Positions 1 through 64,000 of a stretch of DNA of 64,000 nt are shown here, piece by piece. The position numbers and the translations under genes are program-made. Numbering within the stretch: position 1 is the stretch's first letter; every line of letters starts with the position of its first letter. Source of the DNA: Mycolicibacterium sp. (GTDB lineage Bacteria; Actinomycetota; Actinomycetes; Mycobacteriales; Mycobacteriaceae). The notes below the pieces were generated by a model. That model saw only the letters and a list, made by a program, of their open reading frames with translations. It ran no database searches and had not been told where the DNA came from. The stretch covers positions 909,579 through 973,578 of the forward strand of contig JACJWN010000003.1 in NCBI GenBank assembly GCA_020637165.1. The letters run 5' to 3'.

Positions 1-592
1 TCACACTGCTCAGATGACCGGCCAGGCCGGCGAAGGACTTCATCGCGATGACCACCAACGAGGTGCCGACCGCGACCGGCATCGGCAGTCCGCCGAGCAG
101 GGCCAGCGCGGGAACCACCAGGAACCCGCCACCGGCGCCGACCATCCCGGTGACCAGACCGACCACCAAACCCTCGGCCACGACCTTGAGCACGGGCATG
201 TCATGCGCTGCGGCCTGACCCTCCCCGGCGGGCACCTGCTTGCGTCCGCGCAGCATGGCGATGGCGGTCGCGATCATCATGGCGGCGAAGCCGAGGAGCA
301 GCACGCTTCCGGGAATGAAATGGGCCAAGACTCCGCCCGCGTAGGCGCCGGCCATCCCGGCGACACCGAAGATCAGCCCGGTCCGCCACTGCACGCGGCC
401 TGCCCGCGCGTGCGAGACCGCCGCCACCGCACTGGTCGTCCCGACGACGAGCAACGACGTGGCGATGGCCTGCTTGGCATCCATCCCCGCGACATAGGCC
501 AGCAGCGGAACGGTGAGAATCGACCCGCCGCCGCCGAGCAACCCGAGCGAGATGCCGACCAGCAGGGCCAGGACGACGGTGAGGGTGATCAT
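1..592 (-). CDS. TauE/SafE-family membrane exporter (partial, cut by left edge)
   Basis: The frame opens with MITLTVVLALLVGIS at 592 and stays open to base 1, so about 197 N-terminal residues are present and the C-terminus lies outside the window. The sequence is strongly hydrophobic and has two Gly-rich hairpin motifs, GLLGGGGSILTVPLL near residue 17 and GMVGAGGGFLVVPAL in the second half. This internal repeat is typical of TauE/SafE anion exporters, which move sulfite, sulfoacetate or related sulfur anions. The rhodanese gene ends 7 bases upstream on the same strand, so the two are almost certainly co-transcribed and probably detoxify reactive sulfur. The substrate is inferred from family and context. 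Confidence 0.85.
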   Translation of the reverse strand, partial: MITLTVVLALLVGISLGLLGGGGSILTVPLLAYVAGMDAKQAIATSLLVVGTTSAVAAVSHARAGRVQWRTGLIFGVAGMAGAYAGGVLAHFIPGSVLLLGFAAMMIATAIAMLRGRKQVPAGEGQAAAHDMPVLKVVAEGLVVGLVTGMVGAGGGFLVVPALALLGGLPMPVAVGTSLVVIAMKSFAGLAGHLSSV

Positions 593-599
593 GTCCGCC

Positions 600-1193
600 T
601 CACTCCCGGCCGGTGGCGACCGGCCGCGAGCCGACGAGTTGGGCTACCACGGTCTGCGCGTCACAGGCGGCGCTGCGGTTGTAGGGCAGCTTCGCCAGCA
701 TCATCCCCATCAGACAGGTGTTGGTGGCCGCCGCGGCGGCGAGGCCGGAGCCCATCACGAAAGCGACCCACTGGACACCGGGCACGAAGGCCCCGATCAG
801 CACCGACAGCGCCACGATCATCCCGGCCACGAACCGGACCTGCCGTTCCAGATCCCAGCGCTGCGTTCCCCGCTTGACGGCGAAACCGGCCGCCTCCCAG
901 GCATTCATACCGCCGTCCAGGATGTGCACGTTATCCAGGCCCGCCTCGCGTAGGCTCTGCTCGGCCTGCCCGGCGCGCTGACCGGACCGGCACACCAGCA
1001 CCACCTGATCATCGAGATGGGCGCGAATCTCGTCGCGATGCTCGCGGAGCAGATCCAGCGGCACGTTGTAGGCCCCGGAGATGTGCGCGGTCTCGAACTC
1101 TCCCGCGGTACGGACGTCCAGGACACGGGGCGAGTTTCCTGATTCCATCAGTCCGCGCAGTTCGGCGGCGCCCAGGACGGCAGGTGTCTTCAT
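600..1193 (-). CDS. Rhodanese-domain protein with C-terminal DUF2892-like membrane domain
   Basis: The protein has 197 residues, starting MKTPAVLGAAELRG. Residues ~10-105 form a single rhodanese domain (LDVRTAGEFETAHISGA) with a CRSGQRAG active-site loop, whose Cys would carry a persulfide. Residues ~115-180 form a hydrophobic two-helix segment ending in a short tail, like YgaP-type rhodaneses anchored by DUF2892. The role is sulfur transfer from thiosulfate or persulfide at the membrane. The gene is the first of a minus-strand operon with the TauE exporter and is divergent from the thioredoxin. Its upstream region holds three CsoR/CstR-like palindromes. A longer frame to 1616 exists but crosses the operators and the thioredoxin gene, so the ATG at 1193 was chosen. 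Confidence 0.88.
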   Translation of the reverse strand: MKTPAVLGAAELRGLMESGNSPRVLDVRTAGEFETAHISGAYNVPLDLLREHRDEIRAHLDDQVVLVCRSGQRAGQAEQSLREAGLDNVHILDGGMNAWEAAGFAVKRGTQRWDLERQVRFVAGMIVALSVLIGAFVPGVQWVAFVMGSGLAAAAATNTCLMGMMLAKLPYNRSAACDAQTVVAQLVGSRPVATGRE

Positions 1194-1230
1194 GCGTATG
1201 TCTCCTCCGTGGAATAGCAACATGCAGTAG

Positions 1231-1316
1231 ATACCCAGTGGGGTATGCCTGTCATCATCATAACCATACCGCGGGGGGTATCGAAACCCAGGGAATAGAT
1301 ATACCCGGTGGGGTAT
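1231..1316. promoter_or_regulatory. Three CsoR/CstR-like operators in the divergent promoter region
   Basis: Three 16-bp near-palindromes of the form ATACCC-N4-GGGTAT occur at 1231-1246 (ATACCCAGTGGGGTAT), 1266-1281 (ATACCGCGGGGGGTAT, one half degenerate) and 1301-1316 (ATACCCGGTGGGGTAT). Their starts are exactly 35 bp apart. The form matches operators of CsoR-family copper or persulfide (CstR) repressors. The set lies between the rhodanese-tauE operon and the thioredoxin gene and could control both. No CsoR-family gene is in the window. Confidence 0.75.
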
Positions 1317-1355
1317 TGTACGGAGAGCAGGTTTACCGAACCGAAAGGACCACGC

Positions 1356-1730
1356 ATGGCCACCGTTGAACTCACCGCGACCGATTTCGAGTCGACGGTC
1401 ACCGAGAGTCCCATCGTCCTCGTGGACTTCTGGGCTTCCTGGTGCGGGCCTTGCCGCGCCTTCGCCCCGGTCTTCGAAAGCTCGTCCCAGAAGCATCCCG
1501 ACGTGGTGCACGCCAAGGTCAACACCGAGGCCGAGCAGGAACTGGCGGGCGCTCTGCAGATCCGTTCGATCCCGACGATCATGGCGTTCCGCGAGGGTGT
1601 GCTGCTCTTCGCCCAACCCGGCGCGCTGCCGCCCGCTTCACTGGAGGAACTGATCACCAAGATCAAGGACCTCGACATGGACGAAGTCCGAGCGAGCATC
1701 GCGGCGCAGACCGCGGCCACCCAGGCCTGA
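1356..1730 (+). CDS. Thioredoxin-family protein
   Basis: The protein has 124 residues with the catalytic WASWCGPCR motif near residue 30 and the cis-Pro segment IRSIPTIMAF near residue 75, a complete single thioredoxin fold without a signal peptide. It is a cytoplasmic dithiol reductase. The start MATVELTATDFES was chosen because GAAAGGA lies just upstream at about 1343. The gene is divergent from the rhodanese operon across the triple operator and is followed by a small Cys-rich protein gene 44 bases downstream. A role in reducing persulfides or protecting thiols under sulfur stress is inferred from this context. Confidence 0.9.
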   Translation: MATVELTATDFESTVTESPIVLVDFWASWCGPCRAFAPVFESSSQKHPDVVHAKVNTEAEQELAGALQIRSIPTIMAFREGVLLFAQPGALPPASLEELITKIKDLDMDEVRASIAAQTAATQA

Positions 1731-1774
1731 TTCCCCGAAACAACACAACACAACCACCACGAAGGAGAAACATC

Positions 1775-1900
1775 ATGTGCTACCCGGCCACCTGCCCCCG
1801 CTGCGGCAAGACCACCTGGGGCGGCTGCGGCGAACACGCCGAACAGGTGATGCGCAACGTGCCTGCCGGTCAGCAGTGCACCTGTAACACCCAGCGCTGA
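1775..1900 (+). CDS. Small Cys-rich protein, zinc-ribbon-like
   Basis: A 41-residue protein starts MCYPATCPRCGKTTW behind a strong GAAGGAG site. It has Cys at 2, 7, 10, 18, 35 and 37 plus His21. The CxxC pair and the C-terminal CTC motif suggest a metal-binding or redox-active mini-protein. Similar tiny proteins are common in actinobacteria next to CsoR-regulated genes; this is recalled family knowledge and was not searched. It follows the thioredoxin on the same strand, probably as part of the same transcript, and ends just before a strong terminator. Confidence 0.75.
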   Translation: MCYPATCPRCGKTTWGGCGEHAEQVMRNVPAGQQCTCNTQR

Positions 1901-1922
1901 CCCGTTCCCCCGCCCTCCCCCG

Positions 1923-1983
1923 GCGAGCAGACGCAAAAGACCCCCGCACGCTTGGCGTGTCGGGGTCTTTTGCGTCTGCTCGC
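1923..1983. terminator. Bidirectional terminator between convergent genes
   Basis: A very long near-perfect hairpin has arms GAGCAGACGCAAAAGACCCC and its complement, with a short loop around CTTGG. It carries A4/T4 tracts inside the arms. It lies between the plus-strand Cys-rich gene ending at 1900 and the minus-strand gene ending at 1998, so it can stop transcription from both sides. Confidence 0.85.
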
Positions 1984-1997
1984 GCAAGGGGGCAATC

Positions 1998-3059
1998 TCA
2001 CACGAACGGATTGTCACCGGCGGCGACCGCGCCGCCGAGCGCCATCAGCGTCACCGCCGAGGCATGCAACCGCTCCCCTGCCTCCCGGGTGGCCCGCCCG
2101 GCCAGATACCGCGCCCAGGTGCCCTCGATGACGACGCCGAGCTTCAGACAGGCCAGCGCCAGGTACCACTCGAGGCGCTCGGTGCCCCGGCCCCCGGCCT
2201 GCCGGTAGGCCGCCAGCAGTTCGGTGCGTGACGCCAGCCCGCCCAGTTCGGCCAGGTATCCGGCCGAGCCCAGCGGATTCGGCGGGACCGGCCAGCACAC
2301 CAGCATCCAGCCCAGGTCCAGCAGCGGATCGCCGATGGTGCACATCTCCCAGTCGACGAACGCCGCAACCTCGGGGGTCTGCCTGCGCAACATGGTGTTG
2401 TTGAGGTGGATATCGCCGTGCACGATGCCCGGTTCGTAGGCCGAGGGCGCCTCGGCCTCCAGCCAGTCGGCCAGTTCGTCCACCCCGGGCAGCGAGTCAA
2501 ACGCGTAGCCGTCCTGGGACCGGTAGGCCGCGACCGCTTTTCGCCACTGCGGCACCTGGCGTTGCAGGAACGAGCCGGGGCGCTTCCAGTCCGCCAGCGG
2601 GCTGCCCCGCCAGGCCGCCTGCCCGAGACGGGCGACGTCGGCGGCATAGTTCAACCCGACCTGATGACGCAGGGACGGATCGCGGATGTAGGCCTCGGTG
2701 ATCTCGTTGCCCGGATTGAACCCGTCCACCTCGTCCATCAGATAGAACACGACGCCGAGGATGTCGGGATCCTCGCAGGCCGCGACCAGACGCGGGTGCG
2801 GCACCGGGCCGCCGGCCAGCGTTCGCAGCACCGCGATCTCGCGCAGCATGGTGCGGTCGCTGTTGGGTCGCGGGTGCGGCGGCGGGCGGCGCAGGACGAA
2901 CCGGCGGCCGTCGATCCGCAGTCGCACGACGACGTTCTGCGACCCGCCGGCCAGTGGCACCACGTCGGTGACCTCCGACCCGATGCCCTGCGCGCGGACC
3001 CAGCCGGTGAGCGCCGCGACAGCAGGCCCGTCGAGGGTTCCGGTGACGCCGGGCACCAT
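1998..3059 (-). CDS. APH-type phosphotransferase family protein
   Basis: The 353-residue protein has an aminoglycoside-phosphotransferase/choline-kinase fold. It shows a nucleotide-binding N-lobe (GGSQNVVVRLRIDGRRFVLRR) and the catalytic loop GIVHGDIHLNNTML. A metal-binding segment VDWEMCTIGDPLLDLG follows. This version resembles the ACAD10/11-type kinases that accompany acyl-CoA dehydrogenases rather than drug-resistance enzymes. The start MVPGVTGTLDG at 3059 lies 13 bases after the hypE stop, so the gene is probably the last of the hypF-C-D-E operon. A link to hydrogenase maturation is not established. An upstream in-frame start would overlap hypE. Confidence 0.8.
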   Translation of the reverse strand: MVPGVTGTLDGPAVAALTGWVRAQGIGSEVTDVVPLAGGSQNVVVRLRIDGRRFVLRRPPPHPRPNSDRTMLREIAVLRTLAGGPVPHPRLVAACEDPDILGVVFYLMDEVDGFNPGNEITEAYIRDPSLRHQVGLNYAADVARLGQAAWRGSPLADWKRPGSFLQRQVPQWRKAVAAYRSQDGYAFDSLPGVDELADWLEAEAPSAYEPGIVHGDIHLNNTMLRRQTPEVAAFVDWEMCTIGDPLLDLGWMLVCWPVPPNPLGSAGYLAELGGLASRTELLAAYRQAGGRGTERLEWYLALACLKLGVVIEGTWARYLAGRATREAGERLHASAVTLMALGGAVAAGDNPFV

Positions 3060-3072
3060 GGGCTCGGCCAAG

Positions 3073-4132
3073 TCAGCAGATCCGTGGAAGTTGTTCGCCC
3101 AGTTCGCGTTCCACCACCCGGGTGGTGCCGAACGGGGTCCGGACCACCACCATCCCCGGGTGTTCGTCGACGGCTCGGCCGATGATCGCGGCGTCGGCAC
3201 CGTCCGGTCTCGAACGCATGGCGGCCAGCACGGCCTCGCTGTGCGCGGGGTCGACGAAGGCGACCATCTTGCCCTCGTTGGCCACCTGCATCGGGTCCAG
3301 GCCGAGGAACCCGCAGGCCGAGGCCACCGTCTCGGGGATCGGGATGGCCGCCTCGTCGAGTTCGACCCCGACACCTGCGGTGCGGGCGATCTCGACGGTG
3401 GCGGCGATCAGCCCGCCACGGGTCGGATCCCGCAGGGCGTGAACGACATTCGGTTCGCCGGCCGCGGCGAGCATGGCGGCCACCAACAGGTTCAGCGGGG
3501 CGCTGTCGGTGGTGACCGTGGTACCGAAGTCGATGCCCTCCCGCACGCTCATGATCGCCACACCGTGCTCGCCGATGTTGCCCGAGACGATGACATGATC
3601 ACCGGGCCGGGCCAGTTCCGGCCCGATCCGCACCCCCTCGGGGATCACGCCCATCCCGGCGGTGTTGATGAAGAGACCGTCCGCCCCGCCGCGCCCGACG
3701 ACTTTGGTGTCACCGGTCACGATGCCGACACCCGCCTCGGCGGCCGCGCGGCCCATCGCGTGGGCGATGGCGCCGAGCACCTCGAGTTCCAGGCCCTCCT
3801 CCAGGATGAACCCGGCAGTCAGACCCAGTGGTTGGGCTCCGCTGCAGGCCAGGTCGTTGACCGTCCCGTTGACCGCCAGATCGCCGATCGTGCCGCCCGG
3901 GAAGAACAGCGGGTTGACGACGTAGGAGTCGGTGGTCAGCGCGATCCGGCCGCCGGGGTTCTCCAGAACCGCGGAGTCGCGTGACGGTCCGCCGGCGGTT
4001 CCGAAGGCGGGCAGGAAGAGGTTCTCGATGAGTTCCTCGGAGAGGATGCCGCCGCCGCCGTGTCCCAGGACGATGCGTTTGGTCTCGCGCAGCGGCAGCG
4101 GGCACACCCACTCGGCGGGGTTCGGCAGGCCC

Positions 4133-4140
<8 letters not shown>
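3073..4140 (-). CDS. hypE: Hydrogenase maturation protein HypE (carbamoyl dehydratase)
   Basis: The 355-residue protein is full length and ends in PRIC, the conserved C-terminus whose Cys is carbamoylated by HypF and dehydrated to thiocyanate as the CN donor for [NiFe] hydrogenases. It shows the ATP-binding PurM-like motifs [15 protein letters not shown] and [18 protein letters not shown]. It overlaps hypD by 8 bases, indicating translational coupling. HypE works in the cytoplasm with HypC-HypD to build the Fe(CN)2CO unit. Confidence 0.97.
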
Positions 4141-5232
<1,092 letters not shown>

Positions 5233-5236
<4 letters not shown>

Positions 5237-5481
5237 GCGGTTCCCAGCTCCTCCTCGAGGATGCCCAACTCGGCGAACATCCGCAGGGTCTCGTTGGCCG
5301 ACGCCTCGTCGAGGCGGGTGATCGCGAAACCCGCGTGCACGATGGTGTACTCGCCGGGTTCGATATCCGGCAGGTAGGCCAGACACACGTTCTTGGTGGT
5401 CCCGCCGAAGTCGACGGTCGACATTCGGGTGCCGGCCTCATCCCAGATTTCGATCACCTTGCCGGGGATTCCGAGGCACAT
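5233..5481 (-). CDS. hypC: Hydrogenase assembly chaperone HypC/HupF
   Basis: An 82-residue protein starts [15 protein letters not shown]. The invariant N-terminal MCLGIPG contains the Cys2 that contacts the Fe centre and HypD. It is a small OB-fold chaperone shuttling the Fe(CN)2CO group to the large subunit. Its start overlaps the hypF 3' end by 28 bases and its end overlaps hypD by 4 bases. Confidence 0.96.
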
Positions 5482-7844
5482 AGGCCGTTCCTTTCCGGTT
5501 GCGCGGTACTCGACCCTGCTGAACTCATTGTCCTCGCCCGGAGCGCTGCGGCAATGGCCGCCTGACCGAGCGCCAGCCCCCCGTCGTTACAGGGAACGAT
5601 ACGGTGGGTCAGCACCTCGTAGCCGCTATTGGTCAAATGCTCCCGAAGGCCCTGCAGCAGCTGACGATTGGCGAACGCCCCGCCGGTCAACCCGATCACC
5701 CCGACCCCGGCCGCCCCGGCACACCAGGCCGCCGCCCGCGCACTCGCCCGAATCACGGCCTGATGGAAACCGGCGGCGAGATCGGCGCGGTCGGCACCGG
5801 CGCGCAGCCCGGCGACGAGGCCGGCGATCAGCGGCGCGGGATCCATCACCGCGCCGTCCACGGCGAAGTCGACAGCGGCAGGACGGCCACGTCGGGCCAG
5901 GCTCTCCAACTCGACGGCGGCCTGGCCCTCGTAGCTGACCTGTTGGCAGACCCCCAGCAGACTGGCGATCGCATCGAAGAGCCTGCCCATGCTGGTGGTC
6001 GGTGCACAGCCCACCCCGCGCGGGATCTGCTGGGCCAGCACCCGCAGTCCGTCGGCGCCGACCGCGGCGACCGGCGGCAGATCGGGAGTCCACTCGACAC
6101 CGGCACGGACGAGCAGGTCCAGGGCGATACGAGCCGGCTGCCGCAGTGCGCCCTCGGCTCCGGGGAGTGCGAACGGCGCCAGGTGCCCGGACCGGCTGAA
6201 CTCGGCGGGGTCCTCCCCCAGCGTCAGCACCTCACCGCCCCAGACGGTGCCGTCAGTACCGTAACCGGTGCCGTCGTAGGTCAGCGCGACCATCGGTGTG
6301 CCCAGGCGCCGGTGGTCGGCGAGCAGCGACACGGCGTGGGCGTGGTGGTGCTGGATCGCCAGCACCGGGCGTCCGCCCGCATATCGGCGCGCCCAGGCGC
6401 TCGTGGCGTAGCCCGGGTGCAGATCGCAGGCGATGACCTCCGGGCGTTGACCGGTCATGAACGCCAAGTGCTCCAGCGCCGCTTCGAAGCACACCTGGGT
6501 CCGGGGATCGGCCATATCGCCGAGGTGCGAGGACAGGTGGGCGTCGCGGCGCCCGTCGGGACCGGCGCCCCCCATCAGACAGAAGGTGGTTTTGAGATCG
6601 CCGCCGGCGGCCAAGACGACCTCGGCCCCGGACACGTCGACCGTCGCCGGCAGGGGGGCGTAGCCGCGGGAGCGACGCAACGGAAGCTGCCCGCCGCGGT
6701 CGTCGATGGTCACCACCGAGTCCTCGCAGGGCACTCCGATCGGCCGGTCGTGGGTGAGCACCGCATCTGCCAGGTCCGGCATCCGACTTCCGTCGGCGGA
6801 GCCGACAATCCAATCCAGGTCCTCGTCGCGGAACACAATCGGCGAGCCACCGCGGTTGGCCGATGTCATCACCAGTGGCACGGGCCCCAACCGGTCGAAC
6901 AGCAGGTGGTGCACCGGTGAATAGGCCAGCATCACCCCCAGGTCGGCGAGGCCCGGCGCCACGGCGTCGCTGAGCGATCCACTGCGACGCCGGACCAGGA
7001 CTATCGGTGCTGCCGGGGATGTCAGCGCCGCCGCGGCGGGCGCGTCGATCTCCGCGACGGCCCCGGCGGCGGCCAGGTCGGCGACCATCACCGCGAACGG
7101 TTTGGCCGGCCGGTTCTTGCGCGCCCGCAAGGTGGCCACCGCCGCGGTGTCGTCCGCGCGACAGGCCAGGTGATAGCCGCCGATGCCCTTGACCGCAACG
7201 ATCCGGCCGCTCAGCAGGGCCTCGACGGCCGCGCCGATCGGGTCGTCGACCGCGCAGACCGAACCGTCCGCCCCGCGCCAGGACAGCCGCGGTCCGCAGT
7301 CGCGGCAGGCGATGGTCTGTGCGTGGTAGCGGCGATCGGCAGGATCGCGGTACTCGACCGCGCAGGCCGCGCACATGCCGAACCCCGCCATGGTGGTGGC
7401 CGGCCGGTCATAGGGAAGGTCGGTGATGACGGTGTAGCGCGGCCCGCAGTTGGTGCAGGTGATGAACGGGTGCTGGTAGCGCCGATCGGCGGGGTCACGC
7501 ATCTCGCGTAGGCAGTCGCCGCACACGGCGATATCCGGGGGCACCAGGGTGCGCGCGCCGTCGTTGGCCTGACTGCCGACGATCTCGAAGCCGGCTTTCC
7601 CGCATGGAGGGATCGGCGTGACCGTCAGTGTGTCGATTCGGGCCATCGGGGGTGGGCTGCCTTGCAGTGCCGAGATCGCGGCGTCGACGTCGTCGGCCGT
7701 CCCCTCCAGTTCGCAGTGCACCGAGCCGGCGTCGTTGTAAACCCAGCCGCTCAAACCGAACCCGGTGGCGATCCGGGCGACGGCCGGCCGGAATCCCACC
7801 CCCTGGACCACACCGGTGATGTCCAGACGAACCCGAACGGTCAC
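5454..7844 (-). CDS. hypF: Carbamoyltransferase HypF
   Basis: The 796-residue protein has the standard order. An acylphosphatase domain (residues ~3-90, GVVQGVGFRPAVAR) is followed by two HypF zinc-finger segments (CGDCLREM...CTNCGPRYT and CAACAVEY...CRDCGPRLS, ~105-185). A YrdC-like domain (~200-385) and a Kae1-like C-terminal domain (AIQHHHAHAVSLLADH near 500) complete it. It transfers the carbamoyl group from carbamoyl phosphate to the HypE C-terminal Cys. The GTG at 7844 (VTVRVRLDITG) is preferred; an ATG at 7880 would overlap the divergent hypA start. Confidence 0.95.
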   Translation of the reverse strand: MTVRVRLDITGVVQGVGFRPAVARIATGFGLSGWVYNDAGSVHCELEGTADDVDAAISALQGSPPPMARIDTLTVTPIPPCGKAGFEIVGSQANDGARTLVPPDIAVCGDCLREMRDPADRRYQHPFITCTNCGPRYTVITDLPYDRPATTMAGFGMCAACAVEYRDPADRRYHAQTIACRDCGPRLSWRGADGSVCAVDDPIGAAVEALLSGRIVAVKGIGGYHLACRADDTAAVATLRARKNRPAKPFAVMVADLAAAGAVAEIDAPAAAALTSPAAPIVLVRRRSGSLSDAVAPGLADLGVMLAYSPVHHLLFDRLGPVPLVMTSANRGGSPIVFRDEDLDWIVGSADGSRMPDLADAVLTHDRPIGVPCEDSVVTIDDRGGQLPLRRSRGYAPLPATVDVSGAEVVLAAGGDLKTTFCLMGGAGPDGRRDAHLSSHLGDMADPRTQVCFEAALEHLAFMTGQRPEVIACDLHPGYATSAWARRYAGGRPVLAIQHHHAHAVSLLADHRRLGTPMVALTYDGTGYGTDGTVWGGEVLTLGEDPAEFSRSGHLAPFALPGAEGALRQPARIALDLLVRAGVEWTPDLPPVAAVGADGLRVLAQQIPRGVGCAPTTSMGRLFDAIASLLGVCQQVSYEGQAAVELESLARRGRPAAVDFAVDGAVMDPAPLIAGLVAGLRAGADRADLAAGFHQAVIRASARAAAWCAGAAGVGVIGLTGGAFANRQLLQGLREHLTNSGYEVLTHRIVPCNDGGLALGQAAIAAALRARTMSSAGSSTAQPERNGLCASESPAR

Positions 7845-7874
7845 CTGGCCAACGGTAGTCGTAGGGTGCAGACG

Positions 7875-8219
7875 ATGCATGAGTTGTCGCTGTGCCAGGC
7901 GATCGCCGGGGTGGTCAAACCCCACGCCGCCGGCCGCCGCGTCGACGTGGTGCGGGTGCGTCTCGGGGCGCTCCGCCAGGTGGTCCCCGAGACGTTGTCG
8001 TTCTGCTGGACCCTGGTGCGCGATCATCACGACATGCCGGAAGCCGAACTGGAACTGGAACTCGTCACCGCCGCCGTAGCGTGCCGCCCCTGCGGCCGGG
8101 AGTCGGACATCGAGTCGCGGTTCTCGGTGTGCTGCCCGAATTGCGGAAGCGCCGACGTATCGGTGGTGCGTGGCGAAGAGTTCCTGGTGACATCTGTCGA
8201 CGTCTCCGAGAGGGTCTGA
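7875..8219 (+). CDS. hypA: Hydrogenase nickel incorporation protein HypA
   Basis: The 114-residue protein starts MHELSLCQAIAG, with the nickel-binding MHE N-terminus. A zinc site is formed by CRPCGRE near residue 72 and CCPNCGS near residue 90. HypA delivers nickel with HypB. It is divergent from hypF with only 30 bases between start codons, and the stop lies 2 bases before hypB. Confidence 0.95.
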   Translation: MHELSLCQAIAGVVKPHAAGRRVDVVRVRLGALRQVVPETLSFCWTLVRDHHDMPEAELELELVTAAVACRPCGRESDIESRFSVCCPNCGSADVSVVRGEEFLVTSVDVSERV

Positions 8220-8221
8220 AC

Positions 8222-9001
8222 ATGGGTCGATTCCACCGCCACGAGGACGGAACCGTGCACGAGCATGACCACGGGGACCACGACCACGATCACGGGGACC
8301 ACAGCGGCTATCACACCGGTTCGCAGCGCATCGAGGTTCTCGAGGCGATCTTCGCCGAGAACGACAACCTGGCCGCTCTCAACCGGAGGGCCTTCGACGC
8401 CAACGGTATTCGCGCGCTGAACCTGATGAGCTCGCCGGGCTCGGGCAAGACCACGATCCTGTCGGCCACCCTGGACGAGCTGGCCGGGCAGTTCGCGGTC
8501 GGCGTGATCGAGGGCGATATCGCCACCGACCTCGACGCCGCCAAACTCGCCGGCCGCGGGGCGCAGATCTCGCTTCTGAACACCAGTGAGGGTTTCGGAG
8601 GCGAATGCCACCTCGACGCCCCGATGGTCGGCAGGGCGCTGTCCGGCCTGGACCTGCCCGCCCTGGACCTGGTGATCATCGAGAACGTCGGAAACCTGGT
8701 TTGCCCTGCCGAGTTCGACGTCGGAGAGCACGCCAAGGCAATGGTGTACTCGGTCACCGAGGGCGAGGACAAGCCGCTGAAATATCCGGTGATGTTCCGC
8801 TCGGTGGACGTGGTGCTGCTCAACAAAGTCGACCTGGTGCCCCACCTCGACGCCGACGTGGATACCTACGCCGCGCGGGTCCGCGAGGTCAATCCCACCG
8901 CCACCATCCTGCCGGTCAGCGCCCGCACCGGCGCCGGGATGGATGCGTGGTTCGACTGGCTACGGGCTTTCGCTTCAGGACGCTGGATCTCAGAGATTTG
9001 A
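8222..9001 (+). CDS. hypB: Hydrogenase/urease nickel GTPase HypB
   Basis: The 259-residue protein has a His/Asp-rich nickel-storing N-terminus (residues ~3-30, HEHDHGDHDHDHGDH). This is followed by the SIMIBI GTPase domain with P-loop SSPGSGKTT near residue 70, the FGGECHLD metal-binding switch segment, and NKVDL as G4 motif. GTP hydrolysis drives nickel insertion. It is co-transcribed with hypA. Its 3' end overlaps the convergent phosphatase gene by 12 bases. Confidence 0.96.
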   Translation: MGRFHRHEDGTVHEHDHGDHDHDHGDHSGYHTGSQRIEVLEAIFAENDNLAALNRRAFDANGIRALNLMSSPGSGKTTILSATLDELAGQFAVGVIEGDIATDLDAAKLAGRGAQISLLNTSEGFGGECHLDAPMVGRALSGLDLPALDLVIIENVGNLVCPAEFDVGEHAKAMVYSVTEGEDKPLKYPVMFRSVDVVLLNKVDLVPHLDADVDTYAARVREVNPTATILPVSARTGAGMDAWFDWLRAFASGRWISEI

Positions 9002-11227
9002 GCCCGACCGCTGGGAGCAGACCTCGCGCGGACCCTGGTCGCCCGGTGTGAATCGGATGGCGATGACGCACACGTCGTCGGCGCGCGGCCGCGGCGCCAG
9101 CCGATCCTGAAGAACCGAGCAGTACGTGCCGATCGCGACGTCCGGACTCCACTCGGCGATGATGCGCTCGGCGGCGCGGATGCCGGTATCGACGTCCGCA
9201 CCCCGGCGTTCGACCAGACCGTCGGTGTACATGACCAGGATGTCGCCGGGCTCGACGGGCACGGTCGCATCGGTATAGCGGGCCCCTGGCAGCGGTCCGA
9301 GCACTGGGCCGTGGGCGTTCTCGAGCCGGCTGACCTCGCCGGTCGCCGAGCGGCGCAGCAGCGGCGGCGGATGACCCGCCGAGCTGTAGCGCAGCGATTG
9401 TTCGTCGCGGTCGTAGATCGCCACCGCCATGGTCGCGAATTTGCCGTGACTGGCATCGCGGGTGAACCCGTTTAGCTCGGCCATCAGCTGTGCGGGGGTC
9501 ATTCCCTGGTGGGCCAGTGCCCGGCCCGCGCTGCGCAACTGGGCCATATCCTCCACCGCGGGCATGCCATGGCCGACGACGTCGCCGACCGCCAGGAAGG
9601 TCCGGTTTCCCGGCAGCGGCATGAGGTCGTACCAGTCACCGCCGAGTCCCTGTTCGACATCGGCCGGTTCGTAGGTGACGCAGACATCCAACCCCGAGAC
9701 CTCGGCCGGGGTGGTTGGGAGAACCGCCGACTGCAGGACCGCGGCCCGGGCCCGTTCGTCGGCGTAGACCTGTGCCCGCACCAGCGCCTGGCTGACCATA
9801 TTGGCCACCGCGGCGACGTAGTAAAGCTGGTCGGCGTCCAACGGCTGCGGATCGGTCCAAACCAGCAGCATCACACCGACCGGCTTTCCGGCCGCGGTCA
9901 GCGGCCAGCCCACCGTCGACTCGGCGCCGCTGAGCTGCGCCCAGTGCACCTTGTCGGGGTAGATCTGCGCGTACTCCGCACTGGTCGGGATGATGATTGG
10001 CTGCCCGCCGCGCACCACGTCGGTGGCGACCGTCCGTTCTCTCAACGGCATGCTGTCGCCGAATTTCTCCAGCACCACTCGCGGATAGCCCGACACCCAC
10101 TCGAGGGTGCTCGCATCGAGACCGACCGCTCCCAGGCTCAGCGCCTGCACGCCGACCTCGGCGATGACCTCTTCCTCCAGCGCGCGGCCGATGTCCTGTG
10201 GGGTGAGCGCCGCGGAAAGCTTGCGGGCCAGGCGCGACAGCGTCTCCAGCCGGATCCGTTCCCTCCGCTCGGCCTCGTGTTCCTCCACCTCGCTCTCCCG
10301 CGCGCGGGACTCCTGGGCGATGAGCATCGTCACCACCACGATGGTCGCGATGAACACCTGGGTGAGTGCCACCCGGGTCGTCAGCGACACGTCGATGTTG
10401 GCGAACAGTCCGCGGCCCCGGGTTGCCGTGAGGTTGACCAGGAAGGCCACGACCGCGCCCGCCAGAGCGGCGCCGAGCATGTCGAGCCGCAGCGCCGCCC
10501 AGCCCAGCACCGGCAGGATCAGCAGGGCCGGCGGGGCCGTGGTCCAGAATCCGGCGAACGAGACCGCCGTAGCGACCACGATGATCGCGACGGTCTCCCA
10601 CGGCCGTCGGCGCACGAAGTGCGACTGGGTGGCCCACAACAGGATCGGAGCCGCCACCACCAGAACGCCGAGCGCGTCGCCGGCCCACCAGTTGAGCACC
10701 AGGCTCAGCCAGGGCGATCCCGCGTCGATGGTCACCGCTTTGAGCGAGCCGCCGATCAAGCAGCCCGAGAGCGGACCGAGCACGGCCGCGCCCACGATGA
10801 AGGCGGCGAAATCGCGATGCCTGCCCAGATCCGGCCGGCCGCCGCACCAGGCCAGCACCAAAGAGGCCCCCACGATCGGCTCGATGGTGTTGGCCAGCGC
10901 AAAACCGACTGAAACCAGCAGCGGGGTCTGGAAAAGAATATCGACGAGCATCTCGGCGGCGAAGATGCCGGCGACCACGGCCGGCCACAGCCTGCGGCGG
11001 CTGAGGATCATGGCCGCGACGGTCACGCCGGCGGGCGGGTAGAAGAACGCCGGACCGGCCTCGGATCCGAAAACCTCCCAGGCCAGCAGCGACCCGGCCG
11101 CAAATGCCACGAAGACGATGGCGAAGAGCCGGATCCAATCACCGCGGCCGGGTGGGCGTCCACCGGGGTTCGGGTCGGCTGCCGCCGCTGCCGCCGGATG
11201 GCTCATGGGCGGCCCTGGCGGGCTCAT
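8990..11227 (-). CDS. MASE1-GAF-PP2C (SpoIIE/RsbU-type) membrane phosphatase
   Basis: The protein has about 745 residues. The N-terminal ~300 form a multi-helix MASE1 sensor (FYPPAGVTVAAMILSRRR). A charged helical linker (ESEVEEHEAERRERIRLE) leads to a GAF domain at ~340-490, then a SpoIIE phosphatase with GGDWYDLMPLPG, GDVVGHGM and VMYTDGLVERRG metal-binding motifs. Enzymes of this class dephosphorylate STAS anti-anti-sigma factors in partner-switching stress control. Its partner is unknown here; an RsbW-like ATPase lies 27 kb away at 38568. It is a tandem paralogue of the next upstream gene. A GTG three bases upstream is an alternative start. Confidence 0.9.
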   Translation of the reverse strand: MSPPGPPMSHPAAAAAADPNPGGRPPGRGDWIRLFAIVFVAFAAGSLLAWEVFGSEAGPAFFYPPAGVTVAAMILSRRRLWPAVVAGIFAAEMLVDILFQTPLLVSVGFALANTIEPIVGASLVLAWCGGRPDLGRHRDFAAFIVGAAVLGPLSGCLIGGSLKAVTIDAGSPWLSLVLNWWAGDALGVLVVAAPILLWATQSHFVRRRPWETVAIIVVATAVSFAGFWTTAPPALLILPVLGWAALRLDMLGAALAGAVVAFLVNLTATRGRGLFANIDVSLTTRVALTQVFIATIVVVTMLIAQESRARESEVEEHEAERRERIRLETLSRLARKLSAALTPQDIGRALEEEVIAEVGVQALSLGAVGLDASTLEWVSGYPRVVLEKFGDSMPLRERTVATDVVRGGQPIIIPTSAEYAQIYPDKVHWAQLSGAESTVGWPLTAAGKPVGVMLLVWTDPQPLDADQLYYVAAVANMVSQALVRAQVYADERARAAVLQSAVLPTTPAEVSGLDVCVTYEPADVEQGLGGDWYDLMPLPGNRTFLAVGDVVGHGMPAVEDMAQLRSAGRALAHQGMTPAQLMAELNGFTRDASHGKFATMAVAIYDRDEQSLRYSSAGHPPPLLRRSATGEVSRLENAHGPVLGPLPGARYTDATVPVEPGDILVMYTDGLVERRGADVDTGIRAAERIIAEWSPDVAIGTYCSVLQDRLAPRPRADDVCVIAIRFTPGDQGPREVCSQRSGSNL

Positions 11228-11257
11228 CACCGAAGCCTAGCGTGCACCGACGGAGCT

Positions 11258-13393
11258 TCATCCGAAGCGGACAACGACCAGGCAGAGGTCATCGTCGTGC
11301 GGTGACGGCGCGACGTCGTCGGCCAGGGATTCGCAGTCGAACAGCGCATCCGGCGGCCAGTTGGCGATCACCTGCTCCAGGTGCGCGATACCGGCTTCGA
11401 CATGCTGATCGCGGTGTTCCACCAATCCGTCGGTGTACATCACCAGGACGTCCCCCGGACCGACCGCGACGGTCTCCGCGCAATATTCGGCGTCGTCGAA
11501 CGGCCCCAGTACGGGTCCACTGGCGCCGCGGAGGCGCACCACCTCCCCGGTTGCGGCCCGCCGCAGCAGCGCGGGTGGGTGGCCGGCCGAACTGTAGGAC
11601 AGCGAACTCTCGGCGGGGTCGAGAACGACGACCAAATTGGTGGCGAACTCACCGCGGATCTGAAGGCCCGCGAACCGGTTGAGTTCGGCCAGCACCCGAT
11701 CCGGGCCGAGACCCTGATAGGCGTAGGCGTTTCCGGTACTGCGCAACTGCGCCATGTCCTCCACCGCCGTCAGGCCATGGCCGATCACGTCACCAACCGA
11801 CAGATAGGTTCGCCCGTCGGGCAGTGACATCACGCTGTACCAGTCGCCGCCGAGCCCGTTGGCGTCGTCGGCCGGCCGGTAGAGCGCCCGGAAGTCCAGT
11901 CCGGGGGCATCGGGCGGAAGTACCGGATGTGCCGCGGTGTGCAACACCATCGCCCGCGCGTGCTCGTCGGCGTAGGACTTCGCCCGGGACAGCGCCTGAG
12001 CGGCGATGGTGGCCACCGCCGACAGGTACGCCTGCTGGGCGGCGTTGAGCGGCTGCGGCGTCGTCCACGCCAGCGAGAAGGCGCCCAAGGTCTTCGAGCC
12101 ATCGATCAGCGGCCAGCCGACCACCGAGTTGATCCCGTTGCCCCGAAGTCGTCGGGCGGCACCGCCGTAGCGTCGCTCGTAGTCCTCGATCGTCGGAACC
12201 AGAACCGGCTCGCCGTCACGGGCCGCATCCCCTGCGACCGAGCTGTCGGTGAGGGCGGACCGCTCACCCAACTCGTTGATGAACTGCTGCGGGTACCCCG
12301 CAACGGCCAGCCATTCGAGTTCCTCCCCGTCGGCGGTCAACAGGCCGACCTTGATACCAGCGGCGCCGAGGTCGGCGACCAACTCGGTCTCCAGAACCCG
12401 CCCGACATCACGCGGGGTCAGCGCCGAGGACAGCTGCAGGGTCAGCCGGGCGAGTGACTGAAGACGGCGTCGTTCGGCCCGCTCGATCGTTTTCTCTCGG
12501 GCGGCCTTCCGGCGCGCCGAGGCCTCCTGTGCGATCAGCATGGCCAGCAGCACGTTGACCCCGATGAGCAGCTGGGTCAATGCCAGCCTGCCGCCCCTGG
12601 ACACCCCCAGGTCGTCGAACAGGCTGAAACCGGACGCCGCGCGGAGGTTGGTGGCGAACGCGATCCCCGCCCCGGCCAGAGCGGCGCCGAGCACATCGAG
12701 GCGCAGGGCCGCAAATGCCAGCACCGGCAGAATCAGCAACGACGGCTGCAATCCGGTCCAGATCGCCAGCCACGCCATCCCCGCGGCGGTGCCCAGAATC
12801 GCCAGGGCTTCCACAGGGCGTTCCCGGAGAACATGGAACTGCTTGGGCCACAGCAATATCGGAGCCCCCACCACCAGCGCCCCGATGCCGTCGCCGGCAA
12901 ACCAGCGCAGAACGGCACCCGGCCACCACGCCCCGAGATGCCAGGCGACCGTCGTCCCGCCGATGAGCCCGCCCAGCAACGGGCCGGCCAGACACGAGCC
13001 GACGACGAAGATGACCAGGTCCCGGCGCCGCCGCAGGTCCGGCGTTCGCCTGCAACCGGCGAGCACCAGTGCCGCCCCGATCACCGGCTCCAGCGAATTG
13101 GCCAGTACATAACCGACGATCGCCTGGGGTGCCAGTCCGGCGAACAGGTCGACGGAGATCTCGGCGAGCACGACGGCGGCGATGATCACCGGCCAGCGAC
13201 GGCGGGGACTGATCAGCAGCGCCGCCGCGCTGACGCCGGCCGGCGGGTAGAAGGTCGGGCCGAGTTCGGAACCTCCGAAGGCGATCGCCGAGACCACTGC
13301 GCCCGCCGCGTAGGCGAGGAATACGACGAGAAACAAGCCGGTGGCCGGCAACCGCGAACGCGGCCCGGCGGGCCCGGTCGTCGGGGGTCGCAT
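11258..13393 (-). CDS. MASE1-GAF-PP2C (SpoIIE/RsbU-type) membrane phosphatase, paralogue
   Basis: The 711-residue protein has the same architecture as its downstream neighbour: MASE1 membrane sensor (~1-300, FYPPAGVSAAALLISPRRR), linker, GAF (~330-470), and SpoIIE phosphatase with LGGDWYSVMSLPDG, GDVIGHGL and VMYTDGLVEHRD. The two copies are diverged but co-linear, so this is an old tandem duplication. Its ATG shares one base with the stop of the upstream SIMPL gene (TGATG), suggesting coupled translation. The sensed signal is not apparent. Confidence 0.9.
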   Translation of the reverse strand: MRPPTTGPAGPRSRLPATGLFLVVFLAYAAGAVVSAIAFGGSELGPTFYPPAGVSAAALLISPRRRWPVIIAAVVLAEISVDLFAGLAPQAIVGYVLANSLEPVIGAALVLAGCRRTPDLRRRRDLVIFVVGSCLAGPLLGGLIGGTTVAWHLGAWWPGAVLRWFAGDGIGALVVGAPILLWPKQFHVLRERPVEALAILGTAAGMAWLAIWTGLQPSLLILPVLAFAALRLDVLGAALAGAGIAFATNLRAASGFSLFDDLGVSRGGRLALTQLLIGVNVLLAMLIAQEASARRKAAREKTIERAERRRLQSLARLTLQLSSALTPRDVGRVLETELVADLGAAGIKVGLLTADGEELEWLAVAGYPQQFINELGERSALTDSSVAGDAARDGEPVLVPTIEDYERRYGGAARRLRGNGINSVVGWPLIDGSKTLGAFSLAWTTPQPLNAAQQAYLSAVATIAAQALSRAKSYADEHARAMVLHTAAHPVLPPDAPGLDFRALYRPADDANGLGGDWYSVMSLPDGRTYLSVGDVIGHGLTAVEDMAQLRSTGNAYAYQGLGPDRVLAELNRFAGLQIRGEFATNLVVVLDPAESSLSYSSAGHPPALLRRAATGEVVRLRGASGPVLGPFDDAEYCAETVAVGPGDVLVMYTDGLVEHRDQHVEAGIAHLEQVIANWPPDALFDCESLADDVAPSPHDDDLCLVVVRFG

Positions 13394-14055
13394 CAGTCAC
13401 CTGCCGAGACGGTGAAATCCGCCTCAACCTCAGCGGTGACATCGACCTCGCCGGGACGCAGGCTGAGCGCGCCGGATTCCGCTCCGGGCGCGGCCGCAGC
13501 GGCCAGGATCACCTTGCGCTGCACCGGCCCGCCGAGCCCGCTGTCGCTGATGCTGAGAACCCGCACCGGGCCGAGGTCGAGCGCGTCAGCGTAGTCCCGG
13601 GCCCGCCGCTCGGCGTCGCGTACCGCTTTCTGCCGGGCCTTGCGCTCCAACTTCGCCCGGGTGGCGTCCCGCAGCGACCAGTCGATGTGGCCGATGCCCA
13701 GACCCTCGACGCCCGCGCACCAGCTCACCCACTCGGCCAGATCATCGAAATCGGTGAACGTCGCGGTCACCGACACCACCGCAGTGTGAATCAGCGGCAA
13801 CTGTGTGCCGTCTGGGTTGAACGGCCGGCGCGAGCCCATCCGGATCTGGTCCACCGCGAACCGGACGACTGGTCCGCTCCTGCGGTGCAGACGAGACTCC
13901 AGGGAGTCGCTGACCTGCGCCGCCGAGACCGACACCGTCCGGAACACGGGCTCGGCCTCGGGTCCTTCGGCGCTCAGCGTGGCATGGACCGTCGCCTGCT
14001 CGGGCCGGACCGTCACGGTATGTGCGCCGCGGACGGCGATCTTGACGGGTGTCAC
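13393..14055 (-). CDS. SIMPL-domain (DUF541) protein
   Basis: The 220-residue protein starts MTPVKIAVRGAHTVTVRPEQ and shows the SIMPL pattern: an N-terminal beta repeat, a central helical region rich in Arg/Ala (ERKARQKAVRDAERRARDYADAL is the key stretch near 150), and a C-terminal beta repeat. It has no signal peptide, unlike many SIMPL proteins. The family has no firmly assigned biochemical role. It heads the operon with the two PP2C phosphatases. Confidence 0.8.
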   Translation of the reverse strand: MTPVKIAVRGAHTVTVRPEQATVHATLSAEGPEAEPVFRTVSVSAAQVSDSLESRLHRRSGPVVRFAVDQIRMGSRRPFNPDGTQLPLIHTAVVSVTATFTDFDDLAEWVSWCAGVEGLGIGHIDWSLRDATRAKLERKARQKAVRDAERRARDYADALDLGPVRVLSISDSGLGGPVQRKVILAAAAAPGAESGALSLRPGEVDVTAEVEADFTVSAGD

Positions 14056-14161
14056 TTCTCCACCCTAGGGGCAGTGCAGCCCCCGCCGTCACCGCGAGCG
14101 GGCGGATTTCCGGACCGTGGCGGCGTTTCGCGTGGAAGCGAGGCTTCCGGATGCGGCAAGG

Positions 14162-16336
14162 CTATTTGATCAGGGGATCCCGGGGCATGCCGAGGATGCG
14201 CTCGGCGATCTGATTGCGTGCGACCTCGGAGGTGCCACCGGCGATGGCCATCCCGCGCGCCCCCATCGCCGCCCGTGCCGCCAGCGCACCCTCGCCGCCC
14301 TCCAGGGCGACCTCGGGACCGAGCAGCGCTGTCGCGATGGCGCCCTGCTCGCCGAAGTGTTCGGCGAGTTTGAGTTTGGTGATGTTGCCCTCCGGCCCCG
14401 GCCCGGCACCGGCGATACTGCGCGCGGCCCGGCGCAGGTTGAGCAGCCGCAACGCGTGGTCGTCGGCGAGGAACCGCCCGACCCGTTCGACGGCCCCGGC
14501 CACCCGGTCGCCGTGGGTCTTGGCCAGCTGCACCAGCCAGGCCGAGGCGGGGGCGATACCCCCGGCGCCGCCGCCGATGCTCACCCGCTCGTTGCCCAAC
14601 GTGGCCCTGGCCACGGTCCAGCCCGCGTTGGGCTCGCCCACCACGTCCTCGTCGGGGACGAAAACGTCGTTGAAGAAGACCTCGTTGAACTCCTTTCCGC
14701 CGGTGATCTGGCGCAGCGGGCGCACCTCGACCCCGGGCGCCTTCATATCGACGATCACCATCGTGATGCCGGCGTGTTTGGGCACCTCGAAGTCGGTGCG
14801 CACCGTCGCCAGCCCGCGCCGCGCGTAGTGGGCGCCGCTGGTCCAGACCTTCTGACCGGTGATCCGCCAGCCGCCCTCGACCCGGGTGGCCCTGGTCTTG
14901 ACCGCCGCTGCGTCGGAGCCGGCGGAGGGCTCGGAGAACAGCTGGCACCAGATCTCGTCTTTTCGTAGCGCCTTCTCCACGAAGCGCTCGATCTGCGATG
15001 GCGTGCCGTGCTGGATGAGGGTGAGGATCACCCACCCGGTGATCCCGTAGTCGGGACGTTTGACCCCGGCCGCGGCGAATTCCTCATCGATCAGAAGTTG
15101 TTCGACCGCCCCCGCCGCACGTCCCCACGGCGTGGGCCAGTGCGGCATGACGTAGCCGGTCGCGATGAGCTCATCGAGTTGGGCCTCGGCGTCCAGCTCG
15201 GCAATCCGCTGGGCCTCGGCGCGGATCTCACCGCGCAACGCCTCGGCCTCCGGCGGCAGATCCAGGCTGTTGGCCCGGGCGATGCCCCGCCCGGTCAGAT
15301 CGAAGACATCGGCGGCGGGTCCGTCGCCGCCGAGGATCCCGTTGACGGTCAACGCACGACGCAGGTGCAGGTGCGCGTCGTGCTCCCAGGTGAACCCGAT
15401 ACCGCCGTGCACCTGAATGTTGAGTTCGGCGTTGCGGAGGTAGGCCGGGAAGGCCAGCGCCGCCGCGGCCGCCGCGGCCAACTGGAACTCCGACTCACCG
15501 TCCCCGGCGGCGTCCTCGGCCGCGCGGGCGGCGTCCCAGACACACGCCAACGCCGACTCCGCGGCCACCAGCATGTTGGCGCAATGGTGCTTGACCGCCT
15601 GAAACGTGGCTATGGTGCGGCCGAACTGCTCGCGGACCTTCGCGTACTCGACGGCTGCCTCGACACAATCCGTCGCGCCGCCCACGGCCTCGGCGGCGAA
15701 GAGGGTGCGGGCGCGCGCCAGGGCGGCCTCCCGCGAGCCGGGCAGCATATTGTCGCCGAAGACGACGTCGGAGAGCAGGACCCGGCCGGACCGCCGGGTG
15801 CGGTCGAGGCTGCCGGGCAACTGCACCGAGACACCCCCTGCCCCGCGCTCCACCAGCAGCATGTCCGCGCCGACGGCCAGCAGGAACACATCGGCGAGGC
15901 CGGCGCCCAGCACGATGCCCGCGTCCCCGGATACACACCCGTCGACAACCTCAAGGTCACCGCCGAAACCGACTGCGGCGCTGCGGGTTCCGTCGATGAG
16001 CCCGGGAAGCAACCGGGCCTTCTGCTCCTCGGTGCCCACCGCGGTCAGCACCGCGGAGACCACCGTCGTGGGGACGAACGCTCCGGGAGCCACGGCGTGT
16101 CCGAGTTCCTCGATAACCACCACCAATTCGGGCAGACCGAAGCCCGACCCGCCGTAGGCTTCGTCGACGTGCAGCCCGAGCCAGCCCAGCTCGGCCAGTT
16201 CCCGCCAGAACGGCGGGCGGAACTCCTCATCGGCGTCCAGAGCGGCCCGAGCCGCCGCCCGGGCTTTCTGCCCGGTCAGGAACGAGCGGGCGACCGCACC
16301 GAGTTCGCGGTGATCGTCGGTCAGGGCGATGGGCAT
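14162..16336 (-). CDS. Fused two-domain acyl-CoA dehydrogenase (FadE type)
   Basis: The protein has 724 residues, twice a normal acyl-CoA dehydrogenase. Two ACAD modules are joined: residues ~1-345 (IEELGHAVAPG, VREQFGRTIATFQAVKH, VHGGIGFTWEHD) and ~370-720 (LFSEPSAGSDAAAVKTRA, KVWTSGAHYARRG, TSEVARNQIAERILGMPRD). Fused enzymes of this kind exist in mycobacteria (for example FadE34 of the cholesterol pathway, and FadE6/FadE22-type), where one half often retains the active site. They oxidise acyl-CoA with FAD. The start has a GAGGAGG site. The substrate cannot be assigned. Confidence 0.9.
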   Translation of the reverse strand: MPIALTDDHRELGAVARSFLTGQKARAAARAALDADEEFRPPFWRELAELGWLGLHVDEAYGGSGFGLPELVVVIEELGHAVAPGAFVPTTVVSAVLTAVGTEEQKARLLPGLIDGTRSAAVGFGGDLEVVDGCVSGDAGIVLGAGLADVFLLAVGADMLLVERGAGGVSVQLPGSLDRTRRSGRVLLSDVVFGDNMLPGSREAALARARTLFAAEAVGGATDCVEAAVEYAKVREQFGRTIATFQAVKHHCANMLVAAESALACVWDAARAAEDAAGDGESEFQLAAAAAAALAFPAYLRNAELNIQVHGGIGFTWEHDAHLHLRRALTVNGILGGDGPAADVFDLTGRGIARANSLDLPPEAEALRGEIRAEAQRIAELDAEAQLDELIATGYVMPHWPTPWGRAAGAVEQLLIDEEFAAAGVKRPDYGITGWVILTLIQHGTPSQIERFVEKALRKDEIWCQLFSEPSAGSDAAAVKTRATRVEGGWRITGQKVWTSGAHYARRGLATVRTDFEVPKHAGITMVIVDMKAPGVEVRPLRQITGGKEFNEVFFNDVFVPDEDVVGEPNAGWTVARATLGNERVSIGGGAGGIAPASAWLVQLAKTHGDRVAGAVERVGRFLADDHALRLLNLRRAARSIAGAGPGPEGNITKLKLAEHFGEQGAIATALLGPEVALEGGEGALAARAAMGARGMAIAGGTSEVARNQIAERILGMPRDPLIK

Positions 16337-16384
16337 AGTGCCTCCTCGACGTGAAGGGCCGCTGATAACCGCGACGTTACCGGC

Positions 16385-16693
16385 CTAATCCAGCGCGGTG
16401 ATCAGCTCGCCGACGGTGTGGTGGGCCTCCAGCGGATGGCGAAGCCGCCCTTTGGCATTGACCCGGTAGAGGTTGCGGCGGCCCTGCTTGGTCTTGGTCA
16501 GGTAACCGCCGTCGGTCAGATCGGACAGGATTACCTGCACGGCCCGTTCGGTGATTCCGATCCGCAGTCCCAGTTCGCGCGCGGTGAGCGCCTCGCCGCG
16601 GGCCAGGCACAAAAGGACATGGGCATGGTTGGTCAGAAACGTCCATGCGCGCGCGGACGGCTCGGGCACAGGTCGCTCAGACGTAGCAGACAT
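16385..16693 (-). CDS. Small winged-HTH transcriptional regulator
   Basis: The 102-residue protein has a winged helix-turn-helix: recognition region LTARELGLRIGITERAVQVI at ~35-55, then the wing GGYLTKTKQGRRNLYRVN. It resembles MarR/ArsR-like single-domain regulators and shows no obvious metal site. A strong inverted repeat, TTTTGTAT-N14-ATACAAAA, lies directly upstream at 16699-16728, so it probably represses itself and perhaps the downstream acyl-CoA dehydrogenase 49 bases away on the same strand. Confidence 0.8.
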   Translation of the reverse strand: MSATSERPVPEPSARAWTFLTNHAHVLLCLARGEALTARELGLRIGITERAVQVILSDLTDGGYLTKTKQGRRNLYRVNAKGRLRHPLEAHHTVGELITALD

Positions 16694-16698
16694 TCAAC

Positions 16699-16728
16699 TT
16701 TTGTATCACTGTTGCCAGCCATACAAAA
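16699..16728. promoter_or_regulatory. Palindromic operator upstream of the HTH gene
   Basis: The perfect inverted repeat TTTTGTAT at 16699-16706 and ATACAAAA at 16721-16728 has a 14-base spacer. It sits 5 bases from the regulator's start codon in an AT-rich stretch unlike the surrounding high-GC DNA. It is most simply read as the autoregulatory operator overlapping the promoter. Confidence 0.65.
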
Positions 16729-16756
16729 GGATTTATTCATGTAAAGGGATTCGCAA

Positions 16757-18034
16757 CTACAGACGTGCAAACTCCTCCTTGCCGCGTTCGAACTCGGCCA
16801 GCATCGCCGCGGTCAGGGTCGGCCTGATTTCCCCGATCGCGTTCAGATAGTCATCGGTGACGGCCGGTTCGCCGCGGCCGTGGCGCATCTCCCGCTCGAA
16901 GGCGGCCTGCGCCCCCTTACGCGCCGCGAACTCGATGTCGGCGGGAGTGAAGAACTCCGAGGCGGTGACCAGACGCTCGACGTCTACGTGGGCGTTGGCC
17001 GCACCCAGATAGCGCTGCCACACGGCATGGCGCGCCGGCTGATCGGGCGGGCCGACCGGGATCACGTAGTCGAAGCGCCCCGGCCGCAGAAACGCCGAGT
17101 CCAGGGAGTGCACGGTGTTGGTCGCGCACACCAGCAGCCGGCTGTCGTGCTGGCGGAAGGCCGGGATCAGCTTGAGCAGCTCGTTGGTCACGCCGAGTTC
17201 GGCGGTCGAGGCGCCAGCCCGCGCAGTGGCGATCTCCTCCACCTCGTCGATGAACAGCACCAGTTCGTCGAGTTCGGCAAGGTCGGCGAAGGCCTCGCGC
17301 AGCGATGCCGCCAGCCCGCCGGCCCCGCTGGCCGCCAGCCGGGAGGGGAAAAGTTCAACGAAGGGCCAACCGAGGCGGGAGGCGATCGCCTTGGCGAAGC
17401 TGGTCTTGCCGGTACCCGGCGGCCCGAACAGAATCACCGCCTTGGGTGGCCGGACCCCGTAGCGGTCGGCGACCTCCGGATGACCCAGCGGGTCGACGAT
17501 GCGCCGTTCGATGATCTGTTTCTCGCTCTCCATGCCGGCCATATCGCCCCACAGGCCGGGTGGAAGCATCAACCCGCCTAGCTCCTCGAGCAGGTTGGCC
17601 TGGTCCGGTCCGAGGTGTTCGAACATTTCGTAGTACACCAGCCCGCCCCGGCGGTGATACCCCGAGTTCTCCAGCGCGGCGACCCCGGTTGCCGTCTCCG
17701 GCGTCATGGTGCAGATCCGCCGCACACCCTGGGAGCGAAGCCGCCGCTCAAGATCAGCCAGCAGCGCCGAGCCGATGCCGCGATTTCGCCAGCGGGCCCC
17801 GATCGCCAGCAGCAGGATCCAGGCCCGATCACCCTGGGTCTGGGCCACCGCCATGCCCACGACTTCCTCGCCCACTTCGGCGACCACCGCCGGCTCACCG
17901 GCGCGTGCCGCCGCCATCACCTCTGCCACGCTGAACACCGGTTCACCAGAACCGGGAACCCGGCTCTGGTCCCAGACCGCAATGGCCTGGTCCAGGTCTT
18001 CGTCGTGGTAATCACGCAGCCGCCAGACCGGCAT
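16757..18034 (-). CDS. GNAT acetyltransferase-AAA+ ATPase fusion protein
   Basis: The protein has 425 residues. Residues ~1-140 are a GNAT fold (LLLAIGARWRNRGIGSALLADL acetyl-CoA loop near 85-105). Residues ~160-420 are an AAA+ ATPase with Walker A GPPGTGKTSFAKA, Walker B LVLFIDEVEE, sensor 1 CATNT and arginine finger segment LRPGRFDYVIP, as in FtsH/CDC48-type AAA proteins. The start MPVWRLRDYHDED was chosen over an upstream ATG because GAGGAGG lies 7 bases before it. It may couple protein acetylation with ATP-driven remodelling; no partner is evident nearby. Confidence 0.85.
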   Translation of the reverse strand: MPVWRLRDYHDEDLDQAIAVWDQSRVPGSGEPVFSVAEVMAAARAGEPAVVAEVGEEVVGMAVAQTQGDRAWILLLAIGARWRNRGIGSALLADLERRLRSQGVRRICTMTPETATGVAALENSGYHRRGGLVYYEMFEHLGPDQANLLEELGGLMLPPGLWGDMAGMESEKQIIERRIVDPLGHPEVADRYGVRPPKAVILFGPPGTGKTSFAKAIASRLGWPFVELFPSRLAASGAGGLAASLREAFADLAELDELVLFIDEVEEIATARAGASTAELGVTNELLKLIPAFRQHDSRLLVCATNTVHSLDSAFLRPGRFDYVIPVGPPDQPARHAVWQRYLGAANAHVDVERLVTASEFFTPADIEFAARKGAQAAFEREMRHGRGEPAVTDDYLNAIGEIRPTLTAAMLAEFERGKEEFARL

Positions 18035-18144
18035 CGGCGCACCTCCTCGGATCCTTGAGACCAGCATGCCGGGCCGAGGCGCGGCGGCACGCCCGAACGG
18101 TGGATTCCGTCGGCCACCGGGGCGGGGGCGGCAGTGAGGTGACG

Positions 18145-18290
18145 AAAGACCCGGCCCCTGACGCAGGGACCGGGCCTCTCCGGGTCACATCCATGGGCGG
18201 GATCCTGTGCCCGCCGAGGTCTGTCTTCCCGGAGCCCGGGATTCTCAAACATCCGAGGGGAGCGCCCCCTGAACGAGGGGCGCGCGACAC
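18145..18290 (-). ncRNA. Candidate structured RNA or leader with four hairpins
   Basis: Between the divergent GNAT-AAA+ and acyl-CoA dehydrogenase genes (a ~307-base gap) lie four consecutive GC-rich hairpins. They are GCGCCCC/GGGGCGC (~18261-18283), CCCGG-AGC-CCGGG (~18228-18240), GGCGGG/CCCGCC (~18196-18215) and CCCGGCCCCTG/CAGGGACCGGG (~18149-18175). Read on the minus strand the last hairpin is followed by TCTTTC, resembling an intrinsic terminator. It could be an independent small RNA or a 5' leader/attenuator for the GNAT-AAA+ gene, whose start is ~110 bases further on. It matches no RNA family I recognise. Confidence 0.35.
18146..18180 (-). terminator. Terminator-like hairpin upstream of the GNAT-AAA+ gene
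   Basis: On the minus strand, GGCCCGGTCCCTG-CGT-CAGGGGCCGGGTC forms a stem of about 12 bp with one mismatch, followed by TTTC. No protein gene ends here, so it terminates either a small RNA or a leader transcript. Confidence 0.5.
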
Positions 18291-18341
18291 GGACCCGCTA
18301 CGGTTTCTGAAAACAGCCGTATGCAGATGGGAGGGTCGCGG

Positions 18342-19574
18342 ATGGAGCTGACGTGGTCGGCGCAAGATCTCGCGTTCCGCGACGAGGTCAGGGCCTTTCT
18401 GGACGAGAAGCTCACCCCGGAACTGCGCCGGGCGGGGAGGCTGATGACCAGCGTCTACGCCGACCACGAGGCCTCGATGGCGTGGCAGGCGATCCTGCAC
18501 GAGCGGGGCTGGGCGGCACCGGCCTGGCCGGTCGAGTACGGCGGCTGCGATTGGACCCTGACCCAGCACTACATCTTCAGCAGGGAGTCCACCCTGGCCG
18601 GGGCCCCGGCGTTGTCGCCGATGGGCATCCGGATGGTCGCCCACGCCATCATCGCCTTCGGCACCGAGGCCCAGAAGGACTATTTCCTGCCCCGAATCCT
18701 CACCGGCGAGGTGTTCTTCTGCCAGGGATACTCCGAACCGGAGGCGGGCTCGGATCTGGCCGCACTGTCGATGGCCGCAATCCCCGACGGCGACGATCTG
18801 GTCTGCACCGGAAGCAAGATCTGGACCACCCACGCACTGGAGGCCAACTGGATCTTCGCCCTGGTCCGCACCACCCGATCGGCGCGCCGGCAGCAGGGCA
18901 TCACCTTCCTGCTCATCGACATGGCCTCGCCCGGCATCGAGATCCGGCCACTGGTGATGACCTCCGGCGAGGAGATCCAGACCCAGATCTTCTTCGACTC
19001 AGTGCGGGTGCCGAAGTCCAATGTGATCGGCGCTGTCGACGACGGCTGGACGGTGGCGAAGTATCTTCTGGAGTTCGAGCGCGGCGGTGGGGCGGCGGCC
19101 CCGGCCCTGCAGGTGATGGCCGAATCCATCGCCACCGAGGCGGCCGGTCAGCCCGGCCCGGGCGGCGGGACGTTGCTCGACGATCCGTCGTTCGCCGCCA
19201 AACTGGCCGAGGTCAGGATCCGCACCGAGGTGCTGGAGATCCTGGAGTACCGGGTGCTGACAAGCGTGGCCGAGGGCCGCAATCCGGGCGCGGCGTCGTC
19301 GATGCTGAAGATCCTGTCCACCGAGCTGAGTCAGGCCATCACCGAGTTGGCGATGGAGGCGGCCGGTCCGCGCGGCCGGGTCTACCAGCCGCACGCCACC
19401 CGGCCCGGCGGCCCGGTGTCCGACTTCACCCCGCCGGCCGACGGTTATGTGAGCGGCGACGCCTGGCAGGCGGTGGCGCCGCTGCGGTACTTCAACGACC
19501 GGGCCGGCTCGATCTATGCCGGCAGCAACGAGATTCAGCGCAACATCCTGGCCAAAGCGACCCTGGGGCTCTGA
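18342..19574 (+). CDS. Acyl-CoA dehydrogenase, first of a pair
   Basis: The 410-residue protein starts MELTWSAQDLAFRDEVRAFL behind GGGAGGG. Typical ACAD motifs are CQGYSEPEAGSDLAALS near residue 130, KIWTTHALEANWIF and the C-terminal AGSNEIQRNILAKATLGL. The next gene begins 5 bases after its stop and encodes a second, non-identical ACAD. Such pairs in mycobacteria often form alpha2beta2 enzymes acting on bulky or branched acyl-CoA thioesters, including steroid side chains. Gene sizes resemble the M. tuberculosis fadE17-fadE18 pair, but this was not tested. Confidence 0.92.
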   Translation: MELTWSAQDLAFRDEVRAFLDEKLTPELRRAGRLMTSVYADHEASMAWQAILHERGWAAPAWPVEYGGCDWTLTQHYIFSRESTLAGAPALSPMGIRMVAHAIIAFGTEAQKDYFLPRILTGEVFFCQGYSEPEAGSDLAALSMAAIPDGDDLVCTGSKIWTTHALEANWIFALVRTTRSARRQQGITFLLIDMASPGIEIRPLVMTSGEEIQTQIFFDSVRVPKSNVIGAVDDGWTVAKYLLEFERGGGAAAPALQVMAESIATEAAGQPGPGGGTLLDDPSFAAKLAEVRIRTEVLEILEYRVLTSVAEGRNPGAASSMLKILSTELSQAITELAMEAAGPRGRVYQPHATRPGGPVSDFTPPADGYVSGDAWQAVAPLRYFNDRAGSIYAGSNEIQRNILAKATLGL

Positions 19575-19579
19575 GCGAC

Positions 19580-20695
19580 GTGGACTTCAACCTTTCCTCC
19601 GAACAAGAGATGTTGCGCGACGGTCTGGGCCGGTTCCTGGACGCACGGTACGGCCTTGAGACCAGCCGGGCAGCGGCCAAGACCGGCCCCGGCTGGCAGC
19701 CGGAGGTCTGGCGCAGGTTCGCCGACGAACTCGGCATCCTGGGCGTGCTACTGCCGGAATCGGCCGGCGGCAGCGGCGGCGGGCCGGTCGAGGTCATGGT
19801 GATCGCCGAGGAACTGGGCCGGGCGCTGGTGATCGAACCCTTCGTCGACACCGTGGTGGTGGCCGGGGGGCTGCTGACCCGCGCCGATGGGGAGTCCGCG
19901 TCGGCGGTGCTGGAGAGGATCGCCGACGGATCGGCCGTCGTCGCACTGGCCGCCGGCGAGGGCACGGAGGACTGGGAAGCGCCGTCGACCACAGCGATCC
20001 GCGACGGCGGGGGCTGGGTTCTCACCGGTTCCAAAGCCGTCGTCATGTCGGCGCCGATCGCCACCCACCTGCTGATCACGGCCGCTATCGGCGACATGAT
20101 CGCGCTGTTCGCAACCGAGTTCGACGCCTCCGCTCCCCCACCCGGCCTGCAGGTGCACAGTTACCGCACCATCGACGACCGGCGCGCCGCGGATATCGTT
20201 CTCGACGGCGTCCGGCTTCCCGGGCAGGCACTGATCGCCGCCGACGGCCGGGAGTCGCTGGCCCGGGCGCGCGACGAGGGCGCCGCCGCGGTGTGCGCCG
20301 AAGCGGTCGGGGGCATGCGCAAGGTCCTGGCCGACACCGTCGACTACTGCAAGCAACGCCAGCAGTTCGGCACTCCGATCGGCAGTTTCCAAGTGCTGCA
20401 GCACCGGATGGTGGATATGTACATGGAACTCGAACAGGCCGTGTCCGCGGTGTATCTGGCGGTGCTCAACCTCGAGTCCGATCCGATATCGCGATCTCGG
20501 GCGGTGTCGGCGGCGAAGGTCACCGTCGGCCGCGCGGCGCGGTTCATCGGCCAGCAGGCCGTGCAGCTGCACGGCGGCATGGGCATGACCGAGGAACTGG
20601 CCATCGGGCACTACTTCAAGCGGCTCACCGCATTGCAGTACGAGTTCGGCTCCACCGACTCCCACCGGACCCGCTACGCGCGGCTCACCCGGTAG
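19580..20695 (+). CDS. Acyl-CoA dehydrogenase, second of a pair
   Basis: The 371-residue protein starts at GTG 19580 (VDFNLSSEQEMLRDGLGRFL), 5 bases after the upstream ACAD stop. It has the C-terminal ACAD helical domain (DYCKQRQQFGTPIGSFQVLQ and QLHGGMGMTEELAIGHYFKR). The middle FAD/substrate-binding beta domain is degenerate: there is no SEPxAGSD motif. This fits a heteromeric enzyme in which only one subunit supplies part of the active site. It is probably the obligate partner of the upstream subunit. It overlaps the convergent membrane-protein gene by 11 bases. Confidence 0.9.
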   Translation: MDFNLSSEQEMLRDGLGRFLDARYGLETSRAAAKTGPGWQPEVWRRFADELGILGVLLPESAGGSGGGPVEVMVIAEELGRALVIEPFVDTVVVAGGLLTRADGESASAVLERIADGSAVVALAAGEGTEDWEAPSTTAIRDGGGWVLTGSKAVVMSAPIATHLLITAAIGDMIALFATEFDASAPPPGLQVHSYRTIDDRRAADIVLDGVRLPGQALIAADGRESLARARDEGAAAVCAEAVGGMRKVLADTVDYCKQRQQFGTPIGSFQVLQHRMVDMYMELEQAVSAVYLAVLNLESDPISRSRAVSAAKVTVGRAARFIGQQAVQLHGGMGMTEELAIGHYFKRLTALQYEFGSTDSHRTRYARLTR

Positions 20696-21482
20696 GGATC
20701 GGCTCACCGGCCAGTTGCTCGGCGACCGCCTGCATCGGGGCCGTGGTGCCCCCCGACCGCATCGCGAAGGGATAGGCCAGGGCGATCACCGTCGTGATCG
20801 ACACCGCCGGGATCAGACACCAGATGAAGATCAGCGACGGCTGCGCGTAGGTCACGGTGCTGATTCCCATCAGGATCGAGGCCAGCACTCCGACCACCAT
20901 CAGGAGTACGAAAAGCGGCCGGGGAAGAGCGCGGTTGGCGACCGCCGCGACCCCGGCACCCGCGGTGCTGACATCGGAGGCCGCGGCGACCAGCGCGGAG
21001 GCCTGCCGGTCGTTGACCGTGGGCTCGTCGGCGTACGCGTACAACGCGGTCTCGAACCGGTCCAGCGCTGCGGCCGATGGCATGCGGGCGCTTGTGCCCT
21101 TGATCAGCGCTACCCGGTCCTCAGTGGTCACCGCTGAGACATAAGCCCCGAGCTTCTCCATTAGCGCCACCGATTGGGCCCGGTCGCCGATGTTGCCGAG
21201 TTGCCAGGCCATCTGGCTGACCGCGGTGGCCTGCCGTTCAACGGCGGTCTGGGCCGTTGTCACCGCTCCCCAACTCGCGGAGATGGCAAAGCCGACGAAG
21301 AAGGCGAAGGTCGCCGCCACCCCGGTGAGCAAGTTGTTGGCTTGCTCGGCCAGCGCCTCGCGGGACTCGGCGTCACGCCGGCGAAGCACGAACGCCCGCG
21401 CAGACTTGGTCACCGCCCAGAAGAACAGCACCATCGAACCGACGATCGCAAACAGCGGCACGGCGGCCACGAGTTGTCTCAC
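20685..21482 (-). CDS. DUF4239-like membrane protein
   Basis: The 265-residue protein begins with an N-terminal transmembrane helix (VPLFAIVGSMVLFFWAV), followed by a second (TGVAATFAFFVGFAISASWG), a ~110-residue soluble helical region, and two C-terminal helices (LFVLLMVVGVLASILMG and FIWCLIPAVSITTVIALAY). This layout matches bestrophin-like DUF4239 proteins of unknown or channel-like function. The start is GTG. No operon partner is evident. Confidence 0.65.
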   Translation of the reverse strand: MRQLVAAVPLFAIVGSMVLFFWAVTKSARAFVLRRRDAESREALAEQANNLLTGVAATFAFFVGFAISASWGAVTTAQTAVERQATAVSQMAWQLGNIGDRAQSVALMEKLGAYVSAVTTEDRVALIKGTSARMPSAAALDRFETALYAYADEPTVNDRQASALVAAASDVSTAGAGVAAVANRALPRPLFVLLMVVGVLASILMGISTVTYAQPSLIFIWCLIPAVSITTVIALAYPFAMRSGGTTAPMQAVAEQLAGEPIPTG

Positions 21483-21565
21483 GTGGGGAAACTAACAGCG
21501 GCGCGCCGGTGGAACCCGAGGATCACCATCGCACGTTGAAGGGCCGTAACCGAAGGAGAGTTGTC

Positions 21566-22195
21566 ATGCTGGACAAGATCACCGAAGTGTTCGGACAGTT
21601 GGTGCAGGCCGGGGGCACCGTCGTCGGAATCCGCAGCGGCACCGAGGAACCGCCTTTCACCGTCGAACGCCGCCTCGGCGACGTCGAGGTCCGCCGCTCC
21701 GGGTCGCGGATCGCCGCGGAGACCACCGTCGATGCCAACGAGGAGGCCGCCCGCAATGAGGGCTTCCGCCGGCTGGCCCGCTACATCTTCGGCGGCAATA
21801 CGAGCAACACCAAGATCGCGATGACCGCGCCGGTGGCCCAGCAGCAGGGCGAGAAAATCGCGATGACCGCGCCGGTCGCCGCGCAGCGCGATGCTGCCGA
21901 TCAATGGGTGATCCGGTTCTTCATGCCTGCCGATCGCACGCTGGACTCATTGCCCACCCCCGAGGATGACCGGGTGCGACTGGTCAGCGTCGCCCCGGAG
22001 CGAGTGGCGGTTCTCGGCTTCTCCGGAATCCCCAGCCCCACCTCGGTCGCCGCGCGCACCAAGGAATTGCTGACCACGCTGCGCGCCAATTCCCTGGAAC
22101 CCGCCGGCGACCCGCTGGCATGGTTCTACGACCCGCCGTGGACGATTCCGTTCCGGCGCCGCAACGAGGTCGTGGTCAGCCTCGGATCCGAATAG
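21566..22195 (+). CDS. SOUL/HEBP-family heme-binding protein
   Basis: The 209-residue protein starts MLDKITEVFGQLVQ behind GAAGGAG. It has the SOUL fold, with KIAMTAPVAQQQGEKIAMTA near residue 90 (a duplicated TAPV motif), WVIRFFMPADRTLDSLPTP, and the C-terminal WFYDPPWTIPFRRRNEV. Proteins of this family bind heme or tetrapyrroles; the physiological role in mycobacteria is unclear. It is a single-gene unit. Confidence 0.88.
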   Translation: MLDKITEVFGQLVQAGGTVVGIRSGTEEPPFTVERRLGDVEVRRSGSRIAAETTVDANEEAARNEGFRRLARYIFGGNTSNTKIAMTAPVAQQQGEKIAMTAPVAAQRDAADQWVIRFFMPADRTLDSLPTPEDDRVRLVSVAPERVAVLGFSGIPSPTSVAARTKELLTTLRANSLEPAGDPLAWFYDPPWTIPFRRRNEVVVSLGSE

Positions 22196-22204
22196 CCGAA
22201 CCGG

Positions 22205-22738
22205 CTAAGAATCCGGAGCCGTGGACTCCGGTGACAACGCGGCCTCCGGTAACAACGCGGCCTCCGGCAACAACGCGGCCTCCGTTGACGGGGCATTGGG
22301 CGCGGGGGCAGTGACCGAAGCGGGAGCTTCCGGCGCCCCCTGCTGCGGGGTCATCCCCTTCGGCACGCTGTCCAGCGGGCGCTGGGCGATGAGCAGCAGG
22401 GCGTCGCCCATCGTGACGTCCTCGGACCGGACCGCCTGCCAGATCTCACGCAGGTAGCCCAGCCTGCGGTGTTCCGGCTCTGCCTGGGTGGTTCCGGGGG
22501 GCAGGTTGTCCGGACTCGGCAGGTGCGGCACTCCTTCCGGCGCCGTCGCCGCAGCGGTTCCGGCCGTCGGGAGCGCGTCGGAGACCTGCGCTGAGGCGGA
22601 CACCAGTGCGGACTCGGCCACGGGCGCCGGCGAGGGGTCGTCCGGTGCCGGCGGATCGGCCGCCGCGAGAGGAGAACTCAGCCCGCCGAGGGCGAGAAAC
22701 AGCGCGCTGACGGCCACACGGACCGATGCTCGAACCAC
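22205..22738 (-). CDS. Secreted Pro/Ala-rich protein of unknown function
   Basis: The 177-residue protein has a signal peptide (VAVSALFLALGGLSSPLAAA) and a low-complexity Pro/Ala/Ser-rich body. One ordered segment, RRLGYLREIWQAVRSEDVT, lies near residue 90. The C-terminus carries three copies of a 6-residue repeat EAALLP, encoded by an 18-bp tandem repeat at about 22234-22287. The GTG at 22738, behind GGAGGTGGG, was chosen. I do not recognise the family. Confidence 0.6.
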   Translation of the reverse strand: MVRASVRVAVSALFLALGGLSSPLAAADPPAPDDPSPAPVAESALVSASAQVSDALPTAGTAAATAPEGVPHLPSPDNLPPGTTQAEPEHRRLGYLREIWQAVRSEDVTMGDALLLIAQRPLDSVPKGMTPQQGAPEAPASVTAPAPNAPSTEAALLPEAALLPEAALSPESTAPDS

Positions 22739-22930
22739 CAACGTCCCACCTCCGAACCGGTGAAGGTCTCCACGGCGTCTATCCGATGATGCACCCGATT
22801 CGTTACACCTGCCACTCGTGTCACGCCGGGCTGAATCCCGCGGGCATAGAGTTACGCCACCGACGCCCCCGCAACGACGGAGCGGGACGATCCCGGTAGG
22901 AATCGCTGTAGGCAAGGAGGTACGGAATTC

Positions 22931-23602
22931 ATGACATCGCGCACGGACGACCCGAACCTCGGAATCGAGACCGCCGACGGGCCCCGCGAGGCGGCCGGCT
23001 GGTTTCGTTTCCACTTCGGCGACCAGCGGTGGGAGTGGTCCCCTGAGGTCGAGATGCTGCACGGCTACCAGCCCGGCACCGTCGCACCCACCACCGAACT
23101 GGTGCTGTCGCACAAACACCCCGACGACCGGCGGCACATCGCGGCCATGCTGGAGGAGATCCGTCTACGCCGCCAGGCGTTCAGCACCCGGCACCGAATC
23201 GTCGACACCGCCGGCCGGATTCGCCACGTCATCGTGGTGGCCGACACCATGACCGACCCGACCGGGGCCGTCGTCGGCACGCACGGGTTCTACGTCGACA
23301 TCACGCCGGCGGAGGACCGGGACCGGGAACGCTTCAGCGCGGCGATCGCCGAGATAGCCGAGAACCGGGCCACCATTGAGCAGGCGAAGGGCATGTTGAT
23401 GGCCGTCTACGGCATCGACGCCGACGCCGCATTCGGCCTGCTGCGCTGGCGTTCCCAGGAGTCCAACGTCAAGTTGCGACTGCTGGCCGATCAGGTGGTC
23501 CACGATTTCGTGGGAGCCGCCCAGGACGGGCAGATGCCCGACCGCTCGGCCTACGACAACCTGCTGCTGACGGCGGACAGGCGAATCCGGGTCGGCGAGT
23601 GA
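22931..23602 (+). CDS. PAS-ANTAR domain regulator
   Basis: The 223-residue protein has an N-terminal PAS fold (~20-130; WEWSPEVEMLHGYQPG, RHRIVDTAGRIRHVIVVADT). It is followed by an ANTAR RNA-binding domain (~140-200; NRATIEQAKGMLMAVYGIDA). ANTAR proteins bind paired-hairpin RNAs to cause antitermination; here the PAS module presumably senses the signal. Mycobacteria have several such PAS-ANTAR proteins. The stop overlaps the next gene's GTG start (GTGA), so the protease downstream is co-translated. Confidence 0.9.
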   Translation: MTSRTDDPNLGIETADGPREAAGWFRFHFGDQRWEWSPEVEMLHGYQPGTVAPTTELVLSHKHPDDRRHIAAMLEEIRLRRQAFSTRHRIVDTAGRIRHVIVVADTMTDPTGAVVGTHGFYVDITPAEDRDRERFSAAIAEIAENRATIEQAKGMLMAVYGIDADAAFGLLRWRSQESNVKLRLLADQVVHDFVGAAQDGQMPDRSAYDNLLLTADRRIRVGE

Positions 23603-24486
23603 ATTTTCTGCGCCGGTATCCGCTGCTGTCGTTCTGGGTTCTCGCCTATGCGGTGACGTGGTTGCTGTGGACCCCGATGATCCTCGCCGGCGTGCCCGCA
23701 TTCTCCCAGTCCAGTCATATCCCGTCTCTCTACGCGCTGCCTGCCGTGGCCGTCGGTGTGACCGGGACGGCCTTCGTCATGACCGCGGTCACCCAGGGCC
23801 GGGCCGGGGTGCGCCGGCTACTGCAGCGCCTGGCGTGTTGGGACGTCGGTGTGCGCTGGTATCTCGTTGCGCTGCTGCTGATCCCGCTCGGTGAAGTGCT
23901 GATCGCCGCGGCGGTCACCGGCTCCGGTGCGCTGCGGGCGTTGACTCCCGCGGCGCTGCTGCTCTATCCGGCGGCGTTCCTAACGCATTTCGTGTTCGGG
24001 CCGCTGTTCGAGGAGACCGGCTGGCGGGGATTCGCGCTGCCCCGCATGCAACAGCGGTTCGGACCGCTACGGGCCAGCCTGCTACTCGGCCTGCTGTGGG
24101 GCGGCTGGCACTTCTTCCTCTACGCGCCTGGCTGGATTCACCAAGGCAGCCTGAACGGAGCGGTAGACGCGGCGATCTTCGTCTCCTTCACCGTCGCGGT
24201 CTCGGTGGTGTTCACCTGGCTGTCCAACAACACCCGGGGGAGCCTGCTGCTGGCCATGCTGCTGCACGGCTCGATCAACGGCACCGCCACCTATGTGCAG
24301 GTGCTGGCCGACCGCGGGGTGATCTCCTCCGACGCGGCGGGGTTCAGCACCGGGATCGGGGCCTTGTTGACCGCGGCGCTGGCCGCGCTGCTGATCGGCT
24401 GGCGGACTCACCGCACACTCGGTTATCCGCGATATCGCTACGAGGCCGAGCACCTGGACCTGGGCCGCCCACTGGGCGGCCGTTAG
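23599..24486 (+). CDS. CPBP-family intramembrane glutamic endopeptidase
   Basis: The 295-residue protein has about eight hydrophobic helices. The family motifs are present: FEETGWRGFALPRMQ near residue 140 (EExxxR), WHFFLYAPGW near 172, and LLHGSINGTATY near 220 (HxxxN). Bacterial homologues cleave or remodel membrane substrates, and some give self-immunity to peptides. It starts at GTG overlapping the ANTAR gene stop, suggesting a regulator-effector pair. Confidence 0.88.
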   Translation: MNFLRRYPLLSFWVLAYAVTWLLWTPMILAGVPAFSQSSHIPSLYALPAVAVGVTGTAFVMTAVTQGRAGVRRLLQRLACWDVGVRWYLVALLLIPLGEVLIAAAVTGSGALRALTPAALLLYPAAFLTHFVFGPLFEETGWRGFALPRMQQRFGPLRASLLLGLLWGGWHFFLYAPGWIHQGSLNGAVDAAIFVSFTVAVSVVFTWLSNNTRGSLLLAMLLHGSINGTATYVQVLADRGVISSDAAGFSTGIGALLTAALAALLIGWRTHRTLGYPRYRYEAEHLDLGRPLGGR

Positions 24487-24506
24487 CGAGCGTGGACAAT
24501 GCAGGG

Positions 24507-25172
24507 ATGCGACATCTGCTGGCCGCAACCGCCGTCACCGGAGCCCTGGCCTGGCTCGCCTTCACCCCGGCTGTGAACGCCGACCCGGGCGCAGGCGTGC
24601 CCCCTGTCAGCCCACAGGCCCAGGCCGCCGGGCTGATCGACGTGCGGACGGTGGTTCCCGATGCGATCGTGGACCTGCGCTACGCGACCCCGAACAACTT
24701 CGTCGGCGTCGCGCTGTACCCGCCCGATGCCCGCTGCCTGGTGCACGAGTCGCTGGCGCCGGGGCTGGCGATCGCGGCGTCCGAACTGCGAGCCAAGGGT
24801 CTGACCCTGGTGTTCTGGGACTGTTACCGACCACACGAGGTACAGGTGCGGATGTTCGAGGAGGTGCCCGACCCGCGCTGGGTCGCCCGGCCCAGCGATT
24901 ACGCCCGCAGCCACGAGTCCGGACGTTCGGTCGACGTGACCATGGCCTCCGGCGGCGTCCTGGTGGATATGGGCACCGACTTCGACAGCTTTTCGCCGAT
25001 GGCCAACGCCTATGCCACCGACGGTGTCGACTCCCGGCAACAGGCCAACCGAGCGGTGTTACGCAACGCCATGGCCAAGGGCGGGCTGGCCCCCTACACG
25101 GCCGAATGGTGGCATTTCGACGGGCCCGGCGCCGGACAACCCCGCCCGATCCTCGACGTTCCGATGACCTGA
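24507..25172 (+). CDS. VanX-like D-Ala-D-Ala dipeptidase (M15D), secreted
   Basis: The 221-residue protein has a signal peptide (LLAATAVTGALAWLAFTPA). The zinc-site motifs are SHESGRSVDVTM (His and Asp ligands) and AEWWHFDG (catalytic Glu and third ligand), with LRYATPNNFVG at the front. It probably trims D-Ala-D-Ala dipeptides or peptidoglycan fragments outside the membrane. There is no vanH or vanA ligase nearby and the protein is exported, so a vancomycin-resistance role is unlikely. Confidence 0.9.
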   Translation: MRHLLAATAVTGALAWLAFTPAVNADPGAGVPPVSPQAQAAGLIDVRTVVPDAIVDLRYATPNNFVGVALYPPDARCLVHESLAPGLAIAASELRAKGLTLVFWDCYRPHEVQVRMFEEVPDPRWVARPSDYARSHESGRSVDVTMASGGVLVDMGTDFDSFSPMANAYATDGVDSRQQANRAVLRNAMAKGGLAPYTAEWWHFDGPGAGQPRPILDVPMT

Positions 25173-25259
25173 TTCCCTCAGCAACATCCGATTATGGCCC
25201 TGCAGGCCTGTGCGCTGCTACGTTGAGGCTGCGCGCTGGGCTCGGGCGAAGGGGGTCTG

Positions 25260-26705
25260 ATGGGGCACATACGCTGTTCGTCGGTGGTGACTGCGGTCGC
25301 CGCCATCGCCGCCCTGGTCTTCGCGGTGCCGACGACCGTCCACTCGGCGCTCAACCTGACCGCGACCGCTCTCTACATGGGCGGCACCGACCACCCGCTG
25401 AGCATTCCCGAGGACACCACGGCGTTCATCGACGGATACGTGACGTGGGCCTACGAAAACTATGTCGATCCCTCAGGCCTGTGCACCGGCGGAGATCCCG
25501 GTTGCGCCCAGGTTGCAGTGCGCACTCCGGCCCAATTCTGGCCGGTCACCGGACTGGACGCGATCCGCTTCGACGAGTCGGTGGCCCTGGGCGTAGCCAA
25601 TCTGGATGCCTGCTTGCGCGGCCTGTCCTGCACCGTGACCGATCCGCCGTTCACCTCAACGGTGTCACGCGCGCTGGTCGACACCTCCTATACCGTGTTC
25701 GGCTACTCCCAGAGCGGCACCGTCGCCAGCATAGAAAAGAGCGATCTGATCGCCCACCCGCCGACCGGCACGGTCAGCTTCGTGTTCGAGTCCAATCCGA
25801 ACCGGCCCAACGGAGGCGTACTGGAGCGATTCGTGGGGGTGTACATCCCGATCCTGGACGTGACCTTCAACGGCGCCACCGTCACCAACTCGCCCCAGCC
25901 GACGCCGCTGACCACCGTCGACGTGGTTCACCAGTATGACCCGGTCGGCGACTTCCCGCTCAATCCGCTCAACCTGCTTGCCGATCTCAACTCGTTGATG
26001 GGCTTCTTCTACGAACACCCCGAAGGTGGCCTGGGCACGCCCCAACTCCAAGGCCAGTTCCAGGATTCGACGTACTACCTGATCCCGACGGACACGCTGC
26101 CGCTGCTCCGGCCACTGACCGTCATGCCGTATCTGGGACCGCTGCTCGCCACGATCCTGGACCCCCCGCTGCGGGTTCTGGTGGAGACCGGCTACGACCG
26201 GACCATCAACCCCGGGGCGCCGACCCCGGCCAAGTACCTGTACTTCCCCAATCCGATCACCGCCGCCGTCAATTTTCTCGCCGCGATCCCGACCGGCTGG
26301 GACAACGGAATCGCCTACATCACCGGCGATCCGGCGAACCGGCCGTTCCACACCACCGCGCCGGGAGCCTACGGGGTGGGCGGTCCGCCCGTGAACGCGG
26401 GCGCGGTCGACCCCTACGGGCCTCCCACTCCGGTGGTGCAGGCTCCGGCCGCCGCGAAGGCCTCGCCGACATCCGCCGTCTCGGCCTCCCGCTCCCCCGC
26501 CCGACCGCGCCCGGCAGCCGAGATCGAATCTCCGACCGAAACGGTTGTGCCCCAGGGAATTTCTTCGCCCCAGGGGATTCCGACCCGAGTGCTGGGGACC
26601 AGACCGATCAAAACCGCAGCGCCGGCGGCAGCCAGCATCGGTGCGGACCGAACTCAGCGGCCCAACCGCGACCGCGCGCAAACGCCGCGGCGAGCCGCCG
26701 GATAA
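25260..26705 (+). CDS. Secreted PE-PPE-domain serine hydrolase
   Basis: The 481-residue protein has a signal peptide (VVTAVAAIAALVFAVPTTVHS) followed by a PE-PPE hydrolase domain at ~40-330. The nucleophile elbow is FGYSQSGTVAS near residue 160, and the domain shows typical mycobacterial motifs TALYMGGTDHPL and YLIPTDTLPLL. It carries no PE or PPE module. The last ~120 residues are Pro/Ala/Arg-rich and probably disordered. It is likely an esterase or acyltransferase acting on envelope lipids. Confidence 0.88.
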   Translation: MGHIRCSSVVTAVAAIAALVFAVPTTVHSALNLTATALYMGGTDHPLSIPEDTTAFIDGYVTWAYENYVDPSGLCTGGDPGCAQVAVRTPAQFWPVTGLDAIRFDESVALGVANLDACLRGLSCTVTDPPFTSTVSRALVDTSYTVFGYSQSGTVASIEKSDLIAHPPTGTVSFVFESNPNRPNGGVLERFVGVYIPILDVTFNGATVTNSPQPTPLTTVDVVHQYDPVGDFPLNPLNLLADLNSLMGFFYEHPEGGLGTPQLQGQFQDSTYYLIPTDTLPLLRPLTVMPYLGPLLATILDPPLRVLVETGYDRTINPGAPTPAKYLYFPNPITAAVNFLAAIPTGWDNGIAYITGDPANRPFHTTAPGAYGVGGPPVNAGAVDPYGPPTPVVQAPAAAKASPTSAVSASRSPARPRPAAEIESPTETVVPQGISSPQGIPTRVLGTRPIKTAAPAAASIGADRTQRPNRDRAQTPRRAAG

Positions 26706-26763
26706 TCCCGGACGCTCAGAGCGGAGTCCCCGCCCCGAGATCGCCGGGGTGGGCCGCCGCGGC

Positions 26764-28290
26764 TCACCCCTGGGCGGCTCCGGCGGCGGCCACCGTGCGC
26801 GACGTGGCAGTGAACCGGAGGGCGGCATCGTCCACCGGGCCCTTGCGCAGCCGCGCCCGGTCTGCGGGAACGTTCATCTCCACCGTCCAGGGTCCGCTGG
26901 TGCCCTGCTGGGGGAACAACTCGACCGAACGCAGGATGTAGCCCGCCGAGAAGTCCAGCATCGGCTTCGTCTGGATGCTCGGGTCGTCGAACACCGGCGT
27001 GACGGCGGTGAAGCCGTGCTGGTCCATGTAGGCGATCAGCCGGCAAAGATGCTCGCACACCAGATCCACCTTGAGCGTCCAGGATGAGTTGGTGTAGCCG
27101 AAGGCGAACGCAAAGTTCGGGATGCCCGACACCATGAAGCTCTTGTAGACCACGGCATGATGCGGATCCTGGACCTCACCGTCGACGGAGATCTGGATTC
27201 CGCCCAGCGGCAACAGTTTCAGCCCGGTGGCGGTGACGATGATGTCGGCCGGCAGTTCCCGGCCCGACTCCAGCAGGATGCCGGTCTTGGTGAACCGGAC
27301 GATCTTGTCGGTCACCACCGATGCCGTCCCCTTGGAGATCGCCTTGAACAGGTCGTTATCCGGCACTGCGCACAGCCGCTGGTCCCACGGCTTGTAGGTG
27401 GGATTGAAGTGGGTGTCGATATCGTACCCCTTGGGCAGGGCGACCTCGTTGAAGTGGCGGATGATGCGCTTGGCGATCTTGGGGTGGTTCTGGCCCAGGT
27501 TGTAGATGAACCGCTGCCGGCCCATGTTGAGCCGACGGGTGATCTTGTAGGCCGTCTTCTCCGGCAACACCTTTCGCAGCCCGTTGGCGATCGGATCCTT
27601 GCGCGGCAGCGGCATCACATAGGTAGGCGAGCGCTGCAGCATGGTGATGTGCGCGGTGTCCTCGGCCATCGCCGGGATCAGCGTGACCGCGGTGGCGCCG
27701 CTGCCGATGACGACGACTTGCTTGTCCTTGTAGTCCAGATCCTCCGGCCAGAACTGCGGGTGCACGATCCGGCCCTCGAACTCCTCCTGGCCTTCGAAGT
27801 GCGGTGTGTGTCCGGTGGAGTAGTCGTAGTATCCGGTCGCACCGAAGAGCCAGTTGCAGGTGACCTCCCACTGCCGGCCGTCACCCTCCAGGGTCACCGT
27901 CCACAGCGCGGTGTCGGTGTCGAAGTCGGCGCGGACCACCTTGTGCCCGAAATAGATCCGCTGGCCCAACCCGTCCTCCTCGACCACCTCGTGGATGTAG
28001 TCGAGGATCTCGTGCGCGTCGGCGATGGCGTTATCCGAGGTCCAGGGCTTGAACTCGTAGCCGAAGGTGTGCAGGTCCGAGTCCGACCGGATACCCGGGT
28101 AGCGAAACAGATCCCAGGTGCCGCCGACGGCCTCGCGGGCATCGACGATGGCGAAGCTGTGTCCCGGAAGCATGGTGACCAGGTAGTGCCCGAGGCCGAT
28201 CCCGGAGATCCCGGCGCCGACGACGAGCACGTCGACATGCCCGGTCAACGGCTGGGTGGGACGGGCCTTGTTGAGCGAAGCGACGGACAT
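26764..28290 (-). CDS. EthA-like FAD-dependent Baeyer-Villiger monooxygenase
   Basis: The 508-residue protein has an FAD-binding motif LVVGAGISGIGLGHYL and a diagnostic GGTWDLFRYPGIRSDSDLHT segment. The Baeyer-Villiger fingerprint region is FEGRIVHPQFWPEDLDYKDK, and the NADPH motif is VVIGSGATAVTL. These are closely similar to mycobacterial EthA, which activates ethionamide; the protein may be a paralogue. It inserts oxygen next to ketones or oxidises thioethers. A TetR gene is divergent, as for ethA-ethR, but that TetR does not look like EthR. The start has the sequence MSVASLNKARP. Confidence 0.9.
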   Translation of the reverse strand: MSVASLNKARPTQPLTGHVDVLVVGAGISGIGLGHYLVTMLPGHSFAIVDAREAVGGTWDLFRYPGIRSDSDLHTFGYEFKPWTSDNAIADAHEILDYIHEVVEEDGLGQRIYFGHKVVRADFDTDTALWTVTLEGDGRQWEVTCNWLFGATGYYDYSTGHTPHFEGQEEFEGRIVHPQFWPEDLDYKDKQVVVIGSGATAVTLIPAMAEDTAHITMLQRSPTYVMPLPRKDPIANGLRKVLPEKTAYKITRRLNMGRQRFIYNLGQNHPKIAKRIIRHFNEVALPKGYDIDTHFNPTYKPWDQRLCAVPDNDLFKAISKGTASVVTDKIVRFTKTGILLESGRELPADIIVTATGLKLLPLGGIQISVDGEVQDPHHAVVYKSFMVSGIPNFAFAFGYTNSSWTLKVDLVCEHLCRLIAYMDQHGFTAVTPVFDDPSIQTKPMLDFSAGYILRSVELFPQQGTSGPWTVEMNVPADRARLRKGPVDDAALRFTATSRTVAAAGAAQG

Positions 28291-28320
28291 GGACACTCCC
28301 GGATAGGCGCTGGAACAGTG

Positions 28321-28370
28321 ACGTGAAACCGTAACGTGAACAATGTTATATTTTTCTCGACAGCTGTCAA
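28321..28370. promoter_or_regulatory. Divergent promoter/operator region of monooxygenase and TetR genes
   Basis: On the minus strand TTGACA (28370-28365), a 16-base spacer and TAACAT (28348-28343) give a good sigma70-like promoter for the monooxygenase. The -35 overlaps the 10-bp palindrome GACAGCTGTC at 28359-28368. Two direct repeats ACGTGAA at 28321-28327 and 28334-28340 lie downstream. Either element could bind the divergent TetR regulator. Confidence 0.5.
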
Positions 28371-28423
28371 GGGACCCTCGCAGCCACATCGGGAGGGCAG
28401 CCACGTTGGGAGGGCAGACCGCG

Positions 28424-29071
28424 ATGACCGTCACCGGCGTTCAACGGCGCGAACCGATGCAGGAGCGCAGCCGCAAGACGGTGACGCGGATTCTCGACGC
28501 CGCCGCAGCGATCGCCGACGAGCACGGTGTCGACGCCGCCACGACCCGCGCGATCGCCGACCGGGCCGGAGTTTCGGCCCCCTCCCTCTACCGGTTCTTC
28601 GCCGACCGCGAGGCGATCCTCGACGAACTTCTCGAACAACACTGCGCCGCACTCGACGCCAGATGCGTTGAAGCCGAGCGGACCTGGGAGATCACTTGCG
28701 TCGCGGACCTGCTCGACCGCGAGATCGACCTGCATGTGCACTACTACCGCCGTTATCCGAGTTCGGCACGGTTGTGGATGGGCGGACGCACCTCCCCCAC
28801 CGTCACCCGTCACGTGCGAGCGCGGATGAAAGCACTCGCCGACCGGCTGCACGCGATACTGATCGACACCGGCCTGATCCCGGCCGACACCGACCCGCGC
28901 GCCATGCTGGTGGCCGTGGAGATGGCCGACCGCGTACTGGAATTGGCATTTCGCAACAGCACCGGCGCGGGGGCCGACTTCGACGAGGATGTCCTCGCCA
29001 TCGGCCGCAGGGCGCTCAGCGCCTTCGGCCGAGACCTTTCCGCGGCCCCTTCCCGGCACGTCCCCAGCTGA
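28424..29071 (+). CDS. TetR-family transcriptional regulator
   Basis: The 215-residue protein has an N-terminal TetR DNA-binding domain: RKTVTRILDAAAAIADEHG, then the recognition helix AIADRAGVSAPSLYRFFADR at ~45-65. A helical ligand-binding domain follows. It is divergent from the EthA-like gene with ~130 bases between, so it probably represses it. The start MTVTGVQRREPMQE follows GGGAGGG. The 3' end overlaps the convergent WS/DGAT gene by 56 bases. Confidence 0.9.
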   Translation: MTVTGVQRREPMQERSRKTVTRILDAAAAIADEHGVDAATTRAIADRAGVSAPSLYRFFADREAILDELLEQHCAALDARCVEAERTWEITCVADLLDREIDLHVHYYRRYPSSARLWMGGRTSPTVTRHVRARMKALADRLHAILIDTGLIPADTDPRAMLVAVEMADRVLELAFRNSTGAGADFDEDVLAIGRRALSAFGRDLSAAPSRHVPS

Positions 29072-30608
29072 CCGGCATCAGCACGACACCCGGGGTGGCG
29101 TCGGCCAGCCGCTCGAAGGCGTCGACGAAACCGTCGACGATCATCTCGTGGTCAGGAACAAGCTCCGTGTCGCAGGCGATTCCGACCATCACCCTACCGT
29201 TGTAGCTGGAGATGGTGAAACTCATCGGCTGATCCCCGGAGACCGGCGCCCAGCCGACGATGCCCTCCACCTGGCTGCCGACCAGGTACACCGGCGCCGG
29301 CGGCCCCGGGACGTTGGTCAGAGTGCCCAGCGTCCGGTTGGCGAACAGGTCCACCGACGCCTCGTAGAGCCCGCGGCTGAACCCGGCGATGGTCTCCTGG
29401 AACCGGAACGCCAGGGCCGCCTCGTGACCGTGCTTGATCCTGTCCATCCGCCGCTTGGCCGCCGCCAGCACCTTGATCGGGTCCGGCTCGTCGGTCGGCA
29501 GTTCCAACTGCACCAGCGCGAAGTCGTTGCCGAGGGTGTCGGGCAGCGTGAGATCAAGCGGCTTGAGATTGACCGGCACCATGAAGGTCACCGATGAGCA
29601 CAACGCATCGTGGGCCCGAAGGTAGTCATGCAACGCCCCGGCGACGCAGGCGACCAGCACATCGTTGACGGTGCAGCGGTTTGCCCTGGCCAGGGCCTTG
29701 ATCGCCGCCAGTGGCAGCGCTTCGGACCAGGCCACGCTCTTCTTCTCACCGGCGGTTCCGGTCCAGATGGTCGCGTCGTTGCGGGTGCCGAGCAGAAGCT
29801 TGCGGACGGTGTCGACGTCACCGGGCACCGCCGAGAAGACATCCACCAACGCCCCTCCGCCGGGCACCGCGACCCGGACCGTTCCGGCAAGGTCCGCGGC
29901 GATGGCGCGGGAGGCCGTCAACAATGTGGCACCCGCACCCACCGGGTTGCGCAGCACGAAACGGCCCAGTCGGCCCGCGCGCTCGAACAGTTCCGGGGCG
30001 CCGTTGACCCGGCTGACCGCGCTTCCGGCGGTCCGGGCGACCTCCGCGGCGCCGGTCCGCACCCGCTGGGCCAGTGGCTGTCCGGGCGGGTGCGGCGGTG
30101 ACCCGGGCTGGATGCTCGCCGGCGCGAGGATCGGGCCACCCTGTGGGGTGGCGTCGAACAGGCTCATCGCCAACTGGACCATCCGGATGCCGTCGGCGAT
30201 GGCGTGGTGGCTGCGCAGGATCATGGCACTGCCCTCGCCGAAGCGTCGGATCCAAATCGACTGCCACAGTGGCCGATCGCGGTCGAGCATGTCATTGCGG
30301 TGGGCGGCGACCAGTTCCTGCAGCGCGTGCGGGTCGTCCGGATTGTGCAGCGACACCAAGGACACGTGGTTGTCGAAGTTGAAGTCCGGGTCCGGCTCCC
30401 ACCACCAGTCGCCATCCTCGTCCTGCACGGCCCTGCTCTTGAAGACCGGGTAGCGGTCCAGCAACCGCTCCTCGAACACCTCCCGCAGCGCGGCGAAGTC
30501 CAACGGCTCGGCGGTCCAGATCACCGAATCGACCACCATCAGGTTATTCGGGCGGTCCATCTCCAGCCAGAGGGCGTCCTGCACCCCGAGCCGACGTCGC
30601 TCGCCCAC
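29016..30608 (-). CDS. WS/DGAT-family wax ester synthase/diacylglycerol acyltransferase
   Basis: The protein has about 530 residues. The condensing motif RSHHAIADGIRMVQLA (HHxxxDG) lies near residue 140. The C-terminal WS/DGAT region includes NDVLVACVAGALHDYL, VPVNLKPLDL and TNVPGPPAPVYLVGSQV. It esterifies acyl-CoA to diacylglycerol or alcohols for triacylglycerol or wax storage. The GTG at 30608 has a good GGAGG site; an in-frame ATG at 30653 is an alternative. It is a single transcription unit. Confidence 0.9.
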   Translation of the reverse strand: MGERRRLGVQDALWLEMDRPNNLMVVDSVIWTAEPLDFAALREVFEERLLDRYPVFKSRAVQDEDGDWWWEPDPDFNFDNHVSLVSLHNPDDPHALQELVAAHRNDMLDRDRPLWQSIWIRRFGEGSAMILRSHHAIADGIRMVQLAMSLFDATPQGGPILAPASIQPGSPPHPPGQPLAQRVRTGAAEVARTAGSAVSRVNGAPELFERAGRLGRFVLRNPVGAGATLLTASRAIAADLAGTVRVAVPGGGALVDVFSAVPGDVDTVRKLLLGTRNDATIWTGTAGEKKSVAWSEALPLAAIKALARANRCTVNDVLVACVAGALHDYLRAHDALCSSVTFMVPVNLKPLDLTLPDTLGNDFALVQLELPTDEPDPIKVLAAAKRRMDRIKHGHEAALAFRFQETIAGFSRGLYEASVDLFANRTLGTLTNVPGPPAPVYLVGSQVEGIVGWAPVSGDQPMSFTISSYNGRVMVGIACDTELVPDHEMIVDGFVDAFERLADATPGVVLMPVSWGRAGKGPRKGLGRRR

Positions 30609-30743
30609 CGCCACCTCCGACCGAAAGGAATGAGAAGCCCCAGTCTGCCTCATTCCTCCCGATCGACTCGCCGCCGCCCCGATCTTCAGAACAGCAAACG
30701 ACCATGCCCGGCATACTGACGGCGCCAGTACCTAAGGATGGTT

Positions 30744-31829
30744 ATGCCGCAATCTGCCCTCACCCGTTTCATCGCCGGCCTCGGCGTTCTCATCGCTCTT
30801 CTCGGCCTCGCGCCGGCAGCGAACGCCTGCAGCAGAGTGACCTGGCTTGGCCCGGACGGCATGGTCATCACCGGTCGTTCCATGGACTGGCCGTACTCCT
30901 TCCACTCCCACCTGTACGCGATGCCCGCCGGATCCACCCAGGACGGGGCCGGCGGGGTGAACTCGCTGACCTGGACTCGCAAGTACGGCGCGATCGAGGT
31001 GGCCGGCACCACGGACCCGAACGGCCCGATCGACGGTGTGTTCGACGGGATGAACACCGCCGGTCTGGTTGCCAACCTGTTGTATCTCGGCGAGTCCGAC
31101 TTCGGTCCGGCCCCAGCCGATGACCGGCCGCGACTGTCCTTCGCCGCCTGGGTCGACTACGTGCTGACCAGTTTCGCCACCGTCAACGAGGTGGTGGATG
31201 CCTTCACCGATCCCGCGATCTACCTCGTTCCGATCAACTTCGGCCCGGGCGGTGCGGCCAAGCCGACCGTGCACCTGTCGGTCAGCGACGCCTCCGGGGA
31301 CTCGGCCATCATCGAGTATCTCGACGGCAAGCCCGTCATCCACCACGGCCGGCAATACCAGGTGATGACCAACAGCCCGACCTATGACCAGCAATTGACG
31401 CTCAACGCCCGGTGGGAGAACGTCGACCGCAACAAGGACCTACCCGGGTCGATTCAGTCCGCCGACCGGTTCGTACGCGCCTCCTACTATCTGAGCAAGC
31501 TGCCCCAGACCACCAACGAACGCCAGGCCGTCGCGGGGGTATTCAGCGTCATGCGCAACGTATCGGTCCCGTGGGGCGTGGGAGACCCGGAGCATCCGAA
31601 CCTCTCCCCCACCTACTGGCGCTCGGTGGCCGACTCGACCACGAAGATCTACTACTTCGAATCCGCGCTGAGTCCCGACATCGTCTGGGTCAATCTGAAC
31701 AAGATCAACCTCGGCCCCGGGTCGGGTATCCGGGCGGTGGCCGTGGAGGACAATTACTCGATCATCGGCAACATCGACAACGCGCTCGCGCCTGCGGCGC
31801 CGATCGCCTACCTGGCCCCACCTGCCTGA
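30744..31829 (+). CDS. Secreted Ntn hydrolase of the choloylglycine/penicillin V acylase family
   Basis: The protein has ~361 residues. The signal peptide LGVLIALLGLAPAANA is followed directly by CSRVTWLGPDG, so signal cleavage would expose Cys as the N-terminal nucleophile. Conserved family segments are GRSMDWP, GMNTAGLVANLLYL and VMTNSPTYDQQL. Predicted to hydrolyse linear amides (acyl-homoserine lactones, penicillin V or bile-salt-like amides) outside the cytoplasm. The ATG at 30744 has TAAGGA at proper distance; ATG at 30738 is too close. Confidence 0.9.
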   Translation: MPQSALTRFIAGLGVLIALLGLAPAANACSRVTWLGPDGMVITGRSMDWPYSFHSHLYAMPAGSTQDGAGGVNSLTWTRKYGAIEVAGTTDPNGPIDGVFDGMNTAGLVANLLYLGESDFGPAPADDRPRLSFAAWVDYVLTSFATVNEVVDAFTDPAIYLVPINFGPGGAAKPTVHLSVSDASGDSAIIEYLDGKPVIHHGRQYQVMTNSPTYDQQLTLNARWENVDRNKDLPGSIQSADRFVRASYYLSKLPQTTNERQAVAGVFSVMRNVSVPWGVGDPEHPNLSPTYWRSVADSTTKIYYFESALSPDIVWVNLNKINLGPGSGIRAVAVEDNYSIIGNIDNALAPAAPIAYLAPPA

Positions 31830-31833
31830 AGGC

Positions 31834-32544
31834 TCAGCCGACTTCGAAGTGCTGGTAATCGATCGGATTGCGCCATGCTCCGCCCCACCGCCAGCCGCGG
31901 TCAGTGAAGGCCAGCACCGCCGGATCCCCGGGCTTGAGCAGGGCGGGGTCGGCCAGCGTGCGGTCGAGATATCGGCCCGCGGTCGCCGGCTCGAGATTCC
32001 CGGCGCCGTCGATGTAGGGGTTGACCAACGGATTGAGGTCGATCGCCCGGCCGTAGGCGTGCAGCGACCATTTGTGACTGCCCGGCAGCGGTCGGCAGTT
32101 GAACGCCGAAGTGTTGTTGTCGCGCATCGACAACTCGTCCTCCGCGCCGCGGTAGTTCTCGACGGTCTGCATTTTCTCGATCGGATAGCGCTGCTCGGCG
32201 AGTCGGCCGAAGATCTCGACGACATCCTCGACGACGTCGAGGTGAACCACCAGAGCGCCGCGGCGCAGAGCCCCGTCCGGGTCGACGTAGTTCAGTTCCA
32301 CCCGGCGCAACGCCTCCGGCGCGACCGGGCAGCCGGGGCGCCAGGTGGCCCCCAGGTCCTCGGCGGTCACCGTCCGCACCACGGGCCCCGGTGCCGCGGA
32401 GGGCCGCGGCGCCGCGACCGAACGTATGACCTCCGGCAGTCGCCCTGGCTCGTCGGTGGGGGCCGACGCTGCGGGGGCGCCGCACCCGGCGGTGGAGACA
32501 GCGGCCATTACCGAGGCTGCCCAAGCCCAGATCGTCGCCTTCAT
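31834..32544 (-). CDS. VanY-like M15 D-alanyl-D-alanine carboxypeptidase lipoprotein
   Basis: The 236-residue protein has a lipoprotein signal (SVMAAVSTAGCGAP, lipobox TAGC) and a Pro/Ala-rich linker. It is followed by an M15 peptidase domain with SHKWSLHAYGRAIDLNP (His and Asp zinc ligands) and the C-terminal NPIDYQHFEVG (third His). It trims peptidoglycan stems at the outer face of the membrane. The ATG at 32544 gives a clean lipoprotein signal; the upstream GTG adds six residues. It is convergent with the Ntn hydrolase. Confidence 0.88.
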   Translation of the reverse strand: MKATIWAWAASVMAAVSTAGCGAPAASAPTDEPGRLPEVIRSVAAPRPSAAPGPVVRTVTAEDLGATWRPGCPVAPEALRRVELNYVDPDGALRRGALVVHLDVVEDVVEIFGRLAEQRYPIEKMQTVENYRGAEDELSMRDNNTSAFNCRPLPGSHKWSLHAYGRAIDLNPLVNPYIDGAGNLEPATAGRYLDRTLADPALLKPGDPAVLAFTDRGWRWGGAWRNPIDYQHFEVG

Positions 32545-32582
32545 CACCGTCGATCCCACCACACGGCGGGACCTCTACCCCG

Positions 32583-33575
32583 CTACGCCGCGGCGCGGCC
32601 GCGGCCTTGCCTCGCGGACTTACGGGACTGATCGCGCCCGGGACTCGCCGCGGAGGCCCGGGAGTTGCCCGAATCCGCGGCCGTTGCGGCCGCCGATCTG
32701 CTGACCCCGCCCCGCGCGGCACCCGTGACCGTGGCGACGGTCGGGACCGGGGGGTCATTGCGCACGTATCCGGCGTCGACCATCGCCTTCAGCGGCGCCT
32801 CCAGGGCGGCCACCACCGGCTCGGGAACACCGATGTCGCGCAGCGGCTGCACCAGCGGCAATCTCTCGGTCGGGATGAGGTAGACGGTCGTGGTTCCGCC
32901 CAGACTGTTGGTGCTGGTGGTGATGTTCGCCGGCGGCACTGTCGAAAGATCCAGCCCACCGGGGATCGTTTCGTAGCCACCGTGGACGTAGGCGATGCCG
33001 AGCAGGGCGTTGACCAGGCTCACCAGGTTCCAGGGCCGGTCCGGGAAGTCCGCCCAGCCGTCGTACTCACCGTTGACCACCACGGTGTCGTAGGGGGTCT
33101 CCGGGGGCGCGAACGGGGTCAGATCCAGTAGCGGGACCCTGAACGGCAGCATCCGCAGGATGCCCTGCGCCCCGGTCGGGTCGCCGACGGTGACGAAGCC
33201 CAGCCGGTCCGGAGCCGGGCGCAGGTCGGCTGGCAGCGCCATCAGGGCCTGCTTGGCGTAACCCACCGCGATGGCGCCCTGACTGAAGCCCGCCGCCACC
33301 AGTTGGCCGGCATCGTTCTGCACGGCATCCACCAAGCCGGCCGCCGCGACCGCCACCGAAGCGTCCATCCCCAGAATCGATGCCGGGTAGTCGATCCGGG
33401 TGATGACGTCGCCGGCGAAGTAGTCCGGAAGGAGTTGCTCGGGATAGGGCGGCGGATGAAAGGTCCGCGTTCCGCTGACGGTGAAGGCGGTCGTGGCGAT
33501 CGCCGGCGCGGCGAGGACGACGGCCGCCGCGACGGCCGTCGACAGAATCGCTACCGCGATCCGCCGGATCGTCAT
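32583..33575 (-). CDS. Secreted PE-PPE-domain serine hydrolase
   Basis: The 330-residue protein has a signal peptide (VAILSTAVAAAVVLAAPAIA), then a cutinase-like PE-PPE domain with the elbow AAGFSQGAIAVGYAKQ near residue 100. FVTVGDPTGAQG and TTVYLIPTERLPLVQPL follow. The C-terminal ~60 residues are Ser/Arg/Ala-rich. Like the gene at 25260 it lacks PE and PPE modules. Probably an extracytoplasmic lipid esterase. Confidence 0.88.
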   Translation of the reverse strand: MTIRRIAVAILSTAVAAAVVLAAPAIATTAFTVSGTRTFHPPPYPEQLLPDYFAGDVITRIDYPASILGMDASVAVAAAGLVDAVQNDAGQLVAAGFSQGAIAVGYAKQALMALPADLRPAPDRLGFVTVGDPTGAQGILRMLPFRVPLLDLTPFAPPETPYDTVVVNGEYDGWADFPDRPWNLVSLVNALLGIAYVHGGYETIPGGLDLSTVPPANITTSTNSLGGTTTVYLIPTERLPLVQPLRDIGVPEPVVAALEAPLKAMVDAGYVRNDPPVPTVATVTGAARGGVSRSAAATAADSGNSRASAASPGRDQSRKSARQGRGRAAA

Positions 33576-33623
33576 GGCCTGAGTATCCGCCCCCGACCGC
33601 CCGACCGGGGTGGATTCGACAGC

Positions 33624-34313
33624 TCAGGCCAGCAGCGGGCCGATCACCGACCGCGGCACCAACACCTGGGTGGCGCCGGCCGCCTCGGGCAGCAGACCGC
33701 CCTGGCTGAAGAAGAAGATCACGCCGTCATTGGTGATCGCGAAGTTCTGGTAGTTGGCCGGATCGAGTCCGGCGGCGGTGGCGATCGCGACGGGATGGCC
33801 GGTCTGCTTCTCCACACCGGCCTGCACCGCGGGAAAGACCACGGCCAGCGGGTCGGTATCGGGTTGCCAGAGCGTCTCGTAGGTGACCAGTTTGCGGTAG
33901 GCCTGGTCCCACACGAAGGACTTGAAGGACGTCTGCGACTTTCCGGCGCCGACGTTCTGCTCGACCCTGAGCACCACCGAGAGCTGGCCGCGCGGAGGCA
34001 CGAACGAGTTGTATGTCGCCGCGTTGATGTCCAGCGCATAAGGAGCGGTGCGCGGGGCCGAGGATTTCGCCACGTTGAGGAAATCGTCGCGGGTCTGTGC
34101 GACGAACTTGGTCACCGACTTCATGTCGGGGAAGTCGCTGGGGAAGTTGATGTCGACGGTGTAGCCGGGGTCGGCCAGAACGATCTGGCACACGTTTCCG
34201 GTGTCAATGCCCTTGATCTCAGTGCAGTAATTCTTCGGTTTGGCCCCGGCGACCGGCGAGGCGACCACGACCATGGCGGCGGCCGCCACTGCTGCTGCAC
34301 GTGCGAGAAACAC
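33624..34313 (-). CDS. Secreted MPT64/TB22.2-like DUF3298-type protein
   Basis: The 229-residue protein has a signal peptide (AAAVAAAAMVVVASPVAGA) and a mature domain with YCTEIKGIDTGNVCQIVLAD (a Cys pair), INFPSDFPDMKSVTKFV and ITNDGVIFFFSQGGLLPEAAG. These features match the mycobacterial MPT64/Rv3036c (TB22.2) group of secreted beta-grasp proteins; esterase activity has been proposed for relatives. It starts at GTG. Confidence 0.85.
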   Translation of the reverse strand: MFLARAAAVAAAAMVVVASPVAGAKPKNYCTEIKGIDTGNVCQIVLADPGYTVDINFPSDFPDMKSVTKFVAQTRDDFLNVAKSSAPRTAPYALDINAATYNSFVPPRGQLSVVLRVEQNVGAGKSQTSFKSFVWDQAYRKLVTYETLWQPDTDPLAVVFPAVQAGVEKQTGHPVAIATAAGLDPANYQNFAITNDGVIFFFSQGGLLPEAAGATQVLVPRSVIGPLLA

Positions 34314-34404
34314 GCCGTCAAACTACCGATTCCCCGGAGGGGATGCGAACCGTCCCCGCACGAGCGGAAAGTTCGGCTGGCGGCCGTGGTTCCCACCAGC
34401 CCGC

Positions 34405-35085
34405 TCACTCGGCCCGACCGGCGCCCTTCGGCTTTGCGACGAACTCCTGCTCGGGACGCCCGGTGGTGCCGTACCGCAAACCGACCTTGACCTCATCGCC
34501 GGTGGCCAGGGCGGCGAGGTAACGCTGGGCGGTCGCTCGCGAGACCCCGATCTCGGTGGCCACCTCCGCCGCCGACATCGGTGCGTCGGCGTCCTCGAGG
34601 GCCCTCAGCACACGTTCCCTGGTGGGCGAGGGGGCCACCGCGGGCGGCTGCCGAGCCGAGACGCGGGGACGCAACGCATCCAGGGCGGCGTCGATGTCAC
34701 CGGGCCCGAGGTTGCTTCCGGACAGGATCCGCCGGTATCGCGAGTAGCCGGACAGTCGCGCGGCAAGTTCGGTGGGGGCGAAGGGTTTGACCAGATAACC
34801 GAAGGCCCCCGCCGCGACGGCGGCACGAATCGTCTCGGACTCGGTTGCCGCGCTCAGCACGATCTTGTCGCAGTGCAGCTCGCGGATGAGGTCGATTCCG
34901 GACCCGTCCGGTAGGTAGACGTCGACGAGCGCGAGGTCGACAGGTCCGGCCTCGCGGGCCGCAGCCATTGTGTTGACCGTGGCCGCCACCGTGAAGCCCG
35001 GCAGCGCCTCGACGATTCCCGCGTGCATGTTGGCGACCCGGAAGTCGTCCTCGATGACCAGCACCGTGAAATCGGCGTTGCTCAC
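34405..35085 (-). CDS. CitB/DcuR-type response regulator
   Basis: The 226-residue protein has a receiver domain at ~1-120 with VLVIEDDFRV acidic pocket, phospho-acceptor in LALVDVYLPDGSGIDL and Lys in GYLVKPFAPTE. It is followed by a C-terminal winged HTH (MSAAEVATEIGVSRATAQRYL). This architecture is that of citrate/C4-dicarboxylate regulators. Its GTG overlaps the stop of the kinase gene (35082-35085), so the pair is translationally coupled. Confidence 0.92.
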   Translation of the reverse strand: MSNADFTVLVIEDDFRVANMHAGIVEALPGFTVAATVNTMAAAREAGPVDLALVDVYLPDGSGIDLIRELHCDKIVLSAATESETIRAAVAAGAFGYLVKPFAPTELAARLSGYSRYRRILSGSNLGPGDIDAALDALRPRVSARQPPAVAPSPTRERVLRALEDADAPMSAAEVATEIGVSRATAQRYLAALATGDEVKVGLRYGTTGRPEQEFVAKPKGAGRAE

Positions 35086-36737
35086 TGGGCCTCCTCGGCC
35101 ATCACGCCCGGCAACCGGGCGATGAACTCCGCGCCGCACAACTCCGCGTCCGGACTTCCCGGGCTGGACAGCCGCACGTCGCCGCCCAGGGCCCGGGCGA
35201 TCTGGCGGGACAGCGCCAGGCCGATCCCGCGCCCACCGGGCAGATCGGAGTCCGGCTTGGTCGAAGCGCCCTCGACGAAGACCTGATCGACGAAATGCTC
35301 CGCGACACCGTGGCCGCTGTCGCCGACGGTGATATGCAGAGTCGAATCCTCTTGCAGCAGTTCGACATCCACCACTTTCGTGTCGCTGTCGCCGGCGCGC
35401 ACGGCGTCGATCGCGTTGCCGAGCAGGTTGCCGAGCACGGTGGTGACGTCCACGGGGAAGGCCACCCAGCCTGGCGCCCAGGTGTTCTCCCCGATCCGCA
35501 GCGTCGCCCCGGCCTCCCTGGCCACCGCCGCTTTGGCGGCGAGGAAAGCCTGCAGGAACGGGTCACGGATGGTGTCGAGACCCGGCAGCGCCGTTCCCAG
35601 CGGCCCCGAGCCGAGCAACTCCTGCAGGTACCGCATGGCCTCGTCGGTGTGCCCGCTGTGCAGCAGGCCGCTGAGCAGATGCAGCCGGTTGGCGAACTCG
35701 TGGCGTTGAGCGCGCAGCACCGTGGTCATCAACTTGACCGCGTCGAGCTGGCGGGTGAGCAGTTCGACGTCGGTGCGGTCCCGCACGATCAGCACCGTTC
35801 CCAGTTCGCGTCCTTCCCTGGACACCGGCCGCGCCGAAACCACCAGCACATGCTCCCCGACGGTGGCGACCGTCGGCGTCGATTCGCAGGATCGCAGAAC
35901 CTCCAGCACCCGCGGAGTCAGCCCGATCTGGTCGACGGGGTGTCCCACGGCGGCGCCGATCTCGAGCAGCCTGGATGCTTCGTCGTTGACGAAGGTGGTG
36001 TTGCCCTTGGCGTCGGCGGCCAGCACGCCCTCACCAATGCCGTGCAGCACCGCCTCCTGGGTGCGCACCAACTCGGTCATCTCCGGGGGCTGAAGGTCCA
36101 GGGTCTGCTCCCGCCAGCGGCGGGCCAGCAGAACACACAACACCACTCCGAGCAGCAGGGCGGGGCCGCCGGTAATGGCCGCCCCGCGCTGATTGCTTCG
36201 CAACAGTTCGTACACCGACGACGTCGACATTCCGACGCTGACCTGACCGACCACTCGGTCGGAACCCGGCGCCAGCACCGGAACCTTCGCCCGGATCGAG
36301 GGCCCGAGGGTGCCGGTCTGCTGGACGACTTGTTCTCCACCACTCAGCGCGGACGGATCGGTGCTGACCCGCTTGCCCAGTTCCTCGACGTTCGGATGGG
36401 ACAGCCGGATGCCGCGGTCATTGGTGATCACCACGAACAGGGACCCGGTGCCGAGGCGGACCTGCGTCGCGACCCTTTGCAGCGGCCCCCGCGCCAGCTC
36501 CGCGGCCGGCGGCGTGCCGACGGCGTCGTAGTGGGCGACCTCCTCGCGTACCGCCGGCACGGAGGCGAGCACCCGTGCGATGTCGAGCGACCGATGACCG
36601 TATTCGTCGATCAACCGGTGGTGGAGCACCACTCCGGCGAGTGCGAACGCGACTCCCAGGGTGAGGGCAACCACCGCGAGCTGCAGCAGCAGGATCTGCG
36701 TTGCCAGCCGCACATCGATGCGGTGCTTGCTTGCCAC
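35082..36737 (-). CDS. CitA/DcuS-type sensor histidine kinase
   Basis: The 551-residue protein has TM1 (LLLQLAVVALTLGVAFAL), a periplasmic PASp/Cache sensor at ~45-180, and TM2 (ALLLGVVLCVLLARRW). A cytoplasmic PAS follows (~225-335), then the phospho-acceptor box LRAQRHEFANRLHLLSGLL and an HATPase with GNLLGNAIDAV and GGRGIGLALSRQIA. This class senses citrate or C4-dicarboxylates. No transporter or target operon is adjacent, so the ligand is inferred only from the family. Confidence 0.92.
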   Translation of the reverse strand: MASKHRIDVRLATQILLLQLAVVALTLGVAFALAGVVLHHRLIDEYGHRSLDIARVLASVPAVREEVAHYDAVGTPPAAELARGPLQRVATQVRLGTGSLFVVITNDRGIRLSHPNVEELGKRVSTDPSALSGGEQVVQQTGTLGPSIRAKVPVLAPGSDRVVGQVSVGMSTSSVYELLRSNQRGAAITGGPALLLGVVLCVLLARRWREQTLDLQPPEMTELVRTQEAVLHGIGEGVLAADAKGNTTFVNDEASRLLEIGAAVGHPVDQIGLTPRVLEVLRSCESTPTVATVGEHVLVVSARPVSREGRELGTVLIVRDRTDVELLTRQLDAVKLMTTVLRAQRHEFANRLHLLSGLLHSGHTDEAMRYLQELLGSGPLGTALPGLDTIRDPFLQAFLAAKAAVAREAGATLRIGENTWAPGWVAFPVDVTTVLGNLLGNAIDAVRAGDSDTKVVDVELLQEDSTLHITVGDSGHGVAEHFVDQVFVEGASTKPDSDLPGGRGIGLALSRQIARALGGDVRLSSPGSPDAELCGAEFIARLPGVMAEEAQ

Positions 36738-36758
36738 CCCGGAAGCTTAACCGGCCGG

Positions 36759-38180
36759 CTAAGCAGAATGAGCAAAAGCCCCGTCGGCAACCTCGTCGAG
36801 CCATCCGGACGCGGCGTCGATAAACGCCGAACGCAGCACCCCGAGGTAATCGTGCACCGAGTGGCGACCCTCCGGGGTGTCCGGGAAGGAGACCGTGACG
36901 ATGGTCTGGTCGGCGTTGCGAGTGACCCACATGTTGAAGCCGCCGTGGGACAGCTCGTCGATGTAGAGCCCGAACCGGTTGGCGTTGGCGTCATAAAGCC
37001 TGCGGAAGTCGAACAGCGACACCATCATCGACGGCCGCCCGGGCGGGGTAACACCGAGTTCGTCGGCCGAGGCGAGATCCAGCGCGCGCTCGAACGGGAC
37101 GGTCGACAGGTGGCGGTTGGCGTCGAAGGACTTTTGTGCCGCCCGGGCCATCTGACCGAAGTCTCCGTCCTCGACGGGGACCGAAACCGGGAAGACGCTC
37201 GCGTACCAGCCCGCGCTGAACGCCTGCGCCTCGCCGGTCCGGGTGTCCGAGGGGCTGAAGGTGTGGAAGGTCTCGGTCCCGGTGATCGAGTGGTCGGCGA
37301 TGGCCGCGCACGCCATCACACCGCCGCTGAACCGCGCGCCCGCGGCGCGGCAGGCGGTGTCGAACGCCTCGGTCTGCTGCGCGTTGAGCAGTTCCACGGT
37401 GATGACCCGCCCGGCACTGGTGGTGGAGGTGTCGCCCAGGTCCAACGGGAAGCCCGGCCAGTCTCCGTCGACATCGGCGGCGAACTCGGTCCAGTCCTTG
37501 ATCGGCCTGGAGTCCATTGTCATGGCCTCCACCTGCATGCCCTGCCGCGCGGTGAAGTCACGGTAGCCGGCGGTCTGCGGCAACGGGTTGGGAAGTTCGT
37601 GCACCAGAGCCTGGTAGGTGAGGTGGATGTCGCGATAGATCAGAACACCGGAAGACCCGTCGCTGTGCAGATGGTCGATGCTGGCGTAGACGGTGAAGTG
37701 GTCCGCCTTCTGCACGACGCCGAAAGTGAAGCAGTCCCAGTCCAGGGTGCCCGGGGTCGCGGCCACCACGTGGTTTCGGATCTCGTCCTCGTCCATGAAA
37801 CCCAGGGCGGTGGGAACGAACTCAATGAGCGCGGGGTCCTGAACGGTCCGCCGGGTGATGATCCCGGCGTCGTCGCCCTCGACATCGAAAGCGCTGTGGT
37901 ACGTGTCGTGTCGACGCAGGTGGGTGTTGATCGCCTCGGTCATCGCTGCGATGTCACACCAGCCGTCGACTTCCCAGGCAGCCATGATCAGCCGCGGCAC
38001 CTCACGCCCTACCGTGCGGGCGAAGTGGGCCGTGCGGAGGTGCTGTGCCTGCTGGAAACTGGGCGGCAGCGGGTCACGATCGGACCGAGCCACAACTTCG
38101 CGACTGGCTGTGGACGCGGTCCACGTAGTCACCGGCCCACGCCCTGGCTGCCAGGACGAGATGGAACCGATGGCGACCAT
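36759..38180 (-). CDS. PapA-like condensation-domain acyltransferase
   Basis: The 473-residue protein has a condensation/PapA fold. The catalytic motif reads SIDHLHSDGSSGVLIYRD (DHxxxDG form of HHxxxDG) near residue 165, and the latch/DFGWG-like region appears as DELSHGGFNMWVTRNADQ. Mycobacterial relatives esterify trehalose or polyketide lipids. The start MVAIGSISSWQPG was chosen because GAGGAG lies at correct spacing. The upstream region contains four TGCGCA repeats. Confidence 0.82.
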   Translation of the reverse strand: MVAIGSISSWQPGRGPVTTWTASTASREVVARSDRDPLPPSFQQAQHLRTAHFARTVGREVPRLIMAAWEVDGWCDIAAMTEAINTHLRRHDTYHSAFDVEGDDAGIITRRTVQDPALIEFVPTALGFMDEDEIRNHVVAATPGTLDWDCFTFGVVQKADHFTVYASIDHLHSDGSSGVLIYRDIHLTYQALVHELPNPLPQTAGYRDFTARQGMQVEAMTMDSRPIKDWTEFAADVDGDWPGFPLDLGDTSTTSAGRVITVELLNAQQTEAFDTACRAAGARFSGGVMACAAIADHSITGTETFHTFSPSDTRTGEAQAFSAGWYASVFPVSVPVEDGDFGQMARAAQKSFDANRHLSTVPFERALDLASADELGVTPPGRPSMMVSLFDFRRLYDANANRFGLYIDELSHGGFNMWVTRNADQTIVTVSFPDTPEGRHSVHDYLGVLRSAFIDAASGWLDEVADGAFAHSA

Positions 38181-38567
38181 TTTCGAACTCCTCACGCTTT
38201 GGGTGTTTTGTGCTCCCGGTGAACGTAGGAGAACCAAAACCCCATGTCGCGTTTGTGCTCGCTACCCGCGAAGTGCGCAATATGCGCACTTTTGCGCATT
38301 CTGCGCACCGGATCGGTGCGGCGCCGGCGCAGCCCCTCAGGGCGAACTCGAGAGGCCGGCAGCGGACACCGCCAGTCCAGGTTTGACTTCACCGGCGTCG
38401 GTCAATCTCTACGCCAGGAATCGTTTGCGGAGAGGAGAAAAAGTCCGGTAGGCGAATGGAATCGAAATTAGCCCCCAAAAAATCGACGGGGCCTATAGTT
38501 CGCTCATCCGGCTCTCGGCGCCCGCGTCGGGCGCTTTGGGGTTCTTTGGCACGGACTGGAGGTCGGC
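38181..38567. other. Divergent intergenic region with repeated TGCGCA motif
   Basis: This 387-base region lies between the PapA-like gene and the RsbW-like gene. It holds the TGCGCA array (listed separately) near the PapA side. The half near the RsbW-like gene is less GC-rich and contains TTGACT at about 38381 and TATAGT at about 38501. No credible gene of its own was seen. Confidence 0.6.
38272..38307. promoter_or_regulatory. Four-copy TGCGCA operator array
   Basis: TGCGCA occurs at 38274, 38283, 38293 and 38302, spaced 9, 10 and 9 bases. The first two form the extended palindrome AGTGCGCA-N3-TGCGCACT (38272-38290). It lies ~95 bases upstream of the PapA-like gene and ~260 bases upstream of the RsbW-like gene. 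One-turn spacing suggests cooperative binding of a dimeric regulator to one DNA face. Confidence 0.6.
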
Positions 38568-38951
38568 ATGTTCATCGGGCGGCAGGCCCTCGCCGATGTT
38601 CACGCTGCCCTGGAAGAGTGCTGGAGATCCAATAGCCACGTTCCGGAGCGGGTGCGGTTAGAGATCGACATCGCGGTGGGAGAGATCGTCGCCAACATCG
38701 TCGAGCACGCGTCCCGGGGCGAGGCGGTGCTGGTGCAGATGTCGATCGAAGTTCTCCCCGGTCAGATCACCATCGACCTGACCGACGACGGGATCGAATG
38801 TGAGGTCGACCCGGACGAGGTCCAGATGCCCGATGAACTCGCCAAGCGCGGGCGGGGTTTGGCCATGGCACGGCTCGTGTTGAGCAAGTTGTCCTACCAA
38901 CGATCCGGCGCCCACAATCATTGGCGACTGGCGAGCCGCTCCTTCGCTTGA
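38568..38951 (+). CDS. RsbW/SpoIIAB-like anti-sigma ATPase
   Basis: The 127-residue protein is a single HATPase_c domain with N-box VGEIVANIVEHASRGEA, G1 box DLTDDGIECEV and G2 box KRGRGLAMARLVL. It is the size and pattern of serine-kinase anti-sigma factors that bind a sigma factor and phosphorylate STAS antagonists. It stands alone without an adjacent sigma or STAS gene. The two PP2C phosphatases at 8990-13393 are possible partners in a switch, an inference only. Confidence 0.88.
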   Translation: MFIGRQALADVHAALEECWRSNSHVPERVRLEIDIAVGEIVANIVEHASRGEAVLVQMSIEVLPGQITIDLTDDGIECEVDPDEVQMPDELAKRGRGLAMARLVLSKLSYQRSGAHNHWRLASRSFA

Positions 38952-39030
38952 GGGTTCGCCGTCGGCCCGGGAAGTACCTTCTGCCGCGGCGACACCAGGG
39001 ACCCGAGGCCGGCCGGGCAGAACCGGGTGC

Positions 39031-39288
39031 CTATTCGGCTAGGCGGAAATATGGTTCAACCCTGCCGCTGAGCTTGATAACCATGGGATTCCCGCGACGA
39101 TCCCTGGCGGTAGGAACCTCAACTCGGACCCAACCCTCCGCCACGTCGTACTCGTGAACATTGGTCTTCTCAACGCCGTTGAAACGAATACCCACATCGC
39201 GGCTCAGCACCTCTTCGCTGTAGAATGGGCTGCGCGGATCAATGGAGAGGTGATTCGGCGGAACGTCTGCTGTCTGGTCCTCGGACAT
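39031..39288 (-). CDS. DUF3297-family small protein
   Basis: The 85-residue protein has the characteristic blocks HLSIDPRSPFYSEEVLSRD, VGIRFNGVEKTNVHEYDVAE and VIKLSGRVEPYFRLAE. DUF3297 proteins are small, widespread in proteobacteria and actinobacteria, and of unknown function, sometimes mislabelled as glutathione peroxidase. It is a monocistronic gene. Confidence 0.82.
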   Translation of the reverse strand: MSEDQTADVPPNHLSIDPRSPFYSEEVLSRDVGIRFNGVEKTNVHEYDVAEGWVRVEVPTARDRRGNPMVIKLSGRVEPYFRLAE

Positions 39289-39423
39289 GATGGCCTTCGT
39301 CGAATGTGCGTCGTGGGTCGAATCCCTGAGAACCTACGCGACCCTGACCGGAGTGGCCAACTCACTCAGCCGGTCGTTTGCTGATCGGGCTCCCTGGTTG
39401 TCAATGCCAGAGACCGCCAAGGC

Positions 39424-40656
39424 CTACGCGCTGAGCAGTTCGCCGATCGGCTGGTGATCGTCGCGAAGGCGGTCGGTGTCGACAGCTTCGCGGCCGCGGA
39501 TCAGGGCTTTGATGTCATCGAGCACGTCCCAGACATTGACCGCCATCGCGGCCAGGATCCGGTCAGCCTCGTCGAGCCAGAAGGCGATGAACTCGCGACC
39601 CGAGACATCACCGCGGAACACCACTCGCCGGTAGTCGGGGGCGAAGCCGACGTACTCCATTGCGAGGTCGTACTGATCGGTGAAAAAGTACGGCAGTTCG
39701 TCGTACGTTCCCGGCGTGCCGAGCATGCCGGCAGCGGCGACAGCCGGTTGCTTGAGCGCATTGGCCCAGTGCTCTGTTCGGACTCGGGCACCCAGGACCG
39801 GGTTCCATGCGGCGGCGACATCGCCGACCGCGAAGATGTCGGGGTCACTGCTGCGCAGTGCGGCGTCAACCACTACCCCGCCCCCCTCGGTCTCGAGGCC
39901 CGCCCGCTCGGCGAGTTCGATATTGGGCTGCGCGCCGGCGGCGACCAGAACGGCATCGGCGTCGACAAGCGATCCATCGGCAAGCCGGATTCCTCTGGCC
40001 ACATCGGCTTTCGTGGTGATCTCCGACACCTTCGCATTCAGCCGAAGGTCGACGCCATGGTCACGGTGCATCTCGGCAAAGACGGCACCTGCCTCCTCGC
40101 CGAGGGCGCCCATCAACGGGACGGCGGCCATTTCGACCACGGTTACGCGCGCACCGCGTTGCCGCGCGACCGCCGCTACCTCCAGCCCGATCCACCCACC
40201 ACCCACGACCGCCAGCGAACGGCAATCGGCCAGTTTCGCTTTCAGCACAGAGGCGTCGTCGACGGTGCGCAGATAGTGGACGCCGGCGGCGTCACATCCC
40301 GCCAGGTCGGGCCGCCTGGACCGCGAACCGGTCGCCAGCAGCACTTTGCCGAACGGCACACTGGCGCCGTCAGCGAAGAGGACCCGGCGGGCGGACCGGT
40401 CGATGGCGGTGGCCCGGGTACCGAGCCGCAGGTCGATATCGTGATCGTGATACCAGTCCGAGTCCAACGTGGTGAAACTCGCCAGGCTCTTCTCTCCGGC
40501 CAGGTAATCCTTCGACAGCGGCGGGCGCTCGTAGGGTAAGTGGTTTTCCTCTGAGACCAACACAATCGGACCCGCGTAACCTCTGTCACGCAGTGCCTCT
40601 GCCGCTTTGGCTCCCCCGAGTCCGCCGCCGATGATGACCAATGTCGGCTCTTCCAT
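39424..40656 (-). CDS. Ferredoxin/rubredoxin reductase (FAD-dependent)
   Basis: The 410-residue protein starts MEEPTLVIIGGGLGGAKAAE (FAD motif), with the signature YERPPLSKDYLAG, NADH-binding VVGGGWIGLEVAAVARQRG and FAD-binding IFAVGDVAAAWNP. It matches the ThcD/BphA4-type reductases that pass electrons from NAD(P)H to small ferredoxins, often for P450s. No ferredoxin or P450 is adjacent; the divergent neighbour is a catalase with a shared promoter region. Confidence 0.92.
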   Translation of the reverse strand: MEEPTLVIIGGGLGGAKAAEALRDRGYAGPIVLVSEENHLPYERPPLSKDYLAGEKSLASFTTLDSDWYHDHDIDLRLGTRATAIDRSARRVLFADGASVPFGKVLLATGSRSRRPDLAGCDAAGVHYLRTVDDASVLKAKLADCRSLAVVGGGWIGLEVAAVARQRGARVTVVEMAAVPLMGALGEEAGAVFAEMHRDHGVDLRLNAKVSEITTKADVARGIRLADGSLVDADAVLVAAGAQPNIELAERAGLETEGGGVVVDAALRSSDPDIFAVGDVAAAWNPVLGARVRTEHWANALKQPAVAAAGMLGTPGTYDELPYFFTDQYDLAMEYVGFAPDYRRVVFRGDVSGREFIAFWLDEADRILAAMAVNVWDVLDDIKALIRGREAVDTDRLRDDHQPIGELLSA

Positions 40657-40695
40657 CTTCACTACTCCATTCCCCGATCCCGGTCCCGAGTCCCC

Positions 40696-40722
40696 GTGTA
40701 GCTCTACTCGCCATGTGGGTAC
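40696..40722 (+). promoter_or_regulatory. Possible SigF-type promoter of the catalase gene
   Basis: GTGTA at 40696-40700 and GGGTAC at 40717-40722 are separated by 16 bases, resembling the actinobacterial SigF/SigB form (GTTT-N15-17-GGGTAT). The -35 match is weak. It lies ~50 bases upstream of the catalase start. Confidence 0.35.
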
Positions 40723-40773
40723 CCCTCTTAGGACGCTTTGAACAGCCGACGAAAGAGCAGGAGAAGACGACCT

Positions 40774-42249
40774 ATGGGCGACGACGACGCAAATACCTAC
40801 AACTACGCGACCACCGACTCCGGCGCACCGGCGCCGAGCATCGAACATTCCCTGACCATCGGACCGGACGGGCCGATCCTGCTGCAGGACCACTACCTGA
40901 TCGAGCAGATGGCCAACTTCAACAGGGAGCGCATCCCGGAACGACAACCGCACGCCAATGGTGGAGGGGCCCTTGGCCATTTCACGGTTACACACGACGT
41001 CAGCAGCTACACCAAAGCCGCGGTTTTCCAGCCCCGAGCGCGAACGGGACTATTGGCCCGCTTCTCCACCGTCGCCGGTGAACGAGGAAGTCCAGACACC
41101 TGGCGGGACCCGCGCGGGTTCGCGCTGAAGTTCTACACCTCGGAGGGCAACTTCGACCTCGTCGGAAACAACACCCCGATCTTCTTCGTCCGAGACCCGC
41201 TGAAATTCCAGAACTTCATCCGTTCGCAGAAGCGCCTGCAGGCTTCCAACCTTCGGGACAATCACATGCAGTGGGACTTCTGGACGCTGTCACCCGAATC
41301 GGCTCACCAGGTCACCTGGCTGATGAGCGACCGCGGCATTCCAAAGACGTGGCGGCACATGAACGGGTACTCCAGCCACACCTACAGCTGGATCAACGCC
41401 GATGGAGAACTTTTCTGGGTGAAGTATCACTTCAAGACCGATCAGGGAATCGAGTTCCTCACCCAGCAGGAGGGTGACGACATGGCCGGAATCGACACCG
41501 ATGCCCACCAGCGCGATCTTTATGAGTCAATTCAACGAGGCCATGCACCAAGTTGGACGCTGTACGTGCAGATCATGCCGTTCGAGGAGGCCAAGACCTA
41601 CCGTTTCAACCCCTTCGACCTCACGAAAGTCTGGCCACACAGCGACTATCCGCTGCATGAAGTCGGCCGCATGGCTCTCAATCAGAACGTCACCGACTAC
41701 CACAGCGAAATCGAGCAGGCCGCCTTCGAACCGAACAACCTTATTCCCGGAACGGGTCTGAGCCCGGACAAAATGCTGCTGGCCCGCGGCTTCTCCTACA
41801 GCGACGCCCATCGGGCGAGACTGGGTGTGAACTACAAACAGATTCCGGTCAACGCACCCAAGGTCGATGTCCGCAGCTACTCCAAGGATGGAGTCATGAG
41901 GATCCGCAAAGCGACCGATCCGGTCTATGCGCCGAACTCGACGGGTGGCCCGCCGATCGCGCCCGGCAGGTCATGCGAGGCTCACTGGATGGCAGACGGC
42001 GACATGGTGCGCAGCGCCTACACCCTCCGAACAGACGACGACGACTGGGGTCAGCCCGGCACCCTGGTGCGCGACGTTCTCGACGACGAAGGCCGAAATC
42101 GTCTGGTGGACAATGTGGTCGGACACGTCGCGAAAGGCGTCCGGGAACCGGTGCTGTCCCGGGTCTTCGAGTATTGGCGCAACATCGACGCCGACGTGGG
42201 CGAAGAGATCGAGAACCGCCTGCGCGCCGGCCGTCACAACGGCAACTGA
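40774..42249 (+). CDS. katA: Monofunctional heme catalase
   Basis: The 491-residue protein is a small-subunit catalase. It shows the distal His region [18 protein letters not shown], the Asn/Phe segment [19 protein letters not shown], and the proximal heme Tyr in [17 protein letters not shown]. It decomposes hydrogen peroxide in the cytoplasm. The start [14 protein letters not shown] is preceded by GCAGGAG. It is divergent from the ferredoxin reductase and followed by a hairpin terminator. Confidence 0.95.
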
Positions 42250-42277
42250 CAATCGAGGACGGTTGAGAAGACAGACC

Positions 42278-42296
42278 GCCGGGCGCAGCGCCCGGC
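42278..42296. terminator. Hairpin between convergent catalase and DUF4396 genes
   Basis: GCCGGGCGC-A-GCGCCCGGC is a perfect 9-base inverted repeat lying between the catalase stop (42249) and the minus-strand gene ending at 42301. It has no T tract, as is common for mycobacterial terminators. Confidence 0.5.
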
Positions 42297-42300
42297 CGGA

Positions 42301-43002
42301 TCACATCGACTCCTTGATACCGCGTCTGATCAGCCAGACGTTGGCCGGCCAGGCGGTCGCGAAACCTATCACCATCCCGATCTGCATTGAGAACCAGAAA
42401 ACCGGATCGCCCGGATGCAGCGGATGCCGAGCGAACACCACGAGGGCCATGACGGCCATCCAACCGAAGAGGCCGACCTCGAAGGCGCTCAGCGACAGAA
42501 CGTCGGCCTTCGCCGCCTCCAACAAACCCTTGCGCAGACTCAGTCCGCGCATCGGAGCGATGGCGAAGTACTGGAACACAATTCCCAGCGCCAGCGCGCA
42601 GATGTAATCGGCGACTAACTGCGCAACCAGAGCGCTGCCGAACAGAGTCAACCCCACGGCGAACACCGCGATCTCGGCGATGATGTCACCTAGGGTGCAT
42701 CCGGCCCCGCAGTGGCTGACGCCCACGGCGGTGGTCGCCCAACCTGGCTTGTCTGGAGGTCGGTCCCGACCGTGCTCAGTCAGCCACCGACTGCTCTGCG
42801 GCCTGCCGTAGCGGACATACATCCATACCGCCGCGGGGCCGAAGTACAGCGCGGTGATCGGCCAGACGGCCTCCATGACTGCCATCCGCTGGCGATAGCC
42901 GCGGACGAGAATGTCGAGACCGATTGCCAAGGCTGACATGACCGCCAGCGCGAGAGCGCACCACGCCAGCACGACCAACCAGGTCGGCAACCCCGTTACC
43001 AC
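42301..43002 (-). CDS. DUF4396-family membrane protein
   Basis: The 233-residue protein has about six hydrophobic helices. Conserved DUF4396 blocks are GVSHCGAGCTLGDIIAE near residue 95 (a Cys/His/Asp-containing loop) and ATAWPANVWLIRRGIKESM at the C-terminus. Function is unknown; the Cys-His motif in a membrane setting suggests metal handling. The GTG start lies 9 bases after the TPP-enzyme stop, so it is the second gene of that operon. Confidence 0.82.
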   Translation of the reverse strand: MVTGLPTWLVVLAWCALALAVMSALAIGLDILVRGYRQRMAVMEAVWPITALYFGPAAVWMYVRYGRPQSSRWLTEHGRDRPPDKPGWATTAVGVSHCGAGCTLGDIIAEIAVFAVGLTLFGSALVAQLVADYICALALGIVFQYFAIAPMRGLSLRKGLLEAAKADVLSLSAFEVGLFGWMAVMALVVFARHPLHPGDPVFWFSMQIGMVIGFATAWPANVWLIRRGIKESM

Positions 43003-43011
43003 CGGCGGTCC

Positions 43012-44802
43012 TCAGGAGCGGCGCGGAACGAATTCCTGGGCTTTGGTCTTGGCGCCCTGCATGATGATGTGCCAGCGGGCCGAATCACCCTTGGCCAAGG
43101 CAATCAGCAGATCCCTGCCCTGCTCGTAAGTGGCGTGCGGCGGGATCGGCGGGACCTCTGGGTCGCACCGCACGTCGAGAACGGTCGGCACGCCCGCCGA
43201 CAGCGCCGAATCCCACGCCCCGCCGAGTTCGTCGGGGTCGTCGACAGCGATCGCCTGCAGGCCCATGCACCGCGCGATGTCAGCGTAGGAGATGTCCGGG
43301 ATGGTCTGCGATTCCTCGAACTTCGGGTAGCCGCCCATGGCCCGCAGCTCCCAGGTGACCTGGTTGAGGTCATTGTTGTGGAACACACAGATCACCATCC
43401 GCGGATCGAGCCACTTGTCGTAGTAGCGCGAGATGGTCAGCAGTTCGGCCAGACCGTTCATCTGCATGGCGCCGTCCCCGACGAGCGCGATGACGGGCCG
43501 GTCCGGGTGGGCGAACTTCGCGCCGATTGCGTACGGCACCCCCGGTCCCATCGTCGCCAGCGTCCCCGAGAGCGAACCGCGAACGCCCTCGCGCATTTTC
43601 AGACACCTGGCATACCAATTCGTCGAGGACCCGGAGTCGGCGCACACGATCGCATCATCGGGCAGACGTTCCGACAGTTCCCAAACCACCCGCATCGGGT
43701 TGACCGGGTCGGCGGAGAGCATCGCCTGCCGCTCGACGGTCTCCCACCACCGGGCAACATTGTCGGTGACCTCCTCGCGCCACTCCGTCGCCTCGTTGTG
43801 CCGCAGCAGCGGAATGATCGCTCCCAACGCGGCCCCGGCGTCGGCGACGATGTTGACTTCGGTGGGGTATCGCATCCCTATTAGCGAAGCATCGAGATCG
43901 ATCTGAATCGCCCTGGCCTGACCGAATTCCGGCAAGAACTGGCTGTAGGGAAAATTGGAGCCCACGATCAGCAGGGTGTCGCAGTCGCGCATCAATTCGT
44001 AGCTCGGACGGGTCCCGAGCAGCCCGATCGCCCCGGTGACGTAGGGCAGATCGTCGGGCAGGACGTCTTTGCCCAACAGCGCCTTGGCGACACCAGCACC
44101 GGTCATCTCGGCAACCTCGCGGACCTCTGCGGCCGCACCTCGCGCCCCCTGCCCGATAAGGATCGCGACCTTTGATCCGGCGTTGAGAATCTCGGCTGCG
44201 TGCCGGACCGCCTCGTCGGAAGGCTCCACCAACGGCCAGTCCACCCCGGGATCGCTGGAGGGCACCTGCTTGAACTCGTGTCCCGGAGCGTGGAAGTCCT
44301 CCTCCTGCAGATCGGAGGGAATGATCACGGCGGTCGGACCGCGGCGCGCCTGGGCTATCCGGATCGCGCGGTCGAGCGCGTTGGGCAGTTGCTCAGCCAC
44401 GTTGACCTCGACCAGGTAATCACTGGCGACGTCTTTGTACAGCGATTGAAGGTCGATCTCCTGCTGATAGGAACCGCCCATCGCACTGCGTGCCGTCTGG
44501 CCGACGATCGCGACGACCGGCACGTGGTCGAGTTTGGCGTCGTAGAGCCCGTTGAGCAGATGGACGGCCCCCGGACCCGACGTCGCCATACACACCCCGA
44601 CCCCGCCGCCGAACTTCGCATACCCCGTCGCTGCAAACGCAGCCATCTCCTCATGCCGCACCTGGACGAAGCGCAGACCGTTGTCAGCGGCGCCGAATGC
44701 CCCGACGATGCCGTTGATCCCATCACCGGGATAGGCGAACACATGCCTGACACCCCAGTCCCGTAAGCGGGCGAGCAGGAAGTCGGCGACGGTCTCGGTC
44801 AT
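43012..44802 (-). CDS. Thiamine-diphosphate enzyme, pyruvate oxidase/dehydrogenase (quinone)-like
   Basis: The 596-residue protein has three domains of the acetolactate synthase/pyruvate oxidase class. They are an N-terminal pyrimidine domain with RHEEMAAFAATGYAKFG (catalytic Glu), a central domain, and a C-terminal PP domain with GDGAMQMN plus FHNNDLNQVTWE. It likely decarboxylates pyruvate or a related 2-oxo acid; PoxB-like proteins feed electrons to quinone. GGAGAAAAC precedes the ATG. It is divergent from the FAD/Fe-S oxidoreductase gene. Confidence 0.88.
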   Translation of the reverse strand: MTETVADFLLARLRDWGVRHVFAYPGDGINGIVGAFGAADNGLRFVQVRHEEMAAFAATGYAKFGGGVGVCMATSGPGAVHLLNGLYDAKLDHVPVVAIVGQTARSAMGGSYQQEIDLQSLYKDVASDYLVEVNVAEQLPNALDRAIRIAQARRGPTAVIIPSDLQEEDFHAPGHEFKQVPSSDPGVDWPLVEPSDEAVRHAAEILNAGSKVAILIGQGARGAAAEVREVAEMTGAGVAKALLGKDVLPDDLPYVTGAIGLLGTRPSYELMRDCDTLLIVGSNFPYSQFLPEFGQARAIQIDLDASLIGMRYPTEVNIVADAGAALGAIIPLLRHNEATEWREEVTDNVARWWETVERQAMLSADPVNPMRVVWELSERLPDDAIVCADSGSSTNWYARCLKMREGVRGSLSGTLATMGPGVPYAIGAKFAHPDRPVIALVGDGAMQMNGLAELLTISRYYDKWLDPRMVICVFHNNDLNQVTWELRAMGGYPKFEESQTIPDISYADIARCMGLQAIAVDDPDELGGAWDSALSAGVPTVLDVRCDPEVPPIPPHATYEQGRDLLIALAKGDSARWHIIMQGAKTKAQEFVPRRS

Positions 44803-44854
44803 GTTTTCTCCTTCATGTCACGGGGCACTCCACGGAAGGTGCGCTATCCGGCGC

Positions 44855-44880
44855 GTACCCGCCGAGGCCACCCGCCAACC
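44855..44880 (-). promoter_or_regulatory. Possible SigF-type promoter of the TPP-enzyme operon
   Basis: On the minus strand GGTTG (44880-44876), a 15-base spacer and GGGTAC (44860-44855) resemble a SigF promoter, about 53 bases before the TPP enzyme start. This is a motif match only. Confidence 0.4.
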
Positions 44881-44901
44881 GGATTGACAGGAGATTCTTC
44901 G

Positions 44902-47818
44902 ATGGCCCTCCCGGCCGGCCCGCGCCTATCGGGCAGTCCCCGTAAACGTCTGAAAGACGTTCTGCAGCAACGTGTCGATGGCGATGTCCGGTTCGACACC
45001 GTCGCACGGGGCGCCTATTCCACCGACGCCTCGAATTTTCGGCAGATCCCGATAGGCGTGGTCCTGCCACGCACCCCCGCCGCCGCCGTAGAGACCGTCG
45101 CGGTATGCCGCGAGCATGACATTCCGGTGTTGTCCCGCGGAGGCGGGACGAGCTTGGCGGGCCAGTGCACCAACACCGCGGTGGTGCTCGACTGGAGCAA
45201 ATACTGCACCGGTGTTGTCTCCGTCGACGAGTCGGCAGGCACCGCAGTGGTCGAACCGGGGATCTCGCTCGACGCACTCAACGCAGCCCTTCTCGACACC
45301 GGATGGATGGTCGGGCCGAAGCCCTCCACACACGTCAGTTGCACTATCGGCGGGATGATAGGAAACAATTCCTGCGGTGCCACCGCGCAGGCCTACGGCA
45401 AGATGGCCGAATCGGTTCGACGCCTGGAAGTGTTGACCTACAACGGTTTACGCATGTGGGTCGGACCGACGTCGGATGCCGACTTCCGGGCGATCAGCGC
45501 CGCCGGCGGGCAGCGCGCGTCGTTGTACCGGCAACTGCGTTCCCTCGCCGATAAATACGGCGATGAGATCCGCCGCCACTACCCCGACATTCCCCGCCGG
45601 GTCTCCGGCTACAACCTGGACAGTCTTCTTCCGGAAAAGGGTTTCGACCTTGCCCGGCTGCTGGTGGGCAGCGAGAGCACGCTGGTGACGGTACTGCAGG
45701 CCGAGATCGGCCTGGTGCGGCGTCCAGTTGCCCAGGCGCTGGCCGTGCTCGGATTCCCCGGTATGCCCGAAGCCGGCGCGGCGGTCACCCGAATCCTGCC
45801 GCATAACCCCGCCGCGCTGGAGGGGTTCGACCGGCGCCTGGTGTCCCTTGAGCACGTCGAGCACCTCGCTGAGGGCGCTCTCGACGAGTTGCCCGACGGC
45901 CAGGCATGGCTGATCGTTCAGTTCAACGGCGACGACGCCGACGAGGCGGTCCGGCGAGCGCGGGCGATGATCGACGACGCCGCGGAAGGCGCGGACACCG
46001 ATGCGATGGTGATCGATGACGCCGAACGGCAGGAGAAGGTCTGGAGGGCACGCGAGGCGGGGCTCGGCGCCACCGCCCACCAGCCCGACGGTACCGACAC
46101 CCACGCCGGCTGGGAGGATTCCGCCGTTCCGCCGGCCCGACTCGGCGACTACCTGGCCGACCTCGAGGCGATGCTGGAGCGCTACGAGTACACCGGCGCC
46201 TCGCTCTACGGGCACTTCGGCCAGGGCTGCGTACACACCCGAATCCCCTTCGACCTCGTCTCGGCACAGGGAGTCCGGGACTATCGGTCCTTCCTCATCG
46301 AGGCCGCACGTCTGGTGAGCGGCTACGGCGGTTCGCTGTCGGGAGAGCACGGCGACGGCCAGCAGCGCGGCGAACTGCTATCGATCATGTTCGGCGACGG
46401 ACTCGTCGGCGCCTTTGACGAGTTGAAGTCCCTCTTCGACCCTCTGAACCGGATGAATCCCGGAAAGATCGTGCGCCCGCGTCCGCTGGACGCCGACCTG
46501 CGATGGGGGCCGGGCTACCGGCCGGCCGATCCTCCGACCGCGTTCGCCTACCCCGACGACGACCACCGGTTCGCCCGCGCCGCGGACCGCTGTGTCGGGG
46601 TCGGGAAGTGCCGCGGGCACGGGTCCGGAGTTATGTGCCCGAGCTACCGCGTCACCGGCGACGAACAACACTCCACGCGGGGCCGGGCCCGACTGCTCTT
46701 CGAAATGCTCCAGGGTGACGTCGTGACTGAGGGTTGGCGCTCCCCCGCAGTGCGGGACGCCCTGGACCTGTGTCTGGCCTGTAAGGGCTGCCGCAGCGAC
46801 TGTCCGGTCAACGTCGACATGGCCACCTACAAGGCGGAATTCCTGCACCACCACTACAAACACCGACTGCGCCCGTTGTCGCACTACTCGATGGGCTGGC
46901 TGCCCGTCCTGATGCGGGTCGGGGCGATCGCCCCCCCGCGCCGCGAACGCGCTGATCGGAACCCCGGGTCTGGCGACAGCCCTGCGCGCCGCGGGCGGCA
47001 TCGACCAGCACCGCGGCATACCCCGGCTGGCGACCGAGCGGTTCACCGATTCGTTCCGCCGACACGGCGCGACGCCCGAGAGCCCGCATCTGGGCACCGT
47101 GGTGCTCTGGCCGGATACATTCACCAACAACTTCGATCCACACATCGCCAGGGCGGCCGCCGCTGTACTCGTCGATGCCGGCTTCAGCGTCGAGGTCCCC
47201 TTGTCGACGGTGTGCTGCGGGTTGACGTGGATCTCGACCGGTCAGTTGGGAATCGCCAAGGGGGTGCTGCGCCGCACGCTAAAGGCGCTCCGGCCGGCGT
47301 TGCGCAGCGGCACACCGGTCGTCGTCCTGGAACCGAGTTGCGCCGCCGTCTTCCGATCGGATCTGCCCGAGTTGCTGCACGGCGACGAGGACGCACACCG
47401 GTTGTCCCAACAGACAAGGACATTGGGCGAGCTGCTGCGTGAGCACGCACCCGACTGGCGACCGCGCCCCGGCGAACGCGCGGCGATCATTCAGCCGCAC
47501 TGCCATCAGCACGCCGTGCTGGGAGTGGATCGGGAGCGTGAAGCGCTGGAGCGTTCCGGTGTCAAGACATCGGTCCTCGACGCCGGATGCTGCGGCCTGG
47601 CTGGTAATTTCGGCTTCGAGCGAGGTCACTACGAGCTATCGGTGGCCTGCGCCGAAGACGCCCTGATGCCCGCGATCCGCGCCGCCGACCGCTCGACGAT
47701 CGTCGTCGCCGACGGGTTCAGCTGCCGTACCCAGATCGGCCATCTCCAGCCCGACTGCGCGCCCCGTCACACCGCCGAGGTCCTCGCCGCGACGCTGCCG
47801 CACCGCACCTCGTCATGA
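44902..47818 (+). pseudogene. FAD-binding/(Fe-S)-binding D-lactate/glycolate oxidase-like gene, frameshifted
   Basis: The first frame (44902 to stop at 47442) encodes an FAD-binding type 4 domain: PVLSRGGGTSLAGQ, IGGMIGNNSCGATAQ, SLYGHFGQGCVHTRI, SGEHGDGQQRGELL. It continues into two Fe-S motifs, CVGVGKCR...MCPSYR and CLACKGCRSDCPVNVDMATY. At 46931-46937 there is a run of seven C. Downstream of it the family sequence continues only in the next frame (RAANALIGTPGLATALRAAG) into the CCG domain ending at 47818. Removing one C would restore a ~971-residue protein. It could be a sequencing error, a true mutation or a slippage site. GGAG precedes the ATG. Confidence 0.85.
47099..47818 (+). CDS. C-terminal CCG (heterodisulfide reductase-like) domain of the split oxidoreductase
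   Basis: This 239-residue frame (VVLWPDTFTNNFDPHIARAA) carries two CCG motifs, TVCCGLTWISTGQLG and DAGCCGLAGNFGFERGHY, plus PHCHQHAVLG. It is the missing C-terminal domain of the upstream FAD/Fe-S protein rather than an independent gene: there is no ribosome site and the homologous reading continues upstream in this frame to ~46935. Its stop overlaps the next gene's ATG. Confidence 0.7.
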   Translation: MVLWPDTFTNNFDPHIARAAAAVLVDAGFSVEVPLSTVCCGLTWISTGQLGIAKGVLRRTLKALRPALRSGTPVVVLEPSCAAVFRSDLPELLHGDEDAHRLSQQTRTLGELLREHAPDWRPRPGERAAIIQPHCHQHAVLGVDREREALERSGVKTSVLDAGCCGLAGNFGFERGHYELSVACAEDALMPAIRAADRSTIVVADGFSCRTQIGHLQPDCAPRHTAEVLAATLPHRTSS

Positions 47819-48924
47819 TCGGCTCCGCATTGGTGCTCGGTCCGCCGACCGTGGCGGTCTACCGGTTTCCCACGCCGGCAACGGAGTCCGACGGCACCCT
47901 GGACTGGGATGCGACCGTCGCCGTCGTCGTGCGGGTATCTGCCGGTGGACAGGAGGGGCTGGGCTGGACCTACAGCGGATCCGGCGCGGCCGCCGTGGTC
48001 AAGGACCAGTTGGAGCCCGCGATCGCCGGCCGGGATCCTCTCGACCTCGCCGGCGCGTGGGCGGCGATGCACCGTGCCTGCCGCAACATCGGCAGCAAGG
48101 GCATGGCCATGCAGGCCATCAGTGCCGTCGACGTGGCCCTGTGGGACCTCAAAGCCCGCAACCTCGGCGTTCCGATCACCGTGCTGATGGGAAAGGTCCG
48201 GGACCGGGTCCCGATCTACGGCTCGGGCGGCTTCATCTCGTCGAGCACCGACGTACTCGCTGAGGACGTCGCCGCCTGGAAGGCCGCCGGTTGCGCCGCG
48301 GTCAAGATCAAGATCGGCAAGGACGGCGGCGGCGATCCGGAATGGGACCTGCGCCGCGTCGAGACGCTACGCGAACTTGCCGGATCCGATGTCCGCCTGA
48401 TGGTCGACGCCAACGGCGCCTACCGAATCGGACAGGCCCGCCGGGTCGGAGCCGAACTGGACTCGCGGGGCGTCTGCTGGTTCGAGGAACCGGTCAGTAG
48501 CGACGACACGGCGGGACTGGCGTCCGTCCGCGCGGCCTGTGGCGCCGATGTCACCGCCGGGGAATACATCAGCGACGTCTACGACGCCGCCGATCTGGCG
48601 CCGGTCGTCAGCTGTCTGCAACTCGACGCCACTCGGTGCGGCGGCTATACCGGCTTCCTGCGCTGTGCGGCCGTTGCGGCGGCGAATAATTTGGACGTGT
48701 CCTGCCACTGCGCTCCGGCCCTGCATGCACCGGTGGCCGCGGCTCTCCCGCACCTGCGCCACATCGAATGGTTCACCGACCATGTTCGGCTCGAACCGCA
48801 CCTCGTCGATGGAACACCGTGCGCGAGGGAAGGGGCGCTGCACCTCGCCATCCGGTCCGCCGGCCACGGCATGACCCTGGCCGGCGGTGCCGAGGACTAC
48901 CTCGTGTCGCGGTCGCCCGCCTGA
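47815..48924 (+). CDS. Enolase-superfamily (mandelate racemase/muconate lactonizing) enzyme
   Basis: The 369-residue protein has an N-terminal capping domain and a TIM barrel. It shows the catalytic Lys motif AVKIKIGKDG near residue 165, metal ligands in LMVDANGAY, WFEEPVSS and TAGEYI, and a C-terminal SCHCAPALHAPVA. It is likely a sugar-acid dehydratase or epimerase. It overlaps the oxidoreductase gene by 4 bases (ATGA), so both may act in sugar-acid or hydroxy-acid use. The substrate is not assignable. Confidence 0.88.
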   Translation: MIGSALVLGPPTVAVYRFPTPATESDGTLDWDATVAVVVRVSAGGQEGLGWTYSGSGAAAVVKDQLEPAIAGRDPLDLAGAWAAMHRACRNIGSKGMAMQAISAVDVALWDLKARNLGVPITVLMGKVRDRVPIYGSGGFISSSTDVLAEDVAAWKAAGCAAVKIKIGKDGGGDPEWDLRRVETLRELAGSDVRLMVDANGAYRIGQARRVGAELDSRGVCWFEEPVSSDDTAGLASVRAACGADVTAGEYISDVYDAADLAPVVSCLQLDATRCGGYTGFLRCAAVAAANNLDVSCHCAPALHAPVAAALPHLRHIEWFTDHVRLEPHLVDGTPCAREGALHLAIRSAGHGMTLAGGAEDYLVSRSPA

Positions 48925-49955
48925 CGGCCGCCCGGCCGAACGCCGTGCCCCACCGCCGCCAGAACGGCGGCTCCCCCTGCCGCCGCGGCCAACGGGGCGG
49001 CGTGCTCCCGCAGCCACCATTGCGGACTGTGCGCCAACGACCTGTCATCGAAGGTCCCGTGGGCTCCGTGATCGCCCCCCGGCCGGTCGTCACGCGGCTC
49101 CCACAGATTCGCCGGATGCCCCAAGTCCGAGGCGTCGGTCTGCTGCGACCCGTACCCGGTCCGGGAAAGGTATCGATCCAGCACCGCGGGGGCGAGCCGT
49201 TGCCCTAACAACGTCGCGACCGTGCTGGTGCCGACCCAGAACTGTTTGCGCCGTGGATGATTGGCCGCGTACAAAACTGCGCGGGCCGCAACCTCGGGTT
49301 GATAGATCGGCGGAACCGGCTGCGGGTGCCGCGGCAGCCGGGACAACACCCAGGAAAACTGAGGGGTGTTGACCGCCGGCATCTGCACCACGGTGACGTG
49401 AACGTTGCTTCCATCGTGCATCAACTCGGTGCGCAGCGACTCAGTGAATCCGTTGACGGCGTGTTTGGCGCCGCAATAGGCGGACTGCAGGGGTATCGCG
49501 CGTGCCCCCAGCGCCGAGCCGACCTGAACGATTGACCCCCGGTCCCGGGGGCGCATCCGGCGCAGTGCGGCGTGAGTCCCGAAGACGAAGCCGAGGTAGG
49601 TCACCTCGGTGACCCGCTTGAACTCCTCCGGGGTGATCTGATCGAAAGGCGCGAAGACTGATGTGAACGCGTCATTGACCCAGATGTCGATGGGACCTAG
49701 ATCCCGTTCGACGGCCTCGGCGGCAGCGTCGACCTGCCGATAGTCCGAAACGTCGGTGGGGATGGGCATCGCGCGCCCACCGCCGTGCTCGACCTCGTCA
49801 GCGGCGGCCGCCAGACCCTCATGGCCGCGGGCCAGCAGCGCCACCCGGGCGCCCTGTCGGCCGAAGAGCCGGGCCACCGCCCTTCCGATACCCGCGCTGG
49901 CACCGGTGACGACGACGGTCTTTCCGTGTAGCGATTTGCTCACAGACTGTCTCAC
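48897..49955 (-). CDS. Short-chain dehydrogenase/reductase with C-terminal extension
   Basis: The 352-residue protein has an SDR core at ~5-250 with TGASAGIGRAVARLFG, an atypical WVNDAF (usual NNAG), and catalytic SAYCGAKHAVNG. An extra ~100-residue tail with a short hydrophobic segment AAPLAAAAGGAAVLAAV follows and may anchor it. The GTG start overlaps the GH15 stop, so it is translated after that gene. The 3' end overlaps the convergent enolase-family gene by 28 bases. Confidence 0.85.
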   Translation of the reverse strand: MRQSVSKSLHGKTVVVTGASAGIGRAVARLFGRQGARVALLARGHEGLAAAADEVEHGGGRAMPIPTDVSDYRQVDAAAEAVERDLGPIDIWVNDAFTSVFAPFDQITPEEFKRVTEVTYLGFVFGTHAALRRMRPRDRGSIVQVGSALGARAIPLQSAYCGAKHAVNGFTESLRTELMHDGSNVHVTVVQMPAVNTPQFSWVLSRLPRHPQPVPPIYQPEVAARAVLYAANHPRRKQFWVGTSTVATLLGQRLAPAVLDRYLSRTGYGSQQTDASDLGHPANLWEPRDDRPGGDHGAHGTFDDRSLAHSPQWWLREHAAPLAAAAGGAAVLAAVGHGVRPGGRQAGDRDTR

Positions 49956-51796
49956 AATTTCCTCTCCTGCAACGTTTCCTGTTGCCGTTCGGTGGTTGTC
50001 ATATCCGCTTCGGTATGGCGCGCCAGCGTGCTCGAGGCCTCGAAGAGCAGGGCGTGCACGAAGGCCTGCGGAAGGTTGCCGCGCAACTGCCGCTGCCGGA
50101 TGTCGTACTCCTCCGAGAACAGCCCGGGTGTTCCGCAACCGGCCCGATTGCGCTCGAAGTACCGGAACGCCTCGACGGTTCTGCCTTGCTGAAGTGAGGC
50201 CAGGGCCATCACGAATCCGCACAACAGAAAGGCGCTATCGGTCGAGCCGAGGCCCTTCTCGGGCCGGTAACGGTAGACGTAGTGGTCGCGACTCAATTCC
50301 CGCTTGACGGCGCGGTAGGTCGCCACCGAGCACGGATCATCGCCAGGCAGGGCCCCGCGGACCGCGGGCAGCAGCAGGGCTCCGTCGACCCGCGGATCGT
50401 CGCGGGCGCGCTGCCACCGTCCGCTGGGGTGCCGGCACGTCGAGGCGGTGTCGGCGACGATCGAGTCGGCCAGCTCAAGTGATCGGCGCGCTGAGGCGCA
50501 GATTCCCGCTTCCGCCGCCGCCCGTAATCCGGCCGCGCAGGCCAGGCGGGAGTGCGTCCAGTGGCGTGCGTCGAGTTCCCAGATTCCGGCATCGGGCCGG
50601 TCGACGCATCGGTCGATGGTGCCGACCGCGAGGTCGACGGCGCGGCGCGCGTCGCGGTCGAATCTGTCGTGACGGGCCGCCGCGGCGAACAACAGGAGCG
50701 CTTCACCAAAGATGTCGAGCTGGAACTGTTTGCGGACGTGGTTTCCGGCCAGGTCGTAACCGCCCGGATAGCCGGACAGGGCGAGGCGTCGCTGCTCGGG
50801 CACCGCACCACCGGCCACGGTGTAGGCGGGCATCAGATCCGGGCCGTCGGCCAGGAGCCTTCCAGATACGAATTTCACTGCGCTGTCGAGCAATTCATGC
50901 GGACCGTCGGCAGCCACGGCGAGACCGGCGTAACACTGATCCCGAATCCAGGCGTAACGGTAGTCGTAATTGGCTCCCTCGTCGGCGCGTTCGGGAAGGC
51001 TCATCGTCGCGGCGGCGACCATTGCGCCGGTCTGGGCGGTCATCCCGCGCATCACTGCATAGCTGTGCGTGGCATCCCGCGGGGCTGCTGTCGGCCCGAG
51101 CACCGGAACAGCCTCCTTCCATACTTTTTCGGTCTCGGCCCACAGCGCCGCGGCCGCCGGGGGACGGTCGGCCAACTCGTGCGCGGACAACTCCAGCACC
51201 AGGTCCATCTGCTGGCCCTCGCCCACGACAACGGTGGTGTCCAGCGCCCGGCTAGTCGCATCATCTCCGGTGACCACGACCCACGGGGCCCCCGACCAAC
51301 GCATCCGCATCGCTCCGAGCGACGCCTCCCAGCAGTCCTCGCCGTCCCGACGACGCGGGTCCCGCATGCGATCGCAGCCAAATCCGGCGCCCGGTTGGAG
51401 CCGAATCGCCAGATGCGCGTCCCCGCGAATCGCCTCGATGCGGCGAAGCAGGACCACCTCGTCGGGCCGACCCGGAAAAGCCAGCGCCTCCCGGCATTCG
51501 ATGATCGCCGACGAGGTGACCCACCGCGAACGCCAGATCAGCGAGCGATCCTCGTAATACCCGCCCCATACGCACGGCTCCAGCGGCGTGACGGCGTATC
51601 GCCCCGGCGCGCCGATGAGCTCACCGAACACCGCGTCACTGTCCCAGTTCGGAGCGCACATCCAGGCGATATCGCCGTGTGGTCCGATCAGCGCCCCACG
51701 TTCGCCGTCGGCGATGAATCCGTAGTCCCTAAGGGTCCACGGTCTGGCGGCCGCGTTCAGCGCGTCCGACTCCCGAGATGACGGGTAAGCACTCAC
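49952..51796 (-). CDS. Glycoside hydrolase family 15 (trehalase/glucoamylase-like)
   Basis: The 614-residue protein has an N-terminal trehalase-type beta domain (DYGFIADGERGALIGPHGDI, WMCAPNWDSDAVFG) and a C-terminal alpha/alpha6 barrel with NYDYRYAWIRDQCYAGLA near residue 285. GIWELDARHWTHSRLAC and EKGLGSTDSAFLLCGF complete the barrel motifs. GH15 proteins of mycobacteria include trehalases. No signal peptide is seen. It starts at GTG, is coupled to the SDR gene, and sits in the stress-type block, where a role in trehalose or glucan turnover is plausible. Confidence 0.9.
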   Translation of the reverse strand: MSAYPSSRESDALNAAARPWTLRDYGFIADGERGALIGPHGDIAWMCAPNWDSDAVFGELIGAPGRYAVTPLEPCVWGGYYEDRSLIWRSRWVTSSAIIECREALAFPGRPDEVVLLRRIEAIRGDAHLAIRLQPGAGFGCDRMRDPRRRDGEDCWEASLGAMRMRWSGAPWVVVTGDDATSRALDTTVVVGEGQQMDLVLELSAHELADRPPAAAALWAETEKVWKEAVPVLGPTAAPRDATHSYAVMRGMTAQTGAMVAAATMSLPERADEGANYDYRYAWIRDQCYAGLAVAADGPHELLDSAVKFVSGRLLADGPDLMPAYTVAGGAVPEQRRLALSGYPGGYDLAGNHVRKQFQLDIFGEALLLFAAAARHDRFDRDARRAVDLAVGTIDRCVDRPDAGIWELDARHWTHSRLACAAGLRAAAEAGICASARRSLELADSIVADTASTCRHPSGRWQRARDDPRVDGALLLPAVRGALPGDDPCSVATYRAVKRELSRDHYVYRYRPEKGLGSTDSAFLLCGFVMALASLQQGRTVEAFRYFERNRAGCGTPGLFSEEYDIRQRQLRGNLPQAFVHALLFEASSTLARHTEADMTTTERQQETLQERKL

Positions 51797-51953
51797 AGGT
51801 CAGGGTTACCCGCCGCCGCTGTCCGACACTGCTCGCCTTCGATACTGCGCGCCGGACCACAAATGTTTGGGGCCGGGCGTTTCCCAACGCGTTGTGCAGA
51901 AGCGTCGAAAGCCTTTGCAGGAGTCGCCGGAACGAGATGCACTATGGGTAGTC

Positions 51954-52211
51954 CTACTGTTCAGAACGTTCTCGGGCTTCGTTCGCCCGGGCCGCTGCGC
52001 GTGCACTCTCCGCCTCGGCTTCCTTCTTTGCCGCTTCCCGCTCGGAGTCGGCCTTGTCCTGCTGAGCCTGGCCTTCGCGATAAAGATCTTCTCGATCGGC
52101 GGCCTTGCCGGCCGCCTCCTTCGCCTTGCCCTTGACTTCTTCCACAACGCCCTCGACCAATTCCGCGACGATGTTCTTCCGGCTTCCTTGATCTGATTTG
52201 CGCTCTGCCAT
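51954..52211 (-). CDS. CsbD-like small stress protein
   Basis: The 85-residue, highly charged helical protein contains VEEVKGKAKEAAGKAADRED, a CsbD-type motif, then Glu/Ala/Lys-rich repeats. CsbD-like proteins are abundant SigB/SigF-regulated stress proteins of unknown mechanism. MAERKSDQGSRKN at 52211, behind GAAGGG, was chosen over an upstream ATG. Confidence 0.75.
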   Translation of the reverse strand: MAERKSDQGSRKNIVAELVEGVVEEVKGKAKEAAGKAADREDLYREGQAQQDKADSEREAAKKEAEAESARAAARANEARERSEQ

Positions 52212-52742
52212 GGCGTCGTTTCCCTTCGTGATCAAACGCATGAGCCTCAGAGCCTCGGCCGCAGTTTCTGTCAGGCAGGACATCCGAGTCATGCTCGATT
52301 TCGTGTCGCCTTTGTCGGCAACCCCTCGTGAAGGCTTCCCGCCGAATAGCGGATCAAAACCGTCGGGCAGCGAGGCCTCGCGCCGGAGATCCCATCACCA
52401 AGACGGCGACCCCTACCGTTCGGATCGCCAAGGAGCACTGGGGTGTTGGTTACGGCGTCGACTATCCAGATCCTCGCTGGAGACCCCCGAAGGCGACCAC
52501 AACCACAACCCCGAGTTCCGATCGCAACCAACAACAATCGAGCACAGAATCGCCCGTTTCCGGCATCGACCAGGGGGCCGGCATCGGCGAAGGCGAGACA
52601 GCGTCGGGCAATCCGGGGGTCCACAGAACGGTGACGGTGATCGAGACGTTGATCCGGGATGACCGTTTACCCGTGGCGTCGGAAGGGAATGCCTATCGGC
52701 GTCCAACCGGATCCGTCGCCGTCGAGCGAGGAGGTGCCCACA
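52212..52742. other. 531-base divergent intergenic region, no gene seen
   Basis: The region separates the CsbD-like and Rho-N-like genes. Open frames crossing it have no family resemblance or ribosome site. Apart from a possible SigF promoter near its right end, nothing was recognised. Confidence 0.5.
52665..52690 (+). promoter_or_regulatory. Possible SigF-type promoter
   Basis: GTTT at 52665-52668, a 16-base spacer and GGGAAT at 52685-52690 resemble a SigF promoter with one mismatch in the -10. It lies 53 bases upstream of the small Rho-N-like gene. Confidence 0.4.
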
Positions 52743-53000
52743 ATGCCGAACCCGTCGATCAAGGACGAGGAAATGTACGAGGAGTTGCGTCGGCATGGCG
52801 AGTCGAAAGAGAAAGCTGCCCGGATCTCCAATGCCGCTGCGGCAAGAGGCAAGTCGGCGATCGGAAAGAAAGGAGGGAAGGCCGGCTCCTACGACAGTTG
52901 GACGGTGCCCGAATTGAAGCGGCGCGCCAAGGAATTGGGACTCTCCGGATACTCGCGGTTGGTCAAGGACGAGTTGATCGCCGAGCTCCGCAACCACTGA
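52743..53000 (+). CDS. Small DUF7218/Rho-N (SAP-like) domain protein
   Basis: The 85-residue protein starts MPNPSIKDEEMYEELRRHG behind GAGGAGG. The N-terminal half (KEKAARISNAAAARGKSAIG) is a short basic helical motif. The C-terminal half (WTVPELKRRAKELGLSGYSR) is a Rho-N/SAP-like helix-extended-loop-helix thought to bind nucleic acid. It is a common stress-type small protein in actinobacteria; target unknown. It is the last chromosomal-type gene before the repeat array. Confidence 0.8.
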   Translation: MPNPSIKDEEMYEELRRHGESKEKAARISNAAAARGKSAIGKKGGKAGSYDSWTVPELKRRAKELGLSGYSRLVKDELIAELRNH

Positions 53001-53081
53001 ATTGCGAACCGACCGCCACCCTGGCCGCCGTCGTTGAGTCCGCCGATGTGACGGGTGGGTGGTGACCGGGTTGATCTTGCC

Positions 53082-53226
53082 GAGCTAACGGGACTCGAAT
53101 CCCTCACTCCCACAACGCCAGGAACGTGAACAACCCCTGAACATGAAGTTCAGGGGTATTTTTGGCCTGTAGTTTGGTGTCGTGGTGGCCGTAAGTGTCG
53201 TCAGGGTTGTCGTCAAAATTGTCGTA
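53082..53226 (-). repeat. Repeat R1: diverged tRNA-Ala(GGC) 3'-half plus iterons
   Basis: This is the first of four related units. The tRNA-like core (plus strand GAGCTAACGGGACTCGAAT onward) is the most decayed copy. Next come hairpin CCCCTGAAC/GTTCAGGGG and three TGTCGTC/TGTCGTA iterons ending at 53226. It marks the left end of the cassette array. Confidence 0.75.
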
Positions 53227-53264
53227 GGGACTGCCCGGCGGTTCCCGGCACCGTAGTCGGTGGC

Positions 53265-54434
53265 TTACGGACCCAGCAGAGCCAGCGGGACCACCCCTAT
53301 GCCGTCGGGCCGACGGTAAGCGTTCGGCCCGGTATTGACGACGACGGCGTCGAGCAGGTCGACGCCGAGGCGGTCCGCCAGCCAGCGCAGGTGCGCGATA
53401 TCGCGATCGCCGACTGTTGCGGACAGTTTCACCTCGACGGCAACCACCTTGCCGTCGTCGCGCACCAACACGAGATCGATTTCGTGGTCGCCATTGCGCG
53501 TTCGGAGGTGGCCGACGGTCGTCTCTGCGGCCTGAGCCGCCACACGTAAACAAAGCGTGGCCAAGGACTCGAAGAGATGGCCCAGCATTCCGCCGGCTTG
53601 GGGCCCGATCGGCTTGCCGTCGCCGCTGAGAAGAGCATCAACCGACAAGCCGAGGAGGCGCGCCGCCAATGCTGGATCGGCCAAGCGGTGCTTCGGGCTT
53701 TGGGCTAAACGCGCCAATGGGTTTCCCGGTGCCCCCCGGGCAGGCACCGGATCGAGCAGCCAGAGCTGAGTGAGCACGTCTCGGTAGGCGGCAGTCGTTG
53801 AACGCGCTGGCTTGTCGCTCACTCCAGCGGTTGCCGCGTCGAGCACACTGGTGTATCCGGCTGTCGTGGATGTGGCTGCAGCGTAGGCACGCAACCAACC
53901 CAACATTGCGTCAGGCTTGCGCACAGGCAATCCCTGCTCGGGCACGTCTCGATCAACGGCGTTGTGCAGGTAGGAATCGAGCTGGAACTTCAGCGCCCGG
54001 GTACTGAGACTTCGCATGCCGGGGAATCCCGACGCGACGATCTCATGCGCGTAATTGGCCAACCTCACGTCCGTCGTCCCCGCAAGGGGCAGCCGGCTGC
54101 CAGTAAGCAACTCGCTGAGACTGACCGTTGGTGAGGCGACGGCCCGCTCTGACAACGTCATCGGTCGCATACGCAGTCGGCCGACACGCCCGGCACCGGA
54201 ATGGGAAGCGCCCCCGTGGCGGGGCGATGCGCTGCCGGCAAGCAGAAACTGCCCACCGGTCGGATCATCGTCGACAGCACGCCGCACGACGTCCCAGACC
54301 GCCGGTACCTTCTGCCACTCGTCGACGAGCAGTGGCCGCGCTCGCTTCAACAGCAGACCGGGGTCGGCGTGCACTGCCTCCAGGTTGGCCTTTGCATCGA
54401 GCCTGAGCAGGCTGAGGACCCGCTGCTCGGCCAT
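53265..54434 (-). CDS. DUF4143-type AAA ATPase, N-terminally truncated
   Basis: The 389-residue frame carries Walker B (PLLVDEWQKVPAVWD), sensor-like QFLLAGSASP, the Arg-rich SGAGRVGRLRMRPMTLSE, the SEL/fragment GFPGMRSLSTRALKFQLDSY and a C-terminal nuclease-like core (HEIDLVLVRDDGKVVAVEVK). The start and most of the P-loop strand are missing: codons for AVGKTT lie just upstream of the ATG, directly after an in-frame TGA. The gene is therefore probably non-functional. It sits alone between repeats R1 and R2, and a full-length relative lies between R3 and R4. Confidence 0.8.
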   Translation of the reverse strand: MAEQRVLSLLRLDAKANLEAVHADPGLLLKRARPLLVDEWQKVPAVWDVVRRAVDDDPTGGQFLLAGSASPRHGGASHSGAGRVGRLRMRPMTLSERAVASPTVSLSELLTGSRLPLAGTTDVRLANYAHEIVASGFPGMRSLSTRALKFQLDSYLHNAVDRDVPEQGLPVRKPDAMLGWLRAYAAATSTTAGYTSVLDAATAGVSDKPARSTTAAYRDVLTQLWLLDPVPARGAPGNPLARLAQSPKHRLADPALAARLLGLSVDALLSGDGKPIGPQAGGMLGHLFESLATLCLRVAAQAAETTVGHLRTRNGDHEIDLVLVRDDGKVVAVEVKLSATVGDRDIAHLRWLADRLGVDLLDAVVVNTGPNAYRRPDGIGVVPLALLGP

Positions 54435-54550
54435 TGTCGTCTTCCCTACGGCTTTCTTGAATCAGACAAATAGCAGGCCCCGAATCATCCAATTAGCCTA
54501 TCGACGAGACGAACGGCTCGAGCGTGCCCGCAGCGTCGCCGTTTTCCCTG

Positions 54551-54696
54551 GTGGAGCTAAGGGGACTCGAACCCTGACCCCCACACTGCAGGCCCGGGCA
54601 AAACCCCTGAACAGGCAGTTGAGGGCGGTTATCGCCGTGTAGTTGGTGTCGTGGAGGCCGTAACCGTCGTCACGGTTGTCGTCAGAATTGCCGTCG
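54551..54696 (-). repeat. Repeat R2: tRNA-Ala(GGC) 3'-half plus iterons
   Basis: The core starts GTGGAGCTAAGGGGACTCGA, with a 1-base deletion in the T-stem copy compared with R3. Then come hairpin CCTGAAC...GTTGAGG and three iterons (CCGTCGTCA, TTGTCGTCA, TGCCGTCG) at 12-base spacing. It separates the truncated ATPase from brnA-brnT. Confidence 0.85.
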
Positions 54697-54700
54697 ACCG

Positions 54701-54937
54701 TCAGGCGGCGGGATGATCCCCTTGATGGAGTTTCTCGGCGATCCAGACCTTGATCAGCGACTGGCGAGTCACGCCGAGACGGGTTGCCTCACGGTCAAGT
54801 TCGGCGACCATCCACGCCGGGAAGTCCACGTTCACCCGTCGGTGTTCCTCACCGGGCCGCCGCGCCCGAGCGGTATCCAAAGCCGCGGCCATGTCCTCGC
54901 CGGCATCGAATCGTTCGTCGAATTCCTTAGCCTTCAT
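54701..54937 (-). CDS. brnA: BrnA-like ribbon-helix-helix antitoxin
   Basis: The 78-residue protein has a C-terminal RHH/CopG-type DNA-binding region, RRVNVDFPAWMVAELDREAT then LGVTRQSLIKVWIAEKL. It is the second gene after the BrnT-type toxin, overlapping it by 11 bases, which is the usual toxin-first order of brnTA. BrnA neutralises BrnT and with it represses the operon. The cassette is bounded by R2 and R3. Confidence 0.85.
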   Translation of the reverse strand: MKAKEFDERFDAGEDMAAALDTARARRPGEEHRRVNVDFPAWMVAELDREATRLGVTRQSLIKVWIAEKLHQGDHPAA

Positions 54938-55190
54938 AAAGTGCCACCTCGTTCTCTCTGGACGGGCGTACCGAAATGATCCGGATGCGTTCGTCTCGGT
55001 AGGTCACGACCGCCGACCAAACCTTGCCACCGACCTGACCGATCACCATCCACCGAGGCTCATCCGTCGTCCGCGCCGGAACCTCGATGCGGTGCGTATC
55101 CCGCCACAGTGTTTGCGCCTCGGTGAAATCGATGCCGTGCTTGAGCAGATTTGCCTCACTGCTGGCGGGATCAAACTCGAACTCCGGCAT
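54927..55190 (-). CDS. brnT: BrnT-like ribonuclease toxin
   Basis: The 87-residue protein has the family layout: FEFDPASSEANLLKHGIDFT at the N-terminus, the central D-x-R/strand region with WMVIGQVGGKVWSAVVTYRD, and C-terminal RIRIISVRPSRENEVALYE. BrnT is a RelE-fold endoribonuclease that arrests translation. A toxin-antitoxin module in an accessory cassette is expected to stabilise the DNA. Confidence 0.85.
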   Translation of the reverse strand: MPEFEFDPASSEANLLKHGIDFTEAQTLWRDTHRIEVPARTTDEPRWMVIGQVGGKVWSAVVTYRDERIRIISVRPSRENEVALYEG

Positions 55191-55284
55191 GTATGGAAAT
55201 CACACCTAAACTACTCAATTCGCAGCTTTGCCCCTCGCGCATCAGTGTGGGGACGCCATGTCGAGGACAAACAGCCGGCAAGGC

Positions 55285-55509
55285 GTCAAAACCGTCGTCA
55301 AATGACCCAACCGCCCCCGCCCAGCAAAAAACCCGAAATCATCTGACTTCGGGCTTTTCTTTGTGGAGCTAAGGGGACTCGAACCCCTGACCCCCACACT
55401 GCCAGGAACAGGCACAACCGCTGAACAGGCAGTTCAGGGTCATTTTTGGCCTGTAGTTGGTGTTGTGGAGGGAGTAACTGTCGTCAGGGTTGTCGTCAAA
55501 ATTGTCGTC
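55285..55509 (-). repeat. Repeat R3: attP-like unit with tRNA-Ala(GGC) 3'-half core
   Basis: The unit has, in plus order: two GTCAAA-type sites 12 bases apart (55285, 55297); terminator CCCGAA/TTCGGG; the tRNA 3' half (55365-55405); hairpin CTGAAC-N5-GTTCAG; and three TGTCGTC iterons at 55479, 55491 and 55503. On the minus strand the core reads as anticodon loop with GGC, stem TGTGG, T-arm and acceptor TAGCTCCA. This includes U70 and A73, which are Ala identity elements. No 5' half exists, so it is not a functional tRNA gene. It is ~93% identical by eye to R4. Confidence 0.88.
55328..55358 (-). terminator. tRNA-type terminator within repeat R3
   Basis: On the minus strand, GCCCGAAGTCA and TGATTTCGGG pair with one G-T wobble or mismatch and are followed by TTTTTT. 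It sits just downstream of the tRNA-Ala 3' end, as the natural tRNA terminator would. Confidence 0.7.
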
Positions 55510-55560
55510 GAACCGGCGGACCCTGCCCGGGTCGGCTGTGATGAGCCCATGGGTAGACCC

Positions 55561-56823
55561 CTAGGGCCCTAATGCGGAAATCGGCACGACATGGACCCCG
55601 TCGGTTCGTTTCCCGCCGCCGCCCGTCGCTGTCACGACAGCGAGAGCGGCAGGCCTGCCGTGCTTTGAGGTGTCTACATTGGCCGCAAAATTCAGGAGCC
55701 CTTTCGCAGCCGTGTCGATGACGTTTTGATCGCCCGTCAGCTTCACCTCGAATGCCGCCCAACCGTCGGGCGTGTCGATGATCGCGTCAACTTCCTTACG
55801 ACCGTGAGACTCCCGCCAGGAGTAGAGCCTGCCGCCGAGGGGTTGCGCATAGATGCGAAGGTCGCGAACCGTCATCGCTTCGAAGTGGAATCCGGCCGCC
55901 TCGAGGTCGGCAAGCAGATCCCGTGATCCAACCTTGAGCGCGGCGGTTCCCAGCGACGGGTCGACGAAGTAGCGGACCGGCGCCTCTCGAAGTTCGGTGC
56001 GCGAACGCATGTGCGGCTTCCATGCCGGCGAGTTCTCAGTGAGTTTGAGACGATCCAACGCGTCGAGGTAGGAGTTCACAGTCTCTCGCGCCGGAGCGCG
56101 ATGGTCATCGCCAGCAATGTCTGCACCTAGCGCGGTGAGTTTTATTGATGTCCCGACTGAACGCGCGAGGGATGCGAGCGCGCGGCGTAGTCGTTCGGGA
56201 GTGCGCCTGCCGACGCCGAGCTCTGGTATATCGATGTCCACGATCTGGGCGAGGTAATCGGCAATCCACGCGCGGGCGCTGCGCTCGGACTGATCAAGCA
56301 AGGCCGGCCAGCCGCCGATGACGATTCGCTCCATGAGGCCTGGAACCGTCATCGCGGTTCGCTTCGCCCTTTGGTCTTCACCGCTCAGCAATCCCGCCAG
56401 CGAAACCTCACCGGTCGAATGGCCGGACTCGAACAAGCTCATTGGCCGCATCCGGAGCGTGCCAATCCGCCCGGCGCCGGAGTGCAATTCACGCTCATCT
56501 TTGGGAGTCGCCGAACCGGTGAGGATGTATAGACCCCGGCGACGCAGATCATCGACATGCCGCCGCACCTGGTCCCATACCTCGGGCGCGCGCTGCCATT
56601 CATCGAAGAGGATTGGCGTCTCATGGTCGAACAACTCGTCCGGGTTGAGGCTGAGAAGTGCGCGCGCGTTCAGGTCTGTGTCGAAACGAATTGAAGTCTT
56701 CGCCCGTTGAAGGGCCGTTTCCGTCTTTCCACAGCCCTTCGGACCGTCGATGAGGACGGCACCAATCGCGGTCAGCCGCTCGGCCAACTCGGTATCGACG
56801 ACGCGCGCCCGATAGTCGAACAT
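55561..56823 (-). CDS. DUF4143-type AAA ATPase, full length
   Basis: The 420-residue protein starts MFDYRARVVDTELAERLTAI. It has P-loop LIDGPKGCGKTETAL near residue 30, Walker B TPILFDEWQRAPEVWD, LYILTGSATP, and SGAGRIGTLRMRPMSLFE. The C-terminal domain carries a PD-(D/E)xK-like pattern (KEVDAIIDTPDGWAAFEVKL). Such ATPases (AAA_14 plus DUF4143) are scattered in genomes and often linked to mobile DNA; their function is unproven. It is alone between R3 and R4. Confidence 0.9.
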   Translation of the reverse strand: MFDYRARVVDTELAERLTAIGAVLIDGPKGCGKTETALQRAKTSIRFDTDLNARALLSLNPDELFDHETPILFDEWQRAPEVWDQVRRHVDDLRRRGLYILTGSATPKDERELHSGAGRIGTLRMRPMSLFESGHSTGEVSLAGLLSGEDQRAKRTAMTVPGLMERIVIGGWPALLDQSERSARAWIADYLAQIVDIDIPELGVGRRTPERLRRALASLARSVGTSIKLTALGADIAGDDHRAPARETVNSYLDALDRLKLTENSPAWKPHMRSRTELREAPVRYFVDPSLGTAALKVGSRDLLADLEAAGFHFEAMTVRDLRIYAQPLGGRLYSWRESHGRKEVDAIIDTPDGWAAFEVKLTGDQNVIDTAAKGLLNFAANVDTSKHGRPAALAVVTATGGGGKRTDGVHVVPISALGP

Positions 56824-56987
56824 GGCACCAGTCTACGTTTTCGACAGTTTCTACTCTTGTTTTTCGACAAGCTCTGCTCGCGCTTTCCGACAGCCCGCGG
56901 CCAAGATCCTGCACCTCATTGCGAACTCGGAGAGAAGAGAAAGGACCTGCGACCATCACACAGGACGTGTGGGGTACCCACGTTGCC

Positions 56988-57213
56988 GTCAAAACCGTCG
57001 TCAAATGGCCCAACCGCCCCCGCCCAGCAAAAAACCCGAAGTCATCTGACTTCGGGCTTTTCTTTGTGGAGCTAAGGGGACTCGAACCCCTGACCCCCAC
57101 ACTGCCAGGAACAGGCAGAGCCGCTGAACAGGCAGTTCAGGCTCATTTTTGGGCTGTAGTTGGTGTCGTTGGGGTCGTAACTGTCGTCAGGGTTGTCGTC
57201 AAAATTGTCGTCA
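56988..57213 (-). repeat. Repeat R4: attP-like unit with tRNA-Ala(GGC) 3'-half core
   Basis: It has the same order as R3: GTCAAA sites at 56988 and 57000, terminator, core (57068-57108), hairpin CTGAAC-N5-GTTCAG, and three TGTCGTC iterons ending at 57213. The upstream ~160 bases between it and the ATPase start hold no gene. It is nearly identical to R3, so one was copied or inserted recently relative to R1 and R2. Confidence 0.88.
57031..57062 (-). terminator. tRNA-type terminator within repeat R4
   Basis: CCCGAAGTCA-TC-TGACTTCGGG is a perfect 10-bp stem with a T-run on the minus strand. It is the counterpart of the R3 terminator. Confidence 0.75.
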
Positions 57214-57405
57214 GGTGAGCAGGTGGGACCATGCGCTGCGAGCCATCAGGGCAGCAGCACTTCTCCGTGTTGCAAGAACTGGCACGTGCGACCCGCCGGA
57301 TCACATCCTTCGTTGACACGGGGCTGGATGCTTCAATTTGCGGTGGGTCGACCGATCCCTGTTAGTCCACGGCTTGGGCACGAAACGGCGTTCCAGGGGG
57401 TCCAG

Positions 57406-58278
57406 TTGACTATCGGCGTCGTCGTAAAGGTGAACGATGGCTACGTCTTGGCCTCTGACAGTGCAACGACCATCGCAGCGGAGACCCCCACGGGCATAGC
57501 TATCGCGAACATTTACAACAACGCAAATAAAATATTCAACTTACGTAAGGGCCTCCCCGTTTCCGCGATGACATTCAACCTTGGAAACATAGGTCCCGCA
57601 TCAATCTCTACACTTACGAAGGATCTTCGGGTTCGATTCGCCGGAAAGTCAGCCGAGCACAAGGACTGGAAGCTCAAGCGGAACGACTACACCATGCAAG
57701 AGGTCGTTGAGCGCTTCAAGAACTTCTTTTGGGAAGAGCACTACAAGCCCTTTGCGGATGCCGCCAAGGCTAACGGCGAGGAAACTCCCCTTCTTGGACT
57801 AATCGTTGCTGGCTACGGTGCCAACCAAGCGCTACCCGAAGTGTTCGAGTTTCAACTCACACCTCAAGGTTGTAATGGCCCGATTCCTGTCCTTGCAGGT
57901 ACCACCGGGGCATCGTGGTACGCGCAAGGAGAAGCAATCACGCGCTTACTGAACGGGGTAAGCGGCTACACCCCCCAAGCGCTAATCAACCTAGGTCTTG
58001 CGAAGGACGAGTCGGAGGCGATGGCGATCGCAGAGAATCTCGCAAGCCAGGTGAATGCGCAGCTTGTTTCGCCCGCAATGCCGATCAAGGATGCAGTCGA
58101 CTTAGCGGAGTTCCTCGTTCGCGTGACCATTGGATTTGTTCGATTCTGCCCTGGGCACCCTACCGTTGGTGGTCCAATCGAGATCGCTGCAGTGACCAAG
58201 CACGAAGGCTTCAAGTGGGTGCAACGAAAGCACTACTTCGAAGCGGCGATGAATCCAAAGCAGAGAGGTGAGCGATGA
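57406..58278 (+). CDS. Proteasome-like Ntn hydrolase (candidate)
   Basis: The TTG at 57406 follows AGGGGG at 5 bases and gives a 290-residue protein beginning M-T-I-G-V-V-V-K. After Met removal Thr becomes residue 1. Asp is then residue 17 in YVLASDSATT, exactly as in proteasome beta subunits and HslV, and a Lys follows in NANKIFNL at position 41, comparable to Lys33. LGLIVAGYG and the alternating strands support the fold. The length exceeds HslV (~175) by ~110 residues. Codon use is less GC-rich than in neighbours, suggesting acquisition. An upstream ATG at 57328 would hide the Thr. Substrate unknown. Confidence 0.65.
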   Translation: MTIGVVVKVNDGYVLASDSATTIAAETPTGIAIANIYNNANKIFNLRKGLPVSAMTFNLGNIGPASISTLTKDLRVRFAGKSAEHKDWKLKRNDYTMQEVVERFKNFFWEEHYKPFADAAKANGEETPLLGLIVAGYGANQALPEVFEFQLTPQGCNGPIPVLAGTTGASWYAQGEAITRLLNGVSGYTPQALINLGLAKDESEAMAIAENLASQVNAQLVSPAMPIKDAVDLAEFLVRVTIGFVRFCPGHPTVGGPIEIAAVTKHEGFKWVQRKHYFEAAMNPKQRGER

Positions 58279-58445
58279 CTGCATACTCGGCTGCCGAATT
58301 AGCAAGCGGTCAATCGATCTACCGGAGCGCCCCTCAGGGGCCGGCCGTCCGGCAGGCGATCAAACCATCTCGATCGTTGACTACGTCGGCGTCTCCTGCA
58401 ACAAAGCAAACCGCTAAACCCGCTCCCGACAAATCGAAGAGTTAG
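58275..58445 (+). CDS. Small protein coupled to the proteasome-like gene
   Basis: The 56-residue frame starts MTAYSAAELASGQSIY. Its ATG overlaps the upstream TGA (ATGA), so it is translated with the Ntn hydrolase gene. The sequence is Ser/Pro/Lys-rich and probably disordered, ending AKPAPDKSKS. No family is recognised. It could be a substrate, regulator or chance frame; the tight coupling favours a real gene. Confidence 0.5.
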   Translation: MTAYSAAELASGQSIYRSAPQGPAVRQAIKPSRSLTTSASPATKQTAKPAPDKSKS

Positions 58446-58551
58446 ACCCTAGATTCAACGCCTGACTGTGGGATGACCCGAAGATTCGGATTGGCGGCCG
58501 TTGGACGTCGCCGATGATCACCGAGCAATTTACTGTCGCTCCAATAGGTTC

Positions 58552-58571
58552 CTAGCCTCGATTTTTCGTGC
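58552..58571 (+). repeat. Left inverted repeat of the IS1380-type element
   Basis: CTAGCCTCGATTTTTCGTGC matches the right end at about 15 of 20 positions, with identical outer CTAGCC. Confidence 0.55.
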
Positions 58572-58721
58572 CGGTGGGGTTCGGGGGTGCTGAGCCGGGG
58601 AAGCCGCTGAGCGGTAGCGTTTTCGGGGTTGGGGTGTGTTCGGCTGGCCCGTGTCGCCGGGTGGGGCGGGCTTTCCTGTGGCCGGTGGGTCTTTCGGGTC
58701 GTCGGGGCGGGGGTCTGTTGG

Positions 58722-59168
58722 TTAGGGGAAGGCGGCGCGGAGGCGCTGCCAGGCGGTGGCGATGGCTTTGGCCCAGCGCCAGGTGGCGTCGATGCGTAGC
58801 CGTCGTTGGCGGGCGCCGCGGGTGATGCGGGCCGCGACGTGCAGCACCCGGTAGCGGAAAGCAGAGATTTCGCAGCGGGCCAGCTCCGGGGCGTCGGCGA
58901 AGCCGATGAGTTGGGCCCAGGCGACCAGGTCGGCGGCGGCCAGCACGATTTCCAGCCAGGCGGCATTGGCGTCGAAGCCGTGGCAGGGCAGGTTGGCCAG
59001 GCCGGCGGCTTTGGCTTCGCGGATGCGGTCCTCAACGCGGGCGTGCTGGCGGTGGCGTAGTTCCAGGCCGGCCAGCTGCCCAGGCACCGCGGCGGGTGCG
59101 GTGTCGGTGATGAAAGCGGTGATGCGCATGCCGTCGATGTCGGTGAACCGCAGCTGCGCACCCGGGTG
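58722..59168 (-). pseudogene. IS1380 transposase, C-terminal exon
   Basis: After the intron, the frame continues HPGAQLRFTDIDGMRITAFI, then VEDRIREAKAAGLANLPCHG and NAAWLEIVLAAADLVAWAQL. These are the C-terminal DDE-domain motifs of IS1380 transposases. The final catalytic Glu region is retained. It gives 148 residues and stop at 58722. It joins the N-terminal exon in frame at a codon boundary, so intron splicing would restore a 465-residue transposase. Confidence 0.85.
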
Positions 59169-59229
59169 GTTGAGTCGGCCCGCAGCGCGGTGCCGGTGTT
59201 GCCACCGGTCCGTTTCTGCGGGCCGCTCG

Positions 59230-59266
59230 CCGAACCCGGCGTGCGCGTCTCCACGCACCGGGCTCT
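59230..59266 (-). ncRNA. Group II intron domain V
   Basis: The sequence begins GAGAGCCCGGTGCGTGGAGA and closes with CGCACGCCGGGTTCGG, matching the conserved 34-nt domain V with its AGC triad, GNRA-like loop GAGA and internal bulge. It is the catalytic core that binds the active-site metals. Confidence 0.88.
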
Positions 59267-59281
59267 CCACGGTCTCTGCCG

Positions 59282-60754
59282 TCAGGCGGGGTTGGCCACC
59301 GTCCAGGGATTCGGGATCTTGTTACCGCGGTACCGATAACGTGCCGTGGGCACGCGACCGAGATTAAACAATGCGACCCCGTCCGCCGACGGCATGCGCC
59401 ACCGGCCGTTTGGGCCGATGAGGTGCCGTCGGAGATCGGCCCAACTCCACCGATGCAGCCTCAACCACCAGCGAGCAATCCTGTGCCACACGAAGATGGC
59501 CAGGGATTGCATAACGCTCTTGGCGACGGCATATCTGAAGTAGTTGGACCAGCCGCGCATGATCCGGTTGAGCCGGACCAACACGTCCCTGGGTGGCTGC
59601 TGCGACAACCTGCTGGTCAGGGCACGAATCTTGTCCTTCAGCAACCGGATGGGCCGATCGGCGATGAACACGTAGACGTACCACTTGTCGGTACCTCGCT
59701 TGGGTTTCCACTGGATGCGGAACCCAAGGAAGTCGAACCCCTCGCTCATGTGCACGACACGGGTCTTGGTTCCGGAGAACCGAAGCCCCAGTGGCGCGAG
59801 CACCTCAGCGATCTCCTCGCGCAGGGTATTCACATCGTCACGACTGCCGAACACGAGAACAACGAAATCGTCCGCGTAGCGGACGATCCGCCAGTTCGGC
59901 AGACCCCTCCTGCGACGGAGAGCGCGATGTATGCGGTTGCTCATCACCCCGCCCGGCTGCCACGGTCCATGGACGTGCTGATCAAGCACGCTTAGGGCGA
60001 TGTTGGCCAGCAGCGGGGACATGATGCCCCCTTGCGGCGTGCCGGTCGGGTTGTCCTCAAGGTGACCGGTTTCGGTCATTACTCCGGCCTTGAGGAACGC
60101 TTTGACCAGCGCCAGCACGCGCTTGTCTTTGACCCTCGTGCGCACCCGGTCCATCAGGGCCGTGTGCTCGATCGAGTCGAAACACGCTTCGATATCGGCG
60201 TCGAGCACCCAGCGATAGCCTCTGGTGCCCAAATACTGAATCTCAGCGACCGCGTCGTGGGCCCGTCGCCTCGGCCGGAACCCATAGGAGACCGGCAAGA
60301 AGTCGGCCTCGAAGATCGGTTCCAACACCAGCTTCAGCGCCGCCTGGACGACCCGATCCGCAATGGTCGGAATCCCCAACTTCCGGACCTTCCCGCTGCC
60401 GCCCGGTTTGGGGATCTTGCGTTCCCGCACCGGAAGCGGACGAAACGAGCCGTCCTTCAACTGAGTTCGCAGGCCGTCCAGAAACCCGGGCATCCCGACG
60501 CTGGCCTCCACGGCGGCGACGGTCAGACCGTCCACCCCAGCAGTCTTGGCACCGGAATTGCCCGCGACCCGGTCGAACGCCACCAAGAGCGTCGCCGGGT
60601 CGTACACGAGGTTGAACAGGTCATCGAAGCTGCGGCCGGGATCGGCCGCCGCCCAATGGTGAAGCTTGGTCTGCATCCCCGATACCCGAGCGCGTGGACC
60701 CACCGGGTCCGTGTGCTGCGGAGCGACGGTATTCACCGCCGCGTCTTTCAGCAT
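59282..60754 (-). CDS. ltrA: Group II intron reverse transcriptase/maturase
   Basis: The 490-residue protein has the RT domain with RKLGIPTIADRVVQAALKLV, FDSIEHTALMDRV, GTPQGGIMSPLLANI and the catalytic VRYADDFVVLV. The maturase/X domain contains RIMRGWSNYFRYAVAKSVM. It ends soon after, without a CxxC-type HNH endonuclease domain, so mobility would rely on replication-fork or single-stranded targets. GGAAGGAG precedes the ATG. It lies in intron domain IV. Confidence 0.95.
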   Translation of the reverse strand: MLKDAAVNTVAPQHTDPVGPRARVSGMQTKLHHWAAADPGRSFDDLFNLVYDPATLLVAFDRVAGNSGAKTAGVDGLTVAAVEASVGMPGFLDGLRTQLKDGSFRPLPVRERKIPKPGGSGKVRKLGIPTIADRVVQAALKLVLEPIFEADFLPVSYGFRPRRRAHDAVAEIQYLGTRGYRWVLDADIEACFDSIEHTALMDRVRTRVKDKRVLALVKAFLKAGVMTETGHLEDNPTGTPQGGIMSPLLANIALSVLDQHVHGPWQPGGVMSNRIHRALRRRRGLPNWRIVRYADDFVVLVFGSRDDVNTLREEIAEVLAPLGLRFSGTKTRVVHMSEGFDFLGFRIQWKPKRGTDKWYVYVFIADRPIRLLKDKIRALTSRLSQQPPRDVLVRLNRIMRGWSNYFRYAVAKSVMQSLAIFVWHRIARWWLRLHRWSWADLRRHLIGPNGRWRMPSADGVALFNLGRVPTARYRYRGNKIPNPWTVANPA

Positions 60755-61340
60755 TACAGTCTCCTTCCCTTCTCGAAACCGCTGCCGCCCTTCCCCATGT
60801 GCCGGGCTCTCCCCGGCTCGGAGTACTACGGCGGCTCCGCCCCACCCTGACCCGATCGGCGGTCGGTGCGCCCAGCCGAAACCCGCGGGCTGGCTGCCCC
60901 AAGGATCGGCGGGACCAGGATGGTTCCCGTGTTCACTGTGATTCGCTCGACGGATGAGGAGCCCGACTCTGCCCCTGCGGCATCACCACGGTTACCCCGC
61001 AGCACGTCACCGTGGTCTCCGGGCCGACCGACCTATCCGGCCCAGGAGTTCCCCACTAGATCTCAGTGGGTGCGCACCGCCCCGGCCCCTATCCGCCAGA
61101 TTTGAGCCGGTGCAAGATGAAGGGACGTAAACGCCGGTTCCTCGCGTACTCCTTTCCGCCACGCTCGCCGGACCCGCACCATCTGGCAGTACTGGCACGT
61201 CCCGGCTTTGTCAGGGCTGCTTCCCACCCTCCCCGGCACCACCCGGGTCAGGCTGCCCTCAGCTTCACCGTCCTGCTGCGACAGGATCAGCGACGTCGGT
61301 CTTTCACCTCCGTTCGAATCAACAGCGCCTCACGGCGCAC

Positions 61341-62291
61341 CGGGCGCTCTTTGCGCAGCACCAGCCGGGTCCCGGCAGGCCAGGTCGACAGGTTGACCAG
61401 AGTCGTGGCCTCGGCCACCCACGCCCCGTCACGCAACTCGCCGCTGGAGTCGATGGCCGGATACCAGCCGTGGGCGAGGTTGAGGGTGTCCACGGCGTCC
61501 CAGACGCGGGCGTCGACGGGGAATCCGAAGGAGAACCCGACCCCGCGATCGCGGCAGGCCTGGGCGAACTTATGGGTGGCCCCGGCGGTATCGGAGCGCA
61601 CCACCACTATCGGTCCGTTCGCAGTGTCCGGGTCGGGGCGCCATGCCGCGGGTAGCGAGGCCAACGCCTGGTCCAGGACCGTGATGTGGTCGGCGGCGGT
61701 GTTCGACCCGGCGTTTCCGGCCCTCAGCAGCCCGGCCAAGGCCTCACCGCCGGCGATCTCGGGGCGGTCCAGAAACGCCAGCAACGGGTGATGGCCGAAG
61801 GACTTCTTCCACGTCGGCGCCGCCTCGGCTTTGTTGTCGGAATGGTCGATGACCAGGGTGGCGTCCATATCGATATACAGCGGCCGGCCACGGGTCGGGG
61901 CGGCCCCGGCCGCCCAGGCCGCCGCCCGCGCCGCCGCCCGGGCGCCGCGAACCTTGGGCAGGTGCGCGGCGTCGATGCGCGAATCGACCAGCCGCCACAT
62001 CGTCGTCGTGGAGGCCTTGGCCCCGAACACGTGCTCGCGGTCGGCGCACAGCTGCCCGACTCCGTCGATGCAGTCCGCCCCGTCAGCCACCGCCGCGGCC
62101 AGATCGGCGAACACCTCCCCCGGGGCATACACCCACGACCCCTTGTAGGTGTCAGCCAACGCGGTCGTGACCTGGGCGGACAGCCCGGTCTGGTCGGCAA
62201 GTTCCCGCAGCAGCCCCATCCCGGCGTGCGACACCACCCCGTGGCCGTCCGCCGAGACTTTCACCCGCTGCGCCGCCGCGATACTCTTCAC
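61341..62291 (-). pseudogene. IS1380 transposase, N-terminal exon
   Basis: The exon has 317 codons starting MKSIAAAQRVKVSADGHGVV, including PLYIDMDATLVIDHSDNKAEA and GPIVVVRSDTAGATHKF, the DDE catalytic Asp regions of IS1380 enzymes. The exon stops at ...LRKERP immediately before the intron; unspliced reading continues 16 codons into the intron to a stop at 61287. Spliced product reads RKERP-HPGAQLRF. Confidence 0.88.
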
Positions 62292-62394
62292 CTGCGAGGT
62301 GCCTTCCTGCTGGACGACCGAACCCTAGACAAGTCCGATTATCCGTTGCAGGACAGGCACTTTCGCTTATCAACACCCCGCTACACGCACATAC

Positions 62395-62414
62395 CGCGCA
62401 AAATCCGGGCTAGC
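62395..62414 (-). repeat. Right inverted repeat of the IS1380-type element
   Basis: CGCGCAAAATCCGGGCTAGC is the imperfect complement of the left end. It lies ~104 bases upstream of the transposase start. Confidence 0.55.
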
Positions 62415-62439
62415 GAGCCGTGATTCAGCTAGCGAGAAA

Positions 62440-62691
62440 TCAGCGGCCGGGGACGGGCAGACCGCCTACTAGCGCGCCAGGGTCGCTATCAAGCCCGTCG
62501 GCGATCTTCACGATCGTTTCCAGCCGCAGGCTCCGCTGCCCACGTTCCACCTTCCCCAACTGCGTCCAGTGGATTCCGCACCGAACAGCAGCCGCCTCCT
62601 GGCTGAGCCCGAGCTCAAGCCGGCGTCGCCTGACGCGTTCGCCGAATACCCGGGTGGTCTCGTTGAGCGCGGACGACTCGGCCTTAGACAT
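62440..62691 (-). CDS. XRE-family HTH regulator
   Basis: The 83-residue protein is a single cro/C1-type HTH: ERVRRRRLELGLSQEAAAVR and GIHWTQLGKVERGQRSLRLE at ~20-60, then IVKIADGLDSDPGALVGG. MSKAESSALNETT at 62691 was chosen; longer frames add a basic tail without a ribosome site. It lies between the IS and a divergent unknown gene, which it may control. Confidence 0.85.
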   Translation of the reverse strand: MSKAESSALNETTRVFGERVRRRRLELGLSQEAAAVRCGIHWTQLGKVERGQRSLRLETIVKIADGLDSDPGALVGGLPVPGR

Positions 62692-62810
62692 GGTCAACAA
62701 CCTCATACGGCCCGGGCGTAACCGGCCAGAGCGTGAAAGGCCCATGCGCATTGACCTCAACTGTTATCGGCCTTAATGTGAGCGCTGCACACCAAGCCCC
62801 ATGGAGAGCA

Positions 62811-63470
62811 ATGCCGCCGGACGCTGACCCCCAACGACACAGGAACCTCGTCGAATCCCTCGCTCCCCTTATGTGCCTGCCGGACCGTCTGATCGCCGCC
62901 GCGCTCGATCAAATGGCTTGGCACTTGCTCTGCTGCCATTACTTGCTCAGGGGCTTCAGGAACGAATTCACGGAGGTGCTGGGCGCGGCCGTTGGAGAGG
63001 AGTTCTTGCATGAGGTGACATCAGGAATCTCAGAACTGCGCGTTGCCGTTGAAACAGCGATCGCCGAGATCGCCGTGCGGCACTTCGATCGCATGGTCTG
63101 CTCGACCGCCGACTCCTTCCAGGACAGGCTTGACGTCCTGTGCGACCCGGAGAACATCCTCGTTCCCAGCGCAGAGGCCGCGCCGCAGTGTCAGAAGGTT
63201 GGGGGTAGGGGCGTGCGCCAATGCACCAGACCAGTCATCTACATCGGTGGCGGCGAGTGGTCTCAGGGATGCGAAGCCCACGCCTGCAGCGCAGATCAGG
63301 AGCGCCACAAGCAATGGCAGGACAGCCTCAAGGGCACTGCGGGTGATGAAGCCCGGCTCCGGCAGGCTCGGCAACTCGCCTACGTAGCAAATTTCTTGCT
63401 GGAATGGTGGCCGACAGCCGAGAATTTGGACGCCTTGATTCGAGAGGCTTTGGGCGGGTCACCGGCTTAG
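62811..63470 (+). CDS. Unknown protein, soluble, Cys/His-containing
   Basis: The 219-residue protein starts MPPDADPQRHRNLVESLAPL behind GGAGAG. The N-terminal half is helical (IAAALDQMAWHLLCCHYLLR). The central part has QCQKVGGRGVRQCTRPVIYI and QGCEAHACSADQERHKQW, a Cys/His pattern that could bind zinc. The C-terminal ~50 residues are helical. No family is recognised. It may pair with the divergent XRE regulator. Confidence 0.6.
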   Translation: MPPDADPQRHRNLVESLAPLMCLPDRLIAAALDQMAWHLLCCHYLLRGFRNEFTEVLGAAVGEEFLHEVTSGISELRVAVETAIAEIAVRHFDRMVCSTADSFQDRLDVLCDPENILVPSAEAAPQCQKVGGRGVRQCTRPVIYIGGGEWSQGCEAHACSADQERHKQWQDSLKGTAGDEARLRQARQLAYVANFLLEWWPTAENLDALIREALGGSPA

Positions 63471-64000
63471 GCCAGCATCACGGCCTTTCTCCGAGAATCC
63501 TTGTGTTCTCCAGCGCAAGGGCGCTGCAAGTTCGCGATAGCGACTGAGGGACACTCTCAGCTGGGCCAGCAGTTCGCCAGCGACCTCTTGACTAGTTGTA
63601 GCCGGATGCTCAATCCGATTGAGATGGGCGCTGATTCGGCTGATCGCGGTGGAGCGCTTTTCGGCGGCTTGGTTACGGTCTGCCGACCACGGCAGGTTCT
63701 CGACGAGGGCTTCGGCGAGGTGCCGACTTGGCCCAGCGACCCCGTCGTTTGAGATGGCAAGCACGAGTTTGGTGTTTGTCGCCCCGGCGTTCGTCATCAA
63801 CCAAGTGATCTGCGCCCGAGTGAGGTGGTCCGCGTCGTCGACGATGATGAGCGAACCCGCGGGCGACTTCCACTGTCCGTTCTGCAGTTTGCGGACTCCT
63901 TCCGCAGCGGCAACCGAGCTGTGGCTGTAGCGATCACGACCGGACCGTTCGACAGCTTCGGCTGTTGCGGGCAACGCCATGAGGTTCCCCCGAGACCGTG
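63459..64000 (-). CDS. ATPase/helicase-like protein (partial, cut by right edge)
   Basis: The frame is open to the right edge. The visible ~180 residues contain SPAGSLIIVDDADHLTRAQI, a Walker B-like DDAD segment, then NTKLVLAISNDGVAGPS, a sensor-1-like strand. A C-terminal helical tail (AGELLAQLRVSLSRYRELAA) ends the protein. This resembles the second half of a P-loop ATPase such as a conjugative relaxase/helicase; the Walker A would lie beyond the window. It overlaps the preceding gene by 12 bases. Confidence 0.55.
   Translation of the reverse strand, partial: RSRGNLMALPATAEAVERSGRDRYSHSSVAAAEGVRKLQNGQWKSPAGSLIIVDDADHLTRAQITWLMTNAGATNTKLVLAISNDGVAGPSRHLAEALVENLPWSADRNQAAEKRSTAISRISAHLNRIEHPATTSQEVAGELLAQLRVSLSRYRELAAPLRWRTQGFSEKGRDAGLSR

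Follow-up and report, generated by a model that had tools for sequence, protein, structure and literature searches.

Small integrase-less cassettes stacked in a mycobacterial tRNA-Ala(GGC) 3' end and probably moved in trans by an integrase

The stretch of DNA analysed here, referred to throughout as the window, is 64,000 nt long and lies on contig C23 of genome G000. An earlier note made from the sequence had recorded four related units in the same orientation, and these are indeed present as direct repeats, between which lie cassettes of 0.8-1.7 kb that consist of single genes or operons. The features of the array, from left to right, are the following.

53081..53226, plus strand: unit 1, a decayed core with P'-type arm sites, at the distal end of cassette 1
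53265..54434, minus strand: cassette 1, a DUF4143 AAA ATPase (type 1) with a shorter N-terminus than its homologue in genome G003
54551..54696, plus strand: unit 2, with a core lacking two single bases and a P' arm; junction of cassettes 1 and 2
54701..54937, minus strand: cassette 2, BrnA antitoxin (NF047399, E 3e-36)
54927..55190, minus strand: cassette 2, BrnT toxin (PF04365, E 2.2e-24)
55284..55509, plus strand: unit 3, a full P-O-P' site between cassettes 2 and 3
55327..55358, no strand given: hairpin of unit 3
55561..56823, minus strand: cassette 3, a full DUF4143 AAA ATPase (type 3), PADLOC candidate defence family PDC-S01
56987..57212, plus strand: unit 4, a full P-O-P' site joining cassette 3 to the next element
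57030..57061, no strand given: hairpin of unit 4
57213..64000, no strand: first part of the next element, which continues past the contig end

Reading the sequence by eye we found the 3' half of a tRNA-Ala(GGC) in every unit, as had been proposed, and in unit 1 its tRNA sense lies on the minus strand; ARAGORN detected no whole tRNA in the 64-kb window. In units 3 and 4 the attP-like site is complete and consists of arm sites, a hairpin, the tRNA-Ala(GGC) 3' half and further arm sites (in unit 3, P arm sites, hairpin, intact core and P' arm sites), and the arm sites of these two units are of the TGTCGTCA type, spaced in 12-bp steps. These two units are 95% identical over 226 nt, and their likeness begins and ends at the outermost arm sites: identity per 20-nt step is 15-20/20 inside, 1-7/20 to the left of the first arm site and no higher than 9/20 beyond the last. 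Units 1 and 2 retain the core and one arm. The leftmost copy had been described as decayed, which is correct for unit 1 (seven mismatches to the 41-nt intact core, against none in units 3 and 4); however, the core of unit 2 has suffered two single-base losses and there are therefore two decayed copies, not one. A profile covering the core end and P' arm gave E values of 6e-24 to 1e-30 for these units, all four being among its training rows. On the minus strand the hairpin of unit 3 lies 3' of the tRNA end and closes in a run of T, a placement which suggests that the element could perhaps carry a terminator for the tRNA.

The cassette genes named in the earlier note were confirmed by matches to DUF4143 in both ATPases and to BrnT and BrnA, and the first ATPase does prove to be truncated, with its start missing (389 aa versus 428 aa in G003). 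DUF4143 and BrnT/BrnA genes were all that we found in the window cassettes; integrase, RepSA-type and TraB/FtsK genes are absent from them. Both ends of cassette 3 are present, cassette 2 has a core and P' arm at the left and a P arm and core at the right, and in cassette 1 the left end has decayed and part of the right end has been deleted. The next element contains an ORF at 57406-58278, an IS1380-type transposase and a group II intron. The suggestion that this ORF is proteasome-like found no support, as it gave no match in Pfam, NCBIfam, PADLOC or PDB sequences.

The absence of an integrase that had been remarked upon holds for the window array but not for the genome. Both things that the earlier note had advised looking for elsewhere, an intact tRNA-Ala(GGC) beyond the 64 kb and a tyrosine integrase, are found close together on contig C4 of the same genome, with a BREX-like operon nearby. 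The intact tRNA-Ala(GGC) has the same P arm and hairpin as the window units, and 1.6 kb separates this P arm from the gene for the integrase (P0001), which presumably acts on sites of the window type. None of the 10 ORFs of the C4 element scanned with Pfam, in an element that is cut by the contig start, matched RepSA or FtsK. C23 and C4 are separate contigs in the assembly, and we infer that they form one locus. A search of the C23 end for the missing part of pglX did not find it, contig C32 gave the sole further PglX-like match, weak and located at its start, and comparison of the window end with the first 20 kb of C4 gave one 47-bp match only.

Integrase homologues were sought in relatives by tblastn and with a looser motif. 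In genome G053 an integrase 77% identical to P0001 occurs together with RepSA (E 4.6e-133) and an FtsK-domain gene. The Pfam assignments in this element are RepSA and FtsK_SpoIIIE, and the NCBIfam matches to RepSA and TraB fall below the cut-offs; it combines the integrase, RepSA-type replication gene and TraB/FtsK gene by which an AICE (actinomycete ICE) is recognised. Fragments from the C-terminal end of the integrase occur in G095, 0.24 kb away from the tRNA, and in G038 and G221, where they directly adjoin an arm pair; none are found in the window cassettes. We rejected an origin of the integrase in phages, since among the matches listed phages reach about 32% identity and plasmids (all from Streptomyces) 41-46%. 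A scan of viral contigs returned one 5.9-kb contig, which ends in a tRNA-Arg-type site.

All three cassettes recur in other mycobacteria at tRNA-Ala(GGC), alone or reordered. The earlier note had named fixation of the same genes in all relatives as the finding that would speak against mobility; checked across species, the carriers among 392 genomes of the genus number 22 for cassette 1, 10 for cassette 2 and 9 for cassette 3. Outward from the tRNA the order is 3, 2, 1 in G000, 1, 3, MazEF in M. gastri (G218) and Fic, brnTA in G182. In M. gastri DSM 43505 three cassettes at this tRNA have cores as their boundaries. When cassettes 1 and 2 are compared with G003 and G032 the homology spans core to core and is bounded on both sides, and homology of cassette 3 with G015 runs from the left core and ends about 175 nt before the right core. 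Between G000 and G003, 222/240 fourfold sites of cassette 1 agree (92.5%), against 63-66% in the genes beside the tRNA (182/278 for phosphoglucomutase and 135/215 for the MFS gene). Judged by these alignments, cassette 1 has crossed between species recently. Cassettes 2 and 3 have diverged at fourfold sites to the same order as the flanking genes (brnT offers 35 sites only), and the demonstration of recent transfer is therefore confined to cassette 1.

The P' arms and hairpins cluster by host lineage and not by cargo. The P' arm of cassette 3 in G000 is 88% like that of the G182 Fic cassette and 66% like that of cassette 3 in G015, and the association of ends with cargo is therefore not a strict one. 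At 15 of 23 places for brnTA, and at 3/11 and 2/9 for the ATPases, the homologue has no att features within 1.5 kb, some loci being cut by contig ends. An attempt to place the left array boundary by synteny failed, as positions 49900-53080 of the window match genomes of the genus piecemeal; in G004, G016 and G022, the three in which places were compared, over 200 kb separates the best match from tRNA-Ala(GGC), and in none of the genomes compared is the left array flank at the tRNA. The flank of the tRNA is itself variable in the eight genomes fetched, among which G105 has a brnTA cassette.

R1 sites were matched at E <=0.01 in 225 of 396 genomes, mostly weakly, and at 1e-10 in 72 of the 396, the tRNA-Arg class included; only strong R1 sites were followed. 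The fetched DNA contains 38 closed elements, 22 of which are 813-3150 bp in size and come from 18 genomes. A DUF4143 ATPase or a toxin-antitoxin-type gene is aboard 17 of these 22 small elements, and no P0001-like match of at least 350 aa was found in any of the 22, the window's three included. Among the 150 ORFs of these elements scanned of 205, and judged by the 25 of 58 matched families listed, at least one matched Phage_integrase, a 279-aa ORF in G377, outside the window.

A potential explanation for the array that would not need to invoke continuing movement is that it is a static relic, in which a single ancient island, or a series of dead AICEs, would have decayed where it stood and left att scars between the surviving genes. 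The decayed cores of units 1 and 2, the shortened cassette 1 and the integrase pieces in elements of G095, G038 and G221 would all suit such a history. However, lone cassettes lie beside the tRNA in other species, where other orders also occur, cassette 1 is far more alike in G000 and G003 than are the genes adjoining the tRNA, and element sizes recur closely (brnTA elements of 813, 815, 819 and 822 bp in four genomes), and we consider a relic very unlikely. It might also be that homologous recombination, among the att repeats and between species, is the main shuffler and that the integrase founded the first elements only. Ends that sort by lineage and not by cargo would be expected from this, as would the 95% identity of units 3 and 4 even though their arms come from different cassettes; yet homology of cassettes 1 and 2 stops at the cores, where recombination in arms or flanks would break elsewhere, and the similarity of units 3 and 4 ends at the outermost arm sites, as it should for selected sites. 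We think it rather unlikely that recombination is the main force; this account overlaps with integrase-driven accretion and both can hold.

The earlier note had also called the array integron-like. This is apt for the outcome, since cassettes of one gene or one operon, toxin-antitoxin cargo and an ordered array are all present, but not for the machinery: P0001 reaches 32.4 bits with the integron-integrase model TIGR02249, whose cut-off is 265, and the sites are attP-like, with arm repeats and a core within a tRNA. A true integron-type system with a dedicated integron integrase is scarcely credible here.

We conclude with good confidence that the array was built up as small integrase-less elements accreted in tandem in the tRNA-Ala(GGC) 3' end, probably moved by an integrase in trans. 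The tandem integration originally proposed, and movement in trans as the likeliest reading, are supported by the full attP-like units 3 and 4, by the cassettes occurring separately and reordered elsewhere and by the recent cross-species move of cassette 1. According to this model, a cassette would consist of a single gene or operon that has a P arm on one side and a core and P' arm on the other; such cassettes may circularise, and an AICE-type tyrosine integrase with the same arms and core would insert the circles at the tRNA-side end, each insertion restoring the tRNA 3' half and leaving a P-O-P' junction. With insertion on the tRNA side and a rebuilt 3' half, older cassettes would be pushed outward and decay. 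The circles presumably also have a route into new cells.

In many mycobacteria, then, one tRNA gene appears to collect tiny mobile cassettes, at times several in a row. Each cassette carries roughly one toxin-antitoxin pair or one defence-like gene, flanked by an integration site on either side, and has no complete enzyme of its own; larger elements in the neighbourhood therefore seem to supply the integrase that moves the cassettes. A broader reading, which we put forward tentatively and hold to be less likely than not, is that of a distributed integron-like cassette economy in mycobacteria, run by AICE-type tyrosine integrases at one tRNA. Here each cassette would be one gene with a complete attP whose ends are refreshed per lineage to fit the local integrase, toxin-antitoxin and defence-like genes would be picked up and shuffled, and a sister family would behave likewise at tRNA-Arg. 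If true, this would be a second route, beside integrons, by which single toxin-antitoxin or defence-like genes are turned into interchangeable cassettes, and the lower size of a trans-mobilised element would come down to 0.81 kb. Many mycobacterial species show the att signature, M. gastri DSM 43505 and other culture-collection strains among them, and the proposal is therefore directly testable; the signature also offers a handle for finding uncharacterised genes, for example DUF4143 ATPases.

In the literature covered (titles and abstract openings, with subscription papers largely outside) we found no description of such cassettes at mycobacterial tRNA-Ala. Chromosomal integrons are ordered arrays of one-gene cassettes, and toxin-antitoxin genes are among their cargo. 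The window array likewise has one-gene cassettes in order and toxin-antitoxin cargo; however, an integron has attI and attC, whereas the window has arm repeats and a tRNA core and, by model score, no integron integrase. The ssrA islands of Dehalococcoides, as presented in PMC3146451, lie in arrays downstream of a single RNA gene, and 15 of them have no integration module; the window array too consists of elements stacked at one RNA gene. These islands use a serine recombinase and are rich in reductive dehalogenases, whereas the mycobacterial cassettes have a tyrosine integrase instead and carry mostly toxin-antitoxin-type or DUF4143 single genes.

The AICE of the pSAM2 type is the likely helper, since in G053 an integrase, RepSA and an FtsK/TraB-like gene lie together at a tRNA 3' end, in contrast to the cassettes, which have none of the three. 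PMC3218068 reports that tandem AICEs of Frankia excise alone or together, and that the Mycobacterium AICEs it describes have serine recombinases in all but Mkan24688. A CIME (cis-mobilizable element), as defined in PMC5704250, has no integration genes, lies between att sites and stands in tandem beside an integrase element, an ICE or IME, at a gene 3' end. The window cassettes are flanked by attL/attR-type ends and are likewise without integration or transfer genes of their own; integrase pieces occur in some related elements and in none of the window cassettes. They differ in being single genes or operons of 0.8-1.7 kb that recur between species in changed orders. We conclude that they are probably tiny CIME-like cassettes whose movers in trans are AICE-type integrases.

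The earlier note had described four like-oriented repeats carrying the 3' half of tRNA-Ala(GGC), and we found this array in place. The window is the terminal part of a contig of 973,578 bases and itself contains no whole tRNA. The att units and the features that follow them are listed here.

Features of the att array and the window end (units 1 to 4 share one orientation)
53081-53226: unit 1, core and P' arm only
54551-54696: unit 2, core and P' arm only
55284-55509: unit 3, P arm, hairpin, intact core and P' arm
56987-57212: unit 4, P arm, hairpin, intact core and P' arm
57406-58278, plus strand: ORF of 290 aa, after unit 4
58442-59254: ORF, unassigned
59169-60754, minus strand: match to a group II intron (RF00029), with an ORF for a reverse transcriptase/maturase
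61287-62291: IS1380-type transposase

Across 226 nt, units 3 and 4 share 95% identity, and their likeness starts at the first arm site and stops at the last. Each has a P arm in which two sites of the TGTCGTCA type, exact or nearly so, stand at a 12-bp spacing, a hairpin between P arm and core that is followed by a T run on the tRNA strand, an intact 41-nt core equal to the tRNA-Ala(GGC) 3' half, beginning at the anticodon loop, and a P' arm of three TGTCGTCA-type sites, the first 114 bp past the core start. The core has seven mismatches in unit 1 and two single-base losses in unit 2, and thus its decay grows with distance from the tRNA side. The 290-aa ORF after unit 4 had no match in Pfam, NCBIfam, PADLOC or PDB sequences.

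The earlier note had also proposed looking for an intact tRNA-Ala(GGC) beyond the 64 kb and for a tyrosine integrase elsewhere; both are present on another contig of the same genome, C4. The 3' side of this tRNA bears the same P arm and hairpin as units 3 and 4, and the first 20 kb of C4 encode a tyrosine integrase of 422 aa (P0001; PF00589, E 5.5e-22), about 1.6 kb from the P arm, and the HTH protein P0002. Beside P0001, near the tRNA, lies a BREX-like operon (PglX, BrxC, PglZ, BrxD and BrxHI, with PglX cut by the contig start) together with a PDC-S11 protein (L010:125-12666). There is no second close match to P0001 in this genome, the next best being 30% identical. We infer that the window end and C4 are parts of one element; no sequence overlap joining the two was found, nor was the remainder of pglX at the window end.

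The cassettes between the units, numbered 1 (DUF4143, type 1), 2 (brnTA) and 3 (DUF4143, type 3; PADLOC class PDC-S01), were each matched in other genomes. Cassette 1 is 94% identical to G003 over 1383 bp from 6 nt left of the left core, with two further pieces extending the match to the tRNA-side core; the 876-bp match of cassette 2 to G032 (77% identity) opens about 5 nt to the left of one core and closes where the following core ends; and that of cassette 3 to G015 (82.5% identity, 1542 bp) opens 9 nt to the left of its core and breaks off about 175 nt short of the following one. Searched against 392 genomes of the genus, brnTA turned up at 23 places in 22 genomes, cassette 3 at 11 places in 10 genomes and cassette 1 at 9 places in 9 genomes. 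Att or tRNA-Ala features lie about 1.5 kb or less from the match at 8/23, 8/11 and 7/9 of these places, respectively, some loci being cut by contig ends, and 5/8, 4/8 and 5/7 of the places with such features directly adjoin a tRNA-Ala. For brnTA, the places with such features are the seven best matches and one fragment; the 15 others have none.

Outward from the tRNA side, the order in the window's genome (G000) is the integrase/BREX element (in its presumed position), cassette 3, brnTA and cassette 1. It is type 1, type 3, then MazE and MazF in M. gastri DSM 43505 (G218), and Fic then brnTA in G182, where the middle of the tRNA reads N and the Fic cassette was therefore scored open in the closed-element count below. 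G023 has a MazF gene in its tRNA-adjacent cassette and another site farther out.

Fourfold sites of cassette 1 agree between G000 and G003 at 222 of 240 positions (92.5%), as against 182/278 (65.5%) for phosphoglucomutase and 135/215 (62.8%) for an MFS gene beside the same tRNA. Purifying selection is an unlikely cause of this excess, since the G000 copy is shortened. Agreement for cassette 3 is 57-60% (G000 against G218, G015 and G159), compared with 47-56% for phosphoglucomutase (G218, G159), and for brnT it is 25/35 (G194) compared with 59-60% for the two flanking genes; this comparison does not show a recent move of brnTA or cassette 3. The P' arm of cassette 3 in G000 matches that of the G182 Fic cassette at 88%, that of its neighbour element at 86% and that of cassette 3 in G015 at 66%. 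P' arms cluster with host lineage, as, by eye, do the hairpins. Such grouping could reflect either arm conversion within a lineage or exchange of cargo between ends; it speaks against simple cut-and-paste, and is the least understood part of the system.

Element sizes were analysed in 72 loci (the window and 71 fetched regions), leaving aside the C4 locus L010, loci of other site types (L097-L104 and L111) and short search loci. The sites that have the tRNA-Ala side and score 40 bits or more number 76. For 38 of them a further core inside the fetched DNA closes the element; the other 38 extend past that DNA, and so the sizes are no census. Small elements (up to 3.5 kb; 813 to 3150 bp) make up 22 of the 38 closed ones, across 18 genomes. 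None of these 22 has a P0001-like match of at least 350 aa; among the 16 closed elements of larger size, a single one does (G179). ORFs of 62 aa or more number 205 in the small elements, and Pfam was run on the longest 150; cargo counts draw on 25 of the 58 matched families and on individual element annotations. DUF4143 occurs in at least eight of the 22, BrnT in at least four, PemK/MazF and AbiEii in at least two each, and Fic, DUF4062, a protein kinase, an ABC protein, a 279-aa Phage_integrase ORF (G377) and DUF5615 in at least one each; the DUF5615 gene and an adjoining small ORF are read as a toxin-antitoxin pair. At tRNA-Ala, G143 has a 3-kb cassette whose one large gene encodes an ABC-F-like ATPase (L045:6209-7885), and M. 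litorale F4 (G009) a 10.2-kb element (L043:7353-17589) without a P0001-like match, with apparent arsenic-resistance and phosphate-binding genes (gene names by eye). L052, L106 and L120 (G136, G292, G321) hold near-equal elements of 10.24-10.30 kb, each closed by the same att design.

Among the matches listed, P0001 shares about 32% identity with phage integrases and 41-46% with those of Streptomyces plasmids. Homologues at 76-77% (G053, G136, G039) and 59% (G179) belong to elements that end at the same tRNA. The G053 element was the one of that set examined with Pfam; after its integrase come RepSA (PF20199, E 4.6e-133) and an FtsK/SpoIIIE protein, the NCBIfam matches to RepSA and TraB being under that collection's cut-offs. 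This is the gene set of an actinomycete ICE (AICE), the likely helper of the cassettes. Neither RepSA nor FtsK was matched in Pfam among 10 C4 ORFs. The G053 element (L055:2897-19001, L056:1-7332) also has Mce-like, cytochrome P450 and MMPL genes and encodes an ABC-3C C-terminal domain protein. Integrase C-terminal pieces, which in G095 lie at 0.24 kb from the tRNA and in G038 and G221 immediately next to an arm pair, suggest an origin by deletion for some elements.

Among named genomes, 44 stretches fit the att pattern. Most are from Mycobacterium or Mycolicibacterium; Skermania, Nocardia higoensis and Actinokineospora globicatena contribute one apiece, with tRNA-Ala as its putative target. 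With the P'-side profile, 225 of the 396 genomes of the genus gave a match at E <= 0.01, many of them weak, and 72 reached 1e-10, a table count that includes a tRNA-Arg sister class. In this class the same P' arm design stands on a different core, read by eye as a tRNA-Arg 3' half (L097-L101, L103, L104 and L111, from G163, G263, G148 and G218; also L152), with multiple copies on separate contigs of one genome. The flank is not tRNA-like in L098, L101 and L104, which keep a short match ending in ATCCGT.

Cis-mobilizable elements (CIMEs) and tandem accretion have already been described (PMC5704250), as have long arrays in Dehalococcoides that include islands without an integration module (PMC3146451) and tandem AICEs in Frankia (PMC3218068). 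A survey of the Mycolicibacterium mobilome describes one AICE-like contig and refers to AICE reports in Mycobacteriaceae as few (PMC8190616). What looks new in the mycobacterial cassettes is their size, of a single gene or operon, their cargo bias to toxin-antitoxin and DUF4143 genes, the reuse of the same cassettes across species in other orders, and junctions that bear a complete attP-like site.
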